From assembly GCA_948442615.1 (NCBI GenBank), contig CAOJSG010000001.1:1-64000 (forward strand): DNA of 64,000 nt, given 5' to 3'. Position numbers and translations under genes: made by a program. Of this stretch, positions 1 to 64,000 are shown piece by piece. Each line of letters opens with the position of its first letter. The stretch's first letter is position 1. The notes beneath the pieces are model-generated. The model ran no database searches. It was not told where the DNA came from and saw nothing but the letters and a program-made list of their open reading frames with translations. This DNA comes from an uncultured Alistipes sp. GTDB taxonomy: Bacteria > Bacteroidota > Bacteroidia > Bacteroidales > Rikenellaceae.

Positions 1-1
1 C

Positions 2-214
2 GACTTCAAGGGCATCAACGAGAAGTTCGACGGCCAGGGCAACTACACGCTGGGTATCACCGAGCAGATCATCTTCCCGGAGATCGACATCGACAAGATC
101 ACCAAGATTTTCGGTATGGAGATCACGTTCGTTACGACGGCCAAGACCGACGAAGAGGCTTATGCGCTGCTCCGCGAATTCGGCCTTCCTTTCAAAAACG
201 CTAAAAAGAACTAA
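2..214 (+). CDS. rplE: 50S ribosomal protein L5, C-terminal part (truncated by window start)
   Basis: Frame 2 translates [70 protein letters not shown], directly upstream of rpsN. Confidence 0.93.
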
Positions 215-219
215 GCTAT

Positions 220-516
220 ATGGCAAAAGAATCGATGAAGGCTCGCGAGGTTAAACGCGAGAAGCTTGCCAAGCGTTATCAGCACAAGCGCGACGAGATC
301 GCAGCCAAGGTGAAGAGCGGAGAGATGGACCACGAAGAGGCATGGATCGCCCTGTCGAAACTGCCCCGCAACTCCAATCCCATCCGCCAGCATAACCGCT
401 GCAAGATTACGGGTCGTCCGAAGGGCTATATCCGCCTGTTCGGCATCAGCCGTATCCAGTTCCGCGAGATGGCTTCGAAGGGCCTGATCCCGGGAGTGAA
501 GAAGGCCAGCTGGTAG
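220..516 (+). CDS. rpsN: 30S ribosomal protein S14
   Basis: [26 protein letters not shown]...[39 protein letters not shown]. Confidence 0.96.
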
Positions 517-522
517 AAAGTC

Positions 523-548
523 CGGTGTGCAGGAGAGACTGCACACCG
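523..548 (+). terminator. Hairpin just after rpsN (10-bp perfect arms CGGTGTGCAG/CTGCACACCG)
   Basis: Perfect inverted repeat with 6-nt loop, 7 nt after the rpsN stop; no strong T-tract. Confidence 0.5.
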
Positions 549-1006
549 ACTGTTCGTAATGCGGGGACCGCTGCGTCGGATCTCGCGTTGCGGAAAGGGT
601 TCCCGCTCCGGAAGGTCAGCAGGCCTGTGGTCCGGACCGCCGATGCGCCCGTTGCGGGTGCGCGCGGCCCGAGGCCGAAGGAGAGGAATCCGATAGGAGT
701 GCGAAATCCGTGTAGATACGTCACAGTATCGGGGAAAGTGCCGCCGCAGGCGGTAACTTCCCGATATGTGGGGCGTAGGGAGGGATTTGGCATTTTGGTT
801 CGAATTGCTCGATCGGGACACGGCATCGACGATGCCGAAAGGGATGTGCCGGCGAGATTCGTCGTGCATCCGAACGATCGGATCCGGGCAATTCGACGGA
901 GCGAAATGTTGGCGGATCGTATGTGCCGACATGCTTCGTTTTCCGATTTTCCGCGCCGAACAGCCAAAATCGAAGGCTAACTCGCGGTTTATTGGGAATT
1001 TATGCG

Positions 1007-1014
1007 TATATTTG
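1007..1014 (+). promoter_or_regulatory. Bacteroidetes-type -7 element (TATATTTG) upstream of rpsH
   Basis: Matches TAnnTTTG; lies in the unusually long rpsN-rpsH gap; -33 box not clear. Confidence 0.4.
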
Positions 1015-1160
1015 CACGCTTCGTTCGCATGCACGTGCGTGAGCGGGTGCGGGGCGGACGGCGCACAAAGACCGGACGGCAGGCCGGATGATTCGAGAAA
1101 TCGTTGGCCGCCAGCGGATTAAACAAAAACAAATTATTAATTTTTAACTTTTAATTCATT

Positions 1161-1559
1161 ATGACTGATCCAATTGCGGACTTTCTGACACGAATTAGAA
1201 ACGCGGTGAAAGCCAATCACAAAGTGGTTGAAGCTCCCGGTTCAAAAATTAAACAGGAGATCACCAAGATTCTCTACGATCAGGGCTACATCCTGGCCTA
1301 CAAGTTCGATACCGACGAGAAGGGTCACCCGACCATCAAGATCGCGCTGAAGTGGGATGCCGCCACCAAGACCAACGCCATCAAGAACCTGAAGCGCGTA
1401 AGCCGTCCCGGCCTGCGTCAGTACGCTTCGGTTTCGGACATGCCCCGCGTGCTGAACGGCCTGGGCATCGCGATCGTTTCCACCTCGAAAGGCATCATGA
1501 CCGACGCCAAGGCCCGTCAGGAGAACGTGGGCGGCGAGGTATTGTGCTACGTTTACTAA
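1161..1559 (+). CDS. rpsH: 30S ribosomal protein S8
   Basis: MTDPIADFLTRIRNAVKANHKVVEAPGSKIKQEITKILYDQGYI... Confidence 0.97.
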   Translation: MTDPIADFLTRIRNAVKANHKVVEAPGSKIKQEITKILYDQGYILAYKFDTDEKGHPTIKIALKWDAATKTNAIKNLKRVSRPGLRQYASVSDMPRVLNGLGIAIVSTSKGIMTDAKARQENVGGEVLCYVY

Positions 1560-1580
1560 AAAATCTCAAAAAGAATAGAC

Positions 1581-2168
1581 ATGTCAAGAATTGGTAAATT
1601 ACCTGTAAACCTGCCGGCCGGCGTTACCGTAGAGGTTTCCGCCGACAACACGGTAAGCGTGAAAGGGCCGCTTGGTACGTTGAGTCAGAAGGTCGACTCG
1701 GACATCAAGGTGGAGGTCGGCACGCACACGGACGCCCACACGGGTGCGGAGATCCCCGCCGTGCTGGTGACGCGTCCGACGAATCAGCCGCGTCATCGTT
1801 CGCTGCACGGTCTGTATCGTGCGCTGATCAACAACATGGTGATCGGCGTTTCGAAGGGTTACGAAATCAAGCAGGAGCTGGTCGGCGTCGGCTTCAAGGC
1901 CGAAGTGAAGGGCAACGTCCTGGAGATGAGCCTCGGCTATTCGCACGATACGCATTTCATGCTGCCCGCGGAGGTGACCGCTACGGCCGTCACGGAGAAG
2001 AAGGGCAACCCGATCGTTACGCTCAAGTCGACCGACAAGCAGCTCGTGGGTCAGGTCGCAGCCAAACTGCGTTCGCTGCGCAAGCCGGAGCCGTACAAGG
2101 GCAAGGGTATCAAGTTCGTCGGCGAGCAGCTGCGTCGCAAGGCCGGCAAGTCGGCAGGTGCTAAATAG
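1581..2168 (+). CDS. rplF: 50S ribosomal protein L6
   Basis: MSRIGKLPVNLPAGVTVEVSADNTVSVKGPLGTLSQ...EPYKGKGIKFVGEQLRRKAGKSAG. Confidence 0.97.
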   Translation: MSRIGKLPVNLPAGVTVEVSADNTVSVKGPLGTLSQKVDSDIKVEVGTHTDAHTGAEIPAVLVTRPTNQPRHRSLHGLYRALINNMVIGVSKGYEIKQELVGVGFKAEVKGNVLEMSLGYSHDTHFMLPAEVTATAVTEKKGNPIVTLKSTDKQLVGQVAAKLRSLRKPEPYKGKGIKFVGEQLRRKAGKSAGAK

Positions 2169-2184
2169 TAAATAGTCTGAAGTT

Positions 2185-2547
2185 ATGGCATTGAACAAGA
2201 TAGAAAGAAGAGCGAGGATCAAGATGCGTATCCGCAAGATCGTGAGCGGTACGCCCGAACAGCCTCGAATGACTGTATTCCGCAGCAACAAGCAGATCTA
2301 CGTACAGTTCGTCGACGATCTCGCAGGCGTAACGCTGGCTACGGCCTCCTCGCTGGACAAGGAGGTTGCGGAGGCAGCCGCCGGCAAGACCAAGGGCGAA
2401 GTAGCCGCTTTGGTCGGCAAGCTGGCTGCCGAGCGCGCAGCGGCCAAGGGTATTTCGGCGGTGGCTTTCGACCGTAACGGTTACCTGTATCACGGAAGAG
2501 TAAAACAGTTGGCTGAGGCCGCACGCGAAAGCGGTCTTAAATTCTAA
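2185..2547 (+). CDS. rplR: 50S ribosomal protein L18
   Basis: [48 protein letters not shown]... Confidence 0.97.
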
Positions 2548-2553
2548 GCGATT

Positions 2554-3072
2554 ATGGCAAATACGAATATCAAGAAAGTACGCACAAGCGACCTCGAGCT
2601 CAAGGACAGACTGGTTAGCATCCAGCGCGTTACGAAGGTAACGAAGGGAGGTCGTACATTCAGCTTCTCGGCCATCGTCGTGGTAGGTAACGAGAACGGC
2701 GTCGTGGGCTACGGCCTGGGCAAGGCTTCCGAAGTGCAGGCCGCCATCGCCAAAGGCGTGGAGGATGCCAAGAAGAATCTGGTCAAGATCCCGGTCATCA
2801 ACGGTACGATTCCTCACAAGCAGGAGGTGCGTTACGGCGGTTCGCTCGTGATGATTCGTCCGGCCGCTCCCGGTACGGGTATCATCGCCGGCGGTGCCAT
2901 GCGTGCCGTGCTGGAGTCGGTAGGCGTGAAGAACGTGCTCGCGAAGAGCAAGGGTTCGTCGAACCCCCACAACCTGGTGAAGGCTACCATCGGCGCCCTT
3001 TGCGAACTGCGAGATGCGCACAGCATCGCTTTGCTGCGCGGCATTCCGATGAGCAAAGTGTTTAACGGTTAA
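2554..3072 (+). CDS. rpsE: 30S ribosomal protein S5
   Basis: [43 protein letters not shown]... Confidence 0.97.
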
Positions 3073-3085
3073 TTTTTGAGGACAA

Positions 3086-3271
3086 ATGGCAAGATTGAAG
3101 ATCACTCAGGTCAAGAGCCGCATCGGCGCTACCGCGCGTCAGTGCAAGAACCTCGACGCACTGGGTCTGAAGAAGATTAACGCGAGCGTGGAACATGACG
3201 ACTCGGTAATCATCAAGGGCATGATCGAGCGTGTGAAACACCTGGTCAAGGTGGAAGAGGCAGCGAAATAA
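3086..3271 (+). CDS. rpmD: 50S ribosomal protein L30
   Basis: MARLKITQVKSRIGATARQCKNLDALGLKKINASVEHDDSVIIKGMIERVKHLVKVEEA. Confidence 0.95.
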   Translation: MARLKITQVKSRIGATARQCKNLDALGLKKINASVEHDDSVIIKGMIERVKHLVKVEEAAK

Positions 3272-3293
3272 GTAATATCTAAGAACTAATAGG

Positions 3294-3740
3294 ATGGAAC
3301 TCAATAATCTCAAACCCGCAAAGGGGTCAACGCACCACGACAAACGTATCGGTCGCGGCGCAGGTTCGGGTCACGGCGGTACGGCTACCCGCGGTCACAA
3401 GGGAGCCCAGTCGCGTTCCGGTTATTCGCGGAAGTTAGGTTTCGAAGGAGGTCAGATGCCGTTGCAGCGCCGTGTGCCCAAGTTCGGTTTCACGAACCTG
3501 AAGCGTGTGGAATTCAAGGCGATCAACCTTTCGACGCTCGAGGAACTCGCGTCCAAGAAGTCGTTGACGGACATCAATCTGGAGACGCTCGTCGCCGCCG
3601 GTTTCGTGTCGTCGAACGATCGGGTGAAGATCCTCGGCAACGGTGCCGTTACGAAAGCCCTGAATGTCAAGGCCCATGCATTCTCGAAGAGTGCGGAGGC
3701 TGCGATCACGGCCGCCGGCGGCAGCGTCGAAAAACTCTGA
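3294..3740 (+). CDS. rplO: 50S ribosomal protein L15
   Basis: MELNNLKPAKGSTHHDKRIGRGAGSGHGGTATRGHKGAQSRSGYSRKLGFEGGQMPLQRRVPKFGF. Confidence 0.97.
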   Translation: MELNNLKPAKGSTHHDKRIGRGAGSGHGGTATRGHKGAQSRSGYSRKLGFEGGQMPLQRRVPKFGFTNLKRVEFKAINLSTLEELASKKSLTDINLETLVAAGFVSSNDRVKILGNGAVTKALNVKAHAFSKSAEAAITAAGGSVEKL

Positions 3741-3761
3741 GAACCTTAGAACCCAAAAATC

Positions 3762-5144
3762 ATGACTCAATATCTTATCGTTGGTATCGTCTTTTTGGTG
3801 ATAATCGCTCTTTTGGCGACCAACAAGAAAATCGTTGAAACGCTCAAGAACATCTACAAGATCGAGGAGCTGCGCAAACGCGTGCTGTACACGATCGGGC
3901 TGCTTCTGATCTACCGCTTGGGCAGTTTCGTGGTAATTCCGGGTATCGACCCCAACGCCTTGCACGAGGGGACGAAATTTGCCAACCAGTTGGGCGACAA
4001 CAATCTTCTCGGGCTGTTGGACGTCTTCTCGGGTGGTGCATTTGGCAATGCTGCGATTTTCGCACTCGGAGTGATGCCGTATATCACCGCTTCGATCATC
4101 ATCCAGCTCATGGGTATGATGATCCCGTATTTCCAGAAAATGCAGAAGGAGGGTGAGAGCGGCCGCCGCAAGATGAATCAGTGGACACGCTTCCTGACGA
4201 TCGGCGTGTTGCTCCTGCAGGGCCCGGCCTACATTCTCAACCTGGCCCACCAACTTCCCGAAGGAGCGTTCGTCTACGGCAGCGGATGGGGTTTCATCGG
4301 CTATGCTACGACGATTCTGATCGCCGGCACCATGTTCATCATGTGGCTGGGCGAGAAGATCACGGACAAGGGTATCGGAAACGGTATTTCGCTGATTATC
4401 ATGATCGGTATCGTGGCACGTCTGCCGCATGCGCTGTTGGCCGAGGTCAACTCGCGCTTCCAGACGGCTTCGGGCAGCGCGATCATGCTCATCATCGAGC
4501 TGGTGCTCCTGTTCTTCGTCTTCATGGCGACGATCGCCCTGGTGCAGGCAGTCCGCAAGGTGCCTGTGCAGTATGCCAAGCGTATCGTGGGTAACAAGCA
4601 GTACGGCGGCGTGCGTCAGTACATTCCGCTGAAGATGAATGCGGCCAACGTGATGCCCATCATCTTCGCGCAGGCGCTGATGTTCATCCCCGCGCTGTTC
4701 ACCGAGATCGCTCCGGGCTTCGCCAACAAGTTCAGCACGATGACGAGCCCGTGGTACAACATTACGCTGGCAGTGCTGGTAATCGCATTCACCTATTTCT
4801 ACACTGCGATTATCATCAATCCTCAAATGATGGCCGATGACATGAAGCGCAACGGCGGCTTCATCCCGGGCGTGAAACCCGGCAAACAGACGGTGAACTA
4901 CATCGATACCATCATGACGCGCATTACGCTTCCCGGCTCCATTTTCCTGGCTATCGTGGCGGTTCTGCCGGCTCTGGCCGTGAAACTGGGCATCGAGCAG
5001 TCGTTCGCCTACTTCTACGGAGGTACGTCGCTGCTGATCATGGTGGGCGTGGTGCTCGATACGCTCAAACAGATAGAGAGCTACCTGCTGATGCGCCATT
5101 ACGACGGTCTGATGAAGACGGGCCGTATCCAGGGCCGTCATTAG
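3762..5144 (+). CDS. secY: Preprotein translocase subunit SecY
   Basis: Multi-TM protein with GIDPNAL, GEKITDKGIGNGISLIIMIGI and FIPGVKPGKQT motifs; canonical position after rplO. Confidence 0.97.
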   Translation: MTQYLIVGIVFLVIIALLATNKKIVETLKNIYKIEELRKRVLYTIGLLLIYRLGSFVVIPGIDPNALHEGTKFANQLGDNNLLGLLDVFSGGAFGNAAIFALGVMPYITASIIIQLMGMMIPYFQKMQKEGESGRRKMNQWTRFLTIGVLLLQGPAYILNLAHQLPEGAFVYGSGWGFIGYATTILIAGTMFIMWLGEKITDKGIGNGISLIIMIGIVARLPHALLAEVNSRFQTASGSAIMLIIELVLLFFVFMATIALVQAVRKVPVQYAKRIVGNKQYGGVRQYIPLKMNAANVMPIIFAQALMFIPALFTEIAPGFANKFSTMTSPWYNITLAVLVIAFTYFYTAIIINPQMMADDMKRNGGFIPGVKPGKQTVNYIDTIMTRITLPGSIFLAIVAVLPALAVKLGIEQSFAYFYGGTSLLIMVGVVLDTLKQIESYLLMRHYDGLMKTGRIQGRH

Positions 5145-5171
5145 CGGTTTTTCCGAAAGAGTCGAGACAAA

Positions 5172-5948
5172 ATGATCTATTTGAAGACAGACGAGGAGAT
5201 CGAGTTGCTCCGCGAAAACAACATTCTGGTGTCGAAGACGCTGGCCGAAGTGGGTCGCCACATTCGGCCGGGCGTCACGACCCTGGAGTTGGATCGCATC
5301 GCCGAGGAGTTCATCCGCGCGCACGGGGCGGTTCCCGCTTTCCTCGGATATCAGGGATTTCCCGCTTCGTTGTGCATATCGGTAAACGAGCAGGTGGTTC
5401 ACGGTATCCCGTCCGCAAAACAGGTCCTCGAAGAGGGCGATATCGTTTCGGTCGATTGCGGTACGTTTATGAAGGGGTTTGTTGGTGATTCGGCGTATAC
5501 GTTCGCCGTGGGAGAGGTCGCCGGGGAAGTGCGGCAGCTGATGGACGTCACCAAAGAGGCTCTTTATAAAGGTACGGCGCAGGCCAAGGCCGGTAATCGC
5601 GTGGGCGATATTTCGGCTGCGGTGCAGGCGCATGCGGAAAGTTTCGGTTACGGAGTCGTGCGCGAGCTGGAGGGGCACGGATTGGGTCGGAAAATGCACG
5701 AAGACCCGGGTGTCCCCAATTACGGCGCACGCGGCAGAGGACCGCTCCTGAAAGAGGGCATGGTCATCTGCATCGAACCGATGATCAATATGGGATCGAA
5801 AGCGGTGGTTTTCGAGCGGGACGGCTGGACGGTCCGCACCCGGGATCGCAAACCCGCGGCGCACTACGAGTTCGCCGTGGCGATCCGCAAGGAGGGTCCG
5901 GACGTGCTGACCGACTTCAGCATCATCGAACAGGCATTAAAAGACTAA
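5172..5948 (+). CDS. map: Methionine aminopeptidase type I
   Basis: MIYLKTDEEIELLRENNILVSKTLAEVGRHIRPGVTTLELD...VHGIPS...GHGLGRKMHEDPGVPNYG. Confidence 0.97.
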   Translation: MIYLKTDEEIELLRENNILVSKTLAEVGRHIRPGVTTLELDRIAEEFIRAHGAVPAFLGYQGFPASLCISVNEQVVHGIPSAKQVLEEGDIVSVDCGTFMKGFVGDSAYTFAVGEVAGEVRQLMDVTKEALYKGTAQAKAGNRVGDISAAVQAHAESFGYGVVRELEGHGLGRKMHEDPGVPNYGARGRGPLLKEGMVICIEPMINMGSKAVVFERDGWTVRTRDRKPAAHYEFAVAIRKEGPDVLTDFSIIEQALKD

Positions 5949-5957
5949 AGAGACTCT

Positions 5958-6176
5958 ATGGCAAAGCAAGCTGCTATCGAAAGGGACGGGACGATCATCG
6001 AAGCGCTGTCCAACGCGATGTTCCGCGTCGAGCTGGACAACGGTCATGTACTCACGGCCCATATCTCGGGGAAGATGCGCATGCACTACATCAAGATCCT
6101 TCCCGGAGATAAAGTAAAAGTGGAAATGACCCCCTACGATCTTACCAAGGGGCGCATCTCCTTCCGTTACAAATAA
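5958..6176 (+). CDS. infA: Translation initiation factor IF-1
   Basis: [72 protein letters not shown]. Confidence 0.97.
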
Positions 6177-6195
6177 CCTTAGATTGCTTAAGAAG

Positions 6196-6312
6196 ATGAA
6201 AGTAAAAGCATCGATCAAGAAAAGAAGCGAAGATTGCAAGATCGTGAAGCGTAAGGGCAAACTCTACGTGATCTGCAAGAAGAACCCCAAGTTCAAGATG
6301 CGCCAAGGGTGA
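6196..6312 (+). CDS. rpmJ: 50S ribosomal protein L36 (38 aa; below the ORF-track length cutoff)
   Basis: Read from nucleotides: [38 protein letters not shown]. Confidence 0.96.
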
Positions 6313-6351
6313 TGTTTCACAACGGTTTATTAAAGTAGAAAAAGAAGATTT

Positions 6352-6732
6352 ATGGCACGTATAGTCGGTGTAGATTTACCAAAAAACAAGCGGGGCGAGA
6401 TCGGCCTGACCTATATTTACGGTATCGGTCGTTCGACGGCCCGCAAGATTCTCGACGCGGCTGGCATCAGCTACGACGTCAAGGTTCAGGACTGGGACGA
6501 CGCACAGGTCGGCGCGATCCGTTCGAAGATTGCCGAGATGGGCATCAAGGTGGAGGGCGAATGCCGTTCGATGGTGCAGCTCAACATCAAACGTCTGATG
6601 GATATCGGTTGCTACCGCGGTATCCGTCACCGTCTGGGCCTTCCGGTTCGCGGCCAGTCGACCAAGAACAACGCGCGTACCCGCAAGGGCCGCAAGAAGA
6701 CCGTCGCAAACAAGAAAAAAGCAACGAAGTAA
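6352..6732 (+). CDS. rpsM: 30S ribosomal protein S13
   Basis: [34 protein letters not shown]...[34 protein letters not shown]. Confidence 0.97.
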
Positions 6733-6745
6733 TCTTTAGAGAATT

Positions 6746-7135
6746 ATGGCAAAGAAAACTGGAACAGTTAAGAAGAAGGTTGTTAAGGTCGGTGCCGTGG
6801 GCAATGCCTACGTACACTCCACTTTCAACAACGTGATCATCACCATCACCAACGAAACGGGCGATGTGATCAGCTGGTCTTCGGCCGGTAAGATGGGTTT
6901 CCGTGGTTCGAAGAAGAATACTCCCTATGCCGCTCAGACCGCCTCGCAGGACTGCGCCAAGGTAGCCTACGACATGGGACTTCGCAAGGTCAAAGTCTAT
7001 GTGAAAGGCCCGGGTGCGGGTCGTGAGTCGGCCGTCCGCACCATCCACGGCGCGGGTATCGAGGTGATGGAGATCATCGACGTCACTCCGCTGCCGCACA
7101 ACGGTTGCCGTGCTCCCAATCGTCGCCGCGTATGA
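6746..7135 (+). CDS. rpsK: 30S ribosomal protein S11
   Basis: [46 protein letters not shown]...[15 protein letters not shown]. Confidence 0.97.
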
Positions 7136-7269
7136 TTCCGGCGCCGGCCGAGGAGACCGGGCCGGGCTATGCGGGCCGCGGCGTCAGCCGGATGGCGCGC
7201 ACCGGGCGGACCGGATGTCCGAGGCGGGGCATTTGTAACTAAACAACGATATATTAAAAAGTTAAGACA

Positions 7270-7878
7270 ATGGGAAAATACATAGGACCAAAATCGAAAA
7301 TCGCCAGAAAGTTCGGCGAAGCCATTTACGGTGCGGATAAAGTGCTCGAAAAGCGCAACTATCCTCCCGGACAGCACGGTCTGATGCGCAAGCGCAAGAA
7401 GGTGTCGGAGTACGGTACGCAGCTCAGCGAGAAGCAGAAGGCCAAGTACACGTACGGTCTTCTGGAGAAGCAGTTCGCACGCACCTACGAGCAGGCCGCC
7501 CGTATGGGCGGTATCACGGGCGAAAACCTGCTGAAACTGCTCGAGTGCCGTCTGGACAATGTGGTTTATCGCTTGGGTATCGCTCCGACGCGTGCTGCGG
7601 CACGCCAGTTGGTGTCGCATCGCCATATCTGCGTGAACGGAGAGGTCGTGAACATTCCGTCCTATTCGCTCCGTATCGGCGACGTGGTGTCGGTTCGCGA
7701 GAAGTCGAAGAGCCTGGAGGTTATTACGGAGTCGCTGGCCGGTTCGTCGAAGAGCCGCTACGCATGGCTCGAGTGGGACAACGCCACGATGAGCGGCAAG
7801 TTCCTGCAGAAGCCCGAACGCGAGGAGATTCCGGAGAACATCAAGGAACAGCTGATCGTCGAGTTGTACTCCAAGTAG
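7270..7878 (+). CDS. rpsD: 30S ribosomal protein S4
   Basis: [37 protein letters not shown]...[35 protein letters not shown]. Confidence 0.97.
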
Positions 7879-7899
7879 TAATCAAACAAATTCCAAATT

Positions 7900-8892
7900 A
7901 TGGCAATATTAGCATTCCAGAAACCTGAGAAGGTTATTATGCTCGAGTCCACTTCATCGTTCGGAAAGTTCGAGTTCCGACCGCTGGAGCCGGGTTTCGG
8001 CATGACTGTCGGTAACGCTTTGCGTCGTATCTTGCTCTCTTCGCTGGAGGGCTATGCCATCACGACGGTTAAGGTGGCCGGTGTCGATCACGAATTCGCG
8101 GCCGTTCCGGGCGTGAAGGAGGGCATGATCGATATCATCCTCAATCTGAAGCAGGTCCGCTTTATCCGCACAGTCGATAATCAGGATTCCGAGAAGGTAT
8201 CCATCAACGTTGCGGGTGTTACGGAGCTGACTGCCGGATATATCTCGAATTATCTTTCGTTCTTCAAGGTGCTGAACCCCGATCTGGTGATCTGCCACCT
8301 TGCCCCCGGTACGAAGATGCAGTTCACGATCACGATCGGCAAGGGTCGCGGTTATGTGCCTGCCGAGGAGAATACGCCTGCCGAGTGCGAATTCGGTACG
8401 CTGCCGATCGACTCGATCTTCACGCCGATCAAGAACGTGAAGTATACGATCGAGAACTATCGTGTCGAGCAGAAGACCGACTACGAGAAGTTGAATTTGG
8501 AGATTACTACGGACGGATCCATTCACCCGAAAGAGGCGTTGAAGGAGGCTGCCAAGATCCTCATCCAGCACTTCATGCTCTTTTCCGACGAGAAAATCAC
8601 GGTCAACATGGAGGATACCTCCGGAAGCGAGGAGTTCGACGAGGACGTGCTGCACATGCGCCAGCTGTTGAAGACGAAGCTTTCGGATCAGGATCTGAGC
8701 GTGCGTGCGCTGAATTGCCTGAAGGCCGCCGATGTGGATACGGTGGGCGATCTGGTGCGGCTGAACCGTAATGACCTGCTGAAGTTCCGCAATTTCGGCA
8801 AGAAGTCGCTGATCGAACTGGACGAGCTGCTGACTTCGCTCAATCTGAAGTTCGGAATGGACGTATCTATCTACAAACTTGATAAAGACTAA
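7900..8892 (+). CDS. rpoA: DNA-directed RNA polymerase alpha subunit
   Basis: [41 protein letters not shown]...[13 protein letters not shown]-like alpha-CTD. Confidence 0.97.
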
Positions 8893-8896
8893 TTAA

Positions 8897-9481
8897 ATGA
8901 GACACAATAAGAATTTCAATCACCTGGGCAGACAGGCGGGTCACCGCAAGGCGCTGATGTCGAACATGGCATCGTCGCTGATCCTGCACAAGCGCATCGA
9001 GACCACGGTAGCGAAGGCCAAAGCTGTGAAGCAGTTTGTGGAGCCGCTGGTAACCAAGTCGAAAGAGGATACCACGCACTCGCGTCGTGTCGTTTTCTCC
9101 TACCTCAAGCAGAAGGAGGCCGTTACGGAGCTGTTCCGTACCATCGCGCCGAAGATCGCCGATCGTCCGGGCGGCTACACCCGCATTCTGAAGACCGGTT
9201 TCCGGCTGGGCGATGCCGCCGACATGTGCATCATCGAGTTCGTGGACTTCAACGAGGCCTATACGCTGGGCGTCGTTCCGGCCGCAGCCGCCGAGGCTAA
9301 GCCCAAGACGCGTCGTTCGCGCAAGAAGTCGACCGATGCCGTAGAAGACGCTACGGTCGTGGAGGGCGAGGCCAAGAAGGCCGCTCCGAAGAAGGCCGCA
9401 GCGCCGAAGGCTCCCAAGGCTGCCGCCAAGACGGCTGCCCCGAAGGTGGCCAAGAAGACCAACGTCGGCAAGAAAATGTAA
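8897..9481 (+). CDS. rplQ: 50S ribosomal protein L17 with Ala/Lys-rich C-terminal extension
   Basis: [58 protein letters not shown]... followed by an [24 protein letters not shown] tail. Confidence 0.96.
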
Positions 9482-9519
9482 TTGACGGGACAGGCGGAGG
9501 TTCTCCGCCATCCTTCCGA

Positions 9520-9567
9520 AATCCCGGACGGGGCGTACGCAGGTGCGGCTCGTCCGGGATTTTTTCG
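9520..9567 (+). terminator. Rho-independent terminator after rplQ
   Basis: aaatcccggacg...cgtccgggattttttcg hairpin plus T-tract. Confidence 0.8.
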
Positions 9568-9634
9568 TATCCGTCCCCCGGCCGCGACTCCGCTCCGGTT
9601 TTTTCGTGCGTGCGATGGGAGATCGGGGATACGA

Positions 9635-9742
9635 TTGTCCGCGTTTTTTGTAGCCGAGAGTTGCGAGAGGTGTGGTTGTCCGCGTTTTTTTTGCTGCCGA
9701 GAGGTGCGAGCGGTGTGGTTGTCCGCGGGCTTTTTGCGGCCG
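9635..9742. repeat. Degenerate short tandem repeat (~41-43 bp period, about 2.5 units)
   Basis: ttgtccgcg(t)nttttt...gccgagagKtgcgagMggtgtgg units starting at 9635, 9676 and 9719. Confidence 0.75.
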
Positions 9743-9887
9743 GGGCGGGAGACGGGAGGGGCCCCGGGCTTTTATCGCGGATGAATTCGGGTGGACGGGC
9801 CGTTCCGGTTGCTCGGGCTGTCCGGACGGTCGGTAGCGGCGCCCGGCCGGCGGAGCATCCGCTCCCCGAAGCGTCGGAAAGCCGCTC

Positions 9888-12827
9888 TTAAAACGGCAGT
9901 CCGACCGATGCGCCGAACCAGAAGTCGCCCTTGCTGGGCCGGTAGAAGGAGAGCTTGACGGTCGACGTAGCCGATGCCGGTTGGCGGAACGCATTGATGT
10001 CGAGCACGATGTCGGCGCCGGCCGACCAGATGCGACGCCACTCCATGCCGCCCCGGCCCGGACGGCGGAACTGGGCGTAGTCGCCGCCGAGGTTCAGGCG
10101 GATGCGTTTGAAGTAGATCACCGATCCGATGCCTCCCTCGGGATACCACACCGGCAGCTGATAGTCGAATGCGGCGGCCGTGTAGTTGTTCGAGACGATG
10201 TCGGCCGAGGAGAATCCGCGGGGAATCAGCCGGGTCGACTTGTAGCTCAGCGGGGCATAGCCGGCCGGGAACTTGTAGCCGCCGATCGACGTCTGGTAGT
10301 TCGCGGCGACGCGCACCGAGTGGTGCGGCGCGATGCCCGGCAGATAGGCCTGGCCGTAGAGCGAGATCAGGTCGCTGAAGAAGCCGTTCGACGGGTTGAA
10401 CGTGTAGGCGGCACTGAGCGTGTAGCCCCACCGCGGCGCGAAGTCGCGGTGCGCCATGCGCACATGGTCGGCGAAGGCCGCTCCGAACGAGAGTTTGTGC
10501 AGTCCCTTGCGGAATCCGATCCGCTGGATGTTGGAGATATGCCCGTTGTCCCATTCGATTTTGTCGAGGTCGGCCACCATGCCGTTCGAGAAGTTCCACC
10601 CTGCGGAGAGGGTGAACTGGCGGGTGCGGTGGCCCCGCTGCATGTAGAGCGGCAGCGCGGCCGACAGCCCCACGGAGTAGTACTTGTCTGGGGCGGGATG
10701 CTTCTGATAGACGGGATTTCCCGTCTGCGGGTCGTAGGTCGACAGCGAATAGAAGAGCTGGTTCCCGCCGTAGGAGGCGTCCAGATCGAGCTGCACGCCC
10801 AGTCCGGAATAGCGGACGCCCAGGTTGACGAGCGACCCTTCGGCCCGGTTCCAGCCGTAGGAGGCGTAGGCCTCGGTGCTCGACAGCAGGTTCTGCGACA
10901 GGAGCGTCACGCCCAGGTTGAGATCGATGTTGTGCTCGTCTACCGCGTCGAACGGGTTGAATGCCACGGGCATCCAGCTGTGCACGTTCACCAGGTTGGG
11001 CACCTTGCGGTAGCGCTTGCGGCGGAACCGGCCGCTTTGCAGGGTCAAGTCGGCGGCCGAGAAACGGACCGTGTCGAGATTCACCACGCCCCAGTTCGTG
11101 CGGGGCGGGTTGACCAGGTTCCGCGGCGTGCGGGCCGGTTCGACCGGAATCCGCTCGTCGTCGCCGGTCTTCTGGAACGTTACGCGGTAGCCGCGGCGGT
11201 CGTAGGTCGTGGCCAGCACGCCGTCCGCCGCGGGCGCCGGGTCGAAGGAGCCGTAGGCGGAGGTCGTCAGCCGGTATTCGCGCCGGCCCATCAGGTCGTA
11301 GCCGTGCACTTCGTCGCGCCCCGAGGCGATCGAGCCGTAGTAGAGCCATCCGTCGCCGGCGCGCAGGTCGCTCAGCGTGATGTAGGCGCCGTCGGTGATC
11401 GGGTGGAGCCCCTCCGCATCGATCCGCCCCAGGTGCATGCCCCGGTCGTCGGTCGCGATCACGTACCAAGCCACGGTCCCGTCGTCCCAGGCCAGACCGT
11501 GGAGTTCGGTGCCTTCGGGCGCCTCGAACCGCTTCTCGGAGCCGTCGGCATGCGTCACGATCACCGTGTAGCGTCCGTCCGGCGCATATTCCACCGTGCC
11601 GAGGTCGCTGCCGGCCGGCGTGGGGTAGAGCGTGCGGCGCTTCCGGTCGACCGTGTGCGGCCGTCCGTCGGACAGATCCATGTAGCAGAGCTGCGAGTTC
11701 ACGCGCTGCTCGAAGAGTTTCGACCGGCGGTATTCGGTCCACCACACGCGCCCGCCGCCGAGTGCGGGGCGTGTCGACAGGTCGCCCGTGTAGCAGACCG
11801 TTTCCTCGCGGCCCGTGCACGTGTCGATGCGCACGAAGCGCGACGGCCTGTCGAAATCGCTCTTGACGGCCAGCACCCGGCCGTCGTCGAGCGGCAGCGG
11901 CCAGCTGTAGGCGGTGTGGTTCCCCTCGGGCAGCTCGCCGGTGAGCGGCCGGGCGCTGTCGCGGGTCGGAGGCAGCGCGTCCCAGAAGGCGTTCAGCTCG
12001 TCGAACGTATTGCGGAACAGCACGCGCACGTCGGTGCGGTAGTACTTGCCCAATGCGGCGCGCGTGGTGGCCAGCACGTAGGGGTTGCGGGCGCCGTAGC
12101 GGGCCACCTTGTTCCAGATGTTCTCGCCGTAGCGGTCGTAGGCATAGGCGCAGAGCTGGTAGCCCAGCTGGTAGTGGTCGGGCACATAGTCGCGGTACGA
12201 ACCGCAGAACCATTTGTCGATGTTGCGTCTTTCGCGGGCGATGTTGCCCATGGCGCGGTAGGCCATCGTGAAGGAGGGCTGCAGTCCGCGGCCGAAGGTC
12301 GACATCTGCGTTTCGCACAGCACCGCGTCGCCCTCCATCGCCCAGATCGGCATGCAGAGCAGGCCGACGGTCGATCCCTGCTGTCCGAGCAGATAGCTCA
12401 GCGCGCGGATCACGCCGCGGTCGAGGTTGTTGTACTGCACGGCGTGGCGGTATTCGTGGGCTACCAGCTGCTTGTACCAGGGCATCGAGTAGCTCTCGAC
12501 GGCCGGCGAGGTGAGGAACTCGACGCGTTTGGGCAGGTACATCACCAGCCCGTTCGAACGGAAGTTTTCGGGGTGCATGACGAACGGGATCCGCATCGGT
12601 CCGTGCGTGAAGCCGTGGGCGATGTCGGGCCGGACGGCACGGATGGCGTGCAGGGTGCGGGCGGCCAGCGATGCGACCGTGTCGGGGTAGATCATCCGCA
12701 CGTCGGGCGTGCGGATCGTCGACCATTTCATCGGGGCGTCGGCGCCCCAGGTGTAGTATTGCGCCGAGGCCGTGCGCGCCGCAACGAGGGCGCACAGCAG
12801 CGAGAGAAGGCGGATGAGCGTTTTCAA
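9888..12827 (-). CDS. Large exported protein with HExxH (VAHEYRHAVQ) metallopeptidase motif, beta-propeller-like middle and beta-barrel-like C-terminus; probable TTG start
   Basis: N-terminus LKTLIRLLSLLCALVAARTASAQ is signal-like; HEYRH motif; alternating aromatic C-terminus ending ...GASVGLPF. The track ORF 9888..14744 extends spuriously upstream. Confidence 0.8.
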   Translation of the reverse strand: MKTLIRLLSLLCALVAARTASAQYYTWGADAPMKWSTIRTPDVRMIYPDTVASLAARTLHAIRAVRPDIAHGFTHGPMRIPFVMHPENFRSNGLVMYLPKRVEFLTSPAVESYSMPWYKQLVAHEYRHAVQYNNLDRGVIRALSYLLGQQGSTVGLLCMPIWAMEGDAVLCETQMSTFGRGLQPSFTMAYRAMGNIARERRNIDKWFCGSYRDYVPDHYQLGYQLCAYAYDRYGENIWNKVARYGARNPYVLATTRAALGKYYRTDVRVLFRNTFDELNAFWDALPPTRDSARPLTGELPEGNHTAYSWPLPLDDGRVLAVKSDFDRPSRFVRIDTCTGREETVCYTGDLSTRPALGGGRVWWTEYRRSKLFEQRVNSQLCYMDLSDGRPHTVDRKRRTLYPTPAGSDLGTVEYAPDGRYTVIVTHADGSEKRFEAPEGTELHGLAWDDGTVAWYVIATDDRGMHLGRIDAEGLHPITDGAYITLSDLRAGDGWLYYGSIASGRDEVHGYDLMGRREYRLTTSAYGSFDPAPAADGVLATTYDRRGYRVTFQKTGDDERIPVEPARTPRNLVNPPRTNWGVVNLDTVRFSAADLTLQSGRFRRKRYRKVPNLVNVHSWMPVAFNPFDAVDEHNIDLNLGVTLLSQNLLSSTEAYASYGWNRAEGSLVNLGVRYSGLGVQLDLDASYGGNQLFYSLSTYDPQTGNPVYQKHPAPDKYYSVGLSAALPLYMQRGHRTRQFTLSAGWNFSNGMVADLDKIEWDNGHISNIQRIGFRKGLHKLSFGAAFADHVRMAHRDFAPRWGYTLSAAYTFNPSNGFFSDLISLYGQAYLPGIAPHHSVRVAANYQTSIGGYKFPAGYAPLSYKSTRLIPRGFSSADIVSNNYTAAAFDYQLPVWYPEGGIGSVIYFKRIRLNLGGDYAQFRRPGRGGMEWRRIWSAGADIVLDINAFRQPASATSTVKLSFYRPSKGDFWFGASVGLPF

Positions 12828-13000
12828 TTTCCGTTGTTTTATGCGGTTATGCGCTTTCGGCGCGGCATTCCGCCTGCGTTTTCCGAGTCCGGCCGCGCGG
12901 TGATGCCGGCGCATGCGCCGGTCCGGAAGGATCCGTCCGCGGCGAAGCCGGAACGGCCGGTTCCGAAGATGCCCGTCCGCGGCGGCGGTGCGTTCGCCGG

Positions 13001-13348
13001 TCAGCTTCCGGCGCGTTTGCAGCGATAGCCCGTTTCGAGCAGGATCTCCACGATCCGGTCGCGGTGGTCGCCCTGGATGATGATCTCGCCCTCTTTGGCG
13101 GCGCCGCCCACGCCGCAGCGCTTTTTCAGCAGCCGGGCCAGTTCGGTCAGGTCGTCCGCCGTGCCGACGAATCCCCGCACCAGCGTCGCCACCTTGCCGC
13201 CCCGGTGTTTGCGGTCGAGCCACACGCGCAGATCCTGCTGTGCGGGCGGCAGCGTGGCGGGTTCGTCCCGTTCGTCCGTGCGGTATGCGAAATCCGGATC
13301 GGTCGAGTAGACCATTCCCAGGCGTGCTTTCCAGTCGTTGTTTCCCAT
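13001..13348 (-). CDS. eIF1/SUI1-family translation initiation factor (YciH-like)
   Basis: MGNNDWKARLGMVYSTDPDF...LDRKHRGGKVATLVRGFVGTADDLTELARLLKKRCGVGGAAKEGEIIIQGDHRDRIVEILLETGY. Confidence 0.92.
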   Translation of the reverse strand: MGNNDWKARLGMVYSTDPDFAYRTDERDEPATLPPAQQDLRVWLDRKHRGGKVATLVRGFVGTADDLTELARLLKKRCGVGGAAKEGEIIIQGDHRDRIVEILLETGYRCKRAGS

Positions 13349-13469
13349 AGGCCGTATGCGGGTCGGTCGTCGCATGCCGTGCGGCGGCGTGCGCCGCCGA
13401 CGACGACTCCGGACCGCAGGCGGGTGCGGTCGAATGCCGGAATCGCGCGGACGAATTGCGACCCGTTAT

Positions 13470-13501
13470 TTTGCACAAAAATACGAAATTTATTATCTTT
13501 G
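13470..13501 (+). promoter_or_regulatory. Bacteroidetes promoter TTTG-N20-TATCTTTG for the DUF4435 gene
   Basis: ttttgcacaaaaatacgaaatttattatctttg; -7 element ends 7 nt before the ATG at 13509. Confidence 0.75.
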
Positions 13502-13508
13502 TTAGCAT

Positions 13509-14597
13509 ATGGTACGCAAGATCGCCGAAAAACTGCGCAGGTGGAATCCTTTTTCCGCGGATCCGCAGCCCGAGCCGCTGCCGCCCGCGCTCGTCGAACC
13601 GGGACGGCGGCTGGTGCGCGTGTACGTCGAGGGGTACGAGGACGTGGCCTTCTGGCGCGGCATCTTCGACCATTTCCGCAACCCTTATTTGCGTTTCGAG
13701 ATCTCGGTGCCCAACCGCGAGGATCTGCCCAAAGGGAAAAAGGTGCTGCTGGCCACGGTCCCCCGCTCGTCGGAGGAGCTGCTGCTGTGCGTCGATTCCG
13801 ATTTCGATTTCCTGTTCGGCGACCGTACGGAGCAGTCGCGTACGGTGAACGACAGCCCCTATCTGTTCCACACCTACGCCTACGCCACGGAGAACTACCT
13901 CTGCTACGCCCCTTCGCTGCACAACGTCTGCGTGAAGGCGACCAAGAACGATACGCGCATCTTCGATTTCGAACGCTTCCTGGCCGACTATTCGCAGGCG
14001 ATCTACCCCGTGTTTCTGTGGTATGTCCTTTCGGCCCATCCCGAGACGGAGAATGTCTTCACGCTGGCCGATTTCAAGGCGACGGTCCGGATCGGCTATC
14101 TCGACCTGGCGGACAACGGGGCGCAGACCCTCGAGTGGCTGCGGCGCAATGTCGCCCGGCGCGAACGGGGGCTGCGGGCCAAGAATCCCGCCATGGCCGA
14201 GGCGCTGCCCCGGTTCGAGGAGCGGCTGAAGAGCCGCGGGCTGACCCCCGAGACGACCTACCTTTTCATGCACGGCCATACGCTGATGGACAACGTCGTG
14301 CTCGTGCTGCTCAACTGCGTGTGCGAGAAGCTGCGGCAGATGTCCATCGCCAAAATCACCGGGTCGCGCAAGAAGGGGGTGGCGCTGAAGAACGAGATGG
14401 CCAACTATAACAATTCGCTGCGTTCGATCCGCGACGTGCTGCTGGACAACGAGAACTATACGGGATGCCCGCTCTACAAGCGGCTCGAGCGCGATATCGA
14501 ACGTTATCTGTCCCGTACGATCCGCGGCATGAAGCTGCGGGGCGAGCTGCCCGGCGAATCGGTGCTCGACATTCTGCGCTGCGTCGGGCGCAAATGA
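13509..14597 (+). CDS. DUF4435 domain-containing protein
   Basis: VRVYVEGYEDVAFWRGIFDHF...LLLCVDSDFDFLFG...HTYAYATENYLCYAPSLHNVC; pattern of the DUF4435/TOPRIM-like family. Confidence 0.8.
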   Translation: MVRKIAEKLRRWNPFSADPQPEPLPPALVEPGRRLVRVYVEGYEDVAFWRGIFDHFRNPYLRFEISVPNREDLPKGKKVLLATVPRSSEELLLCVDSDFDFLFGDRTEQSRTVNDSPYLFHTYAYATENYLCYAPSLHNVCVKATKNDTRIFDFERFLADYSQAIYPVFLWYVLSAHPETENVFTLADFKATVRIGYLDLADNGAQTLEWLRRNVARRERGLRAKNPAMAEALPRFEERLKSRGLTPETTYLFMHGHTLMDNVVLVLLNCVCEKLRQMSIAKITGSRKKGVALKNEMANYNNSLRSIRDVLLDNENYTGCPLYKRLERDIERYLSRTIRGMKLRGELPGESVLDILRCVGRK

Positions 14598-14629
14598 CCC
14601 CGGGAACGGTCGGTTGCGGAATGCGAAAA

Positions 14630-14902
14630 TTCGCGCTTGCGGATCGGCGCCGCGGCAGGCTTTCGCCGCTGCCGCCCGCTCTCCGGTCTGCCGCCGGGCG
14701 AACGGCGATGCGGTCGCGAGCGCCTTTTCGGGCGAATCTGCCATTCCGGCGTCGACGACCTCGATGCTTTCCGTCCTATTCCGGCCGCGATCTCCTCCCG
14801 GCGGGCGTTCAGCCGGTCGCGCAAGCCGTCGAACTGATTCCGATACGTATCAAGTCCGGTGGCGAAGAGCCCGATGCGGGTCTGCGTCGTTGGGGCTTCC
14901 AT
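14630..14902 (-). pseudogene. Truncated, frameshifted remnant of an L-arabinose/L-fucose isomerase-family gene (N-terminus only)
   Basis: MEAPTTQTRIGLFATGLDTYRNQFDGLRDRLNARREEIAAGIGRK, then after a frameshift near 14771 IEVVDAGMADSPEKALATASPFARR; matches the N-terminal pattern of 28541..30022 (RVGVFGIGYDVYWKQFPGLEEEMK...VLDFGIVDSPERAYEA). Confidence 0.7.
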
Positions 14903-15079
14903 GAAAGTAATAGCTGGATTTTTAGCGAAAATAGACACTCCGTCGCAGGCGCTGTTTCTCTCATTGATTCGATTATTTCATTTTATGACATGAATCTTTG
15001 TCGAGATATGCAGGCTTATGTGAATATTTATTCCTATAATTGTACGGATGATTTCAAAATTTGCCGCTATCATTTTTTT

Positions 15080-16012
15080 ATGATGGAAGAGAGCCATGCA
15101 AAATACCTGATGTCGAACGACCGGGACATGCTCTGGGGGATGGTCGTGACCACGGCCGGATACCAGAACATTCCGCCGCAGGCCGAATATCCGTCGCGCA
15201 ACCATTCCGCCCGCTATCTTTTTTCGACCGAGAAGGGCCGTATCCTGAACGAATACCAGCTGGTCTACATCACCCGGGGCCGGGGGCAGTTCGTCTCCGC
15301 CCGGCAGAAGGAGTGCGAAATCCGGGAGGGCGACATGTTCCTGCTCTTTCCGGGCGAATGGCACAGCTACCGTCCCGATCCGCAGACCGGATGGCACGAA
15401 TCCTGGGTCGGATTCACGGGCCCGGATATCGAGAAACGGGTGGCTTCGCGGTTTTTCGTGCGGGAAAAGGCCGTCTTCAGCGTCGGCATCCACGAGGAGA
15501 TCTGCCGTCTTTACCGCTGGGCCGCGACCGTAGCCCGGCAGCAGGGGACGGGCCATCAGCAGATCCTGGCGGGGATCGTCAACCTGCTGCTCGGATTCGC
15601 GTACAGCGAGGACCGACAGATGGCCTTCCGTGACAAGAACATCGACGGGCAGATCGCCAAAGCGAAAATTCTGATGCAGGAGCACATCGAACAAAACATA
15701 CCGGGAGAAGCGATCGCCAGGCAGATCGGGATGGGATACTCCTGGTTCCGCCGCATCTTCAAGGAGTACACGGGATTCGCCCCCAAACAGTACATGCAGG
15801 AGCTGAAGATCTCAAAATCGAAGGAGCTGCTCACCAATTCCGGAATGAGCTGCCGGCAGATCGCCTGTGCCGTAGGGTTCGAGACGCCCTCATACTTCAA
15901 CATCGTATTCAAAAAGAAAACAGGAATGACTCCTTCCAAATACAGGGAATTCACACAAGGAAGCCTCCTGAAACCGCAGAACGAACAGACCATAAAATCC
16001 GAATATTTATGA
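15080..16012 (+). CDS. AraC-family transcriptional regulator (cupin plus HTH)
   Basis: LVYITRGRGQFVSARQKECEIREGDMFLLFPGEWHSYRP ... two HTHs (IARQIGMGYSWFRRIFKEYTGFAPKQY; IACAVGFETPSYFNIVFKKKTGMTPSKYRE). Confidence 0.9.
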   Translation: MMEESHAKYLMSNDRDMLWGMVVTTAGYQNIPPQAEYPSRNHSARYLFSTEKGRILNEYQLVYITRGRGQFVSARQKECEIREGDMFLLFPGEWHSYRPDPQTGWHESWVGFTGPDIEKRVASRFFVREKAVFSVGIHEEICRLYRWAATVARQQGTGHQQILAGIVNLLLGFAYSEDRQMAFRDKNIDGQIAKAKILMQEHIEQNIPGEAIARQIGMGYSWFRRIFKEYTGFAPKQYMQELKISKSKELLTNSGMSCRQIACAVGFETPSYFNIVFKKKTGMTPSKYREFTQGSLLKPQNEQTIKSEYL

Positions 16013-18036
16013 AGAAATCCTTTCTCTGCGCCCTTGCCGGCCTGCTCTTTTCGGGCTACGGCTATGGTGCGCCGGGCGACGCGATCACCGCGTGCAGCCA
16101 CACGATCTCGCTGAAGACGCCCGGGAATCCGGCCGTCGACTATCCGCTCACGCCCCGCCCCGGCGACGGCCGCTTTCTGCTGGAGGCGGGCCGCATGCTC
16201 CCCGTCTCCGTCGTCGCCACCGAGACGCCGCACGACGACGGCCGTACGGTCGAGGTGTGCATCACGGCGCTGAAAGAGGTCTGGTTTCAATACAGCCAGA
16301 CCCTCGAAACCGAATTCGTCCACGGCGAATGCCAGTTCCTGATGCCGGGCTTCTGGTACCGCCAGAATCTCCGGTCGCCGGAAGAGGCGCCCTCGTTCCG
16401 CGTGGCCGACGGCTGGACCGTCCGCGAAGACCGTCTCAGCACACCGCTCACGGGTATCTTCGACCCGGCCAGCGGAAAATTCCGCACGGTGCTGCGTGCG
16501 TGCGGGTCCGGCTGCGATGCGCTGACCACCCATCCGAGCGGCGAGGTGATCCTCTCGGGCGATACGTCGATCGGATTCACGGGCTTCGAGAACGTCGGGG
16601 GCCGTGCCGCGCTCCGCTTCGGATTTCCCTATCAGGAGACGCCCTACTGCTACAACAGCAAACTCACGCTGGCCCCGCCGGTCCGCGCCTACCGGCACCT
16701 GCCCGAGGGCGCAACGGTCGTGCTCCGCTGGGAACTCCGCTGCGGCGAGGCTGCGGACTTCTCCGATTTCGTACGCAAGACCTGGGAGTACAGCTACGAC
16801 TGCCTGCGGCCCGCGGCTCCCGAACCGGCCTATTCGGACGAGCGGATGAAGGAGGTGCTGTCCGCCTATTTCACGGCGGCTCACGTAGACGGATATCCGC
16901 TGAAATACATGTCCGGGGAGCAGCTCCGCACGGCCGACTGCGCTTCCAACGGCCATGCCGAGGTGGGCTTCGTGGGGCGGGTGCTGCTCAATGCGTTCAA
17001 CGCCCTCGAATACGGATACGAACAGGGCCGTGCCGACCTCGTCGGCCTGGCCGGGGCGACCTTCGACAGCTACGAGCGCAACGGGTTCACGGCCGGCGGC
17101 TTCATCCGCGAGTTCGTCGACTTCGGAAACGGCACGGAGACCGATGTGTTCAGCATCCGCCGTCAGAGCGAGGGCGTTTCTGCGCTGCTCCACTACCTGC
17201 ACTATGAAAAGAGACACGGCCGCAAGCATCCCGGACTGGAGCGGAAGGTGGCCTGCATTCTGAACGCATTCCTGCAGCTGCAGGCCGAAGACGGCAGCTT
17301 CCCCCGGAAATTCCGCGACGACCGGACGACGGTCGACGCCAGCGGCGGCAGCACCCCCTCGGCCACGCTTCCGCTGGTCATGGCTTACCGCTACTTCGGC
17401 GACAGACGCTACCTCGCCTCCGCCGAAAAGACGGCCCGCTACCTCGAATCGGAGATCATCGGCAAGGCCGATTATTTCTCGTCGACACTCGACGCCAACT
17501 GCGAAGACAAGGAGGCTTCGCTCTATGCGGCGACGGCCATGTACTACCTGGCGCTGGCCGGCGACCGCGAATCCCGCAGCCACTATGCCGCCATGGCTCG
17601 CCGAGCCGCCTATTTCGCGCTTTCGTGGTATTACCTCTGGGACGTGCCCTTCGCCCCGGGACAGATGCTCGGGGACCTGGGGCTGAAAACGCGCGGCTGG
17701 GGCAACGTCTCGGTCGAGAACAACCACATCGACGTCTTCGTATTCGAGTTCTGTTCGGTCCTCGATTGGCTGGGACGGGAGTTCGGCGAGAAACGTTTCA
17801 CCGATTTCGCCGAGGTGATCGGAAGCTCGATGCGTCAGCTCCTTCCGGTGGAAGAGCGGCTGTGCGGCGTCGCGAAGCCGGGTTACTATCCCGAGGTCGT
17901 GCAGCACACCAACTGGGATTACGGCAAGAATGGCAAGGGATTCTACAACGATATCTTCGCTCCGGGCTGGACCGTGGCGTCGTTGTGGGAGATGCTCACC
18001 CCGGGCCGTGCGGAGCGGTTCCTGAACGGGAAATAG
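16009..18036 (+). CDS. Secreted (alpha/alpha)6-barrel glycosidase-like protein
   Basis: Signal peptide MKKSFLCALAGLLFSGYGYG; ATGA overlap with the AraC stop; six-hairpin-like C-terminal half (SPRKF..D; HIDVFVFEF; FYNDIFAPGWTVASLWE). Confidence 0.7.
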   Translation: MKKSFLCALAGLLFSGYGYGAPGDAITACSHTISLKTPGNPAVDYPLTPRPGDGRFLLEAGRMLPVSVVATETPHDDGRTVEVCITALKEVWFQYSQTLETEFVHGECQFLMPGFWYRQNLRSPEEAPSFRVADGWTVREDRLSTPLTGIFDPASGKFRTVLRACGSGCDALTTHPSGEVILSGDTSIGFTGFENVGGRAALRFGFPYQETPYCYNSKLTLAPPVRAYRHLPEGATVVLRWELRCGEAADFSDFVRKTWEYSYDCLRPAAPEPAYSDERMKEVLSAYFTAAHVDGYPLKYMSGEQLRTADCASNGHAEVGFVGRVLLNAFNALEYGYEQGRADLVGLAGATFDSYERNGFTAGGFIREFVDFGNGTETDVFSIRRQSEGVSALLHYLHYEKRHGRKHPGLERKVACILNAFLQLQAEDGSFPRKFRDDRTTVDASGGSTPSATLPLVMAYRYFGDRRYLASAEKTARYLESEIIGKADYFSSTLDANCEDKEASLYAATAMYYLALAGDRESRSHYAAMARRAAYFALSWYYLWDVPFAPGQMLGDLGLKTRGWGNVSVENNHIDVFVFEFCSVLDWLGREFGEKRFTDFAEVIGSSMRQLLPVEERLCGVAKPGYYPEVVQHTNWDYGKNGKGFYNDIFAPGWTVASLWEMLTPGRAERFLNGK

Positions 18037-18053
18037 CGCCGGTCCCGGTCGCA

Positions 18054-18100
18054 ACAATCGGAGAGGCCGCCCCGGGTTTTCGGGGCGGCCTCTCCGATTG
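18054..18100. terminator. Long GC-rich hairpin after the glycosidase-like gene
   Basis: caatcggagaggccgccccgggttttcggggcggcctctccgattg. Confidence 0.7.
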
Positions 18101-18352
18101 TGCCGGTCGGATTGCAGCATAGACATCCGAACCGGTGAAGCGAGCCGGTTTTTTACGAACGGGAACGACGGAGAAGGCGCCGCGTCCGCACGGGGGCGGC
18201 GTATGCGGCGCAGGAGGATTGCATCGCCGGATAGTGCGAAACAAAGCGGGCGGCCGAATCGCGGCCGATTTCCTGCCCCTTCGAGAACAGGTCGCGAATC
18301 GGACCTGAAAATCGGCTTTCCGTTGCTTTGATCGGTACTCCCTGAAAACGAA

Positions 18353-18387
18353 AAAAACCTTATGTATCATCGATACATAAGGTTTTT
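18353..18387 (-). terminator. Ancestral tRNA-His terminator, now separated from the tRNA by the island
   Basis: Perfect 16-bp arms AAAAACCTTATGTATC/GATACATAAGGTTTTT; same position and orientation relative to the 23-bp att repeat as the hairpin at 47798-47834. Confidence 0.75.
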
Positions 18388-18420
18388 CGCTTCGTGCCGC
18401 TCTCCCTTTCGGAGAGCCCG

Positions 18421-18443
18421 GGGTGGAAGAAGGGGCTCGAACC
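18421..18443. repeat. att direct repeat (distal), GGGTGGAAGAAGGGGCTCGAACC
   Basis: Identical to 47868..47890, the 3' end of tRNA-His. Confidence 0.92.
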
Positions 18444-18561
18444 TATGATTATTTACCTCTATATATCAATGTGTTGTAGCTGATTCTTCGTTGTCGGGTC
18501 ACTGGTTTGTTGGGGTAATTTTACGTCCCAATACTTTCCCTTGCTACAAAGCAAAGATACG

Positions 18562-18783
18562 TTATATGTTTCTCATCTCAAAATATGATCCAATAAATCT
18601 GATCTCCAACTCGCGGGAGCGTTGATTGTAAATCGACCATTGGGGATAGTCGCAGTCGACGACCAGCACGTCCCGCTGCAAGGTATAGTGGAGATGGCTG
18701 GCAAGCAGAACGGTGAAGGTTGATTTTCCGACGCCGCCTTTTTGATTGCATACGGTAATGCTTACAGGTGTGTTTCCCCATAA
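18562..18783 (-). pseudogene. Truncated TraA/ParA-like ATPase (N-terminal fragment only)
   Basis: Read in the frame not shown by the track: ...GNTPVSITVCNQKGGVGKSTFTVLLASHLHYTLQRDVLVVDCDYPQWSIYNQRSRELEIRFIGSYFEMRNI*; deviant Walker A NQKGGVGKST and DCDYPQ motif typical of Bacteroides TraA/ParA. Confidence 0.85.
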
Positions 18784-18837
18784 TTTATTTCTTCAGGAAG
18801 GCGCGATTTAACAAGTTTGTTCAAGAGTGCGTTCACG

Positions 18838-18857
18838 CACGAACTCCCGAGTTCGTG
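18838..18857. repeat. Perfect inverted repeat CACGAACTC-CC-GAGTTCGTG upstream of the traA fragment
   Basis: 9-bp arms, 2-nt centre. Confidence 0.8.
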
Positions 18858-19020
18858 AATTCAGGAATAAGGTCCGGCACGAACAAAGGGAAGCATTTCA
18901 TCGCGGAGGAACAGAGGACGGAAACTGTTCCCGAAATCCTGAAAAACAGGATCAATGAACAAATACAATAGCAGTTTCATGGATGGATTGTTGGACGTTT
19001 GCCCGCAAGGTAGTGCGGTT

Positions 19021-19090
19021 TTCAGGGATTGGTTCCCGGTGTCCTCCGGAGGCCTTGCATGGCCGACAAGAGCGCTTTTTAATCCCTGAA
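19021..19090. repeat. Inverted repeat TTCAGGGATT ... AATCCCTGAA (50-bp spacer)
   Basis: 10-bp perfect arms at 19021-19030 and 19081-19090, in the mob-upstream noncoding region. Confidence 0.75.
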
Positions 19091-19204
19091 GATCCTCGTA
19101 ATATTGCGGTGGAGAATCTGCACGTGTTTTTTTGTTTCGGGGATGCTCTTTTAAGAGCGTAGATGCTCTTTTTGGATGCCAAAACTGTACCCGTCGCCTG
19201 ACGG

Positions 19205-19261
19205 GAGCGAGGTGTACCTTTGTCCGACAACCGGCGGTTTGTCCGACAAAGGTCCTCGCTC
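19205..19261. other. Candidate oriT: large inverted repeat immediately 5' of mobA
   Basis: GAGCGAGGtgtACCTTTGTCCGACAAcC ... GGTTTGTCCGACAAAGGTCCTCGCTC; arms complementary apart from a 3-nt insertion, a 1-nt indel and one mismatch; each arm contains the near-palindrome TTGTCCGACAA. Confidence 0.55.
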
Positions 19262-19310
19262 TGCGAGGCGGGTGAGGTTCTCCCAAGTCGAACCCCAAAT
19301 CTTCCATCGA

Positions 19311-19721
19311 ATGACCCGTCAGAGAAAATGCAACACTCAAATCCCGGCCCCGAGTTATAAATACTCGTTCCGGCTCAACGATGAGCAGGAGATCCGCTTC
19401 CGGCAGATGCTCGCTGCCGCCGGATTGGAGCACAACCGCAGCCGGTTTATCGTCAAACGACTCTTTGCCGAGCGCTTCGAAGTCATCCGCCGCGACCCTT
19501 CAAAGGTGGAGTTTCTGACACGACTCAACGACCTTTATTTCCAGTTTCAGCGCGTCGGGAACAACTACAATCAGGTGGTTCGGGCCATCAACAGCCACTT
19601 CTCCAACGTCTCGATTCCGCGCCAAATCGCTGCGCTGGAACAGCATACACGCGAGTTGAAAGCATTGAGTGTCGAGATTCTGAATCTTACCAAACAGGCC
19701 GAAGGATGGTTGCGAATATAA
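19311..19721 (+). CDS. mobA: MobA-like mobilization accessory protein
   Basis: MTRQRKCNTQIPAPSYKYSFRLNDEQEIRFRQMLAAAGLEHNRSRFIVKRLFAERFEVI...DLYFQFQRVGNNYNQVVRAINSHFS; RHH-type Bacteroidetes MobA pattern. Confidence 0.85.
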   Translation: MTRQRKCNTQIPAPSYKYSFRLNDEQEIRFRQMLAAAGLEHNRSRFIVKRLFAERFEVIRRDPSKVEFLTRLNDLYFQFQRVGNNYNQVVRAINSHFSNVSIPRQIAALEQHTRELKALSVEILNLTKQAEGWLRI

Positions 19722-20926
19722 GGACGGGAGCAACCGTCGGCGGAGCTGTCCGCTACAACGAGGAGAAGGTCAACCGGGGAAAGGCCGAGGTGCTCTTCTG
19801 GAATCGGATGCTTGATCCGTTCGATGCCACGGGACGCATGAGCCACGAACGGTGCATGGCCAGCTTCGAACCCTTCCTGCAGGCCAACCGGCGAACGACC
19901 AACACGGTTTTCCACGTCTCACTGAACCCCTCGCCCGAAGACCGCCTAACCGATGAGCAACTGGGCGAGATCGCCCGCGAGTATATGGAGCGGATGGGAT
20001 ATGGCGAACAACCATACATCGTATTCAAGCACCGGGATATTGCGCGCGAGCACCTGCATATCGTGTCGCTTCGTATCGACAGAGAGGGTCGGAAATTGCC
20101 CCATGACTTCGAGGCCCGACGTTCCGTAGAGATTACGCGGGACCTCGAGCAAAAATACGGGCTACACCCGAGCATCAAAGGCCAGGAGCTGCAGGATCGG
20201 GAGGAATTGCGCAAGGTAGATTATCAGAAGGGCGATGTCAAGCAACAGGTCTCCTCCACCGTAAGGTCGTGCCTGCGGCATTACCGCTGCGCCTCCTTCG
20301 GAGAGTGGCGGACGCTGCTCGAAGCCTTTAATGTCTCGGCCGAGGAACGGACCGGAACCATCGACGGACGCGATTATGCCGGGATGATTTACGGGGCGCT
20401 GACCGATGACGGCTATGGTATCGGAACGCCGTTCAAGTCGAGCCGCATCGGGAAGGATGTCGGATATGAGGCCCTGCAACGCTATTACGAGCGTTCGAAA
20501 ATGGCCTTGAAGGAGCCCGGAGCTCTTGACGGATTGCGGGGAAAGGTTGCGGATGAAATGGAGAGGTGTACAAACCGGGCGGAGTTTTACGAGCGGTTGC
20601 ACGACAAGGGCGTTGATGCGGTATTCCGCCTCAATGCTGCGGGACGAATCTACGGCGTAACCTTTATCGACCATAAGCAGGAAATCGTAGCCAACGGCTC
20701 CCTGCTGGGGAGGAATTTCTCGGCCAACGCCTTCGAACGGCAGTTTTATCCCGAAGCGGAGAACAGAAGAGTCTATCGGCATACTTCAGAAAAAACATCG
20801 TCAAAAGAGTTACACAGGTCGGATCAGTTGATCCATCCGCTTGACGCGATTCTGGAATTGGCGGACGTGCAGGTTTATGAGGATCAGATACAAATTCGAC
20901 GAAAGAGACGTAGTCGACGGAAATAA
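19706..20926 (+). CDS. mobB: MobB-like relaxase (relaxase/mobilization nuclease domain)
   Basis: MVANIRTGATVGGAVRYNEEKVNRGKAEVLFWNRM...NTVFHVSLNPSPEDRLTDEQLGEIAREYMERMGYGEQPYIVFKHRDIAREHLHIVSLRID; overlaps mobA by 16 nt. Confidence 0.92.
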   Translation: MVANIRTGATVGGAVRYNEEKVNRGKAEVLFWNRMLDPFDATGRMSHERCMASFEPFLQANRRTTNTVFHVSLNPSPEDRLTDEQLGEIAREYMERMGYGEQPYIVFKHRDIAREHLHIVSLRIDREGRKLPHDFEARRSVEITRDLEQKYGLHPSIKGQELQDREELRKVDYQKGDVKQQVSSTVRSCLRHYRCASFGEWRTLLEAFNVSAEERTGTIDGRDYAGMIYGALTDDGYGIGTPFKSSRIGKDVGYEALQRYYERSKMALKEPGALDGLRGKVADEMERCTNRAEFYERLHDKGVDAVFRLNAAGRIYGVTFIDHKQEIVANGSLLGRNFSANAFERQFYPEAENRRVYRHTSEKTSSKELHRSDQLIHPLDAILELADVQVYEDQIQIRRKRRSRRK

Positions 20927-21224
20927 CCTAAAAGCTGAATCTTGTTTGAATGTTATAGAATGACGTTATGTTAGGAGGGTAATTGCATTAAGTTGGAAAT
21001 CAAAATATTGTCGTCTGAGATGAGTGCTTTCTAGAAAATATGCATTTTCTCGGAAATGTTTAAAATTAGATTATTATATTTTGTTGTAGATTACAATAGT
21101 TAGTCGGCTGACTTCTTGTTTAAATTATAATATATCAAAGAATGTCTACCTACCAATTCTTATTTTAGATTCATAGATTTCAGTCATTAGGAAAAAATAT
21201 TTCGGGGAATTTTTATATGGGGCC

Positions 21225-21255
21225 TTGCTATATATTGGGAAAAAACATATCTTTG
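21225..21255 (+). promoter_or_regulatory. Bacteroidetes promoter TTG-N20-TATCTTTG upstream of the GH2 gene
   Basis: ccttgctatatattgggaaaaaacatatctttg; about 340 nt 5' of the GH2 start. Confidence 0.65.
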
Positions 21256-21598
21256 TTCTCGGGTAAAAGAAAGTACGGATTAAATTCAATAAAAATCCGT
21301 AAGGTTACATTAGGTATGTACATAAGCATTCGAAGGTTCTCTTCTTTGTTTGTGTAGATGTCTTATTTTATAATCCCCATATCTTTTTGGCATAACACAG
21401 TCGATGTGAAGACACGTTCGACTTCTATTTTTTTATATCATCGGAATTCCCGAGGAGTATAACACTTGTTTAAGAACTGAGCCGTACTTATGTCTTCTAA
21501 TCTTTGTGTTTCGAATCTCTCCTGTGTGATTCGTTATAAGAATTCGCTTGAACAGAATACGAATCTTTACATATCTATATTACTTTATTTTTCGTCAT

Positions 21599-23836
21599 AT
21601 GATTGCATCAGACAGAATCTTGGCATCCCTTCAATGGGAGCTGGGATACTCCAAACAACCGAATATCTCTCCTTCTGAATTTTACCCGGCACAAGTACCA
21701 GGTGCGGTCCAACTGGATATTGCCCGTGAAAAACAGTATCCTGATTATGCTCATGGAAATAATTTTGAAATGTTCGGCTGGATGGAGGATCTGTATTATA
21801 CATACCGTGCTTCATTCCTGAGTCCGGTGCTGACTCCCGGACAGTCGCTGTGGTTTGTATCGAAAGGTATCGACTATGAATTTGAAATTATATTGAATGG
21901 GGAGCTTCTCCATCGGCAAGAGGGAATGTTTACCCCAGTAGAAGTGGACCTCACTTCTTCGCTGGCTCATGAGAATATATTGGAAGTTCGGATTGCCCCT
22001 GTTCCTAAGAGAGTCCCATATCCGATTGACAGAAGTCAGGCCTCTCATGTTGTGAAACCGGCAGTCAGTTATGGCTGGGATTGGCATCCTCGGTTAATTC
22101 CCCTCGGTATCTGGGACGAAACAGGAATAGAGATTCGCAATTCGACCTTTATTGATACGTTGGATCTCCGCTATGAGTTGTCGGAACACTTCAAATGGGC
22201 GGATATTGTCTTGCAGGTACAACTTGTTGCAAATAATCCTGTTAAGTATGTTTGGTGGCTGAAAGATCCATCCGGGAATCAGGTGTTTGAAAAACGTGGC
22301 GACTGTCGATCTTGTACCATTGTTGAATGCAGCATCGATAATCCTCGACTGTGGTGGACTCACGACCACGGGATGCCGGAGCTTTATGAATCGGTATTCG
22401 AGATCCTCGATGAAAAAGGATACGTATTGGATCGTCGGACAACCCGGGTTGGTTTTCGCAGAATTCGGCTGGTTCCTAATGACGGAGCTTGGAATGAACC
22501 GAAGGATTTTCCCAAAGGGCCCAGTGTTTCGCCCATTCAGTTAGAGTTGAATGGACGTCCAATTTTTGCAAAAGGAACAAACTGGGTCAATCCGGAGATT
22601 TTCCCCGGGACGATCACAGAACAACGCTACCAAGAGTTGCTTGAAATAGCTCGGATGGCGAATTTCAACCTGCTTCGGATTTGGGGAGGTGGTATTGTCA
22701 ACAAGGAGTCGTTTTATGACCTTTGTGATCGGATGGGGTTGCTTGTTTGGCAGGAATTTCCGCTTGCTTGCAATAACTATCCGGATGATGCGCATTATCT
22801 TTCCATCCTAGAACAAGAGGCTGTGTCGATCATCAAGCGTTTGCGCAACCATGCATGTTTGGCAATCTGGTGCGGGGGTAATGAACTGTTTAACAGTTGG
22901 TCCGGGATGACGGATCAATCTTTGGCCTTACGGTTGTTGAATGCACTCTGTTATCGATATGACCGCCAAACGCCGTTTTTGCCTACCTCTCCAGTTTATG
23001 GAATGGGACATGGCAATTACGTTTTCAAATGGGAAGGAAAAGAAGTGTTGGAAACGATGATCGAAAGCCGGAATACAGCGTATACCGAATTCGGTATTCC
23101 CGGACTTCCCTCTCGAAGTGTTTTGGAACGGGCTCTGCCTGTTGAGGAGTTGTTCCCGCCGCGTGACAATTCAGCTTGGCAGAGCCACCATGCCTATCAT
23201 GCCTGGGATGTAATGCCCGACACGTGGCTGTGTGCGAGTTTGCTGGAAGAGTATTTCGGCAAAGCCCGTTCTCTTGACGAACTGATCGAGCAGAGTCAAT
23301 TACTGCAGAGTGTTGGATACAAAGCTATATTTGAGGAGGCTCGGCGTCAGAAACCCTATTGCTCAATGGCACTGAACTGGTGTTTCAATGATGTATGGCC
23401 TGCGGCGGGCAACAATTCGCTGGTCGCTTATCCCAAAGAGCCTAAACCGGCTCTTGGTGCTGTGTCGGCATCTTGCCGTCCGGTTTGTGCCAGTGCCAGA
23501 GTACGTAAATTTGTTTGGACAGCAGGTGAAATATTCGAGGCTGAATTGTGGCTTCTCAATGACCGATTTACGGAGGCTCCAGGAGTGTTGATTAAGAGCT
23601 ATTTGATTTGGGGGGCAGATTCGCAGTTCCTTCTGGAATGGCATACTCCGAATCTGGTTTCGAACCGAAACGAAGCCGGTCCGACCCTCCGGTTTATTCT
23701 TCCGTCCGATATGATCGGATGTTTCTCTCTGAGATTGGAGGTTGTCGGGCATCCTGAATATGATTCAGAGTATACTTTGTTATGCCGGGGAAACAAGGCG
23801 ATGGCAAAAAAGGATACAGCAATCATGAATGTATAA
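21599..23836 (+). CDS. Glycoside hydrolase family 2, beta-mannosidase-like
   Basis: PGAVQLDIAREKQYPDYAHGNNFEMFGWMEDLYYTYRASF...SYGWDWHPRLIPLGIWDETGIE...ANFNLLRIWGGGIVNKESFYDLCDRMGLLVWQEFPLACNNYPD...IWCGGNELFN. Confidence 0.9.
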   Translation: MIASDRILASLQWELGYSKQPNISPSEFYPAQVPGAVQLDIAREKQYPDYAHGNNFEMFGWMEDLYYTYRASFLSPVLTPGQSLWFVSKGIDYEFEIILNGELLHRQEGMFTPVEVDLTSSLAHENILEVRIAPVPKRVPYPIDRSQASHVVKPAVSYGWDWHPRLIPLGIWDETGIEIRNSTFIDTLDLRYELSEHFKWADIVLQVQLVANNPVKYVWWLKDPSGNQVFEKRGDCRSCTIVECSIDNPRLWWTHDHGMPELYESVFEILDEKGYVLDRRTTRVGFRRIRLVPNDGAWNEPKDFPKGPSVSPIQLELNGRPIFAKGTNWVNPEIFPGTITEQRYQELLEIARMANFNLLRIWGGGIVNKESFYDLCDRMGLLVWQEFPLACNNYPDDAHYLSILEQEAVSIIKRLRNHACLAIWCGGNELFNSWSGMTDQSLALRLLNALCYRYDRQTPFLPTSPVYGMGHGNYVFKWEGKEVLETMIESRNTAYTEFGIPGLPSRSVLERALPVEELFPPRDNSAWQSHHAYHAWDVMPDTWLCASLLEEYFGKARSLDELIEQSQLLQSVGYKAIFEEARRQKPYCSMALNWCFNDVWPAAGNNSLVAYPKEPKPALGAVSASCRPVCASARVRKFVWTAGEIFEAELWLLNDRFTEAPGVLIKSYLIWGADSQFLLEWHTPNLVSNRNEAGPTLRFILPSDMIGCFSLRLEVVGHPEYDSEYTLLCRGNKAMAKKDTAIMNV

Positions 23837-23857
23837 CTTAATTTAAACAAACAAAAA

Positions 23858-24868
23858 ATGAAAAAAATGTTTTTGGCCCTTTGTGCCGTATTATTGAACT
23901 TATCCTTGTCGTATGCTCAGTATCCCGCCGATTGGCGCCCTGCCGATGTGCACGGTGCTCTGTCTGTGAAAGGGCGGTTTCTGTGTAACGAACAAGGCGA
24001 TACGATTACGTTGCGAGGAGTCAGCTTCGGATGGCATAATCTTTGGCCGCGATTTTACAATCAAGCAGCATTGAAGTGGTTGAAAAACGATTGGAAAGCT
24101 TCGGTTTTCCGTGCAGCAATGGGAGTGTATAAAGGCGTAGAAGACGGATATCTTGAAAATCCGGACTTCGCTTTGAACTGCATTGAGCCTGTGATTCGGG
24201 CTGCCATCGCCGAGGGAGCATATGTCATTATCGATTGGCATGCCCATGATTTCCATCCGGAGGAGGCCAAAGCCTTTTTCCGGAAAATGGCTCGCGAATA
24301 TGGTGCATATCCGAATGTGCTGTATGAGATCTTCAACGAACCAACACACAAGCATTTCTGGCCTGAAATCAAAGCTTATGCCGAAGATGTGATCGCTGCG
24401 ATCCGAGAGTTTGATCCCGATAACATTGTTATTGTCGGAACTCCGTCTTGGGATCAGCACGTCGATATTGCCGCTGCAGATCCGATTCGAAAGTTCGACA
24501 ATATCATGTATGCTTGTCATTTTTATGCAGCCAGCCACAAGGATGGTAATCGGGCTCGTGTACAAAAAGCGCTTGATATGGGGCTTCCCATTTTCTTTAC
24601 CGAATGTGCAGGAATGGAACATACGGGAAATGGATTCTTGGATATTCCGGAATGGACCCGCTGGGTTGAATTTATGGAGAAGAACCATTTGAGCTGGGTA
24701 AACTGGTCGATTTCGAACAAGAATGAAACTTGCTCGATGATCCTTCCGCGTGGTAGCTATGAGGGTGGCTGGGCCGATGATGTAATCAAACCGGCCGGAA
24801 TCCAGTGTCGGAAATTCTTGAGGCAATACAACGGAAATGATCCGCTTTACCAGAAATCTGGGGAATAG
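23858..24868 (+). CDS. Secreted GH5-family glycoside hydrolase (endoglucanase-like)
   Basis: Signal peptide; YGAYPNVLYEIFNEPTHKHFWPEIKAYAEDVIAAIREFDPDNIVIVGTPSWDQHVD; FFTECAG. Confidence 0.9.
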   Translation: MKKMFLALCAVLLNLSLSYAQYPADWRPADVHGALSVKGRFLCNEQGDTITLRGVSFGWHNLWPRFYNQAALKWLKNDWKASVFRAAMGVYKGVEDGYLENPDFALNCIEPVIRAAIAEGAYVIIDWHAHDFHPEEAKAFFRKMAREYGAYPNVLYEIFNEPTHKHFWPEIKAYAEDVIAAIREFDPDNIVIVGTPSWDQHVDIAAADPIRKFDNIMYACHFYAASHKDGNRARVQKALDMGLPIFFTECAGMEHTGNGFLDIPEWTRWVEFMEKNHLSWVNWSISNKNETCSMILPRGSYEGGWADDVIKPAGIQCRKFLRQYNGNDPLYQKSGE

Positions 24869-24883
24869 GGATATAAATTGTAT

Positions 24884-24924
24884 AAGGAACCCGGATTTGA
24901 CTTCATGTCGAATCCGGGTTCCTT
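24884..24924. terminator. Bidirectional terminator between the convergent GH5 and gntR genes
   Basis: aaggaacccggatt tgacttcatgtcg aatccgggttcctt. Confidence 0.85.
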
Positions 24925-24941
24925 ATTTGTGACTCTTTATT

Positions 24942-25706
24942 TTATGATTTTATGTTGACTAATTGAGGCTTGGCGTCAACGGAGAACTGGTATTTGTCTC
25001 CTCTGTACAATGAATACTCGATTTCGATGACACTCCCTCCCTGAGCAATACAAACTCCGTTGAGAATGAATACCGACAGAGGTATCTCATTCTCGAAGTA
25101 GTTGTCATTACTTTCCGGGTAGAGTACCATAGTTCCGATTGTCCGATGTACATTCTCAATCTGCAGCTTGTATTTCTCTTCGTAAATTCGAATTAAAGGT
25201 TGTGTCGGTTCGATAAGATGGATGTTTCGACAGGCAGTCATGGAGATATAGCGGGTGTCATCTTTCATCAGAATATCGTTGGCATATCGTAGACGCCGAT
25301 ATTTGAGTACGGGTCCGTCAATGGAAAAAACCTGTCCGTTCACGTTGGTTGAAATGCCATTTTCAATGACAGTCTTTTCCATCAGAATATTTTTGGGAGT
25401 GAATCCTTCGTGGATCAAGTTGTCCTCGAAACTCTCTTTGATGGCATCAAGCGATCCCAGCATACGCGTTAGGTGCATGTCTTTTGAGCGATTGAGCACA
25501 AATGTTCCTTTGCCCTTGATTCGGATGACCCATCCCTTCAATTCGATATTAAGCAGGCTTTTGCGTGCAGTCGTATTGCTAACTCCATATTGTTGCATGA
25601 GTTCATGCTCGGATGGGACACGATCACCGGGAGCTAGTTCTCCGTTCATGATCCGTTCGATGATATCTTGACTGATTTGGAGATATTTGCTATTATTTGT
25701 ATTCAT
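24942..25706 (-). CDS. GntR-family transcriptional regulator
   Basis: YLQISQDIIERIMNGELAPGDRVPSEHELMQQYGVSNTTARKSLLNIELKGWVIRIKGKGTFV wHTH, then UTRA-like domain. Confidence 0.92.
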   Translation of the reverse strand: MNTNNSKYLQISQDIIERIMNGELAPGDRVPSEHELMQQYGVSNTTARKSLLNIELKGWVIRIKGKGTFVLNRSKDMHLTRMLGSLDAIKESFEDNLIHEGFTPKNILMEKTVIENGISTNVNGQVFSIDGPVLKYRRLRYANDILMKDDTRYISMTACRNIHLIEPTQPLIRIYEEKYKLQIENVHRTIGTMVLYPESNDNYFENEIPLSVFILNGVCIAQGGSVIEIEYSLYRGDKYQFSVDAKPQLVNIKS

Positions 25707-25757
25707 GACTTCGTATCGTTGGTTTGCGGTTCGCTATTTTGTTGAAAGGGGGTGTTG

Positions 25758-27113
25758 TCAATTGGGGACAATGGCTCCATGAATCGATAATAATTGCTTC
25801 ACCTTGTCGAGATCGACATTCGATGGAGTGGTGTTCTCTTTGCAGGCTATAGCTGCAACTGCTCCTGCTGCTTGTCCCATCGCCATGCAGGAGGCTTGTA
25901 CCCGAAGTGCGGAATTTGCCAGTCGATCGCTGCTGATGCATCGTCCGGCCACGATCAGGTTCTTACTCCCTTTGGGAATCAAGGCCCGTAACGGAATTGT
26001 TGCGACGACGGAATCCTTGAGGTGTCGGGGCTCAACACCATGGCTTACGTGCAGGTCAATCGGATAGAATGAATATGCTAGTGCGTCGTCGAATTTACGT
26101 CCTGATAAATAATCGTCGAGAGTGATGCAATATAGGCCGTTAATTCGGTAGGTCTCACGAACTGCAGTTTCTGGAGCCATGTACTTGATCCGGGTATTTT
26201 CACATCCGGGAAGACTCCGTACAAATCGAACGATGCGCAATAATGATTTACGCCCTTCCATATTGGCTGCTGAATGAGTCTGGGCCGTTGATGAGTCCGC
26301 TCCGGGAACATGTTGTGCCGCTAATCCTTTCCGCGCATTCAGCAAGGCTTCCAAGCCATTGTAAGCATCGGTTTCCAAGAGGCGTCCCGTTTGGATTGCC
26401 TCATCAAAACTTTGGCGGATCGCTTCTTTTTCCAATCCGGAATAGTCGTATCCCTCCAGCTCGAAAATCAGGGAGCCAGGTTGAGTTTCCTCCTCTTTGA
26501 TACGATCGAAACCTGCGAGATCAACTGCTGCTGCATCCCCCGTACAATCAATCAGTTGCTTGGCATGGTAAATTCGGGTCGAACCTTTTCCCGCAGTCTT
26601 TACGATCCATCTTTTTTTGGTATGTGCGATTTCTGTCGGGGTTTCGTAATAGTGCAAGTCGACTCCGGCATTCAGGCACATCTCTTCGGATAACAGCGCA
26701 TAGAGATAACCGTTGATGGGAATTTGATGTTTCCAATGTGCATGCCCATAAGGGATTGAGAAATCCGGCAGCGAATCGGCATTCATTCGAACAGTTTGTT
26801 TGACCAGTTTCCAGCCGATTCCTCCGATGATTTGTTGTCCCCAGGCATGGAAAAGTCCGGGGATGGAGACCCCACCGGTTGTTATCGTTCCTCCGAGTTG
26901 ACTGCCCGATTCGATCAGAATGGTTTTGCAATTGGCTTTGGCAGCCTGAATGGCTGCAATTGTTCCGGATGTTCCACCTCCGATCACCAGAATCTCTGTA
27001 TCGACAGCTATTCGATTCGCATCGCAACCCGAGGCACAGCATAACAGAATAGGAAGCAAATGTTTAAGGTATGTCTTTCTGAGCTTCACTTTTGGTAGTT
27101 TTGATGGTTGCAT
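25758..27113 (-). CDS. FAD-dependent oxidoreductase with predicted lipoprotein signal
   Basis: LLPILLCCASGCDANR lipobox; VDTEILVIGGGTSGTIAAIQAAKANCKTILIESGSQLGGTITTGGV; C-terminal IVAGRCISSDRLANSALRVQASCMAMGQAAGAVAAIA. Confidence 0.88.
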   Translation of the reverse strand: MQPSKLPKVKLRKTYLKHLLPILLCCASGCDANRIAVDTEILVIGGGTSGTIAAIQAAKANCKTILIESGSQLGGTITTGGVSIPGLFHAWGQQIIGGIGWKLVKQTVRMNADSLPDFSIPYGHAHWKHQIPINGYLYALLSEEMCLNAGVDLHYYETPTEIAHTKKRWIVKTAGKGSTRIYHAKQLIDCTGDAAAVDLAGFDRIKEEETQPGSLIFELEGYDYSGLEKEAIRQSFDEAIQTGRLLETDAYNGLEALLNARKGLAAQHVPGADSSTAQTHSAANMEGRKSLLRIVRFVRSLPGCENTRIKYMAPETAVRETYRINGLYCITLDDYLSGRKFDDALAYSFYPIDLHVSHGVEPRHLKDSVVATIPLRALIPKGSKNLIVAGRCISSDRLANSALRVQASCMAMGQAAGAVAAIACKENTTPSNVDLDKVKQLLSIHGAIVPN

Positions 27114-27227
27114 TGTATTGTTTCTGTGGTAAAGATAGGCGCAATTCGATTCTGATCTAACAATCACAAAGGTAGAAGAAATTTTGTAAAAAAACGAGAT
27201 ATTATTCGTTTTTTGTGAAATAGTTAT

Positions 27228-27256
27228 TATATTTGCCGTATAAACCTAGTGCACTA
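27228..27256 (+). promoter_or_regulatory. -7 element TATATTTG and perfect palindrome TAGTGCACTA (27247-27256), candidate GntR operator
   Basis: ttatatttgccgtataaaccTAGTGCACTAacctag upstream of the MFS gene. Confidence 0.5.
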
Positions 27257-27267
27257 ACCTAGAACCG

Positions 27268-28497
27268 ATGAAAAGAACCTCTCTATATTACTGGCTGATC
27301 GTAGTGCTGTTGATGTTTGCTACGGCGTTGAGTTTCATGGATCGCCAGGTGCTTTCCATTTCGATTCTCAAGATTCGGGAAGAACTGGGAATTACCGATG
27401 TTGAGTACGGATTCATCAACTCCGGATTTCTGATCAGTTATACCTTGATGTTCACGTTAGGCGGCATCTTCGTAGATCGCTTTGGAAGTAGGAAGGGACT
27501 TGGCTATTCCGTTGGTTTCTGGTCTGTAGCTACCGCATTACACGCTTTGGCTCATAAGGTCCTGCACTTTGGATTCTTTCGGTTCTTGTTGGGAATCGGA
27601 GAGGGCGTGTGTTTCCCGGGAGCGGTAAAAGCCGTACAGGAATGGGTCCCCAAACAACGCCAAGCTACGGCAAACGGTTTGGCTATCGGAGGATCGGCCG
27701 TAGGTTCGGTTGTCGCATTGCCGATGTGTGCTCTTCTGCTCCAATATGCTAACTGGCGTTACATATTTCTCGGTTGTGGTATTTTTGGCCTGATGTGGTT
27801 TGTTACGTGGTGGTTGATGACCAGTCCCGGAAAGTATGCTCGTTACGGAAAAGGAACACCGCCCGTTCTGGAACGTAAACGTTTTGATTGGCGCCCCTTA
27901 CGTGATGCCATGAAGTCGAAAGAGGCTAGGGTGTTTATTATCATGCGTTTTTTGCTCGATCCGATCTTTTATTTCTATATGTTTTGGATCCCGAAATACC
28001 TGAGCGATGCCCGTGGAATGAGTATCGATGATATCGGTTATACGACCTGGATTCCATTTCTGGCTCTTGGCGTGGCCAACGTAATTGGCGGCTATGTCTC
28101 CGATGCGATCTATACGAAGACAAAGAATCTCGATTTTTCGCGGAAAATTGTGATGGGCTTTGCCGCTGCTCTGACATTGCCGGTAATTTTTGTCAATTTT
28201 TACCAAAGTACAGCATGGGTTGTCGCTGTCATGTCGCTGGCCTTTTTTGCGCATGGTCTGTGGATAACGAATTATATCACCAGCATTGGTGATATGTTCG
28301 GCAAGACCGCTACGTCGACGATTGTGGGACTTTCGGGCTCGGCCGGGGCCATCTCATCGTTGATCATAAATCCGCTGACGGGATACATCGTGGCCTATTC
28401 CTACAATGTCCTTTGGGCCTATGCCGGGATCATGTATCCGGTTGCATTTTTGATTTTTCTCATTTTTATCCGGACGCTAAAATTCAGGAGTGCCTAA
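27268..28497 (+). CDS. MFS transporter (ACS/hexuronate-type)
   Basis: MFATALSFMDRQVLSISILKIREELGITDVEYGFINSGFLISYTLMFTLGGIFVDRFGSRKGLGYSV...LLGIGEGVCFPGAVKAVQEWVPKQRQATANGLAIGGSAVGSVVALP. Confidence 0.93.
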   Translation: MKRTSLYYWLIVVLLMFATALSFMDRQVLSISILKIREELGITDVEYGFINSGFLISYTLMFTLGGIFVDRFGSRKGLGYSVGFWSVATALHALAHKVLHFGFFRFLLGIGEGVCFPGAVKAVQEWVPKQRQATANGLAIGGSAVGSVVALPMCALLLQYANWRYIFLGCGIFGLMWFVTWWLMTSPGKYARYGKGTPPVLERKRFDWRPLRDAMKSKEARVFIIMRFLLDPIFYFYMFWIPKYLSDARGMSIDDIGYTTWIPFLALGVANVIGGYVSDAIYTKTKNLDFSRKIVMGFAAALTLPVIFVNFYQSTAWVVAVMSLAFFAHGLWITNYITSIGDMFGKTATSTIVGLSGSAGAISSLIINPLTGYIVAYSYNVLWAYAGIMYPVAFLIFLIFIRTLKFRSA

Positions 28498-28540
28498 TTT
28501 TTTTTGTTATCTTCAACATAGAGCGTTAAGTTATTTTGTT

Positions 28541-30022
28541 ATGGAGAATAAGTGTAAGTCAAACGATGCGGTCTGCGACAAGACTGCATTGCCGTCCGAC
28601 AACAAACAGCCTCGTGTGGGGGTTTTTGGAATCGGCTACGATGTCTATTGGAAGCAGTTCCCGGGATTGGAGGAGGAGATGAAGGGAAAATTCCGGACCT
28701 TCAAGGAAATGTTGCCTGCAGAGGTCTCTGTCTTAGATTTCGGGATTGTGGATTCTCCGGAACGGGCTTATGAGGCTGTTCAGCAGATGCAAAGCGGGAA
28801 TCTGGATCTGCTGTTCTGCGATATGCTCACCTATGGGACTTCGGGGACCTTCGGGACCATCGCCCGGAACATTCAGGCTCCGATCGTTTTGGTAGCCTTG
28901 CAACCGCTGCAGGCTCTGGATTACGGGAAGGCCAGTACCTACATGCAATTGATGAACGACGACATTTGTGCCGTTCCGGAATTTACCGGTGTGGCACGGC
29001 GTCTCGGTCGGCCTGTTCCGGATGTGGTGATCGGAACGCTCTATGGCGACGAGCAGGTACATGAGGAGATTTTGGAGTATTGCCGGATTGCGCGGGTGTT
29101 GCATGATCTGAAATACGCAAGATTGGGGCATATTGGGCATCCTTTGAATGCGATGTTGGATATGCACACCGATTCTACAGCACTCACGGCTTGTTTTGGA
29201 TGTCACACGGTGGAGTGCGAACCGAATGAATTGATGGCTTGTCTGCGGAGTGTCGACGCAAAGGATTTGGAACAGCGGAAACAAGAAATTCTGAATTTCT
29301 TCGATACACCGGATCCGGTTTCCGATCCCATTTCGATGAAGCTGCGTGACGAGGACCTTCAGACCGCGGCCGAGGTTAGCCTTGCCCTAGATGCTTTTGT
29401 TGAAAAACGAGGTTTGAACGGATTGTCCTACTATTACGACGGAGAACCGGAGGGTGAGATTCGGCGACTGATGACCAATTTGGCCGTAGGAAATTCGTTG
29501 CTCACAGCACGGCATATTCCAATGTGTGGGGAGTCGGACCAAAAGACGTTGATTGCTTTGATGATCATGGACCGACTCGGTATCGGAGGCAGTTTCGCGG
29601 AATTCCATCCTATCGATTTCAACGAAGGATTTGTACTCGTGGGGCATGATGGGCCTCACAACATCTCTATCGCAGAAGGGAAACCCGTGTTGAGAAGTCT
29701 GAAAAAGTATCACGGGAAACCGGGGGCCGGAGCCGGTGTGGAGTTCAAGATCAAGGAGGGACCGATTACGATTCTGTCGATTAATTCAACACCCGATGGT
29801 CGTTTCAAGTTTGTTATCGCCGAAGGCGATTCGGTTGGAGGTCCGATTCCGGCAACTGGCAATACCAATACCCGCGGATTCTTTGGTCCCGATATCAGGG
29901 CGTTCCTCAAAGCTTGGATGAAAGAGGGGCCTACCCACCATTTTGCGCTGGGCATCGGACACCATGCAAAAACGCTGGCTCGAATTGCTGAATATCTCGG
30001 CCTGGAAGTCGCAATAGTTTAA
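28541..30022 (+). CDS. L-fucose/L-arabinose isomerase-family protein
   Basis: RVGVFGIGYDVYWKQFPGLEEEMKGKFRTFKEML...VLDFGIVDSPERAYEAVQQMQSGNLDLLFCDMLTY...GHIGHPLNAMLDMHTD...EFHPIDFNEGFVLVGHDGPHN. Confidence 0.85.
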   Translation: MENKCKSNDAVCDKTALPSDNKQPRVGVFGIGYDVYWKQFPGLEEEMKGKFRTFKEMLPAEVSVLDFGIVDSPERAYEAVQQMQSGNLDLLFCDMLTYGTSGTFGTIARNIQAPIVLVALQPLQALDYGKASTYMQLMNDDICAVPEFTGVARRLGRPVPDVVIGTLYGDEQVHEEILEYCRIARVLHDLKYARLGHIGHPLNAMLDMHTDSTALTACFGCHTVECEPNELMACLRSVDAKDLEQRKQEILNFFDTPDPVSDPISMKLRDEDLQTAAEVSLALDAFVEKRGLNGLSYYYDGEPEGEIRRLMTNLAVGNSLLTARHIPMCGESDQKTLIALMIMDRLGIGGSFAEFHPIDFNEGFVLVGHDGPHNISIAEGKPVLRSLKKYHGKPGAGAGVEFKIKEGPITILSINSTPDGRFKFVIAEGDSVGGPIPATGNTNTRGFFGPDIRAFLKAWMKEGPTHHFALGIGHHAKTLARIAEYLGLEVAIV

Positions 30023-30144
30023 GTCAATTGATGTTTAACCCCAACCCCGATTGCCTATGGTGCATACACTTTTGTAACCGACAAAACAACTTTTACCCAT
30101 ATCTTTATCTTTACAACGATTTTTCAACCTAAAATTAACGATCA

Positions 30145-33100
30145 ATGATTAAATTTTTCAAACTTGAAGCGGAATCGGCTGGTACCCGGCGGCAAGAATC
30201 ACGCGTTACGGCCGGTTCGCTGATCGCAAGGATCGTGACCGTGGCCTTATTATTGGCTGTTCCAAGCATACAGGTTCTGGCACAACAGTCAACATCACAA
30301 GTAAAAGGTAGCGTTAAGGCCGAAAACGGGATGCCGATGCCTGGTGTAAGTGTTATTGTCAAGGGAACGGTGAAGGGCACAACTACCGATGCCAAAGGAA
30401 ACTATGTCATACAAGCCAAAAGCTCAGATTATCTTGTATTCTCGTTCATGGGGTATCAGAGCGTGGAAGAGCGGGTTGGAGCCCGGACTTCGATTGAAGT
30501 GGTCCTCACCGAGCAGGCGACGGCGTTGGACGATGTGGTTGTCATTGGATACGGAACGGCCCGAAAAAGCGATCTGTCGGGAGCCGTTGCTTCAATCCGA
30601 GCGGACGATGTGATGAGTGGAACGGTTAACACCAGTATCAATCAGGCTCTGCAGGGTCGTTTGGCTGGTGTTACGGTAGGCCAGAACGATGGCGCTCCGG
30701 GCAGCGGTGTAAATATCAATATCCGCGGTGTCAATACCTTCCTGTCCAATTCCCAGCCGCTGTATGTGGTGGACGGTATTCCGTTCGATCCCCCGGCTAC
30801 GCCTCAAAGTGCCGAGAATACGGACAACAGTGCCGAGGCTGTCTCCAATGCCATGGCATTCATCAATCCCCATGACATCGAGTCAATCGAAGTGTTGAAA
30901 GATGCCTCTGCTACGGCGATCTACGGTTCGCGTGGTGCCAATGGTGTCATTCTGATTACAACGAAGAAGGGAACCAGCCGGAAACCTACGGTCGAGTTCA
31001 GTGCCAACCTGAGTATTTCGAAGGTTCGGAAAACCATCCCCGTTTTGAATGGTTATGAATTCGCATCGTATCGAAATGAACAGCAGGAAAACGGTTTCAT
31101 CTATGATGGTGTGCCCTATACGGTGAAAGTTTTCCCGGGACGTTTCGAGTTTGCGACTGGCAGCGACGGCACAATCATCGGAGCTGAATACAAGCCGGCT
31201 CCGGAGGATTATCTGAATCCCGGCTGGGTATACGGCAAGGATCCTACGGGGCGAGAGTGGCGTTCCTGGGTGGAAGATACCAACTGGCAGGACGAAATTT
31301 TCCAGCTTGGGCTTTCTCAGGAGTACAATATCCAGGTCTCAGGAGCTACGGACAAGGGTAATTATGCTTTTTCAGCCAACTATACGTCGCAGGACGGTAC
31401 GATCAAAAGCACCGGATACGACCGTTATACGCTGCGGGCGAATATTTCGCAAGAGATCATCAAGAACATAACGGCCGGTATTAATCTCAGCTATGCCAAT
31501 TCGATTACCGATTTCGCCAAATCGAACTCCATGAGCCAGAGTTTCCTGCGCTCGGCCCTGATGTTCCCGTCGACGATCAGCAAGAATGACTTCTCGCAAA
31601 ATGAAGAGTTGGCAAGTCTGGTTGCCAATCCGGTCTCCTATGTGAAGAATGCCAAGAACCAATTGACCAGCGACAACGTATTCTCTTCGGCCTTTGTTTC
31701 CATTAAACTGGCTCCGGGGCTGACGTTCCGTCAAAATTTGGGATTAAGTTATTTTGCCAATGAACGCAGCACCTATTACAACCGTGAAACGGGTGAGGGA
31801 TACGCTCCGACAGTCAATGGCCGGGGTGGATACTCGGACAACTCACAGCGGAATCTGACCGAAGAGTCCATGCTGACCTATGCGAAGGTTTTCAATAAGA
31901 TCCATAGCCTGAATGTAGTGGGAGCCGTGACGTTCGAACAGACTTCGTACACTTCGAAGACGATGTCCGGTACGAACTTCCCTTCGGACATTACGGAGAA
32001 CTATGATATGGGAGCAGCCTTGAATCCTGGGCCTCTGGTAACTGACAAGCGTCGTAACCGCCTCTTTTCGTTTCTGGGACGTGTCAATTACGTGTTGAAA
32101 GATCGCTATATCTTTACGGCCAGCTTCCGCCGAGACGGATCGAGCAAGTTTACCAAGCAAAACCGCTGGTCCAATTTTGCATCGGGGGCTGTCGCGTGGC
32201 GCATCTCCGAGGAGCCGTTTGTCAAGCGACTCAACTTTTTCGACAACCTGAAACTGCGCGCCAGCTTCGGTCAAACCGGAAACCAGGGTATTCCCGACTA
32301 TATGACTTCATATATGTTGGCGATGAAAAAATATGTTTTCGACGGCAAGGATGCGAGCGGTTATCGATCGAGTACGGCCTTCAATCCGGATCTGAAATGG
32401 GAAACGACCGATCAGTACAATGTGGGTCTTGACATGGCTTTCCTCAAGAACCGGATCAGCCTTACGGTGGAATATTACTTCAAGAACACGCGGGATCTGT
32501 TGCAGAATTTCAAGATTCCCGAGAGTAGCGGCTTTACGAATCAGATGATGAACCAGGGACGTGTGACCAACGAAGGTCTGGAAATTCAAGGTACGTTCCG
32601 GGTACTGGAACGAGCTGTTCGCTGGGGTATCGATGCCAATATCTCCTTTAACCGCAACCTGATCCACGATATGCCTTACGACCAGTTTGCAACACGCCTG
32701 TGGTATAGTGCTGACAACGCCTTCATCTTCAGAAACGGTTGCCCGATTGGTGCGATTTACGGTTATGTGGAAGATGGTTTCTATGACAACGAAGCCGAAG
32801 TCCGAGCCAATCCGGACTATGCGAATGCGTCGGACGCGACGGTAAAATCGATGATCGGTGAAATCAAGTACCGGGAGGGCAAACATATCATCGGTGACAC
32901 GAATCCTGACTATACGTTCGGAATTACCAATAACTTTTCGTGGAAGAACTTGACTTTCAGTTTCTTCATTCAGGGGGTGATGGGAAATGATATTTTCAAC
33001 GGCAACCTGCAGAACATCACGTTGTCATCGCAGTACAACATCACGAAGGATGCCTATTATTCCCGCTGGACTCCAGAGAACCGGGAGAATGCCAAGTGGC

Positions 33101-33402
33101 CGAAAGCATCGAATCAGGTCAAACGTACGTGGTTGCTTTCGAACCGCTATGTGGAGGACGGATCGTATGTCCGTCTGAAAAACATAAATATCGGATATAC
33201 GTTCGACCGACCGAAGTTCTGCAAGCACATCCGCAGCATAAACGTCTATGCCAGTGCGACGAACCTTCTCACGATTACGGGGTACAGTTGGTACGATCCG
33301 GACGTCAATGCTTTTGGTGGCGATGCGTCTCGCCGGGGAGTCGATATTTATTCTTATCCTACGAGCAAGACGTTCTCGATTGGAGTAAAAGTTCAGTTTT
33401 AA
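30145..33402 (+). CDS. SusC/RagA-family TonB-linked outer membrane transporter
   Basis: VKGSVKAENGMPMPGVSVIVKGTVKGTTTDAKGNYVIQ carboxypeptidase-regulatory domain; DDVVVIGYGTARKSDLSGAV; PLYVVDGIPFDPP; IYGSRGANGVILITTKKG. Confidence 0.97.
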   Translation: MIKFFKLEAESAGTRRQESRVTAGSLIARIVTVALLLAVPSIQVLAQQSTSQVKGSVKAENGMPMPGVSVIVKGTVKGTTTDAKGNYVIQAKSSDYLVFSFMGYQSVEERVGARTSIEVVLTEQATALDDVVVIGYGTARKSDLSGAVASIRADDVMSGTVNTSINQALQGRLAGVTVGQNDGAPGSGVNINIRGVNTFLSNSQPLYVVDGIPFDPPATPQSAENTDNSAEAVSNAMAFINPHDIESIEVLKDASATAIYGSRGANGVILITTKKGTSRKPTVEFSANLSISKVRKTIPVLNGYEFASYRNEQQENGFIYDGVPYTVKVFPGRFEFATGSDGTIIGAEYKPAPEDYLNPGWVYGKDPTGREWRSWVEDTNWQDEIFQLGLSQEYNIQVSGATDKGNYAFSANYTSQDGTIKSTGYDRYTLRANISQEIIKNITAGINLSYANSITDFAKSNSMSQSFLRSALMFPSTISKNDFSQNEELASLVANPVSYVKNAKNQLTSDNVFSSAFVSIKLAPGLTFRQNLGLSYFANERSTYYNRETGEGYAPTVNGRGGYSDNSQRNLTEESMLTYAKVFNKIHSLNVVGAVTFEQTSYTSKTMSGTNFPSDITENYDMGAALNPGPLVTDKRRNRLFSFLGRVNYVLKDRYIFTASFRRDGSSKFTKQNRWSNFASGAVAWRISEEPFVKRLNFFDNLKLRASFGQTGNQGIPDYMTSYMLAMKKYVFDGKDASGYRSSTAFNPDLKWETTDQYNVGLDMAFLKNRISLTVEYYFKNTRDLLQNFKIPESSGFTNQMMNQGRVTNEGLEIQGTFRVLERAVRWGIDANISFNRNLIHDMPYDQFATRLWYSADNAFIFRNGCPIGAIYGYVEDGFYDNEAEVRANPDYANASDATVKSMIGEIKYREGKHIIGDTNPDYTFGITNNFSWKNLTFSFFIQGVMGNDIFNGNLQNITLSSQYNITKDAYYSRWTPENRENAKWPKASNQVKRTWLLSNRYVEDGSYVRLKNINIGYTFDRPKFCKHIRSINVYASATNLLTITGYSWYDPDVNAFGGDASRRGVDIYSYPTSKTFSIGVKVQF

Positions 33403-33422
33403 CGCATGAAACCTAGAAAATC

Positions 33423-35192
33423 ATGAAAAAATACATCTTTCACTTCGTATTTTTGACTCTCCTGGCGATCGTACTTGGATCGTGTGAGAACCTGCTGGAA
33501 GAGAAGGTCTACTCGAAAATTACGGCTCAGGATATCGAAGATTCGGATGCCGGAGCCGATTTGTGGGTAACCGGTGCATATAATGGCTTGAATCGTTTTT
33601 TCATCTATCAGGAGTTTCCCCGCAATCTGGAGAACGACTGTGATTATGCAACGGGACCGAGCTGGGCTTTCGGAGAGACCGGTGCCGGTAACTTTCAGGG
33701 AAGTGCTCGGGAGGTTGATGCCACCTGGAAACTACCTTATGACCTAATCAATGTGACGAATGAAGCGATCTACAACATCGAACAGATGAACAACGTGACG
33801 CCAGAGCACAAGGAGAATTGTCTGGGCGAGTTAAAAATGCTTCAAGCCTATTGTTATTTTCTGATCGTTCGTGCTTATGGACCTTGCCCGATCTTCGAAA
33901 AGTCGATCAATCAAGGAGAGAATCCGCATCAGCCTCGCCGTTCGATACAAGAGGTATATGCTCATATTATCGATCTGCTGACCTATGCCAAGGATCATCT
34001 TTACAAACGGGGTGATTCCCGACTGGTTCAGGGCCGGGTTTGTGCTGCCGCTGCTGCGACGCTATTGGCCAAGGTCTATGTGACAATCGGTGCCGCATCG
34101 ATGCCGGACGGAGCCATTGTTTATGTGAAGGGTGGCAAACCCTACACGCTTGCAGAGGATGGAAAGACCAAGATTCTGACTAATCCACAAACATTAACCA
34201 TCTCTAAAAGACAGGTGGACGGGTATGAGGTTTTTGATTCCGAGACCTATTATCGTCTTGCTTTGACACTGGCAGAAGATGTGGTTTTGCACAAAAAATA
34301 TGGTAGCCATGACCTGCTTCCGTATGCAACTCTGTGGAAACAGGAGGGCCGCACGAATGAGGAACATTTCTTCTGCTATGTCGGTAAATCCGGTGATGAT
34401 CAGCTTGGTGCCTTGTTCCCCCGCTGGTATTCGGGGCAATGGGCTGCCGATGGGTATGCAATTGGCGGTACGCTCACTTGGGGATTGCGAGACCATTGGT
34501 ATAAACTTTTCGAGGAACAGGATCTGCGTATTGTCGATGGTGTTTACCACCGCTGGGTTCGCGCGAATGAATACAAAAACAATCGGGGCGGATTTTACCC
34601 CAATACTCCGGAATGGCGGCTCAAGGCTACAGGAAAAGATGAAGAGGGCAATTCGGTTCCTGGTTATCCTGTTGCCCCGTTTGATGATGGTCGGATCTAT
34701 ACGAATGCTATCGGTGAAAACTATTTGGCTTATGTTACCAAATATCAGGATGTTTCGGACCCCTCGCTGATGCGTACCGACGGTCTGTTCCCGTTCCTGC
34801 GCTACGCCGATGCCCTGTTAATTCTGGCTGAGGCCTCGAATGAGGTGAATGGTCCGAATTCGGAGGCTCTTAACGCCTTGAATGAGGTTAGAAGACGTAG
34901 CAATGCATCGGACAAGCATTTAGGAAGCATGGAAGAGGGCGGTTTGGCAACTAAGGAGCTTTTTAGATCGGCGGTACTTGAAGAACGGTCGATGGAGTTC
35001 GCTTTGGAATCCGACCGCCGCTGGGATTTGATTCGCTGGGGAATCTATCTGGATGTGATGAATGCGATCGGAGGTCCGGACGAAATTGGAACCAGCAAGA
35101 CGCGCATGGAACGTCACCTGTTGTACCCGATTCCCGAATCGGAGATTCAGGCCAACGAAGCGATCAATGAAAATAATCCGGGCTGGAATTAG
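33423..35192 (+). CDS. SusD/RagB-family nutrient-binding outer membrane lipoprotein
   Basis: MKKYIFHFVFLTLLAIVLGSCENLLEEKVYSKIT...FLRYADALLILAEASNEVNG...LNEVRRRS...LYPIPESEIQANEAINENNPGWN. Confidence 0.97.
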   Translation: MKKYIFHFVFLTLLAIVLGSCENLLEEKVYSKITAQDIEDSDAGADLWVTGAYNGLNRFFIYQEFPRNLENDCDYATGPSWAFGETGAGNFQGSAREVDATWKLPYDLINVTNEAIYNIEQMNNVTPEHKENCLGELKMLQAYCYFLIVRAYGPCPIFEKSINQGENPHQPRRSIQEVYAHIIDLLTYAKDHLYKRGDSRLVQGRVCAAAAATLLAKVYVTIGAASMPDGAIVYVKGGKPYTLAEDGKTKILTNPQTLTISKRQVDGYEVFDSETYYRLALTLAEDVVLHKKYGSHDLLPYATLWKQEGRTNEEHFFCYVGKSGDDQLGALFPRWYSGQWAADGYAIGGTLTWGLRDHWYKLFEEQDLRIVDGVYHRWVRANEYKNNRGGFYPNTPEWRLKATGKDEEGNSVPGYPVAPFDDGRIYTNAIGENYLAYVTKYQDVSDPSLMRTDGLFPFLRYADALLILAEASNEVNGPNSEALNALNEVRRRSNASDKHLGSMEEGGLATKELFRSAVLEERSMEFALESDRRWDLIRWGIYLDVMNAIGGPDEIGTSKTRMERHLLYPIPESEIQANEAINENNPGWN

Positions 35193-35219
35193 GGAAATGA
35201 CGATTAAAATAGAGAAGCT

Positions 35220-36467
35220 ATGAAAAAATACATGCAATACATATCCACGCTTTGCGCCGGAGCAATGGTGTTTTGGGCGTGCAATGACGTGGTTACCTAC
35301 AACGACGGGTATGATGACGGTCAGACTCCGTTCGGGCCTCCGGTCATTACGCATGTCACGACGGTAGGAGATCCGGATACGGATATTACGGCTGGCAGTT
35401 TCAACCAGATGATTGTGCTGTATGGCGAGAATCTGTCGCAGGTTCGGTCTTTACAGTTCAACGATCAGAATGCCGATCTGCGCGAGATTTATGCGGTGAA
35501 TGACCGTATTACGGTGAAGATTCCCAGTTCGGTTCCGGATCAGATCGACGATAAGATCAAACTCAAAACCTCCAAAGGTGAGACATCATATGATTTCAAG
35601 ATCGCATTTCCGGATCTGGTCATCTCTGGGATCTCGCATCATTTCGCACGCGCTGGGGAACAGGTTCAGATCCTCGGCGAGAATCTGAAACTCTACGACT
35701 TTACACCCGAAAAGGGATCGTTGACGATCGGAGGAAAGAAGGCCGCCATCGTTGCCTGCGAAGAGGGAGCCATGACCTTTACGGTTCCCGACGGACTTTC
35801 GGACAACGCCCCGATGATCTTGACCAGCGAACGCTTGAAAGCCGTTACCGGGGTCGAGCAGATCGAACTGACCTATCGGGATCGGGGATATACGATTCTG
35901 GATCCGTTCTCCGCGGATTATCCGACGCTTACCCTAAATGAGAAAGGTGAAACTTTTGCGACACAGGGTGGTGGCGATGCTCCCGCACCGCTGTTCGATG
36001 GATCGTGGTACTCCCGTTTCAATATGACGGCAACTTCCTATACTTGGTATTATCTGGTATATCAGAACCGATATCGGTTTGCACTGCCTCAGGATAATCC
36101 GCTCTGTGTTGAGATCTTGAATGATCTGTCGCAGTTCGAATTCCGCTATGAAATCCTCGTTCCTTCGGAAACGCCCATTCGGGGAACCAATCATCGATTT
36201 ATGGTCTTTTTGGGGCGCCGTCCTGCAAACACGAATCTGGAGTGGATTCCTGCAGCCAGCGGAACAGCCTATCATACTGATGGTCGATGGAAGACGGTCA
36301 GCATGTCGGGAAGCGACTATCTGAATCCGGATGGTACAACTCCGTTGAAGGAGGCTGGGAATCCTTTCGGATTGGCCTATATCACGGGCGGAACCGATTT
36401 GGATCTAGATGTAAGTGTTGCCAATTTCCGGATTTGCAAAAAAATGGGAGTGCGGATCTCTCAATAG
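35220..36467 (+). CDS. Surface glycan-binding lipoprotein (SGBP-like, IPT/TIG-type repeats)
   Basis: Lipobox FWACND; FNQMIVLYGENLSQVRSLQFNDQ; ARAGEQVQILGENLK; directly follows SusD. Confidence 0.8.
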   Translation: MKKYMQYISTLCAGAMVFWACNDVVTYNDGYDDGQTPFGPPVITHVTTVGDPDTDITAGSFNQMIVLYGENLSQVRSLQFNDQNADLREIYAVNDRITVKIPSSVPDQIDDKIKLKTSKGETSYDFKIAFPDLVISGISHHFARAGEQVQILGENLKLYDFTPEKGSLTIGGKKAAIVACEEGAMTFTVPDGLSDNAPMILTSERLKAVTGVEQIELTYRDRGYTILDPFSADYPTLTLNEKGETFATQGGGDAPAPLFDGSWYSRFNMTATSYTWYYLVYQNRYRFALPQDNPLCVEILNDLSQFEFRYEILVPSETPIRGTNHRFMVFLGRRPANTNLEWIPAASGTAYHTDGRWKTVSMSGSDYLNPDGTTPLKEAGNPFGLAYITGGTDLDLDVSVANFRICKKMGVRISQ

Positions 36468-36482
36468 TAGAATCAATCAGGG

Positions 36483-36516
36483 ACTCTCGGGATCCCAAGA
36501 TCCCGAGAGTTTTTTA
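36483..36516 (+). terminator. Intra-operon terminator/attenuator between SGBP and GH5
   Basis: ctctcgggatcccaagatcccgagagtttttt. Confidence 0.85.
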
Positions 36517-36519
36517 AAA

Positions 36520-37680
36520 ATGAAATACATGCATACATTTTGGAAATCGATTTTATTTGTTCTGTTGTTGTGGGCGGGAGCCTGTAGCGAGGACTCTACG
36601 TCTCCGGGATTTGGACCCGAGCCTGTGGATCCGGCACCGCCGGTCAATCCCGGATACAAAGGCCTCGATGCGTATTTCGGGGTCAATATGTCCGGTGGAG
36701 AGTTCGGTGGGGTTTATCCCGGAACAATCGGAACCCATTATGGTTATCCTACGTCCCGAGACCTCGATTATTTTGCTGCCAAGGGGCTGAAACTGATTCG
36801 CTTCCCGTTTCGTTGGGAACGTGTCCAGTATGAACTGAACGGGCCGTTGAATCCGACGGACCTGAATCTGATGAAGACGTTTGTCGCGGCGGCGGAAGAG
36901 CGGGAAATGCCTCTTATTCTGGATATGCACAATTTCGGACGGCGGTCGTTCGACGGTGGCCAAACTGATGTTGTCATCGGGACCGGGTCTCAGTTGACAG
37001 GAGATCATCTGGCTGATGTGTGGGAGAAATTGGCTTCCGAGTTCAAGGATTACACGAATATCTGGGCGTATGACATCATGAACGAACCCCACGATATGTC
37101 AGGCTCGGAGTCCTGGTTCACCATCGCTCAGAAGGTGATTTATGCGATTCGCCGGGTAGATACGAAGACACCGATCATCATCAGCGGTGATGGATGGAGT
37201 TCGGCTGCCCGATGGGAGCAGTACAGCGATAACCTTCGGAGTTTGGATGATCCGTCGAACAAACTGATCTATCAGGCGCATGTTTATTTCGACAAGAATC
37301 AAGGTGGAACGTATGGTTCCTATGTGGAAGGGGTTTTCGTTCCGTCGACCTATGCTTCTGAAGGGGCTGATCCGCAGACGGGAGTTAATCGAGTTAAACC
37401 ATACATTGAGTGGCTCGTGCGGCATAACAAAGTGGGTATCGTCGGTGAATATGGAATTCCGGATGATGCTGCCGATTTGGATAAATGGGGACTTGTTCTC
37501 GAAAACATGCTTTCTTATATGAGTGAAATGGGGGTTCCGGGTACCTATTGGTCTGCAGGACCCCGGTGGGGAAATTACCGATTAGCCGTTCAACCTACCG
37601 CGAACTATACGGTTGACCGGCCTCAAATGCAATTTTTGGAGAAATATCTTCGTACAAACCCGAACAAAGAACAAGAGTAA
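36520..37680 (+). CDS. GH5-family glycoside hydrolase lipoprotein (copy A)
   Basis: GACSEDS lipobox; YFGVNMSGGEFGGVYPG...LKLIRFPFRWERVQ...WAYDIMNEPHDMSG...IVGEYGIPDD. Confidence 0.92.
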   Translation: MKYMHTFWKSILFVLLLWAGACSEDSTSPGFGPEPVDPAPPVNPGYKGLDAYFGVNMSGGEFGGVYPGTIGTHYGYPTSRDLDYFAAKGLKLIRFPFRWERVQYELNGPLNPTDLNLMKTFVAAAEEREMPLILDMHNFGRRSFDGGQTDVVIGTGSQLTGDHLADVWEKLASEFKDYTNIWAYDIMNEPHDMSGSESWFTIAQKVIYAIRRVDTKTPIIISGDGWSSAARWEQYSDNLRSLDDPSNKLIYQAHVYFDKNQGGTYGSYVEGVFVPSTYASEGADPQTGVNRVKPYIEWLVRHNKVGIVGEYGIPDDAADLDKWGLVLENMLSYMSEMGVPGTYWSAGPRWGNYRLAVQPTANYTVDRPQMQFLEKYLRTNPNKEQE

Positions 37681-37683
37681 CGA

Positions 37684-38751
37684 ATGAAAAGGCTGTTTTT
37701 CTGCACAATGCTGTGCTGTTCCGCCCTGCTTGGAGGGTGTGACCGCTCCCAATCCTCATCGCTCCCATTCGGGGTCAATATGTCCGGTGGAGAATTTGGC
37801 GGTGTCTATCCCGGTGAATTGGGCGTTCATTATGGATACCCGACCGCAAAGGACTTGGATTATTTCAAGGAGCAGGGGCTGATGTTGATTCGCTTTCCGT
37901 TCCGTTGGGAACGACTTCAGCCGGAATTGTATGGTGAGTTGAACGACAGGGATTTGGCATTGATGAAAGAGTTCGTCCAGGCTGCCAACGATCGAGAAAT
38001 GCCGATCTTTATCGACATGCATAATTTCGGACGGCGCTCTCTGGACGGCGGGAAGACTCACGTGGTGATCGGGGAAGGCCCCGAATTGACGGCTGATCAT
38101 TTGGCGGATGCTTGGGAACGTTTGGCTGTCGCTTTTAAGGATTACGGTCTTTGGGGTTATGACATCATGAACGAACCCCACGATATGTCGTCCAATGAAT
38201 CATGGTTTTCCATAGCCCAAAAAGTGATTGATCGGATCCGAACCGTAGACCGTACGACTCCGATTATCATAAGCGGAGACAGTTGGAGCTCCGGAGCTCG
38301 TTGGCTGCAGTACAGTGATTCTCTTCGGTTGTTGAAAGATCCTTCGAACAAGTTGATTTTCCAATGTCATCAATATTTCGATCATGATTCTGCCGGCAGT
38401 TACGGATCGCGGGATGAAAACGGAGTTTTTATTCCCTCGACCTATGAAGCCGAGCAGGCTACACCTCAAACCGGCGTGGAGCGTATCCGTCCTTTTGTGG
38501 AGTGGCTTCGGAAATATGACTTGAAAGGCATTGTTGGTGAATATGGAATACCGGATGATGATCCGCGCTGGAATGTCGTTCTCGAAAACATGCTGCGTTA
38601 TATGCAGGAGAATGGGGTTGCGGGCACCTATTGGTCGGCCGGCCCGCGTTGGGGTAAGTATCGTTTGGCAGTACAGCCTTATGAGAATTATACGGTCGAT
38701 CGTCCCCAGATGGAAGTTCTGAAAAAATATCAATATACCTCAGTAGATTGA
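37684..38751 (+). CDS. GH5-family glycoside hydrolase lipoprotein (copy B, tandem paralog)
   Basis: GGCDRS lipobox; PFGVNMSGGEFGGVYPGELGVHYGYPTAKDLDYF...GYDIMNEPHDMSSNESWFSIAQKVI. Confidence 0.92.
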   Translation: MKRLFFCTMLCCSALLGGCDRSQSSSLPFGVNMSGGEFGGVYPGELGVHYGYPTAKDLDYFKEQGLMLIRFPFRWERLQPELYGELNDRDLALMKEFVQAANDREMPIFIDMHNFGRRSLDGGKTHVVIGEGPELTADHLADAWERLAVAFKDYGLWGYDIMNEPHDMSSNESWFSIAQKVIDRIRTVDRTTPIIISGDSWSSGARWLQYSDSLRLLKDPSNKLIFQCHQYFDHDSAGSYGSRDENGVFIPSTYEAEQATPQTGVERIRPFVEWLRKYDLKGIVGEYGIPDDDPRWNVVLENMLRYMQENGVAGTYWSAGPRWGKYRLAVQPYENYTVDRPQMEVLKKYQYTSVD

Positions 38752-38755
38752 TTGT

Positions 38756-40129
38756 ATGTCCATTTCGGTTGCCATTCTTGTTACGCTACTTTCTGTTTTG
38801 ATGGCTTCAGGGTGCTCCGGAGGGCCTTCCCTCCGGGAGCCCTCGAATGAACCGTTTGTACACGGAGCCTTACGGGTGTCATACGACGGACGATTCCTGG
38901 TTCATGAGGACGGGACCCCGTTCCCGTATTTCGGAGATACGGCCTGGCAGCTTTTTCACCGATTGGATTCGACGGAGGTGAAATATTACCTCGCAGATCG
39001 GCAGGCAAAGGGTTTTACAGTGATTCAGGCGTGTATCCTTGCCGAACTGAACGGATTGGACACTCCGAATCGCAACGGGGATCTTCCGCTGTTCGACAAC
39101 GATCCGACCCGGCCGAATGAAGCCTATTTTGCGTGGGTGGATTTCGTGATCCAGGAAGCTGCCGCACATGGTTTGTATGTTGGTCTGCTTCCGACTTGGG
39201 GCGACAAAGTAAACCGGAAGTGGGGTGTTGGTCCCGAAATATTCGATGAGTGGAATGCTCGTAAATACGGACGCTTTCTGGGACGTCGCTATCGTGAGTT
39301 TCCGAATATCATTTGGATCAACGGAGGAGATCGCCCTGGCGGTGAGAAAACTATTGTGTGGGATGCGTTGGCTGAAGGTATCTGCGCAGAGGATTCCACC
39401 CATCTGATGACCTATCACCCTTCGGGTGAAGCCTCTTCCGGTATGTGGTTTCATAATCGGGACTGGCTTGATTTCAATATGTTCCAAAGTGGCCATGCCC
39501 AGACAGATTTTGCCATATACAAACGGTTGCTGATCCCGGACTATGAACGGAATCCCGTGAAGCCGGTTCTTGATGGTGAACCTCGTTATGAAGATATACC
39601 AATTCGGTTCAAGTCTGAAAATGGACGTTTTACAGATACAGATGTTCGCAGGACTCTCTATTGGAGTCTCTTCTCAGGAGCATGTGGGTATACCTACGGA
39701 GCCAACGATATCTGGCAGTTCTATGTCCCAGGTCGTACGTCAATGTGTGAAGCCCGCAACCATTGGAAAGATGCACTTCAATTGCCGGGAGCATCGCAAT
39801 TGATCCATGCCCGTCGTCTGTTGGAGAATTTCGGCTGGTGTGACCGCGTCCCGGCTCCGGAGTTGCTTTTCGGAGCACCATTGCAAAATGACGACGTTGC
39901 AGTTGCGGTCCGAGGTTCAGATTATGCCTTGGTTTATATTCCGAATGGACATCCTGTGGAAATTTCGCTTCGGAAACTGCCTCTGAAAGAGACGCTGAGA
40001 TTTTCGTGGTATGACCCACGTAACGGAGCCCGTTATGCGATGGAACAACCCGATTCAGAGAATATCTTGCGGGTTGTGCCACCTTCAAGCGGTAGGGGGC
40101 AGGATTGGATATTAATCGTGGAATTTTAA
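38756..40129 (+). CDS. DUF4038-containing glycoside hydrolase (GH140-like) lipoprotein
   Basis: GRFLVHEDGTPFPYFGDTAWQLFHRLDSTEVKYYLADRQAKGFTVIQACIL...NIIWINGGDRPGG...KPVLDGEPRYEDIP...ACGYTYGANDIWQF. Confidence 0.85.
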   Translation: MSISVAILVTLLSVLMASGCSGGPSLREPSNEPFVHGALRVSYDGRFLVHEDGTPFPYFGDTAWQLFHRLDSTEVKYYLADRQAKGFTVIQACILAELNGLDTPNRNGDLPLFDNDPTRPNEAYFAWVDFVIQEAAAHGLYVGLLPTWGDKVNRKWGVGPEIFDEWNARKYGRFLGRRYREFPNIIWINGGDRPGGEKTIVWDALAEGICAEDSTHLMTYHPSGEASSGMWFHNRDWLDFNMFQSGHAQTDFAIYKRLLIPDYERNPVKPVLDGEPRYEDIPIRFKSENGRFTDTDVRRTLYWSLFSGACGYTYGANDIWQFYVPGRTSMCEARNHWKDALQLPGASQLIHARRLLENFGWCDRVPAPELLFGAPLQNDDVAVAVRGSDYALVYIPNGHPVEISLRKLPLKETLRFSWYDPRNGARYAMEQPDSENILRVVPPSSGRGQDWILIVEF

Positions 40130-40135
40130 TCATAT

Positions 40136-41542
40136 ATGGAGATGAAAGAGATAGCAACAGTCGGACTTCGAGAAAAAATCGGGTATGGGTTGGGAGATGC
40201 CGCTTCGTCGATGTTCTGGAAGTTGTTTACGATGTATCTGCTGTTTTTTTATACGGATATCATCGGATTGCCTGCGGCAGCCATCGGAACCATGTTCCTG
40301 GTTACCCGGATTTGGGATGCTTTTGTCGATCCGCTGATGGGAATCATGACGGACCGTACCGATACACGTTGGGGCAAATTCCGCCCCTATATCCTGTTTG
40401 GTGCAGTCCCTTTCGGTATCATCGGCATTCTGACCTTTGCTGTGCCGGAATTTGGACAGAGCGGTAAGATGATCTATGCGTATGTTACCTATGGCTTGAT
40501 GATGATGATATACAGTGCCGTCAATGTGCCGTATGCTTCGCTGATGGGTGTCATGTCTCCGGATCCTAAGATCCGTACGGAGCTTTCGTCCTACCGGATG
40601 ACCTTCGCTTTTGGCGGAAGCATTCTGGTGTTATTGTTGGTGGAACCGTTGGTAGAGGTGTTTGGCCGGATGCGAGGCTCCGAAATTCCGGATGCTCGCT
40701 TCGGTTGGCAGATGGCCGCCATCGTTTTTGCCATTATTGCAGTGTCCATGTTTTTCTGTACCTTTGCTTGGACCCGAGAGCGTGTGAAGCCGATCAAGGA
40801 GACGAAAAACCGATTGCGTGACGATTTGATCGACTTGTTTCGAAATCGACCGTGGTGGATTCTGTTGGGGGCCGGAGTTGCGGCACAGATATTCAATTCG
40901 ATTCGTGACGGTTCGGCGGTTTACTATTTCAAGTATTATGCCGAAGGAACGGAAGGTTTCCGTTTGGGAATTATCGATGCTTCGGTTTCGCTCACGACGA
41001 TTTATCTGGTTCTCGGACAGGCGGCCAACATCCTCGGAATTATTCTGGTCACCCCGATATCCAATCGTATCGGGAAAAAGCACACTTATCTCTGGTCCAT
41101 GGTGTTTGCTACGGTTCTGAGCGCTTGCTTCTACATGTTGGACAAGTCGGATATCGGAGGAATGCTGCTGTTGCAGTTCCTGATCAGCATGTGTGCCGGA
41201 GCCGTATTTCCGCTGCTTTGGTCAATGTATGCCGATGTGACGGACTTTTCGGAACTTAAAACCGGACGTCGTGCAACTGGGTTGATTTTCTCTTCGTCAT
41301 CCATGTCGCAAAAGTTCGGGTGGACGATTGCCGGAGCGCTTACCGGTTGGCTACTTGGTTACTTCGGATTTGAAGCCAATGTTGTTCAGACAGACACGGC
41401 ACAACATGGAATCCGGTTGATGATGAGTCTGTTGCCGGCCGTGGGAACGCTCCTTTCCGTCTTGTTCATTGCATTCTATCCACTGAACGAGAAGACCTTG
41501 AACAGGATTCTGGAAGAGCTGAGTATAAGAAGAAAACAATAA
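40136..41542 (+). CDS. GPH-family glycoside-pentoside-hexuronide:cation symporter (MelB-like)
   Basis: EKIGYGLGDAASSMFWKLFTMYLLFFYTDIIGLPAAAIGTMFLVTRIWDAFVDPLMGIMTDRTDTRWGKFRPYILFGAVPF. Confidence 0.95.
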   Translation: MEMKEIATVGLREKIGYGLGDAASSMFWKLFTMYLLFFYTDIIGLPAAAIGTMFLVTRIWDAFVDPLMGIMTDRTDTRWGKFRPYILFGAVPFGIIGILTFAVPEFGQSGKMIYAYVTYGLMMMIYSAVNVPYASLMGVMSPDPKIRTELSSYRMTFAFGGSILVLLLVEPLVEVFGRMRGSEIPDARFGWQMAAIVFAIIAVSMFFCTFAWTRERVKPIKETKNRLRDDLIDLFRNRPWWILLGAGVAAQIFNSIRDGSAVYYFKYYAEGTEGFRLGIIDASVSLTTIYLVLGQAANILGIILVTPISNRIGKKHTYLWSMVFATVLSACFYMLDKSDIGGMLLLQFLISMCAGAVFPLLWSMYADVTDFSELKTGRRATGLIFSSSSMSQKFGWTIAGALTGWLLGYFGFEANVVQTDTAQHGIRLMMSLLPAVGTLLSVLFIAFYPLNEKTLNRILEELSIRRKQ

Positions 41543-41555
41543 ATACAGAATTCAG

Positions 41556-44072
41556 ATGAAAAAAAGCTATCTGCTGTTGCTGCTGTTGGGCCTTTCCTCC
41601 GTATTGCGGGCCCAACAGTACGAAACCGCTCCTCGGGATAACCGGATTCAAAATTTCGGGAACGTGACTTTGGAAATGTCATTGAAACCCTTCAAGCAGA
41701 ACACCCCGGAATATATCCGGGAGGTTTGTCGGACGATGTTCCGACAGTGGACTCCGTTGCTTTCTCATGCCGACACAGTGTCGATTCTACTTTGGACTTC
41801 GGACGGATCGGAAATTCTCGACTATACGGGTGATCCGAATCAACCGTTGGAATGGGGAATGTATGCTGGGAATCCGAATGCACCTCATGCGGTCAATTCC
41901 GGACCGAAGGAGTTGAATCTCCACCAGCGAGCGTATACCTATATCGCGGATCCTCCGGCCTTTACCTATGGAGACCTCCGATTCATTATCGCTACCTTGA
42001 AAGAGGTCGGACGTCGGGAAACCGGGAAGGTTATCCGCGTCGGTGAAACATTTGATCCGGGTCCGGAGTTTGCCAAATCTCCATTCAAGTATGAGCGCCA
42101 TCCCGAAATCTGTATGGCCAATACATTGGGAGCCAAATCCTTCGTGTGTTGTTATGCAACTTTGAATGCTGATGAGCGTTCGTATGCTTCCTATCCGGAT
42201 GGAATTCCTCAAGGAACGCCGCTTGGAACGTTTCTGGGGAAGCAAAGCCACCGATTCTTGGCAGATATGGGGTTCGACTACTTCTGGCTGTCGAATGGAT
42301 TCGGATTTGGCATGGAAACTTGGAATACGGTTGGTGCTATTTTTGACGGGAATTGTTTCCGTGGGGAGCGGATGCCGGAGATCCAGCAGAAGATCCTGGA
42401 TTTCTGGACGACGTTCCGCAAGGAGTGTCCCGACGTACCTATTGAAACACGAGGAACGAATTTGTCGGCAGGGATCGATTTAGCCCGCGACGGAGTAGAT
42501 CTGCGGAGTATCTATCGAGGCGGGTTCAACCTATTGCCGCCTCCGAACTCTCCCTGGGCGGCACTCGACGGCGACTTCGGGCTTGAGTTGACCGGTTACA
42601 TGTCTCGTATCTCCGAGATTCCAGACTGCCGTTACCTGTTCCGTTATTACACGCACGATCCGTGGTGGGCCAACACTCCCTGGTTGGATCGATATGGTCG
42701 TGAGGCGCACGACATCTATCTACCGATGTCGGTGTCGCGGATTGATACGGCCGGCCGAATCGTACTGCCCAGCAACTTGAACTTGCTCACCGTAGATGAC
42801 ACTTACGGAAATATGCCCGACCAGGTGCCCGAGGAGGTTATCCCGCATCTGCTGCAGGCTCGCAGAACTGCTCCGGATCAAGCCGGTCCGGTTGTTTGGG
42901 TTTATCCGTTCGATGAATACCACGACTGGGCGTTCGAACATCCGGAGCGTCTTGCCGAGGTTTTTTATGGCGATTGGTTTATTCGGCAGGCTCTCAATGA
43001 GGGTTTCCCGATGAATACCGTGGTTTCCACAACCACGTTTACGGCACTCATGCAACGCAGGGATTCGGTTCTGGATGCCTCCGTCCTCGTTACGATTGTC
43101 CCCGAGGCCGGGAGCGAACTGGAAACGGCATTGATCGATTTTGTCGAGCGAGGAGGCAGTCTGATCGTCTATGGTCCGGTAGGACATGGCAGTGATCGTT
43201 TCCTGGATTTTCTGAATATAAGAAAAGTTGAACCATTAGATGGCGTTTTTTCGCTGAAACTGACAACGGCATTTGATCAGGTAGACGGTGGTTCGATGCA
43301 ACTTCGTCATGATGGTACATTTTCCGGCGGTGGCCTGGAAACCCGGATTCGGACGTCTCGTTCCGATACGCGGATTTTGGCACGTGCGGTACGAAACGGA
43401 CAAAACCGTGATGTGGTCGTTTTCCGGCGGACCCCGGAGTGGTACGGTGGTGGTGTCTGCTATGTGAGAGGTACGAATTCGGCTCGCTATACGGGCGGAA
43501 TGTTGCTTTCCCCGGATCTTCCGTCCGATTATTTCCGGGGCGGCTCCTTGATGCGTCAGGCCTTGGCGGCTTTCGGATACGAGATTCGGTTTGAAAAGGT
43601 CGATTCGGATCTTCGCACGCCGGTAAATGTCATTTCCCGGAATCGAAACGGTTATATCTTCTCGGGGTATGTTCCGAATCAGACGGTCGAGCAGCAGTTC
43701 CTTTTCCCTCAGGGAGCTCCGATTTTTACGGGTCAGGAAGCCCTGCTCAAGGATGGCCGTGCAACATATCGGCTTCCTCGGGCCTGGAGTGAAGAGTGCC
43801 GGGTATTTGTTCAGCAGAGCGATGGCATTGTTTCGTGTTGGGAGATTCCTCCCGTGGAGTTCGGTGTCCGACGAAAGATTGGTGTCAACGGGTTAAAAAA
43901 TGCCGTATTGCGCGTCTATCCCGATGGCGATTTGTCGAACTACAATGTCATGCCCGGAAAAGACCATTACCCCTCGCGAGCTGGAATGCTTAAATCTGTT
44001 AGGAAAGAGGATAGTAGGGGGTACTATTATGAATATAAGGATATTAGTGGTTCATATGTTATAACTTGGTAG
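41556..44072 (+). CDS. Large secreted protein of uncertain family, possible TIM-barrel hydrolase with GATase-like domain
   Basis: Signal peptide MKKSYLLLLLLGLSSVLRAQ; TLEMSLKPFK...; DASVLVTIVPEAGSELETALIDFVERGGSLIVYGP resembles GATase-like domains of some glycosidases. Confidence 0.6.
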   Translation: MKKSYLLLLLLGLSSVLRAQQYETAPRDNRIQNFGNVTLEMSLKPFKQNTPEYIREVCRTMFRQWTPLLSHADTVSILLWTSDGSEILDYTGDPNQPLEWGMYAGNPNAPHAVNSGPKELNLHQRAYTYIADPPAFTYGDLRFIIATLKEVGRRETGKVIRVGETFDPGPEFAKSPFKYERHPEICMANTLGAKSFVCCYATLNADERSYASYPDGIPQGTPLGTFLGKQSHRFLADMGFDYFWLSNGFGFGMETWNTVGAIFDGNCFRGERMPEIQQKILDFWTTFRKECPDVPIETRGTNLSAGIDLARDGVDLRSIYRGGFNLLPPPNSPWAALDGDFGLELTGYMSRISEIPDCRYLFRYYTHDPWWANTPWLDRYGREAHDIYLPMSVSRIDTAGRIVLPSNLNLLTVDDTYGNMPDQVPEEVIPHLLQARRTAPDQAGPVVWVYPFDEYHDWAFEHPERLAEVFYGDWFIRQALNEGFPMNTVVSTTTFTALMQRRDSVLDASVLVTIVPEAGSELETALIDFVERGGSLIVYGPVGHGSDRFLDFLNIRKVEPLDGVFSLKLTTAFDQVDGGSMQLRHDGTFSGGGLETRIRTSRSDTRILARAVRNGQNRDVVVFRRTPEWYGGGVCYVRGTNSARYTGGMLLSPDLPSDYFRGGSLMRQALAAFGYEIRFEKVDSDLRTPVNVISRNRNGYIFSGYVPNQTVEQQFLFPQGAPIFTGQEALLKDGRATYRLPRAWSEECRVFVQQSDGIVSCWEIPPVEFGVRRKIGVNGLKNAVLRVYPDGDLSNYNVMPGKDHYPSRAGMLKSVRKEDSRGYYYEYKDISGSYVITW

Positions 44073-44086
44073 TCTGATTCACCGGT

Positions 44087-45358
44087 ATGTTGAGGAAAAT
44101 CAATCGGAGGTTTATCGGAGGAGTCGTTTTGGCTCTCTTGATTTTTTCGTCCGTATCAGCCCGGGAATGGCATGTTCGCAAAGATACATTGCTTAAGGAT
44201 TGCTTGACTTTTTCGACTATTGAGCGAGCTTTGGCGAATGCTGTTTCGGGAGATACGGTGCGAATCTTCCCAGGAGTTTATGACGAGTACGGATTGCGAA
44301 TTCCAGATCAAGTGACATTGATCGGGAACGGGTATGTTCATATTCGAGGGGAATTGCCAGTTACCGTCGATTGCCGAACGTCGAATGAAACTTCAACTGT
44401 CGATTTTTTCGGGAATGGTCGTCTTGAAAACTTGACAGTCACAGCTCGCAATATGCGTTATCCAATTCATTCCGATTTTTCTTCGGGGAATACTCGACAG
44501 GATATAGTAAATTGCCGATTCATTCATTATGGAAGCAAAGATTTGTACGATTATCGGAAAAAGCATGGACTGGATACGGATTCGTTGTTTATCGTACAAA
44601 GTGCCTGGGGCGGAGGAACCAAAGCCGGGGATAGCCGAATTTTCGAAGATTGCTACTTCGAGAGCCCCATGCGGGCTTTCAGTACGCATAACAACGTTGA
44701 TTTTCACAAGACCTACGGTGCGTCAACAGTCATTTTGAAACGATGTGAAATGATCTCACATGGAGTGAATTTGGATGGACGGCCAATCGGATTTCGGCTT
44801 CCTGTGGTCATTCAGAGCCTAGAGTCGCATACTGTGGATCGGATTGTTTTATCCGGATGTCGGATAAACGGTTATCTTTGCTTCCAGAATTACCCGACGC
44901 ATTCGGTATGGTGCGATACTCCTAATCTGAAACTTGTGTTTAATATGTCTGGAAGCGTTGGACGGTTGCTTGATCAAATTTCTGTTTTGGGTAAACTCCC
45001 GACATGGTATCCGGTTATTCCTCAAGAGACGATTTGTGCCGTCAATGACGGGATACAGCAGATTAGTCAAGGAAAAGCTGTGAAGCAGACGAAAGAAGGC
45101 GTTGCTTTGATGACTTCTGCGGATTCACCCAACTTGTTTTTGGGAGTAGTCTTAGAAAATATAAATCCAGGTTGTTCTGGGAATGTAAAAGTGGGGGGCT
45201 ATCTGCCGTATCCTTATTTCAGTGGACTTATGTCTGTGGAATTGAAAGAAGGACAAGGACTTGGAGTTGATTCTTTGGGCAATTTTTGTTTGGATGAGAA
45301 ATCTCCGGTTGCTTATGTGTCCGACAATAAGAATATTACTTTTGAGGAAGAGAAATGA
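44087..45358 (+). CDS. Secreted right-handed parallel beta-helix-like protein
   Basis: Signal-like N-terminus; FSTIERALANAVSGDTVRIFPGVYDEYGLRIPDQVTLIGNGYVHIRG pectin-lyase-fold pattern. Confidence 0.7.
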   Translation: MLRKINRRFIGGVVLALLIFSSVSAREWHVRKDTLLKDCLTFSTIERALANAVSGDTVRIFPGVYDEYGLRIPDQVTLIGNGYVHIRGELPVTVDCRTSNETSTVDFFGNGRLENLTVTARNMRYPIHSDFSSGNTRQDIVNCRFIHYGSKDLYDYRKKHGLDTDSLFIVQSAWGGGTKAGDSRIFEDCYFESPMRAFSTHNNVDFHKTYGASTVILKRCEMISHGVNLDGRPIGFRLPVVIQSLESHTVDRIVLSGCRINGYLCFQNYPTHSVWCDTPNLKLVFNMSGSVGRLLDQISVLGKLPTWYPVIPQETICAVNDGIQQISQGKAVKQTKEGVALMTSADSPNLFLGVVLENINPGCSGNVKVGGYLPYPYFSGLMSVELKEGQGLGVDSLGNFCLDEKSPVAYVSDNKNITFEEEK

Positions 45359-45438
45359 TTTTTATCTTTGAATTGAAGGTGGCCTGGAATAATTGATCTG
45401 CATTGAAAAGCAGTTGAATAATCCCATATAATTAAAAG

Positions 45439-45479
45439 TAAGGCCCCATGCAAACATATAAATTTGCATGGGGCCTTAG
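45439..45479 (+). terminator. Terminator at the end of the PUL operon
   Basis: taaggccccatgcaaacatataaatttgcatggggcctta. Confidence 0.85.
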
Positions 45480-45710
45480 ATACTTTTTTTGTCTGCAAAT
45501 ATCCCTTGCTTTGGATTTATAAGAACGTGAAGTTTTATTGTTTGGTTAGGCCCAATGGAAGATGTCTTAGAAGAATTTCCTTGCTTCTTCATTTTCGGGG
45601 AGTTGTAGACCCGTGAATCACGCATATTCTTTTTAGTGTGTCAGGGACTCGGGTGGGATGAGTTGGAGCCAATGATTGCTCTTATTTTTATCTATTTTAA
45701 GGAATATGCT

Positions 45711-46325
45711 ATGAATAATATGGTAAAAAGATTCAGTCGTAGCGAATTTATCAAACTATTCCATACAACGGACATGAATCCGAATAACATAGATAATCAG
45801 CGTCTTAGTTTGGCCTATACGCGCTTTATCAATCGTATTCAGACTGTCTCTAAACTGGATTCCTGTTCCAGACTGGAGGCTCTGCAAGCATTGGCGAGGA
45901 CGAGAGAAATTCTTTTTCGCCTTCAGTCACAACATAAGGATTCGGAGTCTCTCAGCTATCAACTGATCCACTCCTCGCTCTCGTTGATCAATTTTGAGAA
46001 ACAAATGATCTGTTTGCAACTCAAATATCCGGGGATTCGGAATATGCATACTTCGCGTCCTCATTCATCTCTTAAAATCTCAGGGCGATTCACCAACTCC
46101 GATTTAATGGAGGTAATCGCAGCCCTGTCGGCCGTGGGGTTCTTCTGCCAACAGGATGACTCTCCGGCCACCTTCATGCAGATTACGCGCGAGTTTGAGA
46201 CGCTTTGCAATACGAGTTTCAAGAATCCGGACAACTGCCGCTGGGCCATTCTGAACCGCAAGAACCGCCTGACCCACTTTCTCGATACGCTGCGGGGTAC
46301 GCTAGTCGAGTTGAGCCAGAAGTAA
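45711..46325 (+). CDS. RteC-like protein (mobile-element regulator family)
   Basis: C-terminal ISGRFTNSDLMEVIAALSAVGFFCQQDDSPATFMQITREFETLCNTSFKNPDNCRWAILNRKNRLTHFLDTLRGTLVE matches the RteC-family pattern; adjacent to integrase. Confidence 0.7.
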   Translation: MNNMVKRFSRSEFIKLFHTTDMNPNNIDNQRLSLAYTRFINRIQTVSKLDSCSRLEALQALARTREILFRLQSQHKDSESLSYQLIHSSLSLINFEKQMICLQLKYPGIRNMHTSRPHSSLKISGRFTNSDLMEVIAALSAVGFFCQQDDSPATFMQITREFETLCNTSFKNPDNCRWAILNRKNRLTHFLDTLRGTLVELSQK

Positions 46326-46337
46326 ACAGTTCTTGCA

Positions 46338-46389
46338 TAAACGACCGGCCGCAAGGAACCGGACTGGTTCCTCGCCGTCCGGTCGTTTG
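46338..46389. terminator. Nested hairpin between convergent rteC-like and int genes
   Basis: aaacgaccgg ... ccggtcgttt outer stem, ggaacc-ggact-ggttcc inner stem. Confidence 0.75.
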
Positions 46390-46395
46390 TCTGCG

Positions 46396-47613
46396 TCAGA
46401 CCGTTAGGATCTTCCCGATTTTTTGCATCTCCCGACTAATATTCGCCTCGGATATTTTGGCATAATGACGGGTCATGTTGGTATTCGAGTGGCCGAGGAT
46501 CTTGGCGATTATATCAATTGGCATCCCGTATTCGATAGCCAGGGTTGCGAACGTATGTCGGGCCAGGTGGACTGTCAGATTTTTGTTGATCAGGCAAATG
46601 TCGGCAATCTCCTTCAAGTAGGCGTTCATCTTCTGATTGCTCGGAACGGGCAGCAGTTTTCCTTTGAGTCGTAACTCAGGATCCCGTTCGTATTTTTGCA
46701 GAATCCGAATCGGGTGCGGCAGCAGCGGAATCCGACTTACGACTGCGGTCTTTTCCCGCGGTTTATGAATCCACAGGATGCCGTTCTCGTCGGTCGTGAT
46801 GTGCTCGGACCGCAGGTGGTCGACATCCGTGAAAGCCAGTCCCGTCAGCGCACAGAAGCAGAAGACATCCCGAATCCGTTCCAGTCGTTCGTTTGGCATC
46901 GGGCGTTTCAGCAGCAGGTCCAGCTCCGCCTTTGTCAACGGTACCTTGACATTCGTCTTGTCGATCTTCATCTTGTAGAAGCGGAAGGGATTCTTCTCGA
47001 TCCATTCGTTCCGGATGGCATAGAGGATGAAGTTCTTCAGACAGCACAGCAGATTGACCGCTCCGTTGTTCTTGCATTTGTGCCTTGTCTGCATGTGGGT
47101 GTTCAGCCCGTCGATATACTCGTAGGAGATTCTGTCCAGCGGCAGATCCTCCTTTTGATATTGAACCTGGGTGTATTCTGTCATGTAGCGTAGCAGGCGG
47201 TGGTATTTGTTGGCTGTGACCTGTGTGATGCGGCTACCGACCTCTTGCTGCCGTTTTTCGCAGTATTTCGAGAATTCGGCAAGGAAGAGTCGGGTGGTGC
47301 CGCCCGGATTCTCCAGCCGCTCCTTGATGGTGAAGCAGTCCGGTATCCTGCCCTCCCGAATCAGAGCGTCGTAGGCCGCCAGGATATTGGCCCGATAGCT
47401 GTCCACGATGCCGTTGATCTGCAGGGCCACCTTGTCCCGATGCAGGGAGCGTTCCAGACGTTGGTTCCAGCGCTCGGGCTCGATCTGGCAGCGGGTGTAG
47501 ATCTCGGTTGAGAGGCCGGAGGTGGTGATTCGGGCATAGATGGGTGCTTTGCCCTTTTTGGAGATTCTGGCCTTCTTGCAGAAGAAGACCACGGAGAAGG
47601 TTGTTCGACGCAT
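46396..47613 (-). CDS. int: Tyrosine recombinase/integrase (IntDOT-like Bacteroidetes family)
   Basis: Arm-binding N-terminus MRRTTFSVVFFCKKARISKKGKAPIYARITTSG; VHLARHTFATLAIEYGMPIDIIAKILGHSNTNMTRHYAKI catalytic HxxR...H/W...Y region. Confidence 0.96.
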   Translation of the reverse strand: MRRTTFSVVFFCKKARISKKGKAPIYARITTSGLSTEIYTRCQIEPERWNQRLERSLHRDKVALQINGIVDSYRANILAAYDALIREGRIPDCFTIKERLENPGGTTRLFLAEFSKYCEKRQQEVGSRITQVTANKYHRLLRYMTEYTQVQYQKEDLPLDRISYEYIDGLNTHMQTRHKCKNNGAVNLLCCLKNFILYAIRNEWIEKNPFRFYKMKIDKTNVKVPLTKAELDLLLKRPMPNERLERIRDVFCFCALTGLAFTDVDHLRSEHITTDENGILWIHKPREKTAVVSRIPLLPHPIRILQKYERDPELRLKGKLLPVPSNQKMNAYLKEIADICLINKNLTVHLARHTFATLAIEYGMPIDIIAKILGHSNTNMTRHYAKISEANISREMQKIGKILTV

Positions 47614-47701
47614 GGCTGCATGTTTTTTAAGGGGTTAAACAAACGTTTGCAGCATGGGAGATATTGCGGTGCAAATCGATGTGGAACAATGCATTGTGCG
47701 T

Positions 47702-47746
47702 AAATCGTGACCTATTTTCGGCCCGAGGCAAAACAGGTCACGATTT
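47702..47746. repeat. 12-bp perfect inverted repeat AAATCGTGACCT/AGGTCACGATTT between int and att
   Basis: Arms 47702-47713 and 47735-47746, 21-bp spacer. Confidence 0.85.
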
Positions 47747-47797
47747 GGTCTCGGACTCGTTGCCTGAGAATGCATTTTCAGGAACCAGCCAAAAATG

Positions 47798-47834
47798 AAA
47801 AAGCCTTACATATCATTGATACATAAGGCTTTTT
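47798..47834 (-). terminator. Island-borne terminator restored downstream of tRNA-His
   Basis: AAAAAGCCTTA...TAAGGCTTTTT hairpin; resembles the ancestral copy at 18353-18387 (shared GATACATAAGG). Confidence 0.8.
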
Positions 47835-47868
47835 GCTTGTTTTAGCGCTTCTCTTTCCTGCGCCCTAG

Positions 47869-47943
<75 letters not shown>

Positions 47944-48114
47944 ATGTCCGATACGCGTCGTATCGGAGTGCAAATGTAATACACTTTTTCGCTTCCGCCA
48001 AAAAAAAACGACGAAATCTGATCGGAATCTTGCATCTTTCGCCCGGACGGGACCGGCGGGGCCCGACGTGCTGCGGGTCCGCGCCGGTCGGAACGGCCGG
48101 CCGGAATCCCGGGT

Positions 48115-48131
48115 TCTGCCAAAATGGCAGA
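48115..48131. promoter_or_regulatory. Inverted repeat TCTGCCA-AAA-TGGCAGA upstream of groES, candidate regulator site
   Basis: 7-bp perfect arms. Confidence 0.4.
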
Positions 48132-48264
48132 CATCCGCTGACAAACCCGCCGCCGGAACCTGCCAAAAATCGGTTGGCATAGCAATTGTTGGAAGGAAGA
48201 TCGCCGTCGGCGGTGGGCCGCGGCGTTACATGCAAACGGAATTCAGTCATAAAAACAAACAGCT

Positions 48265-50188
<1,924 letters not shown>

Positions 50189-50222
50189 CGGATTCCCGGA
50201 GCGGCGCGGCCGCTCGCAGTAC

Positions 50223-50261
50223 GAAGGCCGGAGGGAGATGTCTCCCTCCGGCCTTTTTTCG
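50223..50261 (+). terminator. Terminator after groEL
   Basis: gaaggccggagggagatgtctccctccggccttttttcg. Confidence 0.88.
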
Positions 50262-50401
50262 TCGCGGAGCGGGCTGCGGCGGCGTGTGGCGGAAAGCGAT
50301 CCGCGGTTCGTGCTGATGTGCGGGCCGCGGTATATGCCGGAGGCCGGACACTTCGCAGGGGATGTGCGTGCCGGGGGCGGTCCGACGGACTGCGGCGCCG
50401 T

Positions 50402-51022
50402 TCAGCCGGCGATCCGGTCGATCTCCCGCTGCAGCGCATCCAGAAAACGGGCGGCATGCGCCCCGTCCATCTGCGTGTGGTGGAACTGGAACGAGACGGT
50501 GAGCGTCGTCCGGAAGAGCCGCCGCCGGTATTTGCCCCAGATCAGGAACGGATTGTTGAACACGCCGCTGTACATGCCGACGGCCCCGTCGATCTCGTAC
50601 TGCGCCAGGGCCGAGGTACCGATCACCATGCTTTCGGTCAGGTCGTGGTTCTCGCACGATTCGGCCACCTGCCGCGTCAGCCGCAGGTAGTCGTCGTTGA
50701 ACCGCCGGAGGTCGTCCGTGAACGGGATGTCGCAGGAGCTCACCTCTCCCCGTCTGTCCGCGACGATGGTGTTCACGGCGAGGGTGTCGTACCGCATCAG
50801 CCTGTCGCCGACGGGCAGCAGGTAGAACTCCTCGATGCCGCTGGCGGCACGGCCGATGCACCAGCACATCAGCATGTTGAATTTCAGCCCTCTTTTCCTG
50901 CTCGCTTTTGCGAGGGGGCCTACGTCGAGCGTTCTGAAAAACGTGACCATCGGCATGGGCGCCTTCATCCACATCTCGAAAGCGTATGCGCGGGCCGTCT
51001 CTTGCGGGTTTACTTCTTTCAT
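50402..51022 (-). CDS. CatA-like O-acetyltransferase
   Basis: FNMLMCWCIGRAASGIEEF...TVSFQFHHTQMDGAHAARFLDALQREIDRI; HHxxxDG catalytic motif. Confidence 0.85.
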   Translation of the reverse strand: MKEVNPQETARAYAFEMWMKAPMPMVTFFRTLDVGPLAKASRKRGLKFNMLMCWCIGRAASGIEEFYLLPVGDRLMRYDTLAVNTIVADRRGEVSSCDIPFTDDLRRFNDDYLRLTRQVAESCENHDLTESMVIGTSALAQYEIDGAVGMYSGVFNNPFLIWGKYRRRLFRTTLTVSFQFHHTQMDGAHAARFLDALQREIDRIAG

Positions 51023-51144
51023 GATCGTCGGTTGTTATTCGATGGGGCGGACAGAGGGCCGGTCCCGGTCGGCGGGATCGGCCTGTCCGTGTGTTTTCGG
51101 AGGTGTGTGCCGCAGCAGGAAACGCCGCGGCGGGATGCGGACGG

Positions 51145-52788
51145 TTATTTGCCGAGCAGGATGCGTGCCTGGGCCAGTGCGGCGTCGGTGATCTCCGAGC
51201 CGGAGAGCATTTTGGCGATCTCCGTCATGCGCTCCGCTTCGGTCAGCCGGGCGATCTCCGTGCGGCCGTCGTGTTTGTAGACGACGAAGTGCGTTTCGCC
51301 TTTCGACGCGACCTGCGGCAGGTGGGTGATGTCGATGACCTGCATCGATCCCGAGAGCGTGGCGATGATCTCGCCCATCGCGTCGGCTATGCGCCCCGAG
51401 ACGCCGGTATCGATCTCGTCGAAGACGATCGTCGGCAGCTGCATGCGCTCGGCGAGCAGCGATTTGAGGGCCAGCATGACGCGCGACAGCTCGCCGCCCG
51501 ACGCGATGCGCTCTACGGGCTGCGGCGCGACGTTGCGGTTGGCCGAGAAGAGGTAGGAGACGCGGTCCGCACCCGTGCGGTTCGGCGTGTCGGCGGCGTC
51601 GAGCCCGATGCGGAAGCATGCGTCGGGCATGCCCAGACGGGCGAGGGAGGCGTCGATCCGGCGTTCGAATGCCGGGGCTGCCTTCGCCCGGGCGGCATGC
51701 AGCTGCGCGGCCAGCCTTCCGGTCTCGGCGGCCAGCGTCCGCAGCTCCTGTTCCGTCGCGGCGATGGCCTCGTCGCTGCGGTCGATGGCGGCCAGTTGGG
51801 CGGCGTAGCGGTCGCGGACGGCGATCAGTTCGTCGACCGTCTCCGTGCGGTGCTTGCTGCAAAGGGCGTAGAGAACGCCCAGGCGCGCATCGAGGGCCTG
51901 CAGCCGCTCCGGATCGGCCTCGATCCGTTCGCTCGCCGCGGTGACGGAGGCGTCGATGTCCTTGAGTTCGAGCAGCACGGCCCGCAGCCTCTCGGCATAC
52001 GCCGCGGCATCCGGATAGCTGTCGCGCAGGTGGAGCAGGGCGTTTTCGTGCGCTCCGATCCGGTGCAGAATGCCCGTTTCGTCGGCATCGAGGTCGTTGC
52101 GCAGGGCGATCATCGCCTCGCCGATCCGGTCGGCATTCGACAGCACGGCCTGCTCGGCCTCCAGTTCGGCCTGTTCGCCCGGACGAAGGGCCGCGGCCGC
52201 GAGTTCGTCGCACTGGAAGCGGAGCCACTCCTCGTCGCGGCGGCCTGCGGCGGCCTGCTCCTGCAGCTCGGCCAGCCTGCGGCGCGCCTCGCTCATCCGT
52301 GCGTAGGCTGCGCCGTAGGTGCGCAGCAGCTCCTCGTTGCCGGCCAGCGTGTCGAGCGCCGAGATCCGGAACTCCTCGGAGGCGAGGATCAGGTTCTGGT
52401 GCTGCGAATGGATGTCCAGCAGCCGGGCGCCCAGCTCGCGCAGCAGCGTCAGCTGCACGGGCACGTCGTTGACGAAGGCGCGGCTCTTGCCGGCGGGGGT
52501 GATCATGCGGCGGACGGAGGTTTCGGGGGCGAAGTCGAGGTCGTTCGCCTCGAAAAACGGCTCGAGTCCCGTCGCCGAGAGGTCGAACACCCCTTCGACG
52601 ACGCAGTTGCGCGTGCGGTCCTTGATGGCCGTTCCGTCGTTCTTGTTGCCCGAAAGCAGTCCCAGCGCACCCAGGAGGATCGATTTTCCGGCACCCGTCT
52701 CTCCCGTGATGATGTTCAGCCCCGGCTCGAGTTCCATTTCGAGCCGGTCGATCAGCGCATAGTTTTCAACCGTCAGACGAAGTAGCAT
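51145..52788 (-). CDS. recN: DNA repair protein RecN
   Basis: MLLRLTVENYALIDRLEMELEPGLNIITGETGAGKSILLGALGLLSG...VFDEIDTGVSGRIADAMGEI. Confidence 0.97.
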   Translation of the reverse strand: MLLRLTVENYALIDRLEMELEPGLNIITGETGAGKSILLGALGLLSGNKNDGTAIKDRTRNCVVEGVFDLSATGLEPFFEANDLDFAPETSVRRMITPAGKSRAFVNDVPVQLTLLRELGARLLDIHSQHQNLILASEEFRISALDTLAGNEELLRTYGAAYARMSEARRRLAELQEQAAAGRRDEEWLRFQCDELAAAALRPGEQAELEAEQAVLSNADRIGEAMIALRNDLDADETGILHRIGAHENALLHLRDSYPDAAAYAERLRAVLLELKDIDASVTAASERIEADPERLQALDARLGVLYALCSKHRTETVDELIAVRDRYAAQLAAIDRSDEAIAATEQELRTLAAETGRLAAQLHAARAKAAPAFERRIDASLARLGMPDACFRIGLDAADTPNRTGADRVSYLFSANRNVAPQPVERIASGGELSRVMLALKSLLAERMQLPTIVFDEIDTGVSGRIADAMGEIIATLSGSMQVIDITHLPQVASKGETHFVVYKHDGRTEIARLTEAERMTEIAKMLSGSEITDAALAQARILLGK

Positions 52789-52888
52789 GGTGCGTGAAAA
52801 TTTTCCTTGGGCAGTTAGTCGTTCAAATCGTTCGTATGCGCGACCGTCTCCGGGGGCGAAGCCCGTGCGTCGGCGCGACGGCGCCGTG

Positions 52889-54091
52889 CTATCGTGCCGC
52901 CAGCTCCTCTTCGATCCGGTCCGCGATGCGCGCCGCTACCTCCGTCTTGGACATCAGCGGCAGGTCGGTCCGTCCCGCGCGGTCGATCAGCGAGACCTTG
53001 TTGGTGTCGCCGCGGAATCCGGCCCCTGCGTCGCGCAGCGAATTGAGCACGATGAAATCGAAATTCTTCTTTTCCAGTTTGGCCCGGGCGTTGTCCGCCT
53101 CGTGGTCGGTCTCGAGTGCGAATCCCACCAGCAGCCGATCGCCCTTGCGGGCGCCCAGTGCGGCCGCGATGTCGCGCGTGCGGCGGAGCACGATCCGCAG
53201 GTCGCTGTCGCCCTTCTTGAGCTTCCGGTCCGCAGGCTCCGCGGGCGTATAGTCGGCCACGGCGGCGCACATGACGGCGCCGTCGGCCCGGTCGAAGGCC
53301 GCCGTGGCGGCGTCGTACATCTCGGCGGCCGAAAGAACGTCGACTCGCCGGACATCCAGCGGGGCGGGGAGAGCTGTGCGGCCGCTGACGAGCGTGACCT
53401 CGGCGCCCCGGCGGGCCAGTTCGCCGGCGATCGCATAGCCCATCTTGCCCGACGAGTGGTTCGAGATGAACCGCACGGGGTCGATCGGTTCGATCGTGGC
53501 GCCGGCCGTCACGACGAAGCGCTTACCGCTCAGCGTCTTTTTTTTTTCGCGGAGCAGCTCCTCCACGAATGCCGCGATCCGTTCGGGGTCGGCCATGCGG
53601 CCCTTTCCCGTGAGGCCGCTGGCCAGCTCGCCCTCTTCGGGGTCGATCAGGTGCACGCCGCGTCCGGCGAGCGTACGGAGGTTCTGCTGCGTGGCCGGAT
53701 GGGCGTACATGTCCAGGTCCATCGCCGGGGCGATCGCCACCGGACAGCGGGCCGAGAGGTAGGTCGTGAGCAGCAGGTTGTCGGCGATTCCCGCCGCCAT
53801 CTTGGCCAGCGTGTTGGCCGTGGCGGGGGCGATGAGCAGGCAGTCGGCCCACTCGCCCAGCGAGATATGGGAGTTCCACGCGCCGTTTTCGGGGTCGAAG
53901 AACTCCACCAGAATGGGATGTTTCGAGAGGGTCGCCATGGTCAGCGGCGTGATGAACTGCTTGGCCAGCGGGGTCATCACCACGCGCACGTCGGCCCCCG
54001 CCGTCTTCAGCAGACGACAGAGCGGCGCCGCCTTGTAGGCGGCGATGCTTCCCGTGATGCCGAGCAGGATTCGGCGCCCTTCCAGTTCCAT
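52889..54091 (-). CDS. coaBC: Bifunctional phosphopantothenoylcysteine decarboxylase/phosphopantothenate-cysteine ligase
   Basis: MELEGRRILLGITGSIAAYKAAPLCRLLKTAGADVRVVMT...VVTAGATIEPIDPVRFISNHSSGKMGYAIA. Confidence 0.97.
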   Translation of the reverse strand: MELEGRRILLGITGSIAAYKAAPLCRLLKTAGADVRVVMTPLAKQFITPLTMATLSKHPILVEFFDPENGAWNSHISLGEWADCLLIAPATANTLAKMAAGIADNLLLTTYLSARCPVAIAPAMDLDMYAHPATQQNLRTLAGRGVHLIDPEEGELASGLTGKGRMADPERIAAFVEELLREKKKTLSGKRFVVTAGATIEPIDPVRFISNHSSGKMGYAIAGELARRGAEVTLVSGRTALPAPLDVRRVDVLSAAEMYDAATAAFDRADGAVMCAAVADYTPAEPADRKLKKGDSDLRIVLRRTRDIAAALGARKGDRLLVGFALETDHEADNARAKLEKKNFDFIVLNSLRDAGAGFRGDTNKVSLIDRAGRTDLPLMSKTEVAARIADRIEEELAAR

Positions 54092-54102
54092 CGGCGCAGG
54101 GA

Positions 54103-54435
54103 TCAGGCCTCCTTGACGGGGGCGTCTTTGCCCTCGCGGTAGAACAGCTCGCCGTCGAGGAACTCCTCGGTGGCGATGATGGCGGGCTTGGGCAGCCGCT
54201 CGTAGTAGCGCGAGATTTCGATCTGCTCGCGGTTTTCGAAGGTCTCCTCCATCGTGTCCGTGGGCGACGAGAAGTCGGCCAGCTTGCGGTTGAGCTCGGT
54301 CTTGAGCTCGGTCGAGATCTGGTTGGCGCGGCGGGCGATGATATTTACCGTTTCATAGATATTGCCGGTCTCCTTGTCCAGATCGACCAGCTTGCGGGTC
54401 ACGGTGTTGTTGGGAATGTTCTTTTTGATCTCCAT
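54103..54435 (-). CDS. rpoZ: Bacteroidetes-type RNA polymerase omega subunit
   Basis: MEIKKNIPNNTVTRKLVDLDKETGNIYETVNIIARRANQISTELKTELNRKLADF. Confidence 0.85.
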   Translation of the reverse strand: MEIKKNIPNNTVTRKLVDLDKETGNIYETVNIIARRANQISTELKTELNRKLADFSSPTDTMEETFENREQIEISRYYERLPKPAIIATEEFLDGELFYREGKDAPVKEA

Positions 54436-54437
54436 AT

Positions 54438-55253
54438 CTACAGGTTGTCTTTTTTGTTCTTGTCCAGAAAATCCTTGGCGTGCCGGGCCATGCGGTCCAA
54501 CTCCTTGACGTGCGTCGATTCGGGATATTCGGCGATGAACGAGTAATAGGAGTCGAGCATCGACATGTAGCGGTCGATCTGCTTGGCCTCGACCGAGTTG
54601 CTGGCGAACCGGTAGCTCGCGTCGACGATCAGGTACATGATCTCTTCGCGGTGGTTGCTCTCGGGGTATTTGCGCAGGGCGTTCTTCAGCGCGATGATCG
54701 CCGACTTGTATTTCCCGATCTTATAATAGGTGTAGGCGTTGATGTAGGCCTTGTCGTGCAGCCGTTGGGTGAGCTCCTTGTCGATATTCTTGAAATCCTC
54801 GATGTATTTGCTCTCGGGGTAGCGCGACATGAATTCGTTGACGGCGATGATGGCCTGTCCGGTCATGGTCTGGTCGCGCGTGGGGCCGGGCGAGAGCTTG
54901 TAGAAGCACATGGCATACATGCCTTCGGCCTCTTCGATGAAGACGCTCCGGCCGAACTTGCGGCGGAACTCGTCCAGCAGGGTCGAGGCGGTGTCGTAGT
55001 CGAGGTTCTTGTACTTGCAGCGGGCGTTGAAGAACGAGATGCTGTCCTCGCGCGAGGTCCCCGAGTAGTAGTGCTGCACCCCTTCGAAAAGGGTGGAAGC
55101 GCGCGACCATTTGCCTTTTTCGTAGAATTCGAGAGCCTTGGCGTAGATCAGGTCGGGTTTTCCGCTCTTGAGCAGGCTGTTGACGCCTGCGCATCCGGTC
55201 AGTACCGCAATGGCGGCCGCTGCCAGGATCGCATATGGACAGATTCGCTTCAT
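54438..55253 (-). CDS. bamD: Outer membrane assembly lipoprotein BamD
   Basis: Lipobox LTGCAG; YAKALEFYEKGKWSRASTLFEGVQHYYSGTSREDSISFFNARCKYKNLDYDTASTLLDEFRRKFGRS. Confidence 0.92.
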   Translation of the reverse strand: MKRICPYAILAAAAIAVLTGCAGVNSLLKSGKPDLIYAKALEFYEKGKWSRASTLFEGVQHYYSGTSREDSISFFNARCKYKNLDYDTASTLLDEFRRKFGRSVFIEEAEGMYAMCFYKLSPGPTRDQTMTGQAIIAVNEFMSRYPESKYIEDFKNIDKELTQRLHDKAYINAYTYYKIGKYKSAIIALKNALRKYPESNHREEIMYLIVDASYRFASNSVEAKQIDRYMSMLDSYYSFIAEYPESTHVKELDRMARHAKDFLDKNKKDNL

Positions 55254-55386
55254 CGATGATTTTTTTACCGCGCTTTATCGCGCAAAGTTATACATTATTT
55301 AACGAATCCACAAATAATTTTATTGCCTGCGAAAAGAGGCCGCCTCCGAAGGAGACGGCCTCTTTTCCGTGAGGTTGTCCCGGGCG

Positions 55387-55998
55387 TCAGAAGAAGAAGC
55401 CGATCGACCCGCCGTAGGTCACCGACCGGTCGACCCTGACGCGCTGCGCCACGCCGTCGCAGACGAAGGTGTTCCGGATGTGCGAGCGGGGATAGCCCGA
55501 AACCCGGAAATCGAAGAAGAACTTCCGGATGTTGAATCCGACGCCGCCCATGACGGCGATGTCGTCGTCGTTGAATCTGACCTTCAGCTGCTGGGAGTCG
55601 TCGCTGCGCCCGCTTTGCGACACGCGGAATCCGGCGCCGCCGAACAGGCGGAAGGCGCCGAACTGGAGGCCCAGCTGCACGGGGATCTCGAACCGCTCGG
55701 TCCGGATCCGCAGGTCGCGGTCCCGGCTGTTGCCGAGCCGGAAGTCGTAGTTGGCGAACGCATAGTTCAGTTCGGACTGCAGGTGGATGTGGCGCGTGAT
55801 GTTCAGCCGCAGGACCAGTCCCGCTTCGTAACCCACCTGCGCCTTGCCCGGGGCGACGCTCCGGTCGCCGATGTACACGCGGTCGAAGTGCTGTTTGACC
55901 GTACTGATGCCGCCGCGCAGACCGATCCGGAACCGCTGGGCCGATGCTCCGCCGCAGAAGAAAAGAAGCGCGGAGAGAAGTGCGAGAATTTTTTTCAT
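55387..55998 (-). CDS. Outer membrane beta-barrel (PorT-like/OmpA-like barrel) protein
   Basis: Signal peptide MKKILALLSALLFFCGGASAQ; GLRGGISTVKQHF...YEAGLVLRLNITRHIHLQSELNYAF. Confidence 0.8.
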   Translation of the reverse strand: MKKILALLSALLFFCGGASAQRFRIGLRGGISTVKQHFDRVYIGDRSVAPGKAQVGYEAGLVLRLNITRHIHLQSELNYAFANYDFRLGNSRDRDLRIRTERFEIPVQLGLQFGAFRLFGGAGFRVSQSGRSDDSQQLKVRFNDDDIAVMGGVGFNIRKFFFDFRVSGYPRSHIRNTFVCDGVAQRVRVDRSVTYGGSIGFFF

Positions 55999-56122
55999 AA
56001 GCGTCTATCTTTCAGAATTAAGGTGTAAGCGTTGTCCGGGCGGACGGTGCGTGCCGTCCGCCGAGGCCGCCGTGCGGGGCGGCCGTCTTCTGCCGTGCCG
56101 CGCCCTGCGGGCGGACCGGCGT

Positions 56123-57466
56123 TCAGAGCAGGGGTGCCGTCAGCCGCAGGGCGTCGCAGAGCGCACGCCGCCAGGGCGGGCGGCAGCGCCATTGCTCCGG
56201 CGTGACTGCGCGGCAGGCGGCCAGGTCTTCGTCGAACGTCGCGGCCAGCATGCGGGCGGTCGGGCGGTCGTAGATGAAGGCCGTGACCTCGAAGTTCTCC
56301 AGCAGGCTCCGGTAGTCCATGTTGGCCGTGCCGACCGAGGCGGTCTGCTCGTCGATGACCAGCAGCTTGGCGTGGAGGAATCCGTTGTCGTAACGGTACA
56401 GTTCGGCGCCGGTGTCGAGCAGGTCGCCGATGTAGGATTCCGATACCAGGTCGGTGAAGCGCGAATCGCTGCACGCGGGGATCATGAGCTGCACGCGCAC
56501 GCCGCTGCGGGCCGCGATGCGCAGTGCGTCGAGGATGATCGCCGGCGGCATGAAGTAGGGCGACGAGATCCGGACGGTCCGCTGCGCGCGGACGATCGCG
56601 GCGGCGAAAGCCTCCGCCAGCGTCAGCCGCGACGCGCCCTCTTCGGCCCATGCCAGCTGCATAGGGAGTCGTTCGGCGACCGTGCGGGGCGCCGTGCGGA
56701 CGCCGGGATCCGGTTTTTCGCCGGTGAGTGCGGCCCAGTCGGCGAGAAAGAGCCGCTGCAGGTCGCCGACGATGTCGCCTTCGAGGCGCAGATGTTCGTC
56801 GCGCCACTTGCCCAAGCAGTCGCCGTCGAGGTAGTATTTTGCAATATTTATGCCACCCAGAAATGCGATGCGGCCGTCCGTAACGACGATTTTGCGGTGG
56901 TTGCGGCGGCAGACGCGGGGCGTGAACCACGGGAATGCGAGCGGCCCGAAGGCTTCCGCGCGGATGCCGGCCCGGCGCATGTCGCGGAGCATCCGGCGGG
57001 TGAGTCCTCCGGACCCCACCGCGTCGTAGATGACGCGGACCTCGACGCCCGCGCGGGCCTTGCGCTGCAGGATGTCGGCGATGGTGCGGCCGATGCGGTC
57101 GTCGCGGAAGATGTAATACTCCATGTGGATCGTGCGGGTGGCCCGCTGAAGGGCTGCGATCAGCGCCGAGAAGGCGTTGTTCCCGTTGTGGAGCAGCTCG
57201 ATGCGGTTGTGCGTCCGGAGTTGCGAGCCGCAGTTGCGGGCGATGAGCCGCTGGAGCCGGTCCGCGGCGTCCGTGCGTGCGGCGGGGGATGCGGCCGGCG
57301 GAAAGTCGCGTCTGAATCCGACCAGCACGTAGAGCAGCGTGCCTGCGACGGGCAGCAGCAGCACGATGGCGATCCATGCGGCCGCCGAGGCCGGGACCCG
57401 CCGCTGGCGCGTGATGACGAGCGCCGCGAGCGCGGTCCAGATCAGATGTAGCGAGACGAGTGACAT
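56123..57466 (-). CDS. cls: Cardiolipin synthase (two HKD/PLD motifs)
   Basis: HMEYYIFRDDRIGRTIADIL; NHRKIVVTDGRIAFLGGINIAKYYL; LHAKLLVIDEQTASVGTANMDYRSL. Confidence 0.95.
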   Translation of the reverse strand: MSLVSLHLIWTALAALVITRQRRVPASAAAWIAIVLLLPVAGTLLYVLVGFRRDFPPAASPAARTDAADRLQRLIARNCGSQLRTHNRIELLHNGNNAFSALIAALQRATRTIHMEYYIFRDDRIGRTIADILQRKARAGVEVRVIYDAVGSGGLTRRMLRDMRRAGIRAEAFGPLAFPWFTPRVCRRNHRKIVVTDGRIAFLGGINIAKYYLDGDCLGKWRDEHLRLEGDIVGDLQRLFLADWAALTGEKPDPGVRTAPRTVAERLPMQLAWAEEGASRLTLAEAFAAAIVRAQRTVRISSPYFMPPAIILDALRIAARSGVRVQLMIPACSDSRFTDLVSESYIGDLLDTGAELYRYDNGFLHAKLLVIDEQTASVGTANMDYRSLLENFEVTAFIYDRPTARMLAATFDEDLAACRAVTPEQWRCRPPWRRALCDALRLTAPLL

Positions 57467-57546
57467 GCCCGGCGTGCCGGCATACTTTATGCCAAAAAAC
57501 GGGACGTGCGCGAAACGGCGCGAATGTGGCCGCGCCGGAAAAAGAT

Positions 57547-57577
57547 TTGGAAAATCGGAAATTCCTTTTTATCTTTG
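57547..57577 (+). promoter_or_regulatory. Bacteroidetes promoter TTG-N20-TATCTTTG for greA
   Basis: gatttggaaaatcggaaattcctttttatctttg. Confidence 0.75.
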
Positions 57578-57642
57578 TCTCAGATGATTGTTACGGGGTT
57601 CTGGCCTTCGCGGGCCAGGATTCTTGTTTTTTAACGTTTATT

Positions 57643-58119
57643 ATGGCAAAAGAGATTATTTATCTGACGGCGGAGGGCTATAAGAAGCTCAAGGATGAAC
57701 TCGACCATATGCGCTCCGTCGAGCGTCCGGCGATTTCGGCCGCCATCGCCGAAGCGCGCGACAAGGGTGACCTTTCGGAGAATGCGGAGTACGATGCGGC
57801 CCGCGAAGCGCAGGGACTGCTGGAGATGCGTATCGCCAAACTGGAGGATACCATCGCCAATGCCCGCGTGATCGACGAGTCGAAGATCGACAAGAGCAAG
57901 GTTCAGATTCTGAGCCGTGTGACGCTGCTCAACCACAACAACAACCGTCAGGTCACCTATACGATCGTCGCCGAACACGAAGCCAACCTGCGCGAGGGCA
58001 AGCTGGCGATCGGGACGCCCATCGCCCAGGCGCTGCTCGGCAAGAAGAAGGGCGACAGGGTGGAGGTGACGGTGCCTGCCGGAACGCTCCATTTCGAGAT
58101 TCTGGAGATCAGCATCTGA
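57643..58119 (+). CDS. greA: Transcription elongation factor GreA
   Basis: MAKEIIYLTAEGYKKLKDELDHMRSVERPAISAAIAEARDKGDLSENAEYDAAREAQG. Confidence 0.97.
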   Translation: MAKEIIYLTAEGYKKLKDELDHMRSVERPAISAAIAEARDKGDLSENAEYDAAREAQGLLEMRIAKLEDTIANARVIDESKIDKSKVQILSRVTLLNHNNNRQVTYTIVAEHEANLREGKLAIGTPIAQALLGKKKGDRVEVTVPAGTLHFEILEISI

Positions 58120-58163
58120 TCGGCCGCTTCGGTCCGCTTACATATCGCCCCGCTGCGGGGTTC

Positions 58164-58191
58164 GGAAAGGTCGCCCCGGGCGGCCTTTTTT
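58164..58191 (+). terminator. Terminator after greA
   Basis: aaaggtcgccccgggcggccttttttg. Confidence 0.75.
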
Positions 58192-58574
58192 GCTGCGGAG
58201 GAGCGGCGGGTCGGCCGGCGTGCCGTGTGGCCCGGGATCGGAGCCGTCGGTACGACCCCGATGCGCCGGCCGGATGGCATGCTTGTCGTGTAATGTCCGG
58301 GCGCTGTCGGCTTACCCGCCGCCTGTCCGTTGATCTCTCCGGGCAGGCCGTTCGGCCGCTCTTCCGCCTGCGCCCGCGCTTGGTTGCTTGACGGTCCGCC
58401 CTCTGTCCGCCCGTTCATCTGCCTGTCTGTCTGCTGCTCGCCCATCTGCCCGGGCGGGCTGCCGCTTTATTCGTCTGCCGTACGTCCGCGGGCGGAACCT
58501 GCCGCCGGAGGCCGACCGGTGCGGACGATGCGTCCGGCGAATCCTCCCGGCCGGAGCCCGCACGACGAAAAAAA

Positions 58575-58599
58575 CGAGCCGGGGAAAGTCCCCGGCTCG
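58575..58599. terminator. Terminator of the convergent lipoprotein gene
   Basis: cgagccggggaaagtccccggctcg flanked by A-tract (T-tract on minus strand). Confidence 0.75.
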
Positions 58600-58626
58600 C
58601 CTTTTCGCGATGTATTCGGCCGATGC

Positions 58627-60068
58627 TTATTTGATCTCCACGCAACGTGTCGCGTGCGCGAAGCTGTAGTTGCCCATGGCGTCGACATTCGAGATGCTGC
58701 CTTCGAGCCCCTTGATCACGCGCGATGGGAAATATTCGTCGAACTCGGGCCGGCCCGGAGCGATGTCGTTCCGCATGGTGACTCTGCCGTTCCACTGCAT
58801 GAACTGGGATTTCAAGCCGCGAACGCACTCTCCGGTGTCGTATGCACGGCCGCAGCCGCTCACGGGGAACCAGGCGGTGTTCCCGTTGTAGGTGTAGGTG
58901 CCGCCGCTCAGATCGGATGCCGGAACGAGTTTCTCATTCCAGTCGCCCCAGTCGTCCGGTTCGGGCAGGCGGTAGCCGGCGGGACAGGGATCGTAGTCCG
59001 ACTTCTCCTCTTCGCGCCACAGCGTGCGGTCCTCGTGGTCGAGCCAGGAGTAGATCGAGCCGTTGAGGCCGGTTCCTCTGGCTGCGAAGAAGGTCGTGGG
59101 TGCGGCGAACGAGCCTTCGATTGTCGTGCTTTCGGACACCGCTTTCCATTCGAATCCGTACGCGGGGTTCATGACGGTCCATTTGCGGGCCTCGTTGAAG
59201 GTCTCTCCGTTGCTGTCGTATTCGTCCTCGTATCCGCCGAAGATCGGCACGCAGCGTCCCCACTGGTAGAGGATCGTGCCCCAGGCCTTGCGGCCGTCCT
59301 CCTTCGTCGCGCCCGTCGCGCCGAGGATGCGGTCCTGGAATCGGCTTCCCGACGAGAAGACCATCGTCTGCGGTCGGTCCGTGCACCAGATCAGCCAGGT
59401 CCAGATCACCGTTCCGTCGGCGTTGAACGCTGCGAGTACGGCGTTGCCCCGTTCGCCCGAGGCGTTGAAGGTCCCTTGCCGTCGGCATAGGCGATGTCGG
59501 AGATCAGCCGCTGCTGAGTGTCGTTCTCCGATACCTTGGTCGCCCAGATCCAGTCGACCTTGGCGATGCCTTCGATCGGCGTGCCGCTTACCCGTTTGGT
59601 CTGGAAGCTGTACCCGCCGGGGTTGGGGACGATGTAGGTGTTGGCGGGATCTCCGGCCGAAGCGTAGGGGTCCTTGCCGGTGATGAGCACGAGCGAGGTG
59701 GATGCGGTGATGCCCGCTTCGTTCTTCACGGCGGCGGCGATCGCGTAGGGAGTCTCGTATTTGAGGTCCGCGAGGACGACTTCGGATGCTGCGGAGGCGT
59801 CGACGGAGACGCCCGAGGTCAGGATCTCTTCGTCCGAGGGCGTTCCCGTGTCGTTCGCGACGAGCAGATAGGCGCACTCGACGGCGTCTTCCGGAGCGAT
59901 GGTGATATTTATGGTGTTGCGGTCGACGTTGACGTCGAGCAGTTTTACCCGGGGTGCTTCACCGGGAAGTTCGAATCCGGAATCCTGGTCCGAATTGTCG
60001 TCGGAGCAGGAGAGTCCTACGGCGGCGAGTGCGCTCACGAGGAGCATGCGAAAGGCGAATGTCTTCAT
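58627..60068 (-). pseudogene. Lipoprotein with FISUMP-like C-terminal domain, interrupted by a single-base frameshift near 59473-59477
   Basis: N-part MKTFAFRMLLVSALAAVGLSCSDDN...SDIAYADGKG (59406..60068) and C-part ...GTFNASGERGNAVLAAFNADGTVIWTWLIWCTD...GYRLPEPDDWGDWNEK... (58627..) lie in different frames and join at AAGGGACC. Confidence 0.85.
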
Positions 60069-60349
60069 TCTTTACTGGTTTTTTTGATTGGGTAAACAAC
60101 GGCTTGTTGCGCGTCCTGCAATAAGCTTCGGGCAGCAAGATAATAAATAAATTGCAAATTTGTGTATCGGATGCTCGAATAAGTGCTATTTTTGCCGCTT
60201 TTCGTTGATATACAATATTAAAAAGAGATTACTGATCGTAATCGCCGGAGACGGACCGTGCGTGCGATCGGGCCTGTAGCGGGGTTTTTGCTGACGGGAA
60301 TGATGTGTTTCGGTAAATATGATTACGATATGTCGATATTCGGGTATGT

Positions 60350-60370
60350 ATACTTACGATTCGTAAGTAT
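60350..60370. repeat. Perfect palindromic operator-like site ATACTTACGA-T-TCGTAAGTAT
   Basis: 10-bp arms, 1-nt centre, intergenic. Confidence 0.75.
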
Positions 60371-60526
60371 GGCGGCTTTTTCGGACGTGCGGCGGCTTCG
60401 AGCTCTCCCGTCGGAGGCGGAAGCCGGATGGAATGCCGTCCGGATCGGCATCCGGTCCGGTCTTTCCGCCTGCCGGTCTGTCTGCGGACCTCTTCGCTTG
60501 CCGGTCGCTTCGGTGCGGATAAAACG

Positions 60527-60564
60527 CGATCGCCCCGCCGAATTTCACTTCGGCGGGGCGATCG
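60527..60564. terminator. Strong hairpin (16-bp arms) 3' of gcvH
   Basis: CGATCGCCCCGCCGAA-atttca-TTCGGCGGGGCGATCG. Confidence 0.65.
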
Positions 60565-60681
60565 TCGGCGGATCGGACCCGTATGGATCGGCATGACCGA
60601 CACGGCCGCCTGCCGTTTGCAGGCGGATGACGAACTACCGGAGACCGGCGTCCGGCCGGCCTCCGCTGCGGACGACCGGTG

Positions 60682-61059
60682 CTATCCGATCAGTTCGGCG
60701 TATTGCTCGGGGGTGAGCAGGGCGTCGTAGTCGGCCGGATTCGACATGCGGACCTTCACGAGCCACCCTTCGCCGTAAGCGTCCTTGTTGACCAGGGCCG
60801 GGTCGGCGTCGACCGCGTCGTTGAACTCCACGATCTCGCCGCCCACGGGCAGGAACGCGTCGCTCACGGTCTTCACCGCTTCGATCGAACCGAACACCTC
60901 GCCTGCGGCGAGCGTCTCGCCCACGGTCGGCACGTCGACGAAGACGATGTCGCCCAACTGGCTCTGTGCGAAATCGGTGATGCCTACGACGGCCGTGTCG
61001 CCCTCGATCCGACACCACTCGTGGTCGTTCGAGTATTTCAGATTGGCAGGTACATTCAT
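60682..61059 (-). CDS. gcvH: Glycine cleavage system H protein
   Basis: MNVPANLKYSNDHEWCRIEGDTAVVGITDFAQSQLGDIVFVDVPTVGETLAAGEVFGSIEAVKTVSDAFLPVGGEI. Confidence 0.97.
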   Translation of the reverse strand: MNVPANLKYSNDHEWCRIEGDTAVVGITDFAQSQLGDIVFVDVPTVGETLAAGEVFGSIEAVKTVSDAFLPVGGEIVEFNDAVDADPALVNKDAYGEGWLVKVRMSNPADYDALLTPEQYAELIG

Positions 61060-61263
61060 AATGGTACGGTTTTGTGCTTGTTGTTTCAATGATTATGCAA
61101 ATATAAGCGTTGTTTCGGGAACGGCAAGTGTCCGGGGCGAAAAATTCCCTGCGGCCGGCCGTGCGCCGGGCCGGAGCGCCGGGCGCCGCGGGCGGGGGCG
61201 GTATCGGGCGGTGGGCGTAGTCCGCCTTCTGCGTCCGTGGCGGTTCGTGGCGGCTGGCGCTTG

Positions 61264-61989
61264 TCAGCGGCTGCCGATGACGAACTCGACTTCGCGGAAG
61301 AGGTATTCGTGCCGGCTTCCGTCGTCGTGCAGCAGGATCAGCTCGCCCGAAGGCCGCACCCCCTGGATGGCGGCGCGCAGGAGGGTGCCGTCGGGCAGCC
61401 GGAACGGATGCGTCTCGCCCAGCCGGTACATGCGGGTCCGGTACTCCTCCTGCAGACGGCTCCGTTCTCCCCGTTCGAGCTGGGCGTAGCGGGCCGTGCA
61501 GCAGTCGGCGAACCGCTCCAGCACCGCTTCGCGCGCGAAGGTGCGGCCGGTGCAGAGCGCCATCGAAACGGGGTTGGGCAGCGTCGGGTCGAACCGCGTC
61601 TGGTTGACGTTGATGCCGATCCCGACGATCGTCCGCCCGAGGCGGCTGCCGCAGTAGCGGTGTTCGATCAGGATTCCCACCAGCTTGCGGTCGCCGGCAT
61701 AGATGTCGTTGGTCCATTTGATGCGTGTGCCGATCCCGAACGAGGCGAACGTGTCGGTCAGCGCCAGGGTTACGGCCTCCGACAGCAGGAACTGCTCCGC
61801 GACGGGCAGGAACTGCGGCTCCAGCACCAGCGAGAAGGTGAGGTTTTCCCCCTCGGGGCTGGTCCAGGTGTGGCCGCGCTGGCCGCGTCCGGCGGTTTGC
61901 CGTTCGGCCCAGACGACATCGCCGTGGCGGTATTCGGGCTTGCGGGCCTCGTCGTTGGTGGAGGTGGTTTCGTCGATGCGGCAGATCAT
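61264..61989 (-). CDS. birA: Biotin-[acetyl-CoA-carboxylase] ligase
   Basis: DETTSTNDEARK...VVWAERQTAGRGQRGHTWTSPEGENLTFSLVL...IKWTNDIYAGDRKLVGILIE. Confidence 0.94.
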   Translation of the reverse strand: MICRIDETTSTNDEARKPEYRHGDVVWAERQTAGRGQRGHTWTSPEGENLTFSLVLEPQFLPVAEQFLLSEAVTLALTDTFASFGIGTRIKWTNDIYAGDRKLVGILIEHRYCGSRLGRTIVGIGINVNQTRFDPTLPNPVSMALCTGRTFAREAVLERFADCCTARYAQLERGERSRLQEEYRTRMYRLGETHPFRLPDGTLLRAAIQGVRPSGELILLHDDGSRHEYLFREVEFVIGSR

Positions 61990-62039
61990 GGGGTGTGTTT
62001 TTTCGTCTGAGGATCCGTTGCGTCGGGGCGTATGCGGCG

Positions 62040-62867
62040 TCAGGCCGATACGCCGAAATCGCGCAGGGCGTCGTTGAGCGAGGTCTTCTTGTCGGTGGAT
62101 GCCTTGCGGCGGCCGATGATCAGGGCGCACGCCACGTCGTACTCGCCGGCGGGAAACCGCTTGCGGTAGCTGCCCGGCACGATGACCGAGCGGGGCGGGA
62201 CGTAGCCGCGGTATTCCACGGGTTCGTCGCCCGTCACGTCGATGATATGGGTCGAGCCGGTGATGACCGTGTTGGAGCCCAGCACCGCCTCGCGGCCGAT
62301 GTGCGCCCCCTCGACCACGATCGACCGCGATCCGATGAAGCAGTGGTCCTCGACGATGACCGGCGCCGCCTGCACGGGCTCCAGCACGCCGCCGATGCCC
62401 ACGCCGCCCGACAGGTGGACGTGTCGCCCGATCTGGGCGCACGAGCCGACCGTGGCCCACGTGTCGACCATCGTTCCCGTGTCGACGTAGGCGCCGATGT
62501 TGACGTACGAGGGCATCAGGATGGCGCCCGGGGCGATGTAGGCCCCGTAGCGGGCCACGGCGTGGGGCACGACGCGCACGCCCAGCCGGTCGTAGCCGTG
62601 TTTGAGCTCCATCTTGTCGTACCACTCCAGTTCGCCCGCCTCCATCTTGCGCATGGGCTGGATGGGGAAGTAGAGGATCACGGCCTTCTTGACCCATTCG
62701 TTCACCCGCCATTCGCCCGTTTCGGGATCGAGGGGCTCGGCCGTGCGGAGCACGCCCTTGTCCACCAGCTCGACGACCTGCCGGACGGCCGCCGCCACGG
62801 AGTCGTCGGCCAGGCGCGTGCGGTCGTCCCAGGCCTGTTCGATCGTTCGTTTCAGTTCGCTGTACAT
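62040..62867 (-). CDS. dapD: 2,3,4,5-tetrahydropyridine-2,6-dicarboxylate N-succinyltransferase
   Basis: MYSELKRTIEQAWDDRTRL...VRVVPHAVARYGAYIAPGAILMPSYVNIGAYVDTGTMVDTWATVGSCAQIGRHVHLSGGVGIGGVLEP. Confidence 0.96.
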   Translation of the reverse strand: MYSELKRTIEQAWDDRTRLADDSVAAAVRQVVELVDKGVLRTAEPLDPETGEWRVNEWVKKAVILYFPIQPMRKMEAGELEWYDKMELKHGYDRLGVRVVPHAVARYGAYIAPGAILMPSYVNIGAYVDTGTMVDTWATVGSCAQIGRHVHLSGGVGIGGVLEPVQAAPVIVEDHCFIGSRSIVVEGAHIGREAVLGSNTVITGSTHIIDVTGDEPVEYRGYVPPRSVIVPGSYRKRFPAGEYDVACALIIGRRKASTDKKTSLNDALRDFGVSA

Positions 62868-63078
62868 GATGTTTCGTGTTTTTTCCGAGACCAAAGTTAC
62901 GCAAAATCTCCGAGGTGCGGCATGCGGCGTGCGGATTTATTTGCGCGGCGGCGGCCGCCGCCGAGGCCTCCTCCCGGCGCCGCACGCCCGGCGGACCCTG
63001 CAAAATATTCGCGCCGGAGCGCCTCGTTCTCGACTTTTTGCGTAACTTTGAGCCCGAGTTAATTTAACCCGTACGACG

Positions 63079-64000
63079 ATGAAGAGAACCGTGTTTGCCG
63101 TAGCTGCGGTGCTGGGAGCTGCGGCCCTTTTTACGAATTGCGACAATATGACGAAGATCAAACGCATGCCCTATCCCGATGCGGAGCGCAGCAGCGTGGT
63201 GGACGACTACTTCGGGACGCACGTCCCCGATCCCTACCGCTGGCTCGAGGACGACGCCTCGGAGGCTACGGCCGCATGGGTCGCCGCCGAGAACGCCGTG
63301 ACGCAGGACTACCTGGCGCAGATCCCGTTCCGCGATGCGATCCGCGAGCGGCTGACCGAACTGTGGAACTATCCCAAACCGGGCGTGCCCGTGCACCACG
63401 GCGACTGGTGGTACTATTACCGCAACGACGGACTGCAGAACCAGTCGGTGCTCTACCGCGCGGCCGAACCGGGTGCCGAGGGCGAGGTGTTCCTCGATCC
63501 CAACGCCCTGTCGGAGGACGGCACCGTGGCGCTGGCGAGCGTCTCGTTCTCCGAGGACGGCGCCTACTGCGCCTATTCGACGGCGGCCTCGGGGTCGGAC
63601 TGGGTGGAGATCCGCGTGATGGACACCGCCGACGGGAAGCTGCTCGCGGACCGCATCGAGTGGGTGAAGTTCTCGGGGGCTTCGTGGACGGCCGATTCGA
63701 AAGGCTTCTATTACAGCGCCTACGATGCGCCGGAGGAGGGCGTCTACTCTTCGCAGAACCGCTTCCAGAAGGTCTACTACCACCGCCTCGGCACGCCGCA
63801 GTCGGCCGACCGGCTCGTCTACGAGGATCCGGCGCATCCGCTGCGCTATTTCTCGGCCTGGGAGTCGAAGGACGGCCGGTGGCTTTTCGTCGTGGCGTCG
63901 GAGGGCACGTCGGGCACCGAGGTGCTCTGCAAAAAGGTCGGCGAGGAGCGGTTCCGCGTTCTGCTGCCCGGCTTCGCCTATGACTACGCCCCCGTGGAAT
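63079..64000 (+). CDS. S9A-family prolyl oligopeptidase (3' truncated by window)
   Basis: Open frame to window end (not in ORF track): MKRTVFAVAAVLGAAALFTNCDNMTKIKRMPYPDAERSSVVDDYFGTHVPDPYRWLEDDASEATAAWVAAENAVTQDYL... Confidence 0.92.
   Translation, partial: MKRTVFAVAAVLGAAALFTNCDNMTKIKRMPYPDAERSSVVDDYFGTHVPDPYRWLEDDASEATAAWVAAENAVTQDYLAQIPFRDAIRERLTELWNYPKPGVPVHHGDWWYYYRNDGLQNQSVLYRAAEPGAEGEVFLDPNALSEDGTVALASVSFSEDGAYCAYSTAASGSDWVEIRVMDTADGKLLADRIEWVKFSGASWTADSKGFYYSAYDAPEEGVYSSQNRFQKVYYHRLGTPQSADRLVYEDPAHPLRYFSAWESKDGRWLFVVASEGTSGTEVLCKKVGEERFRVLLPGFAYDYAPVE

What the first reader, a model, noticed from the sequence alone, without database searches (positions are those of the whole stretch)
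18838..19261. Inverted-repeat-dense noncoding region upstream of mobA: candidate oriT
Between the divergent traA remnant and mobA are several nested symmetries: CACGAACTC-CC-GAGTTCGTG (18838-18857); TTCAGGGATT/AATCCCTGAA (19021-19090); direct GATGCTCTTTT copies 20 bp apart (about 19142 and 19162); and a large IR (19205-19261) whose arms each contain TTGTCCGACAA. Relaxase genes commonly sit next to their oriT, whose structure is one long IR near nic.
Basis: partly seen in the sequence, partly recalled or inferred. Interest (0 to 1): 0.65.

Follow-up and report, generated by a model that had tools for sequence, protein, structure and literature searches.

The report
Transfer origin of a gut-bacterial island
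The region holds a compact folded-DNA start point (oriT) for conjugative transfer, belonging to a 29-kb sugar-use island in an Alistipes genome; the same shape recurs upstream of the same relaxase genes across the phylum Bacteroidota, and in Alistipes it also sits on islands that have lost the relaxase gene.

Summary
The symmetries exist, and the oriT reading is well supported by comparison, but the true oriT is smaller and shifted. Stems covary strongly (71 cells changed on both sides against 21 in shuffles; 0/500). A model trained on 18 Alistipes copies finds the module upstream of mobA in Bacteroides, Parabacteroides, Dysgonomonas, Prevotellaceae, Sphingobacterium, Flavobacterium, Chitinophaga and others, including a circular tetQ-rteAB-rteC-mobABC element of the CTnDOT/CTn341 kind. 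It is absent upstream of MobB-like proteins below the family cut-off. The host element is an integrative mobilizable element (~18444-47890): tyrosine integrase beside tRNA-His, 23-nt tRNA-derived direct repeats, sugar-utilisation cargo, oriT-mobA-mobB and a traA stub; mobC/VirD4 was not found. Sister elements sit at tRNA-Thr and tRNA-Gly. In Alistipes the module persists at 8-9 loci with no mobA/mobB within 10 kb, which argues for a cis-acting oriT and against a mobA leader RNA. Nicking, the nicked strand and transfer are inferred, not shown.

The parts
18444..47890 (.). Integrated element (IME, about 29.4 kb) that carries the oriT; boundaries from the tRNA-derived direct repeats
   Evidence: Exact 23-nt direct repeats 18421-18443 and 47868-47890; sister elements at other tRNAs
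18421..18443 (+). att repeat, far end: GGGTGGAAGAAGGGGCTCGAACC, copy of the tRNA-His 3' end
   Evidence: related copies with different outer flanks in L005/L149 and L085/L152
18577..18759 (-). traA' stub (ParA-type, truncated)
   Evidence: tblastn 46% over TraA residues 103-163, followed by stops
18838..18857 (.). Perfect palindrome between traA' and oriT, identical in three relatives; not part of the oriT core; possibly an operator
19190..19294 (+). oriT core module (H1-H4)
   Evidence: Conservation, covariation and model hits across Bacteroidota
19190..19205 (+). H1, CCCGTC-gcct-GACGGG
   Evidence: 4 of 6 pairs with changes on both sides
19206..19260 (+).
   Evidence: 7 of 22 pairs with changes on both sides; invariant T-G-T in A2
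19254..19268 (+). H3, CCTCGC-TCT-GCGAGG, shares its 5' arm with the H2 base
   Evidence: Little variation in Alistipes; a separate hairpin in other lineages
19276..19294 (+). H4, GGTTC-TCCCAAGTC-GAACC
   Evidence: 5 of 5 pairs with changes on both sides; the 19 nt are identical in Dysgonomonas
19281..19289 (+). H4 loop TCCCAAGTC, consensus TCCNNAGTC: proposed relaxase recognition/nick region (inferred)
19311..19721 (+). mobA, relaxosome accessory protein
   Evidence: Pfam MobC_2 E 5.5e-39; NCBIfam Bacteroid_MobA 109.8 bits, below its 150 cut-off
19706..20926 (+). mobB, MOBP-type relaxase
   Evidence: NCBIfam Bacteroid_MobB 479.5 bits, cut-off 400; conserved Y17 and H109-D111-H116-H118
21548..45358 (.). 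Cargo: polysaccharide-utilisation genes (GH2, GntR regulator, MFS, SusC/SusD, surface glycan-binding protein, GH5) and others
45636..46325 (+). RteC-like protein (below Pfam cut-off)
   Evidence: 72% identical relative in G150 element
46396..47613 (-). Tyrosine integrase
   Evidence: Pfam Phage_integrase E 2.3e-14; 98% identical copy beside tRNA-Thr in G150
47868..47942 (-). tRNA-His, integration site
47868..47890 (+). att repeat, tRNA end

Best explanation
Window 19190-19294 is the oriT of an integrative mobilizable element inserted at tRNA-His. Proposed working: the integrase excises the element; MobA and MobB assemble on the hairpin array; and MobB, an HUH/MOBP relaxase, uses its active-site tyrosine to cut one strand in or beside the H4 loop TCCCAAGTC. 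The single strand then leaves through the coupling protein (VirD4/MobC) and mating pore of a co-resident CTnDOT-type ICE, because no mobC was found on this element. Shown here: the structure and its covariation, its position 5' of mobA in almost all family members, the element's ends, integrase and relaxase, and the module's persistence where the relaxase is lost. Inferred: which protein binds which hairpin, the exact nic and strand, and mobilization itself.
For: Within the 551-bp query, about 100 nt (19190-19290) is the part conserved in most distant Alistipes matches. Covariation: 95.3% of cells paired; 16 pairs and 71 cells with changes on both sides; 0/500 shuffles reach this on four of five measures; sliding partners by 1-3 columns drops pairing to 36-45%. 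CTCCNAAGTCG lies 5' of mobA in nearly all distant genome-contig loci checked and in almost all Bacteroidales MobB over the NF041325 cut-off with upstream DNA, but not at sub-cut-off MobB-like genes. A model trained only on Alistipes finds the distant modules, with no hit at the six sub-cut-off controls. The motif occurs once in 41 kb of a tetQ-rteAB-rteC-mobABC element of B. fragilis, 86 nt 5' of mobA, and once in this window (0.12 expected). MobB keeps the Tyr and HxD...HxH residues. Eight to nine Alistipes loci keep the module with no MobA/MobB match within about 10 kb. Element ends: exact 23-nt repeats at tRNA-His, and likewise at tRNA-Thr (G150) and tRNA-Gly (G087).
Against: No nick or transfer data. 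The CTn341 mob-operon paper (Peed 2010) is not in the library, so the experimental nic could not be compared. Strand preference is weak: the minus strand folds slightly better in 29 of 34 non-redundant copies. Sequences are related, so shuffle counts are not probabilities. L021 gave no CTCCNAAGTCG hit because its loop varies. Three MobB loci gave no hit: L116 lacks enough upstream sequence, L120 and L142 carry in-frame stops. Some relaxase-less copies show decay (L225 loop TCCCGAGTT).
Confidence: 0.92

Rival explanations
1. The hairpins are a structured leader RNA of mobA (attenuator or protein-binding 5' UTR), or a small RNA like the one beside the SGI1 oriT, rather than oriT DNA.
For: It lies directly 5' of mobA on the coding strand; covarying stems are equally expected of RNA.
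Against: The module persists where mobA is gone; the coding strand does not fold better than its complement; no Rfam match in the module at E<=1 in the window or E<=0.5 in four relatives. A double role is not excluded.
Confidence: 0.05
2. H2 is mainly a double-stranded operator: tandem palindromes TTTGTCnGACAAA bound by MobA or MobB to autoregulate the mob operon, with oriT limited to H4.
For: Each H2 arm is itself palindromic, and in L113, L117, L118 and L145 the arms fold as two separate hairpins; TACCTTTG in H2 resembles a Bacteroides -7 box in some Alistipes copies.
Against: Arm sequence changes while arm-to-arm complementarity is kept (two quite different H2 types in Alistipes), and H2 persists without mobA.
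Confidence: 0.15
3. A decayed remnant of an ICE whose oriT no longer works in this strain.
For: traA is truncated and no mobC was found by similarity.
Against: oriT structure, mobA, mobB, integrase and both att repeats are intact, and sister elements with the same layout sit between exact tRNA-derived repeats at two other tRNAs.
Confidence: 0.15

Closest known systems
mob region of the Bacteroides ICEs CTn341/CTnDOT (mobABC, divergent traA, oriT near mobA)
   Same: Gene order traA-(oriT)-mobA-mobB; same H1-H4 module with CTCCGAAGTCG 86 nt 5' of mobA in a circular tetQ-rteAB-rteC element
   Different: The window element has no detected mobC and only a traA stub; loop TCCCAAGTC instead of TCCGAAGTC; stem sequences differ
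Integrative mobilizable elements with a relaxase (iMOB in PMC11389934; NBU1, Tn4555, Tn4399 in PMC5704250)
   Same: Integrase, oriT and relaxase, needs helper coupling protein and mating pore
   Different: Uses the two-gene Bacteroid_MobA/MobB module of ICEs; tRNA-His site; sugar-use cargo
oriT-only elements (iOriT in PMC11389934; SGI1- and MGI-type islands)
   Same: In Alistipes the module sits beside integrases without MobA/MobB
   Different: The window element itself keeps mobA/mobB; the relaxase-less loci are relatives, and their mobility is untested

Membership tests
oriT of the Bacteroid_MobA/MobB (MOBP-type) family | Adjacent to a relaxase gene of the family | tested here: met
   MobB NF041325 479.5 bits, cut-off 400
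oriT of the Bacteroid_MobA/MobB (MOBP-type) family | Conserved inverted repeats with compensatory changes | tested here: met
oriT of the Bacteroid_MobA/MobB (MOBP-type) family | Conserved sequence that could hold nic, shared with CTnDOT/CTn341-type elements | tested here: met
   TCCNNAGTC loop; that nic lies there is inferred
oriT of the Bacteroid_MobA/MobB (MOBP-type) family | Strand-specific nicking by MobB and transfer in cis | not testable with these tools
   Needs biochemistry and mating
Integrative mobilizable element (iMOB) | Integrase and attachment repeats at both ends | tested here: met
Integrative mobilizable element (iMOB) | Own relaxase and oriT, no mating-pore or coupling genes | tested here: met
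   tblastn with B. fragilis MobC finds nothing in the window; only a traA stub; the ORFs scanned with Pfam (not all of them) are cargo or mob/int
Integrative mobilizable element (iMOB) | Excises and is mobilized in trans | not testable with these tools
   Needs junction PCR and mating
CTnDOT/CTn341-type ICE | mobC/VirD4 and tra operon | tested here: not met
   No MobC hit in the window and only a truncated traA
Known structured RNA family | Match to an Rfam 15 model | tested here: not met

The most novel reading that the evidence does not exclude
A phylum-wide oriT family with a conserved fold rather than a conserved sequence: three or four covarying hairpins, the relaxase target displayed in the loop of the last one. 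In Alistipes it is exploited by many tRNA-inserted islands that have discarded the relaxase and travel on MobB from co-resident elements.
Probability: 0.5. Interest if true: 0.7.

Novelty: new member of a known kind. Interest (0 to 1): 0.55.

Why it matters
Gut Bacteroidota exchange sugar-use and resistance genes mostly by conjugation, but few of their oriTs are mapped. A short, recognisable oriT fold with an almost invariant loop lets one predict which islands can move, including relaxase-less ones. It names the bases to mutate to test MobB recognition.

Tried and rejected
Rfam as an RNA explanation: no match in the module. Strand choice by folding: weak minus-strand preference only. Literal search of papers for the loop gave only unrelated-looking records. 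DNA search of plasmids with 18100-19720: none. The model run on 198 genomes across the phylum found nothing beyond the own genome under strict filters, so phylum-wide claims rest on the loci. MobB has no relative of solved structure by sequence; MobA's single hit is E 0.09. A second CTCCGAAGTCG in the genome (C1:92250) is taken as chance: the stretch holding it gave no model hit, and the genome-wide MobB search shows no MobB there. The 19021/19081 inverted repeat and the GATGCTCTTTT repeat were dropped as oriT parts because relatives do not keep them.

Full report
Observation. The region is unusually foldable (19188-19299 as ssDNA: z -5.4, 0/200 shuffles). The gene calls hold: mobA 19311-19721 (Pfam MobC_2), mobB 19706-20926 (NCBIfam Bacteroid_MobB, 479.5 bits, cut-off 400), and a traA/ParA stub on the minus strand.

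What is conserved. A BLASTN of 18780-19330 in 200 family genomes left a core of about 100 nt (19190-19290) in most distant matches. Aligning relatives showed a hairpin array: H1 19190-19205, H2 19206-19260, H3 19254-19268, H4 19276-19294. The palindrome at 18838-18857 is identical in three relatives but separate; the 19021/19081 repeat and the GATGCTCTTTT repeat are not kept.

Covariation. On 18 Alistipes copies, 95.3% of cells pair, 16 of 33 pairs have changes on both sides, and 71 cells against 21 +/- 3.5 in shuffles (0/500); sliding partners by 1-3 columns destroys pairing. H2 exists in two quite different versions in Alistipes (TTTGTCCGACAA and TTTGTATGCCGAAAA), each matched by its own partner arm.

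Reach. The 11-mer CTCCNAAGTCG was found upstream of mobA in nearly all of the distant genome-contig loci tested (exceptions L021, whose loop varies, and L043, cut at the contig end). It was also found in 13 of 16 other Bacteroidales MobB loci scoring over, or in one case (L142) just under, the family cut-off. The exceptions are L116, with too little upstream DNA, and L120 and L142, which carry in-frame stops. One of the 13 (L123) has the variant CTCCCAAATCG. The motif was not found upstream of the sub-cut-off MobB-like genes. Some Alistipes copies vary the fifth base (TCCCGAGTC, TCCCCAGTC), so the loop consensus is TCCNNAGTC. A covariance model from the Alistipes copies alone recovered the distant modules at E 3e-11 to 3e-3 in 391 kb and missed all six sub-cut-off controls included. 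A circular B. fragilis tetQ-rteAB-rteC-mobABC-tra record of the CTnDOT/CTn341 kind has the module 86 nt from mobA.

The element. The window contains an integrated element between exact 23-nt repeats of the tRNA-His 3' end, 18421-18443 and 47868-47890, with a tyrosine integrase next to the tRNA, sugar-utilisation cargo, and mobB-mobA-oriT-traA' at the other end. The same backbone is flanked by exact 23-nt repeats at tRNA-Thr in G150 (25.1 kb; integrase 98% identical) and tRNA-Gly in G087 (28.0 kb); in G087 the MobB frame carries one stop. tblastn with B. fragilis MobC found no hit in the window; other tra genes were not searched individually, and the larger ORFs scanned with Pfam were cargo, mob or integrase.

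Copies without a relaxase. In 122 Alistipes genomes the model found about 37 full-length copies in 18 genomes. In 20 regions of up to 20 kb plus L151, no MobA or MobB profile match was found at L211, L212, L213, L214, L217, L219, L220, L225 and L228. L220 is of the CTn type, and L225 has a degraded loop. L224 also had no match but is cut by the contig end. At about eight further loci MobB is missing or reduced to at most its first 79 profile positions. Several have an integrase and a tRNA next door. Persistence could partly reflect recent loss. Genomes with such copies carry complete MobB genes elsewhere, close (G054, G022, G093) or only 44-45% identical (G101, G160).

Mechanism. MobB keeps a tyrosine (Y17) and H109-D111-H116-H118 across 23 family members, as expected of HUH/MOBP relaxases (general knowledge). 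The strand cut is not settled: minus-strand folds are slightly more stable in 29 of 34 copies, whereas the usual layout, inverted repeat 5' of nic, would favour the plus strand. From memory, not verified here, Peed et al. 2010 placed the CTn341 oriT within 100 bp of mobA; that paper is not held, though PMC5729914 mentions a CTn341 oriT, inverted repeat and nick site.

Limits. Everything is comparative. The literature check covers only open-licence papers, so the claim that the fold is undescribed is weak.

Noticed in passing
18352-18444 and 47798-47890: The terminator downstream of tRNA-His is also duplicated (79% identical over 94 columns including the repeat), so the element appears to bring its own tRNA 3' end and terminator.
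   Followed up: partly
window 21548-45358: The island carries a polysaccharide-utilisation locus (SusC/SusD, glycan-binding protein, GH5, GH2, MFS); the sister elements in G150 and G087 share few or no close cargo proteins with it.
   Followed up: partly
L202/L151 and L112/L222: In two genomes mobB is reduced to residues 1-30 joined to about 371-404 next to an integrase, in L151 beside tRNA-Asp, as if the same internal deletion recurred.
   Followed up: no
L219 and L225 (G160:C1:3791, G093:C1:242957): A shortened H2 with one TTTGTCCGACAA copy, as expected from recombination between the two direct copies; the stem still pairs.
   Followed up: no
18838-18857: Perfect 20-bp palindrome between traA' and oriT, identical in three Alistipes relatives; function unknown.
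   Followed up: partly
L113, L117, L118, L145: H2 is replaced by two consecutive hairpins, one per arm, in some Bacteroidales, suggesting tandem palindromic protein sites.
   Followed up: no
upstream of H1 in most non-Alistipes loci (e.g. L022, L143, L144): A further hairpin AATCCG...CGGATTTT precedes H1; it looks like a terminator and is degenerate or absent in the window.
   Followed up: no
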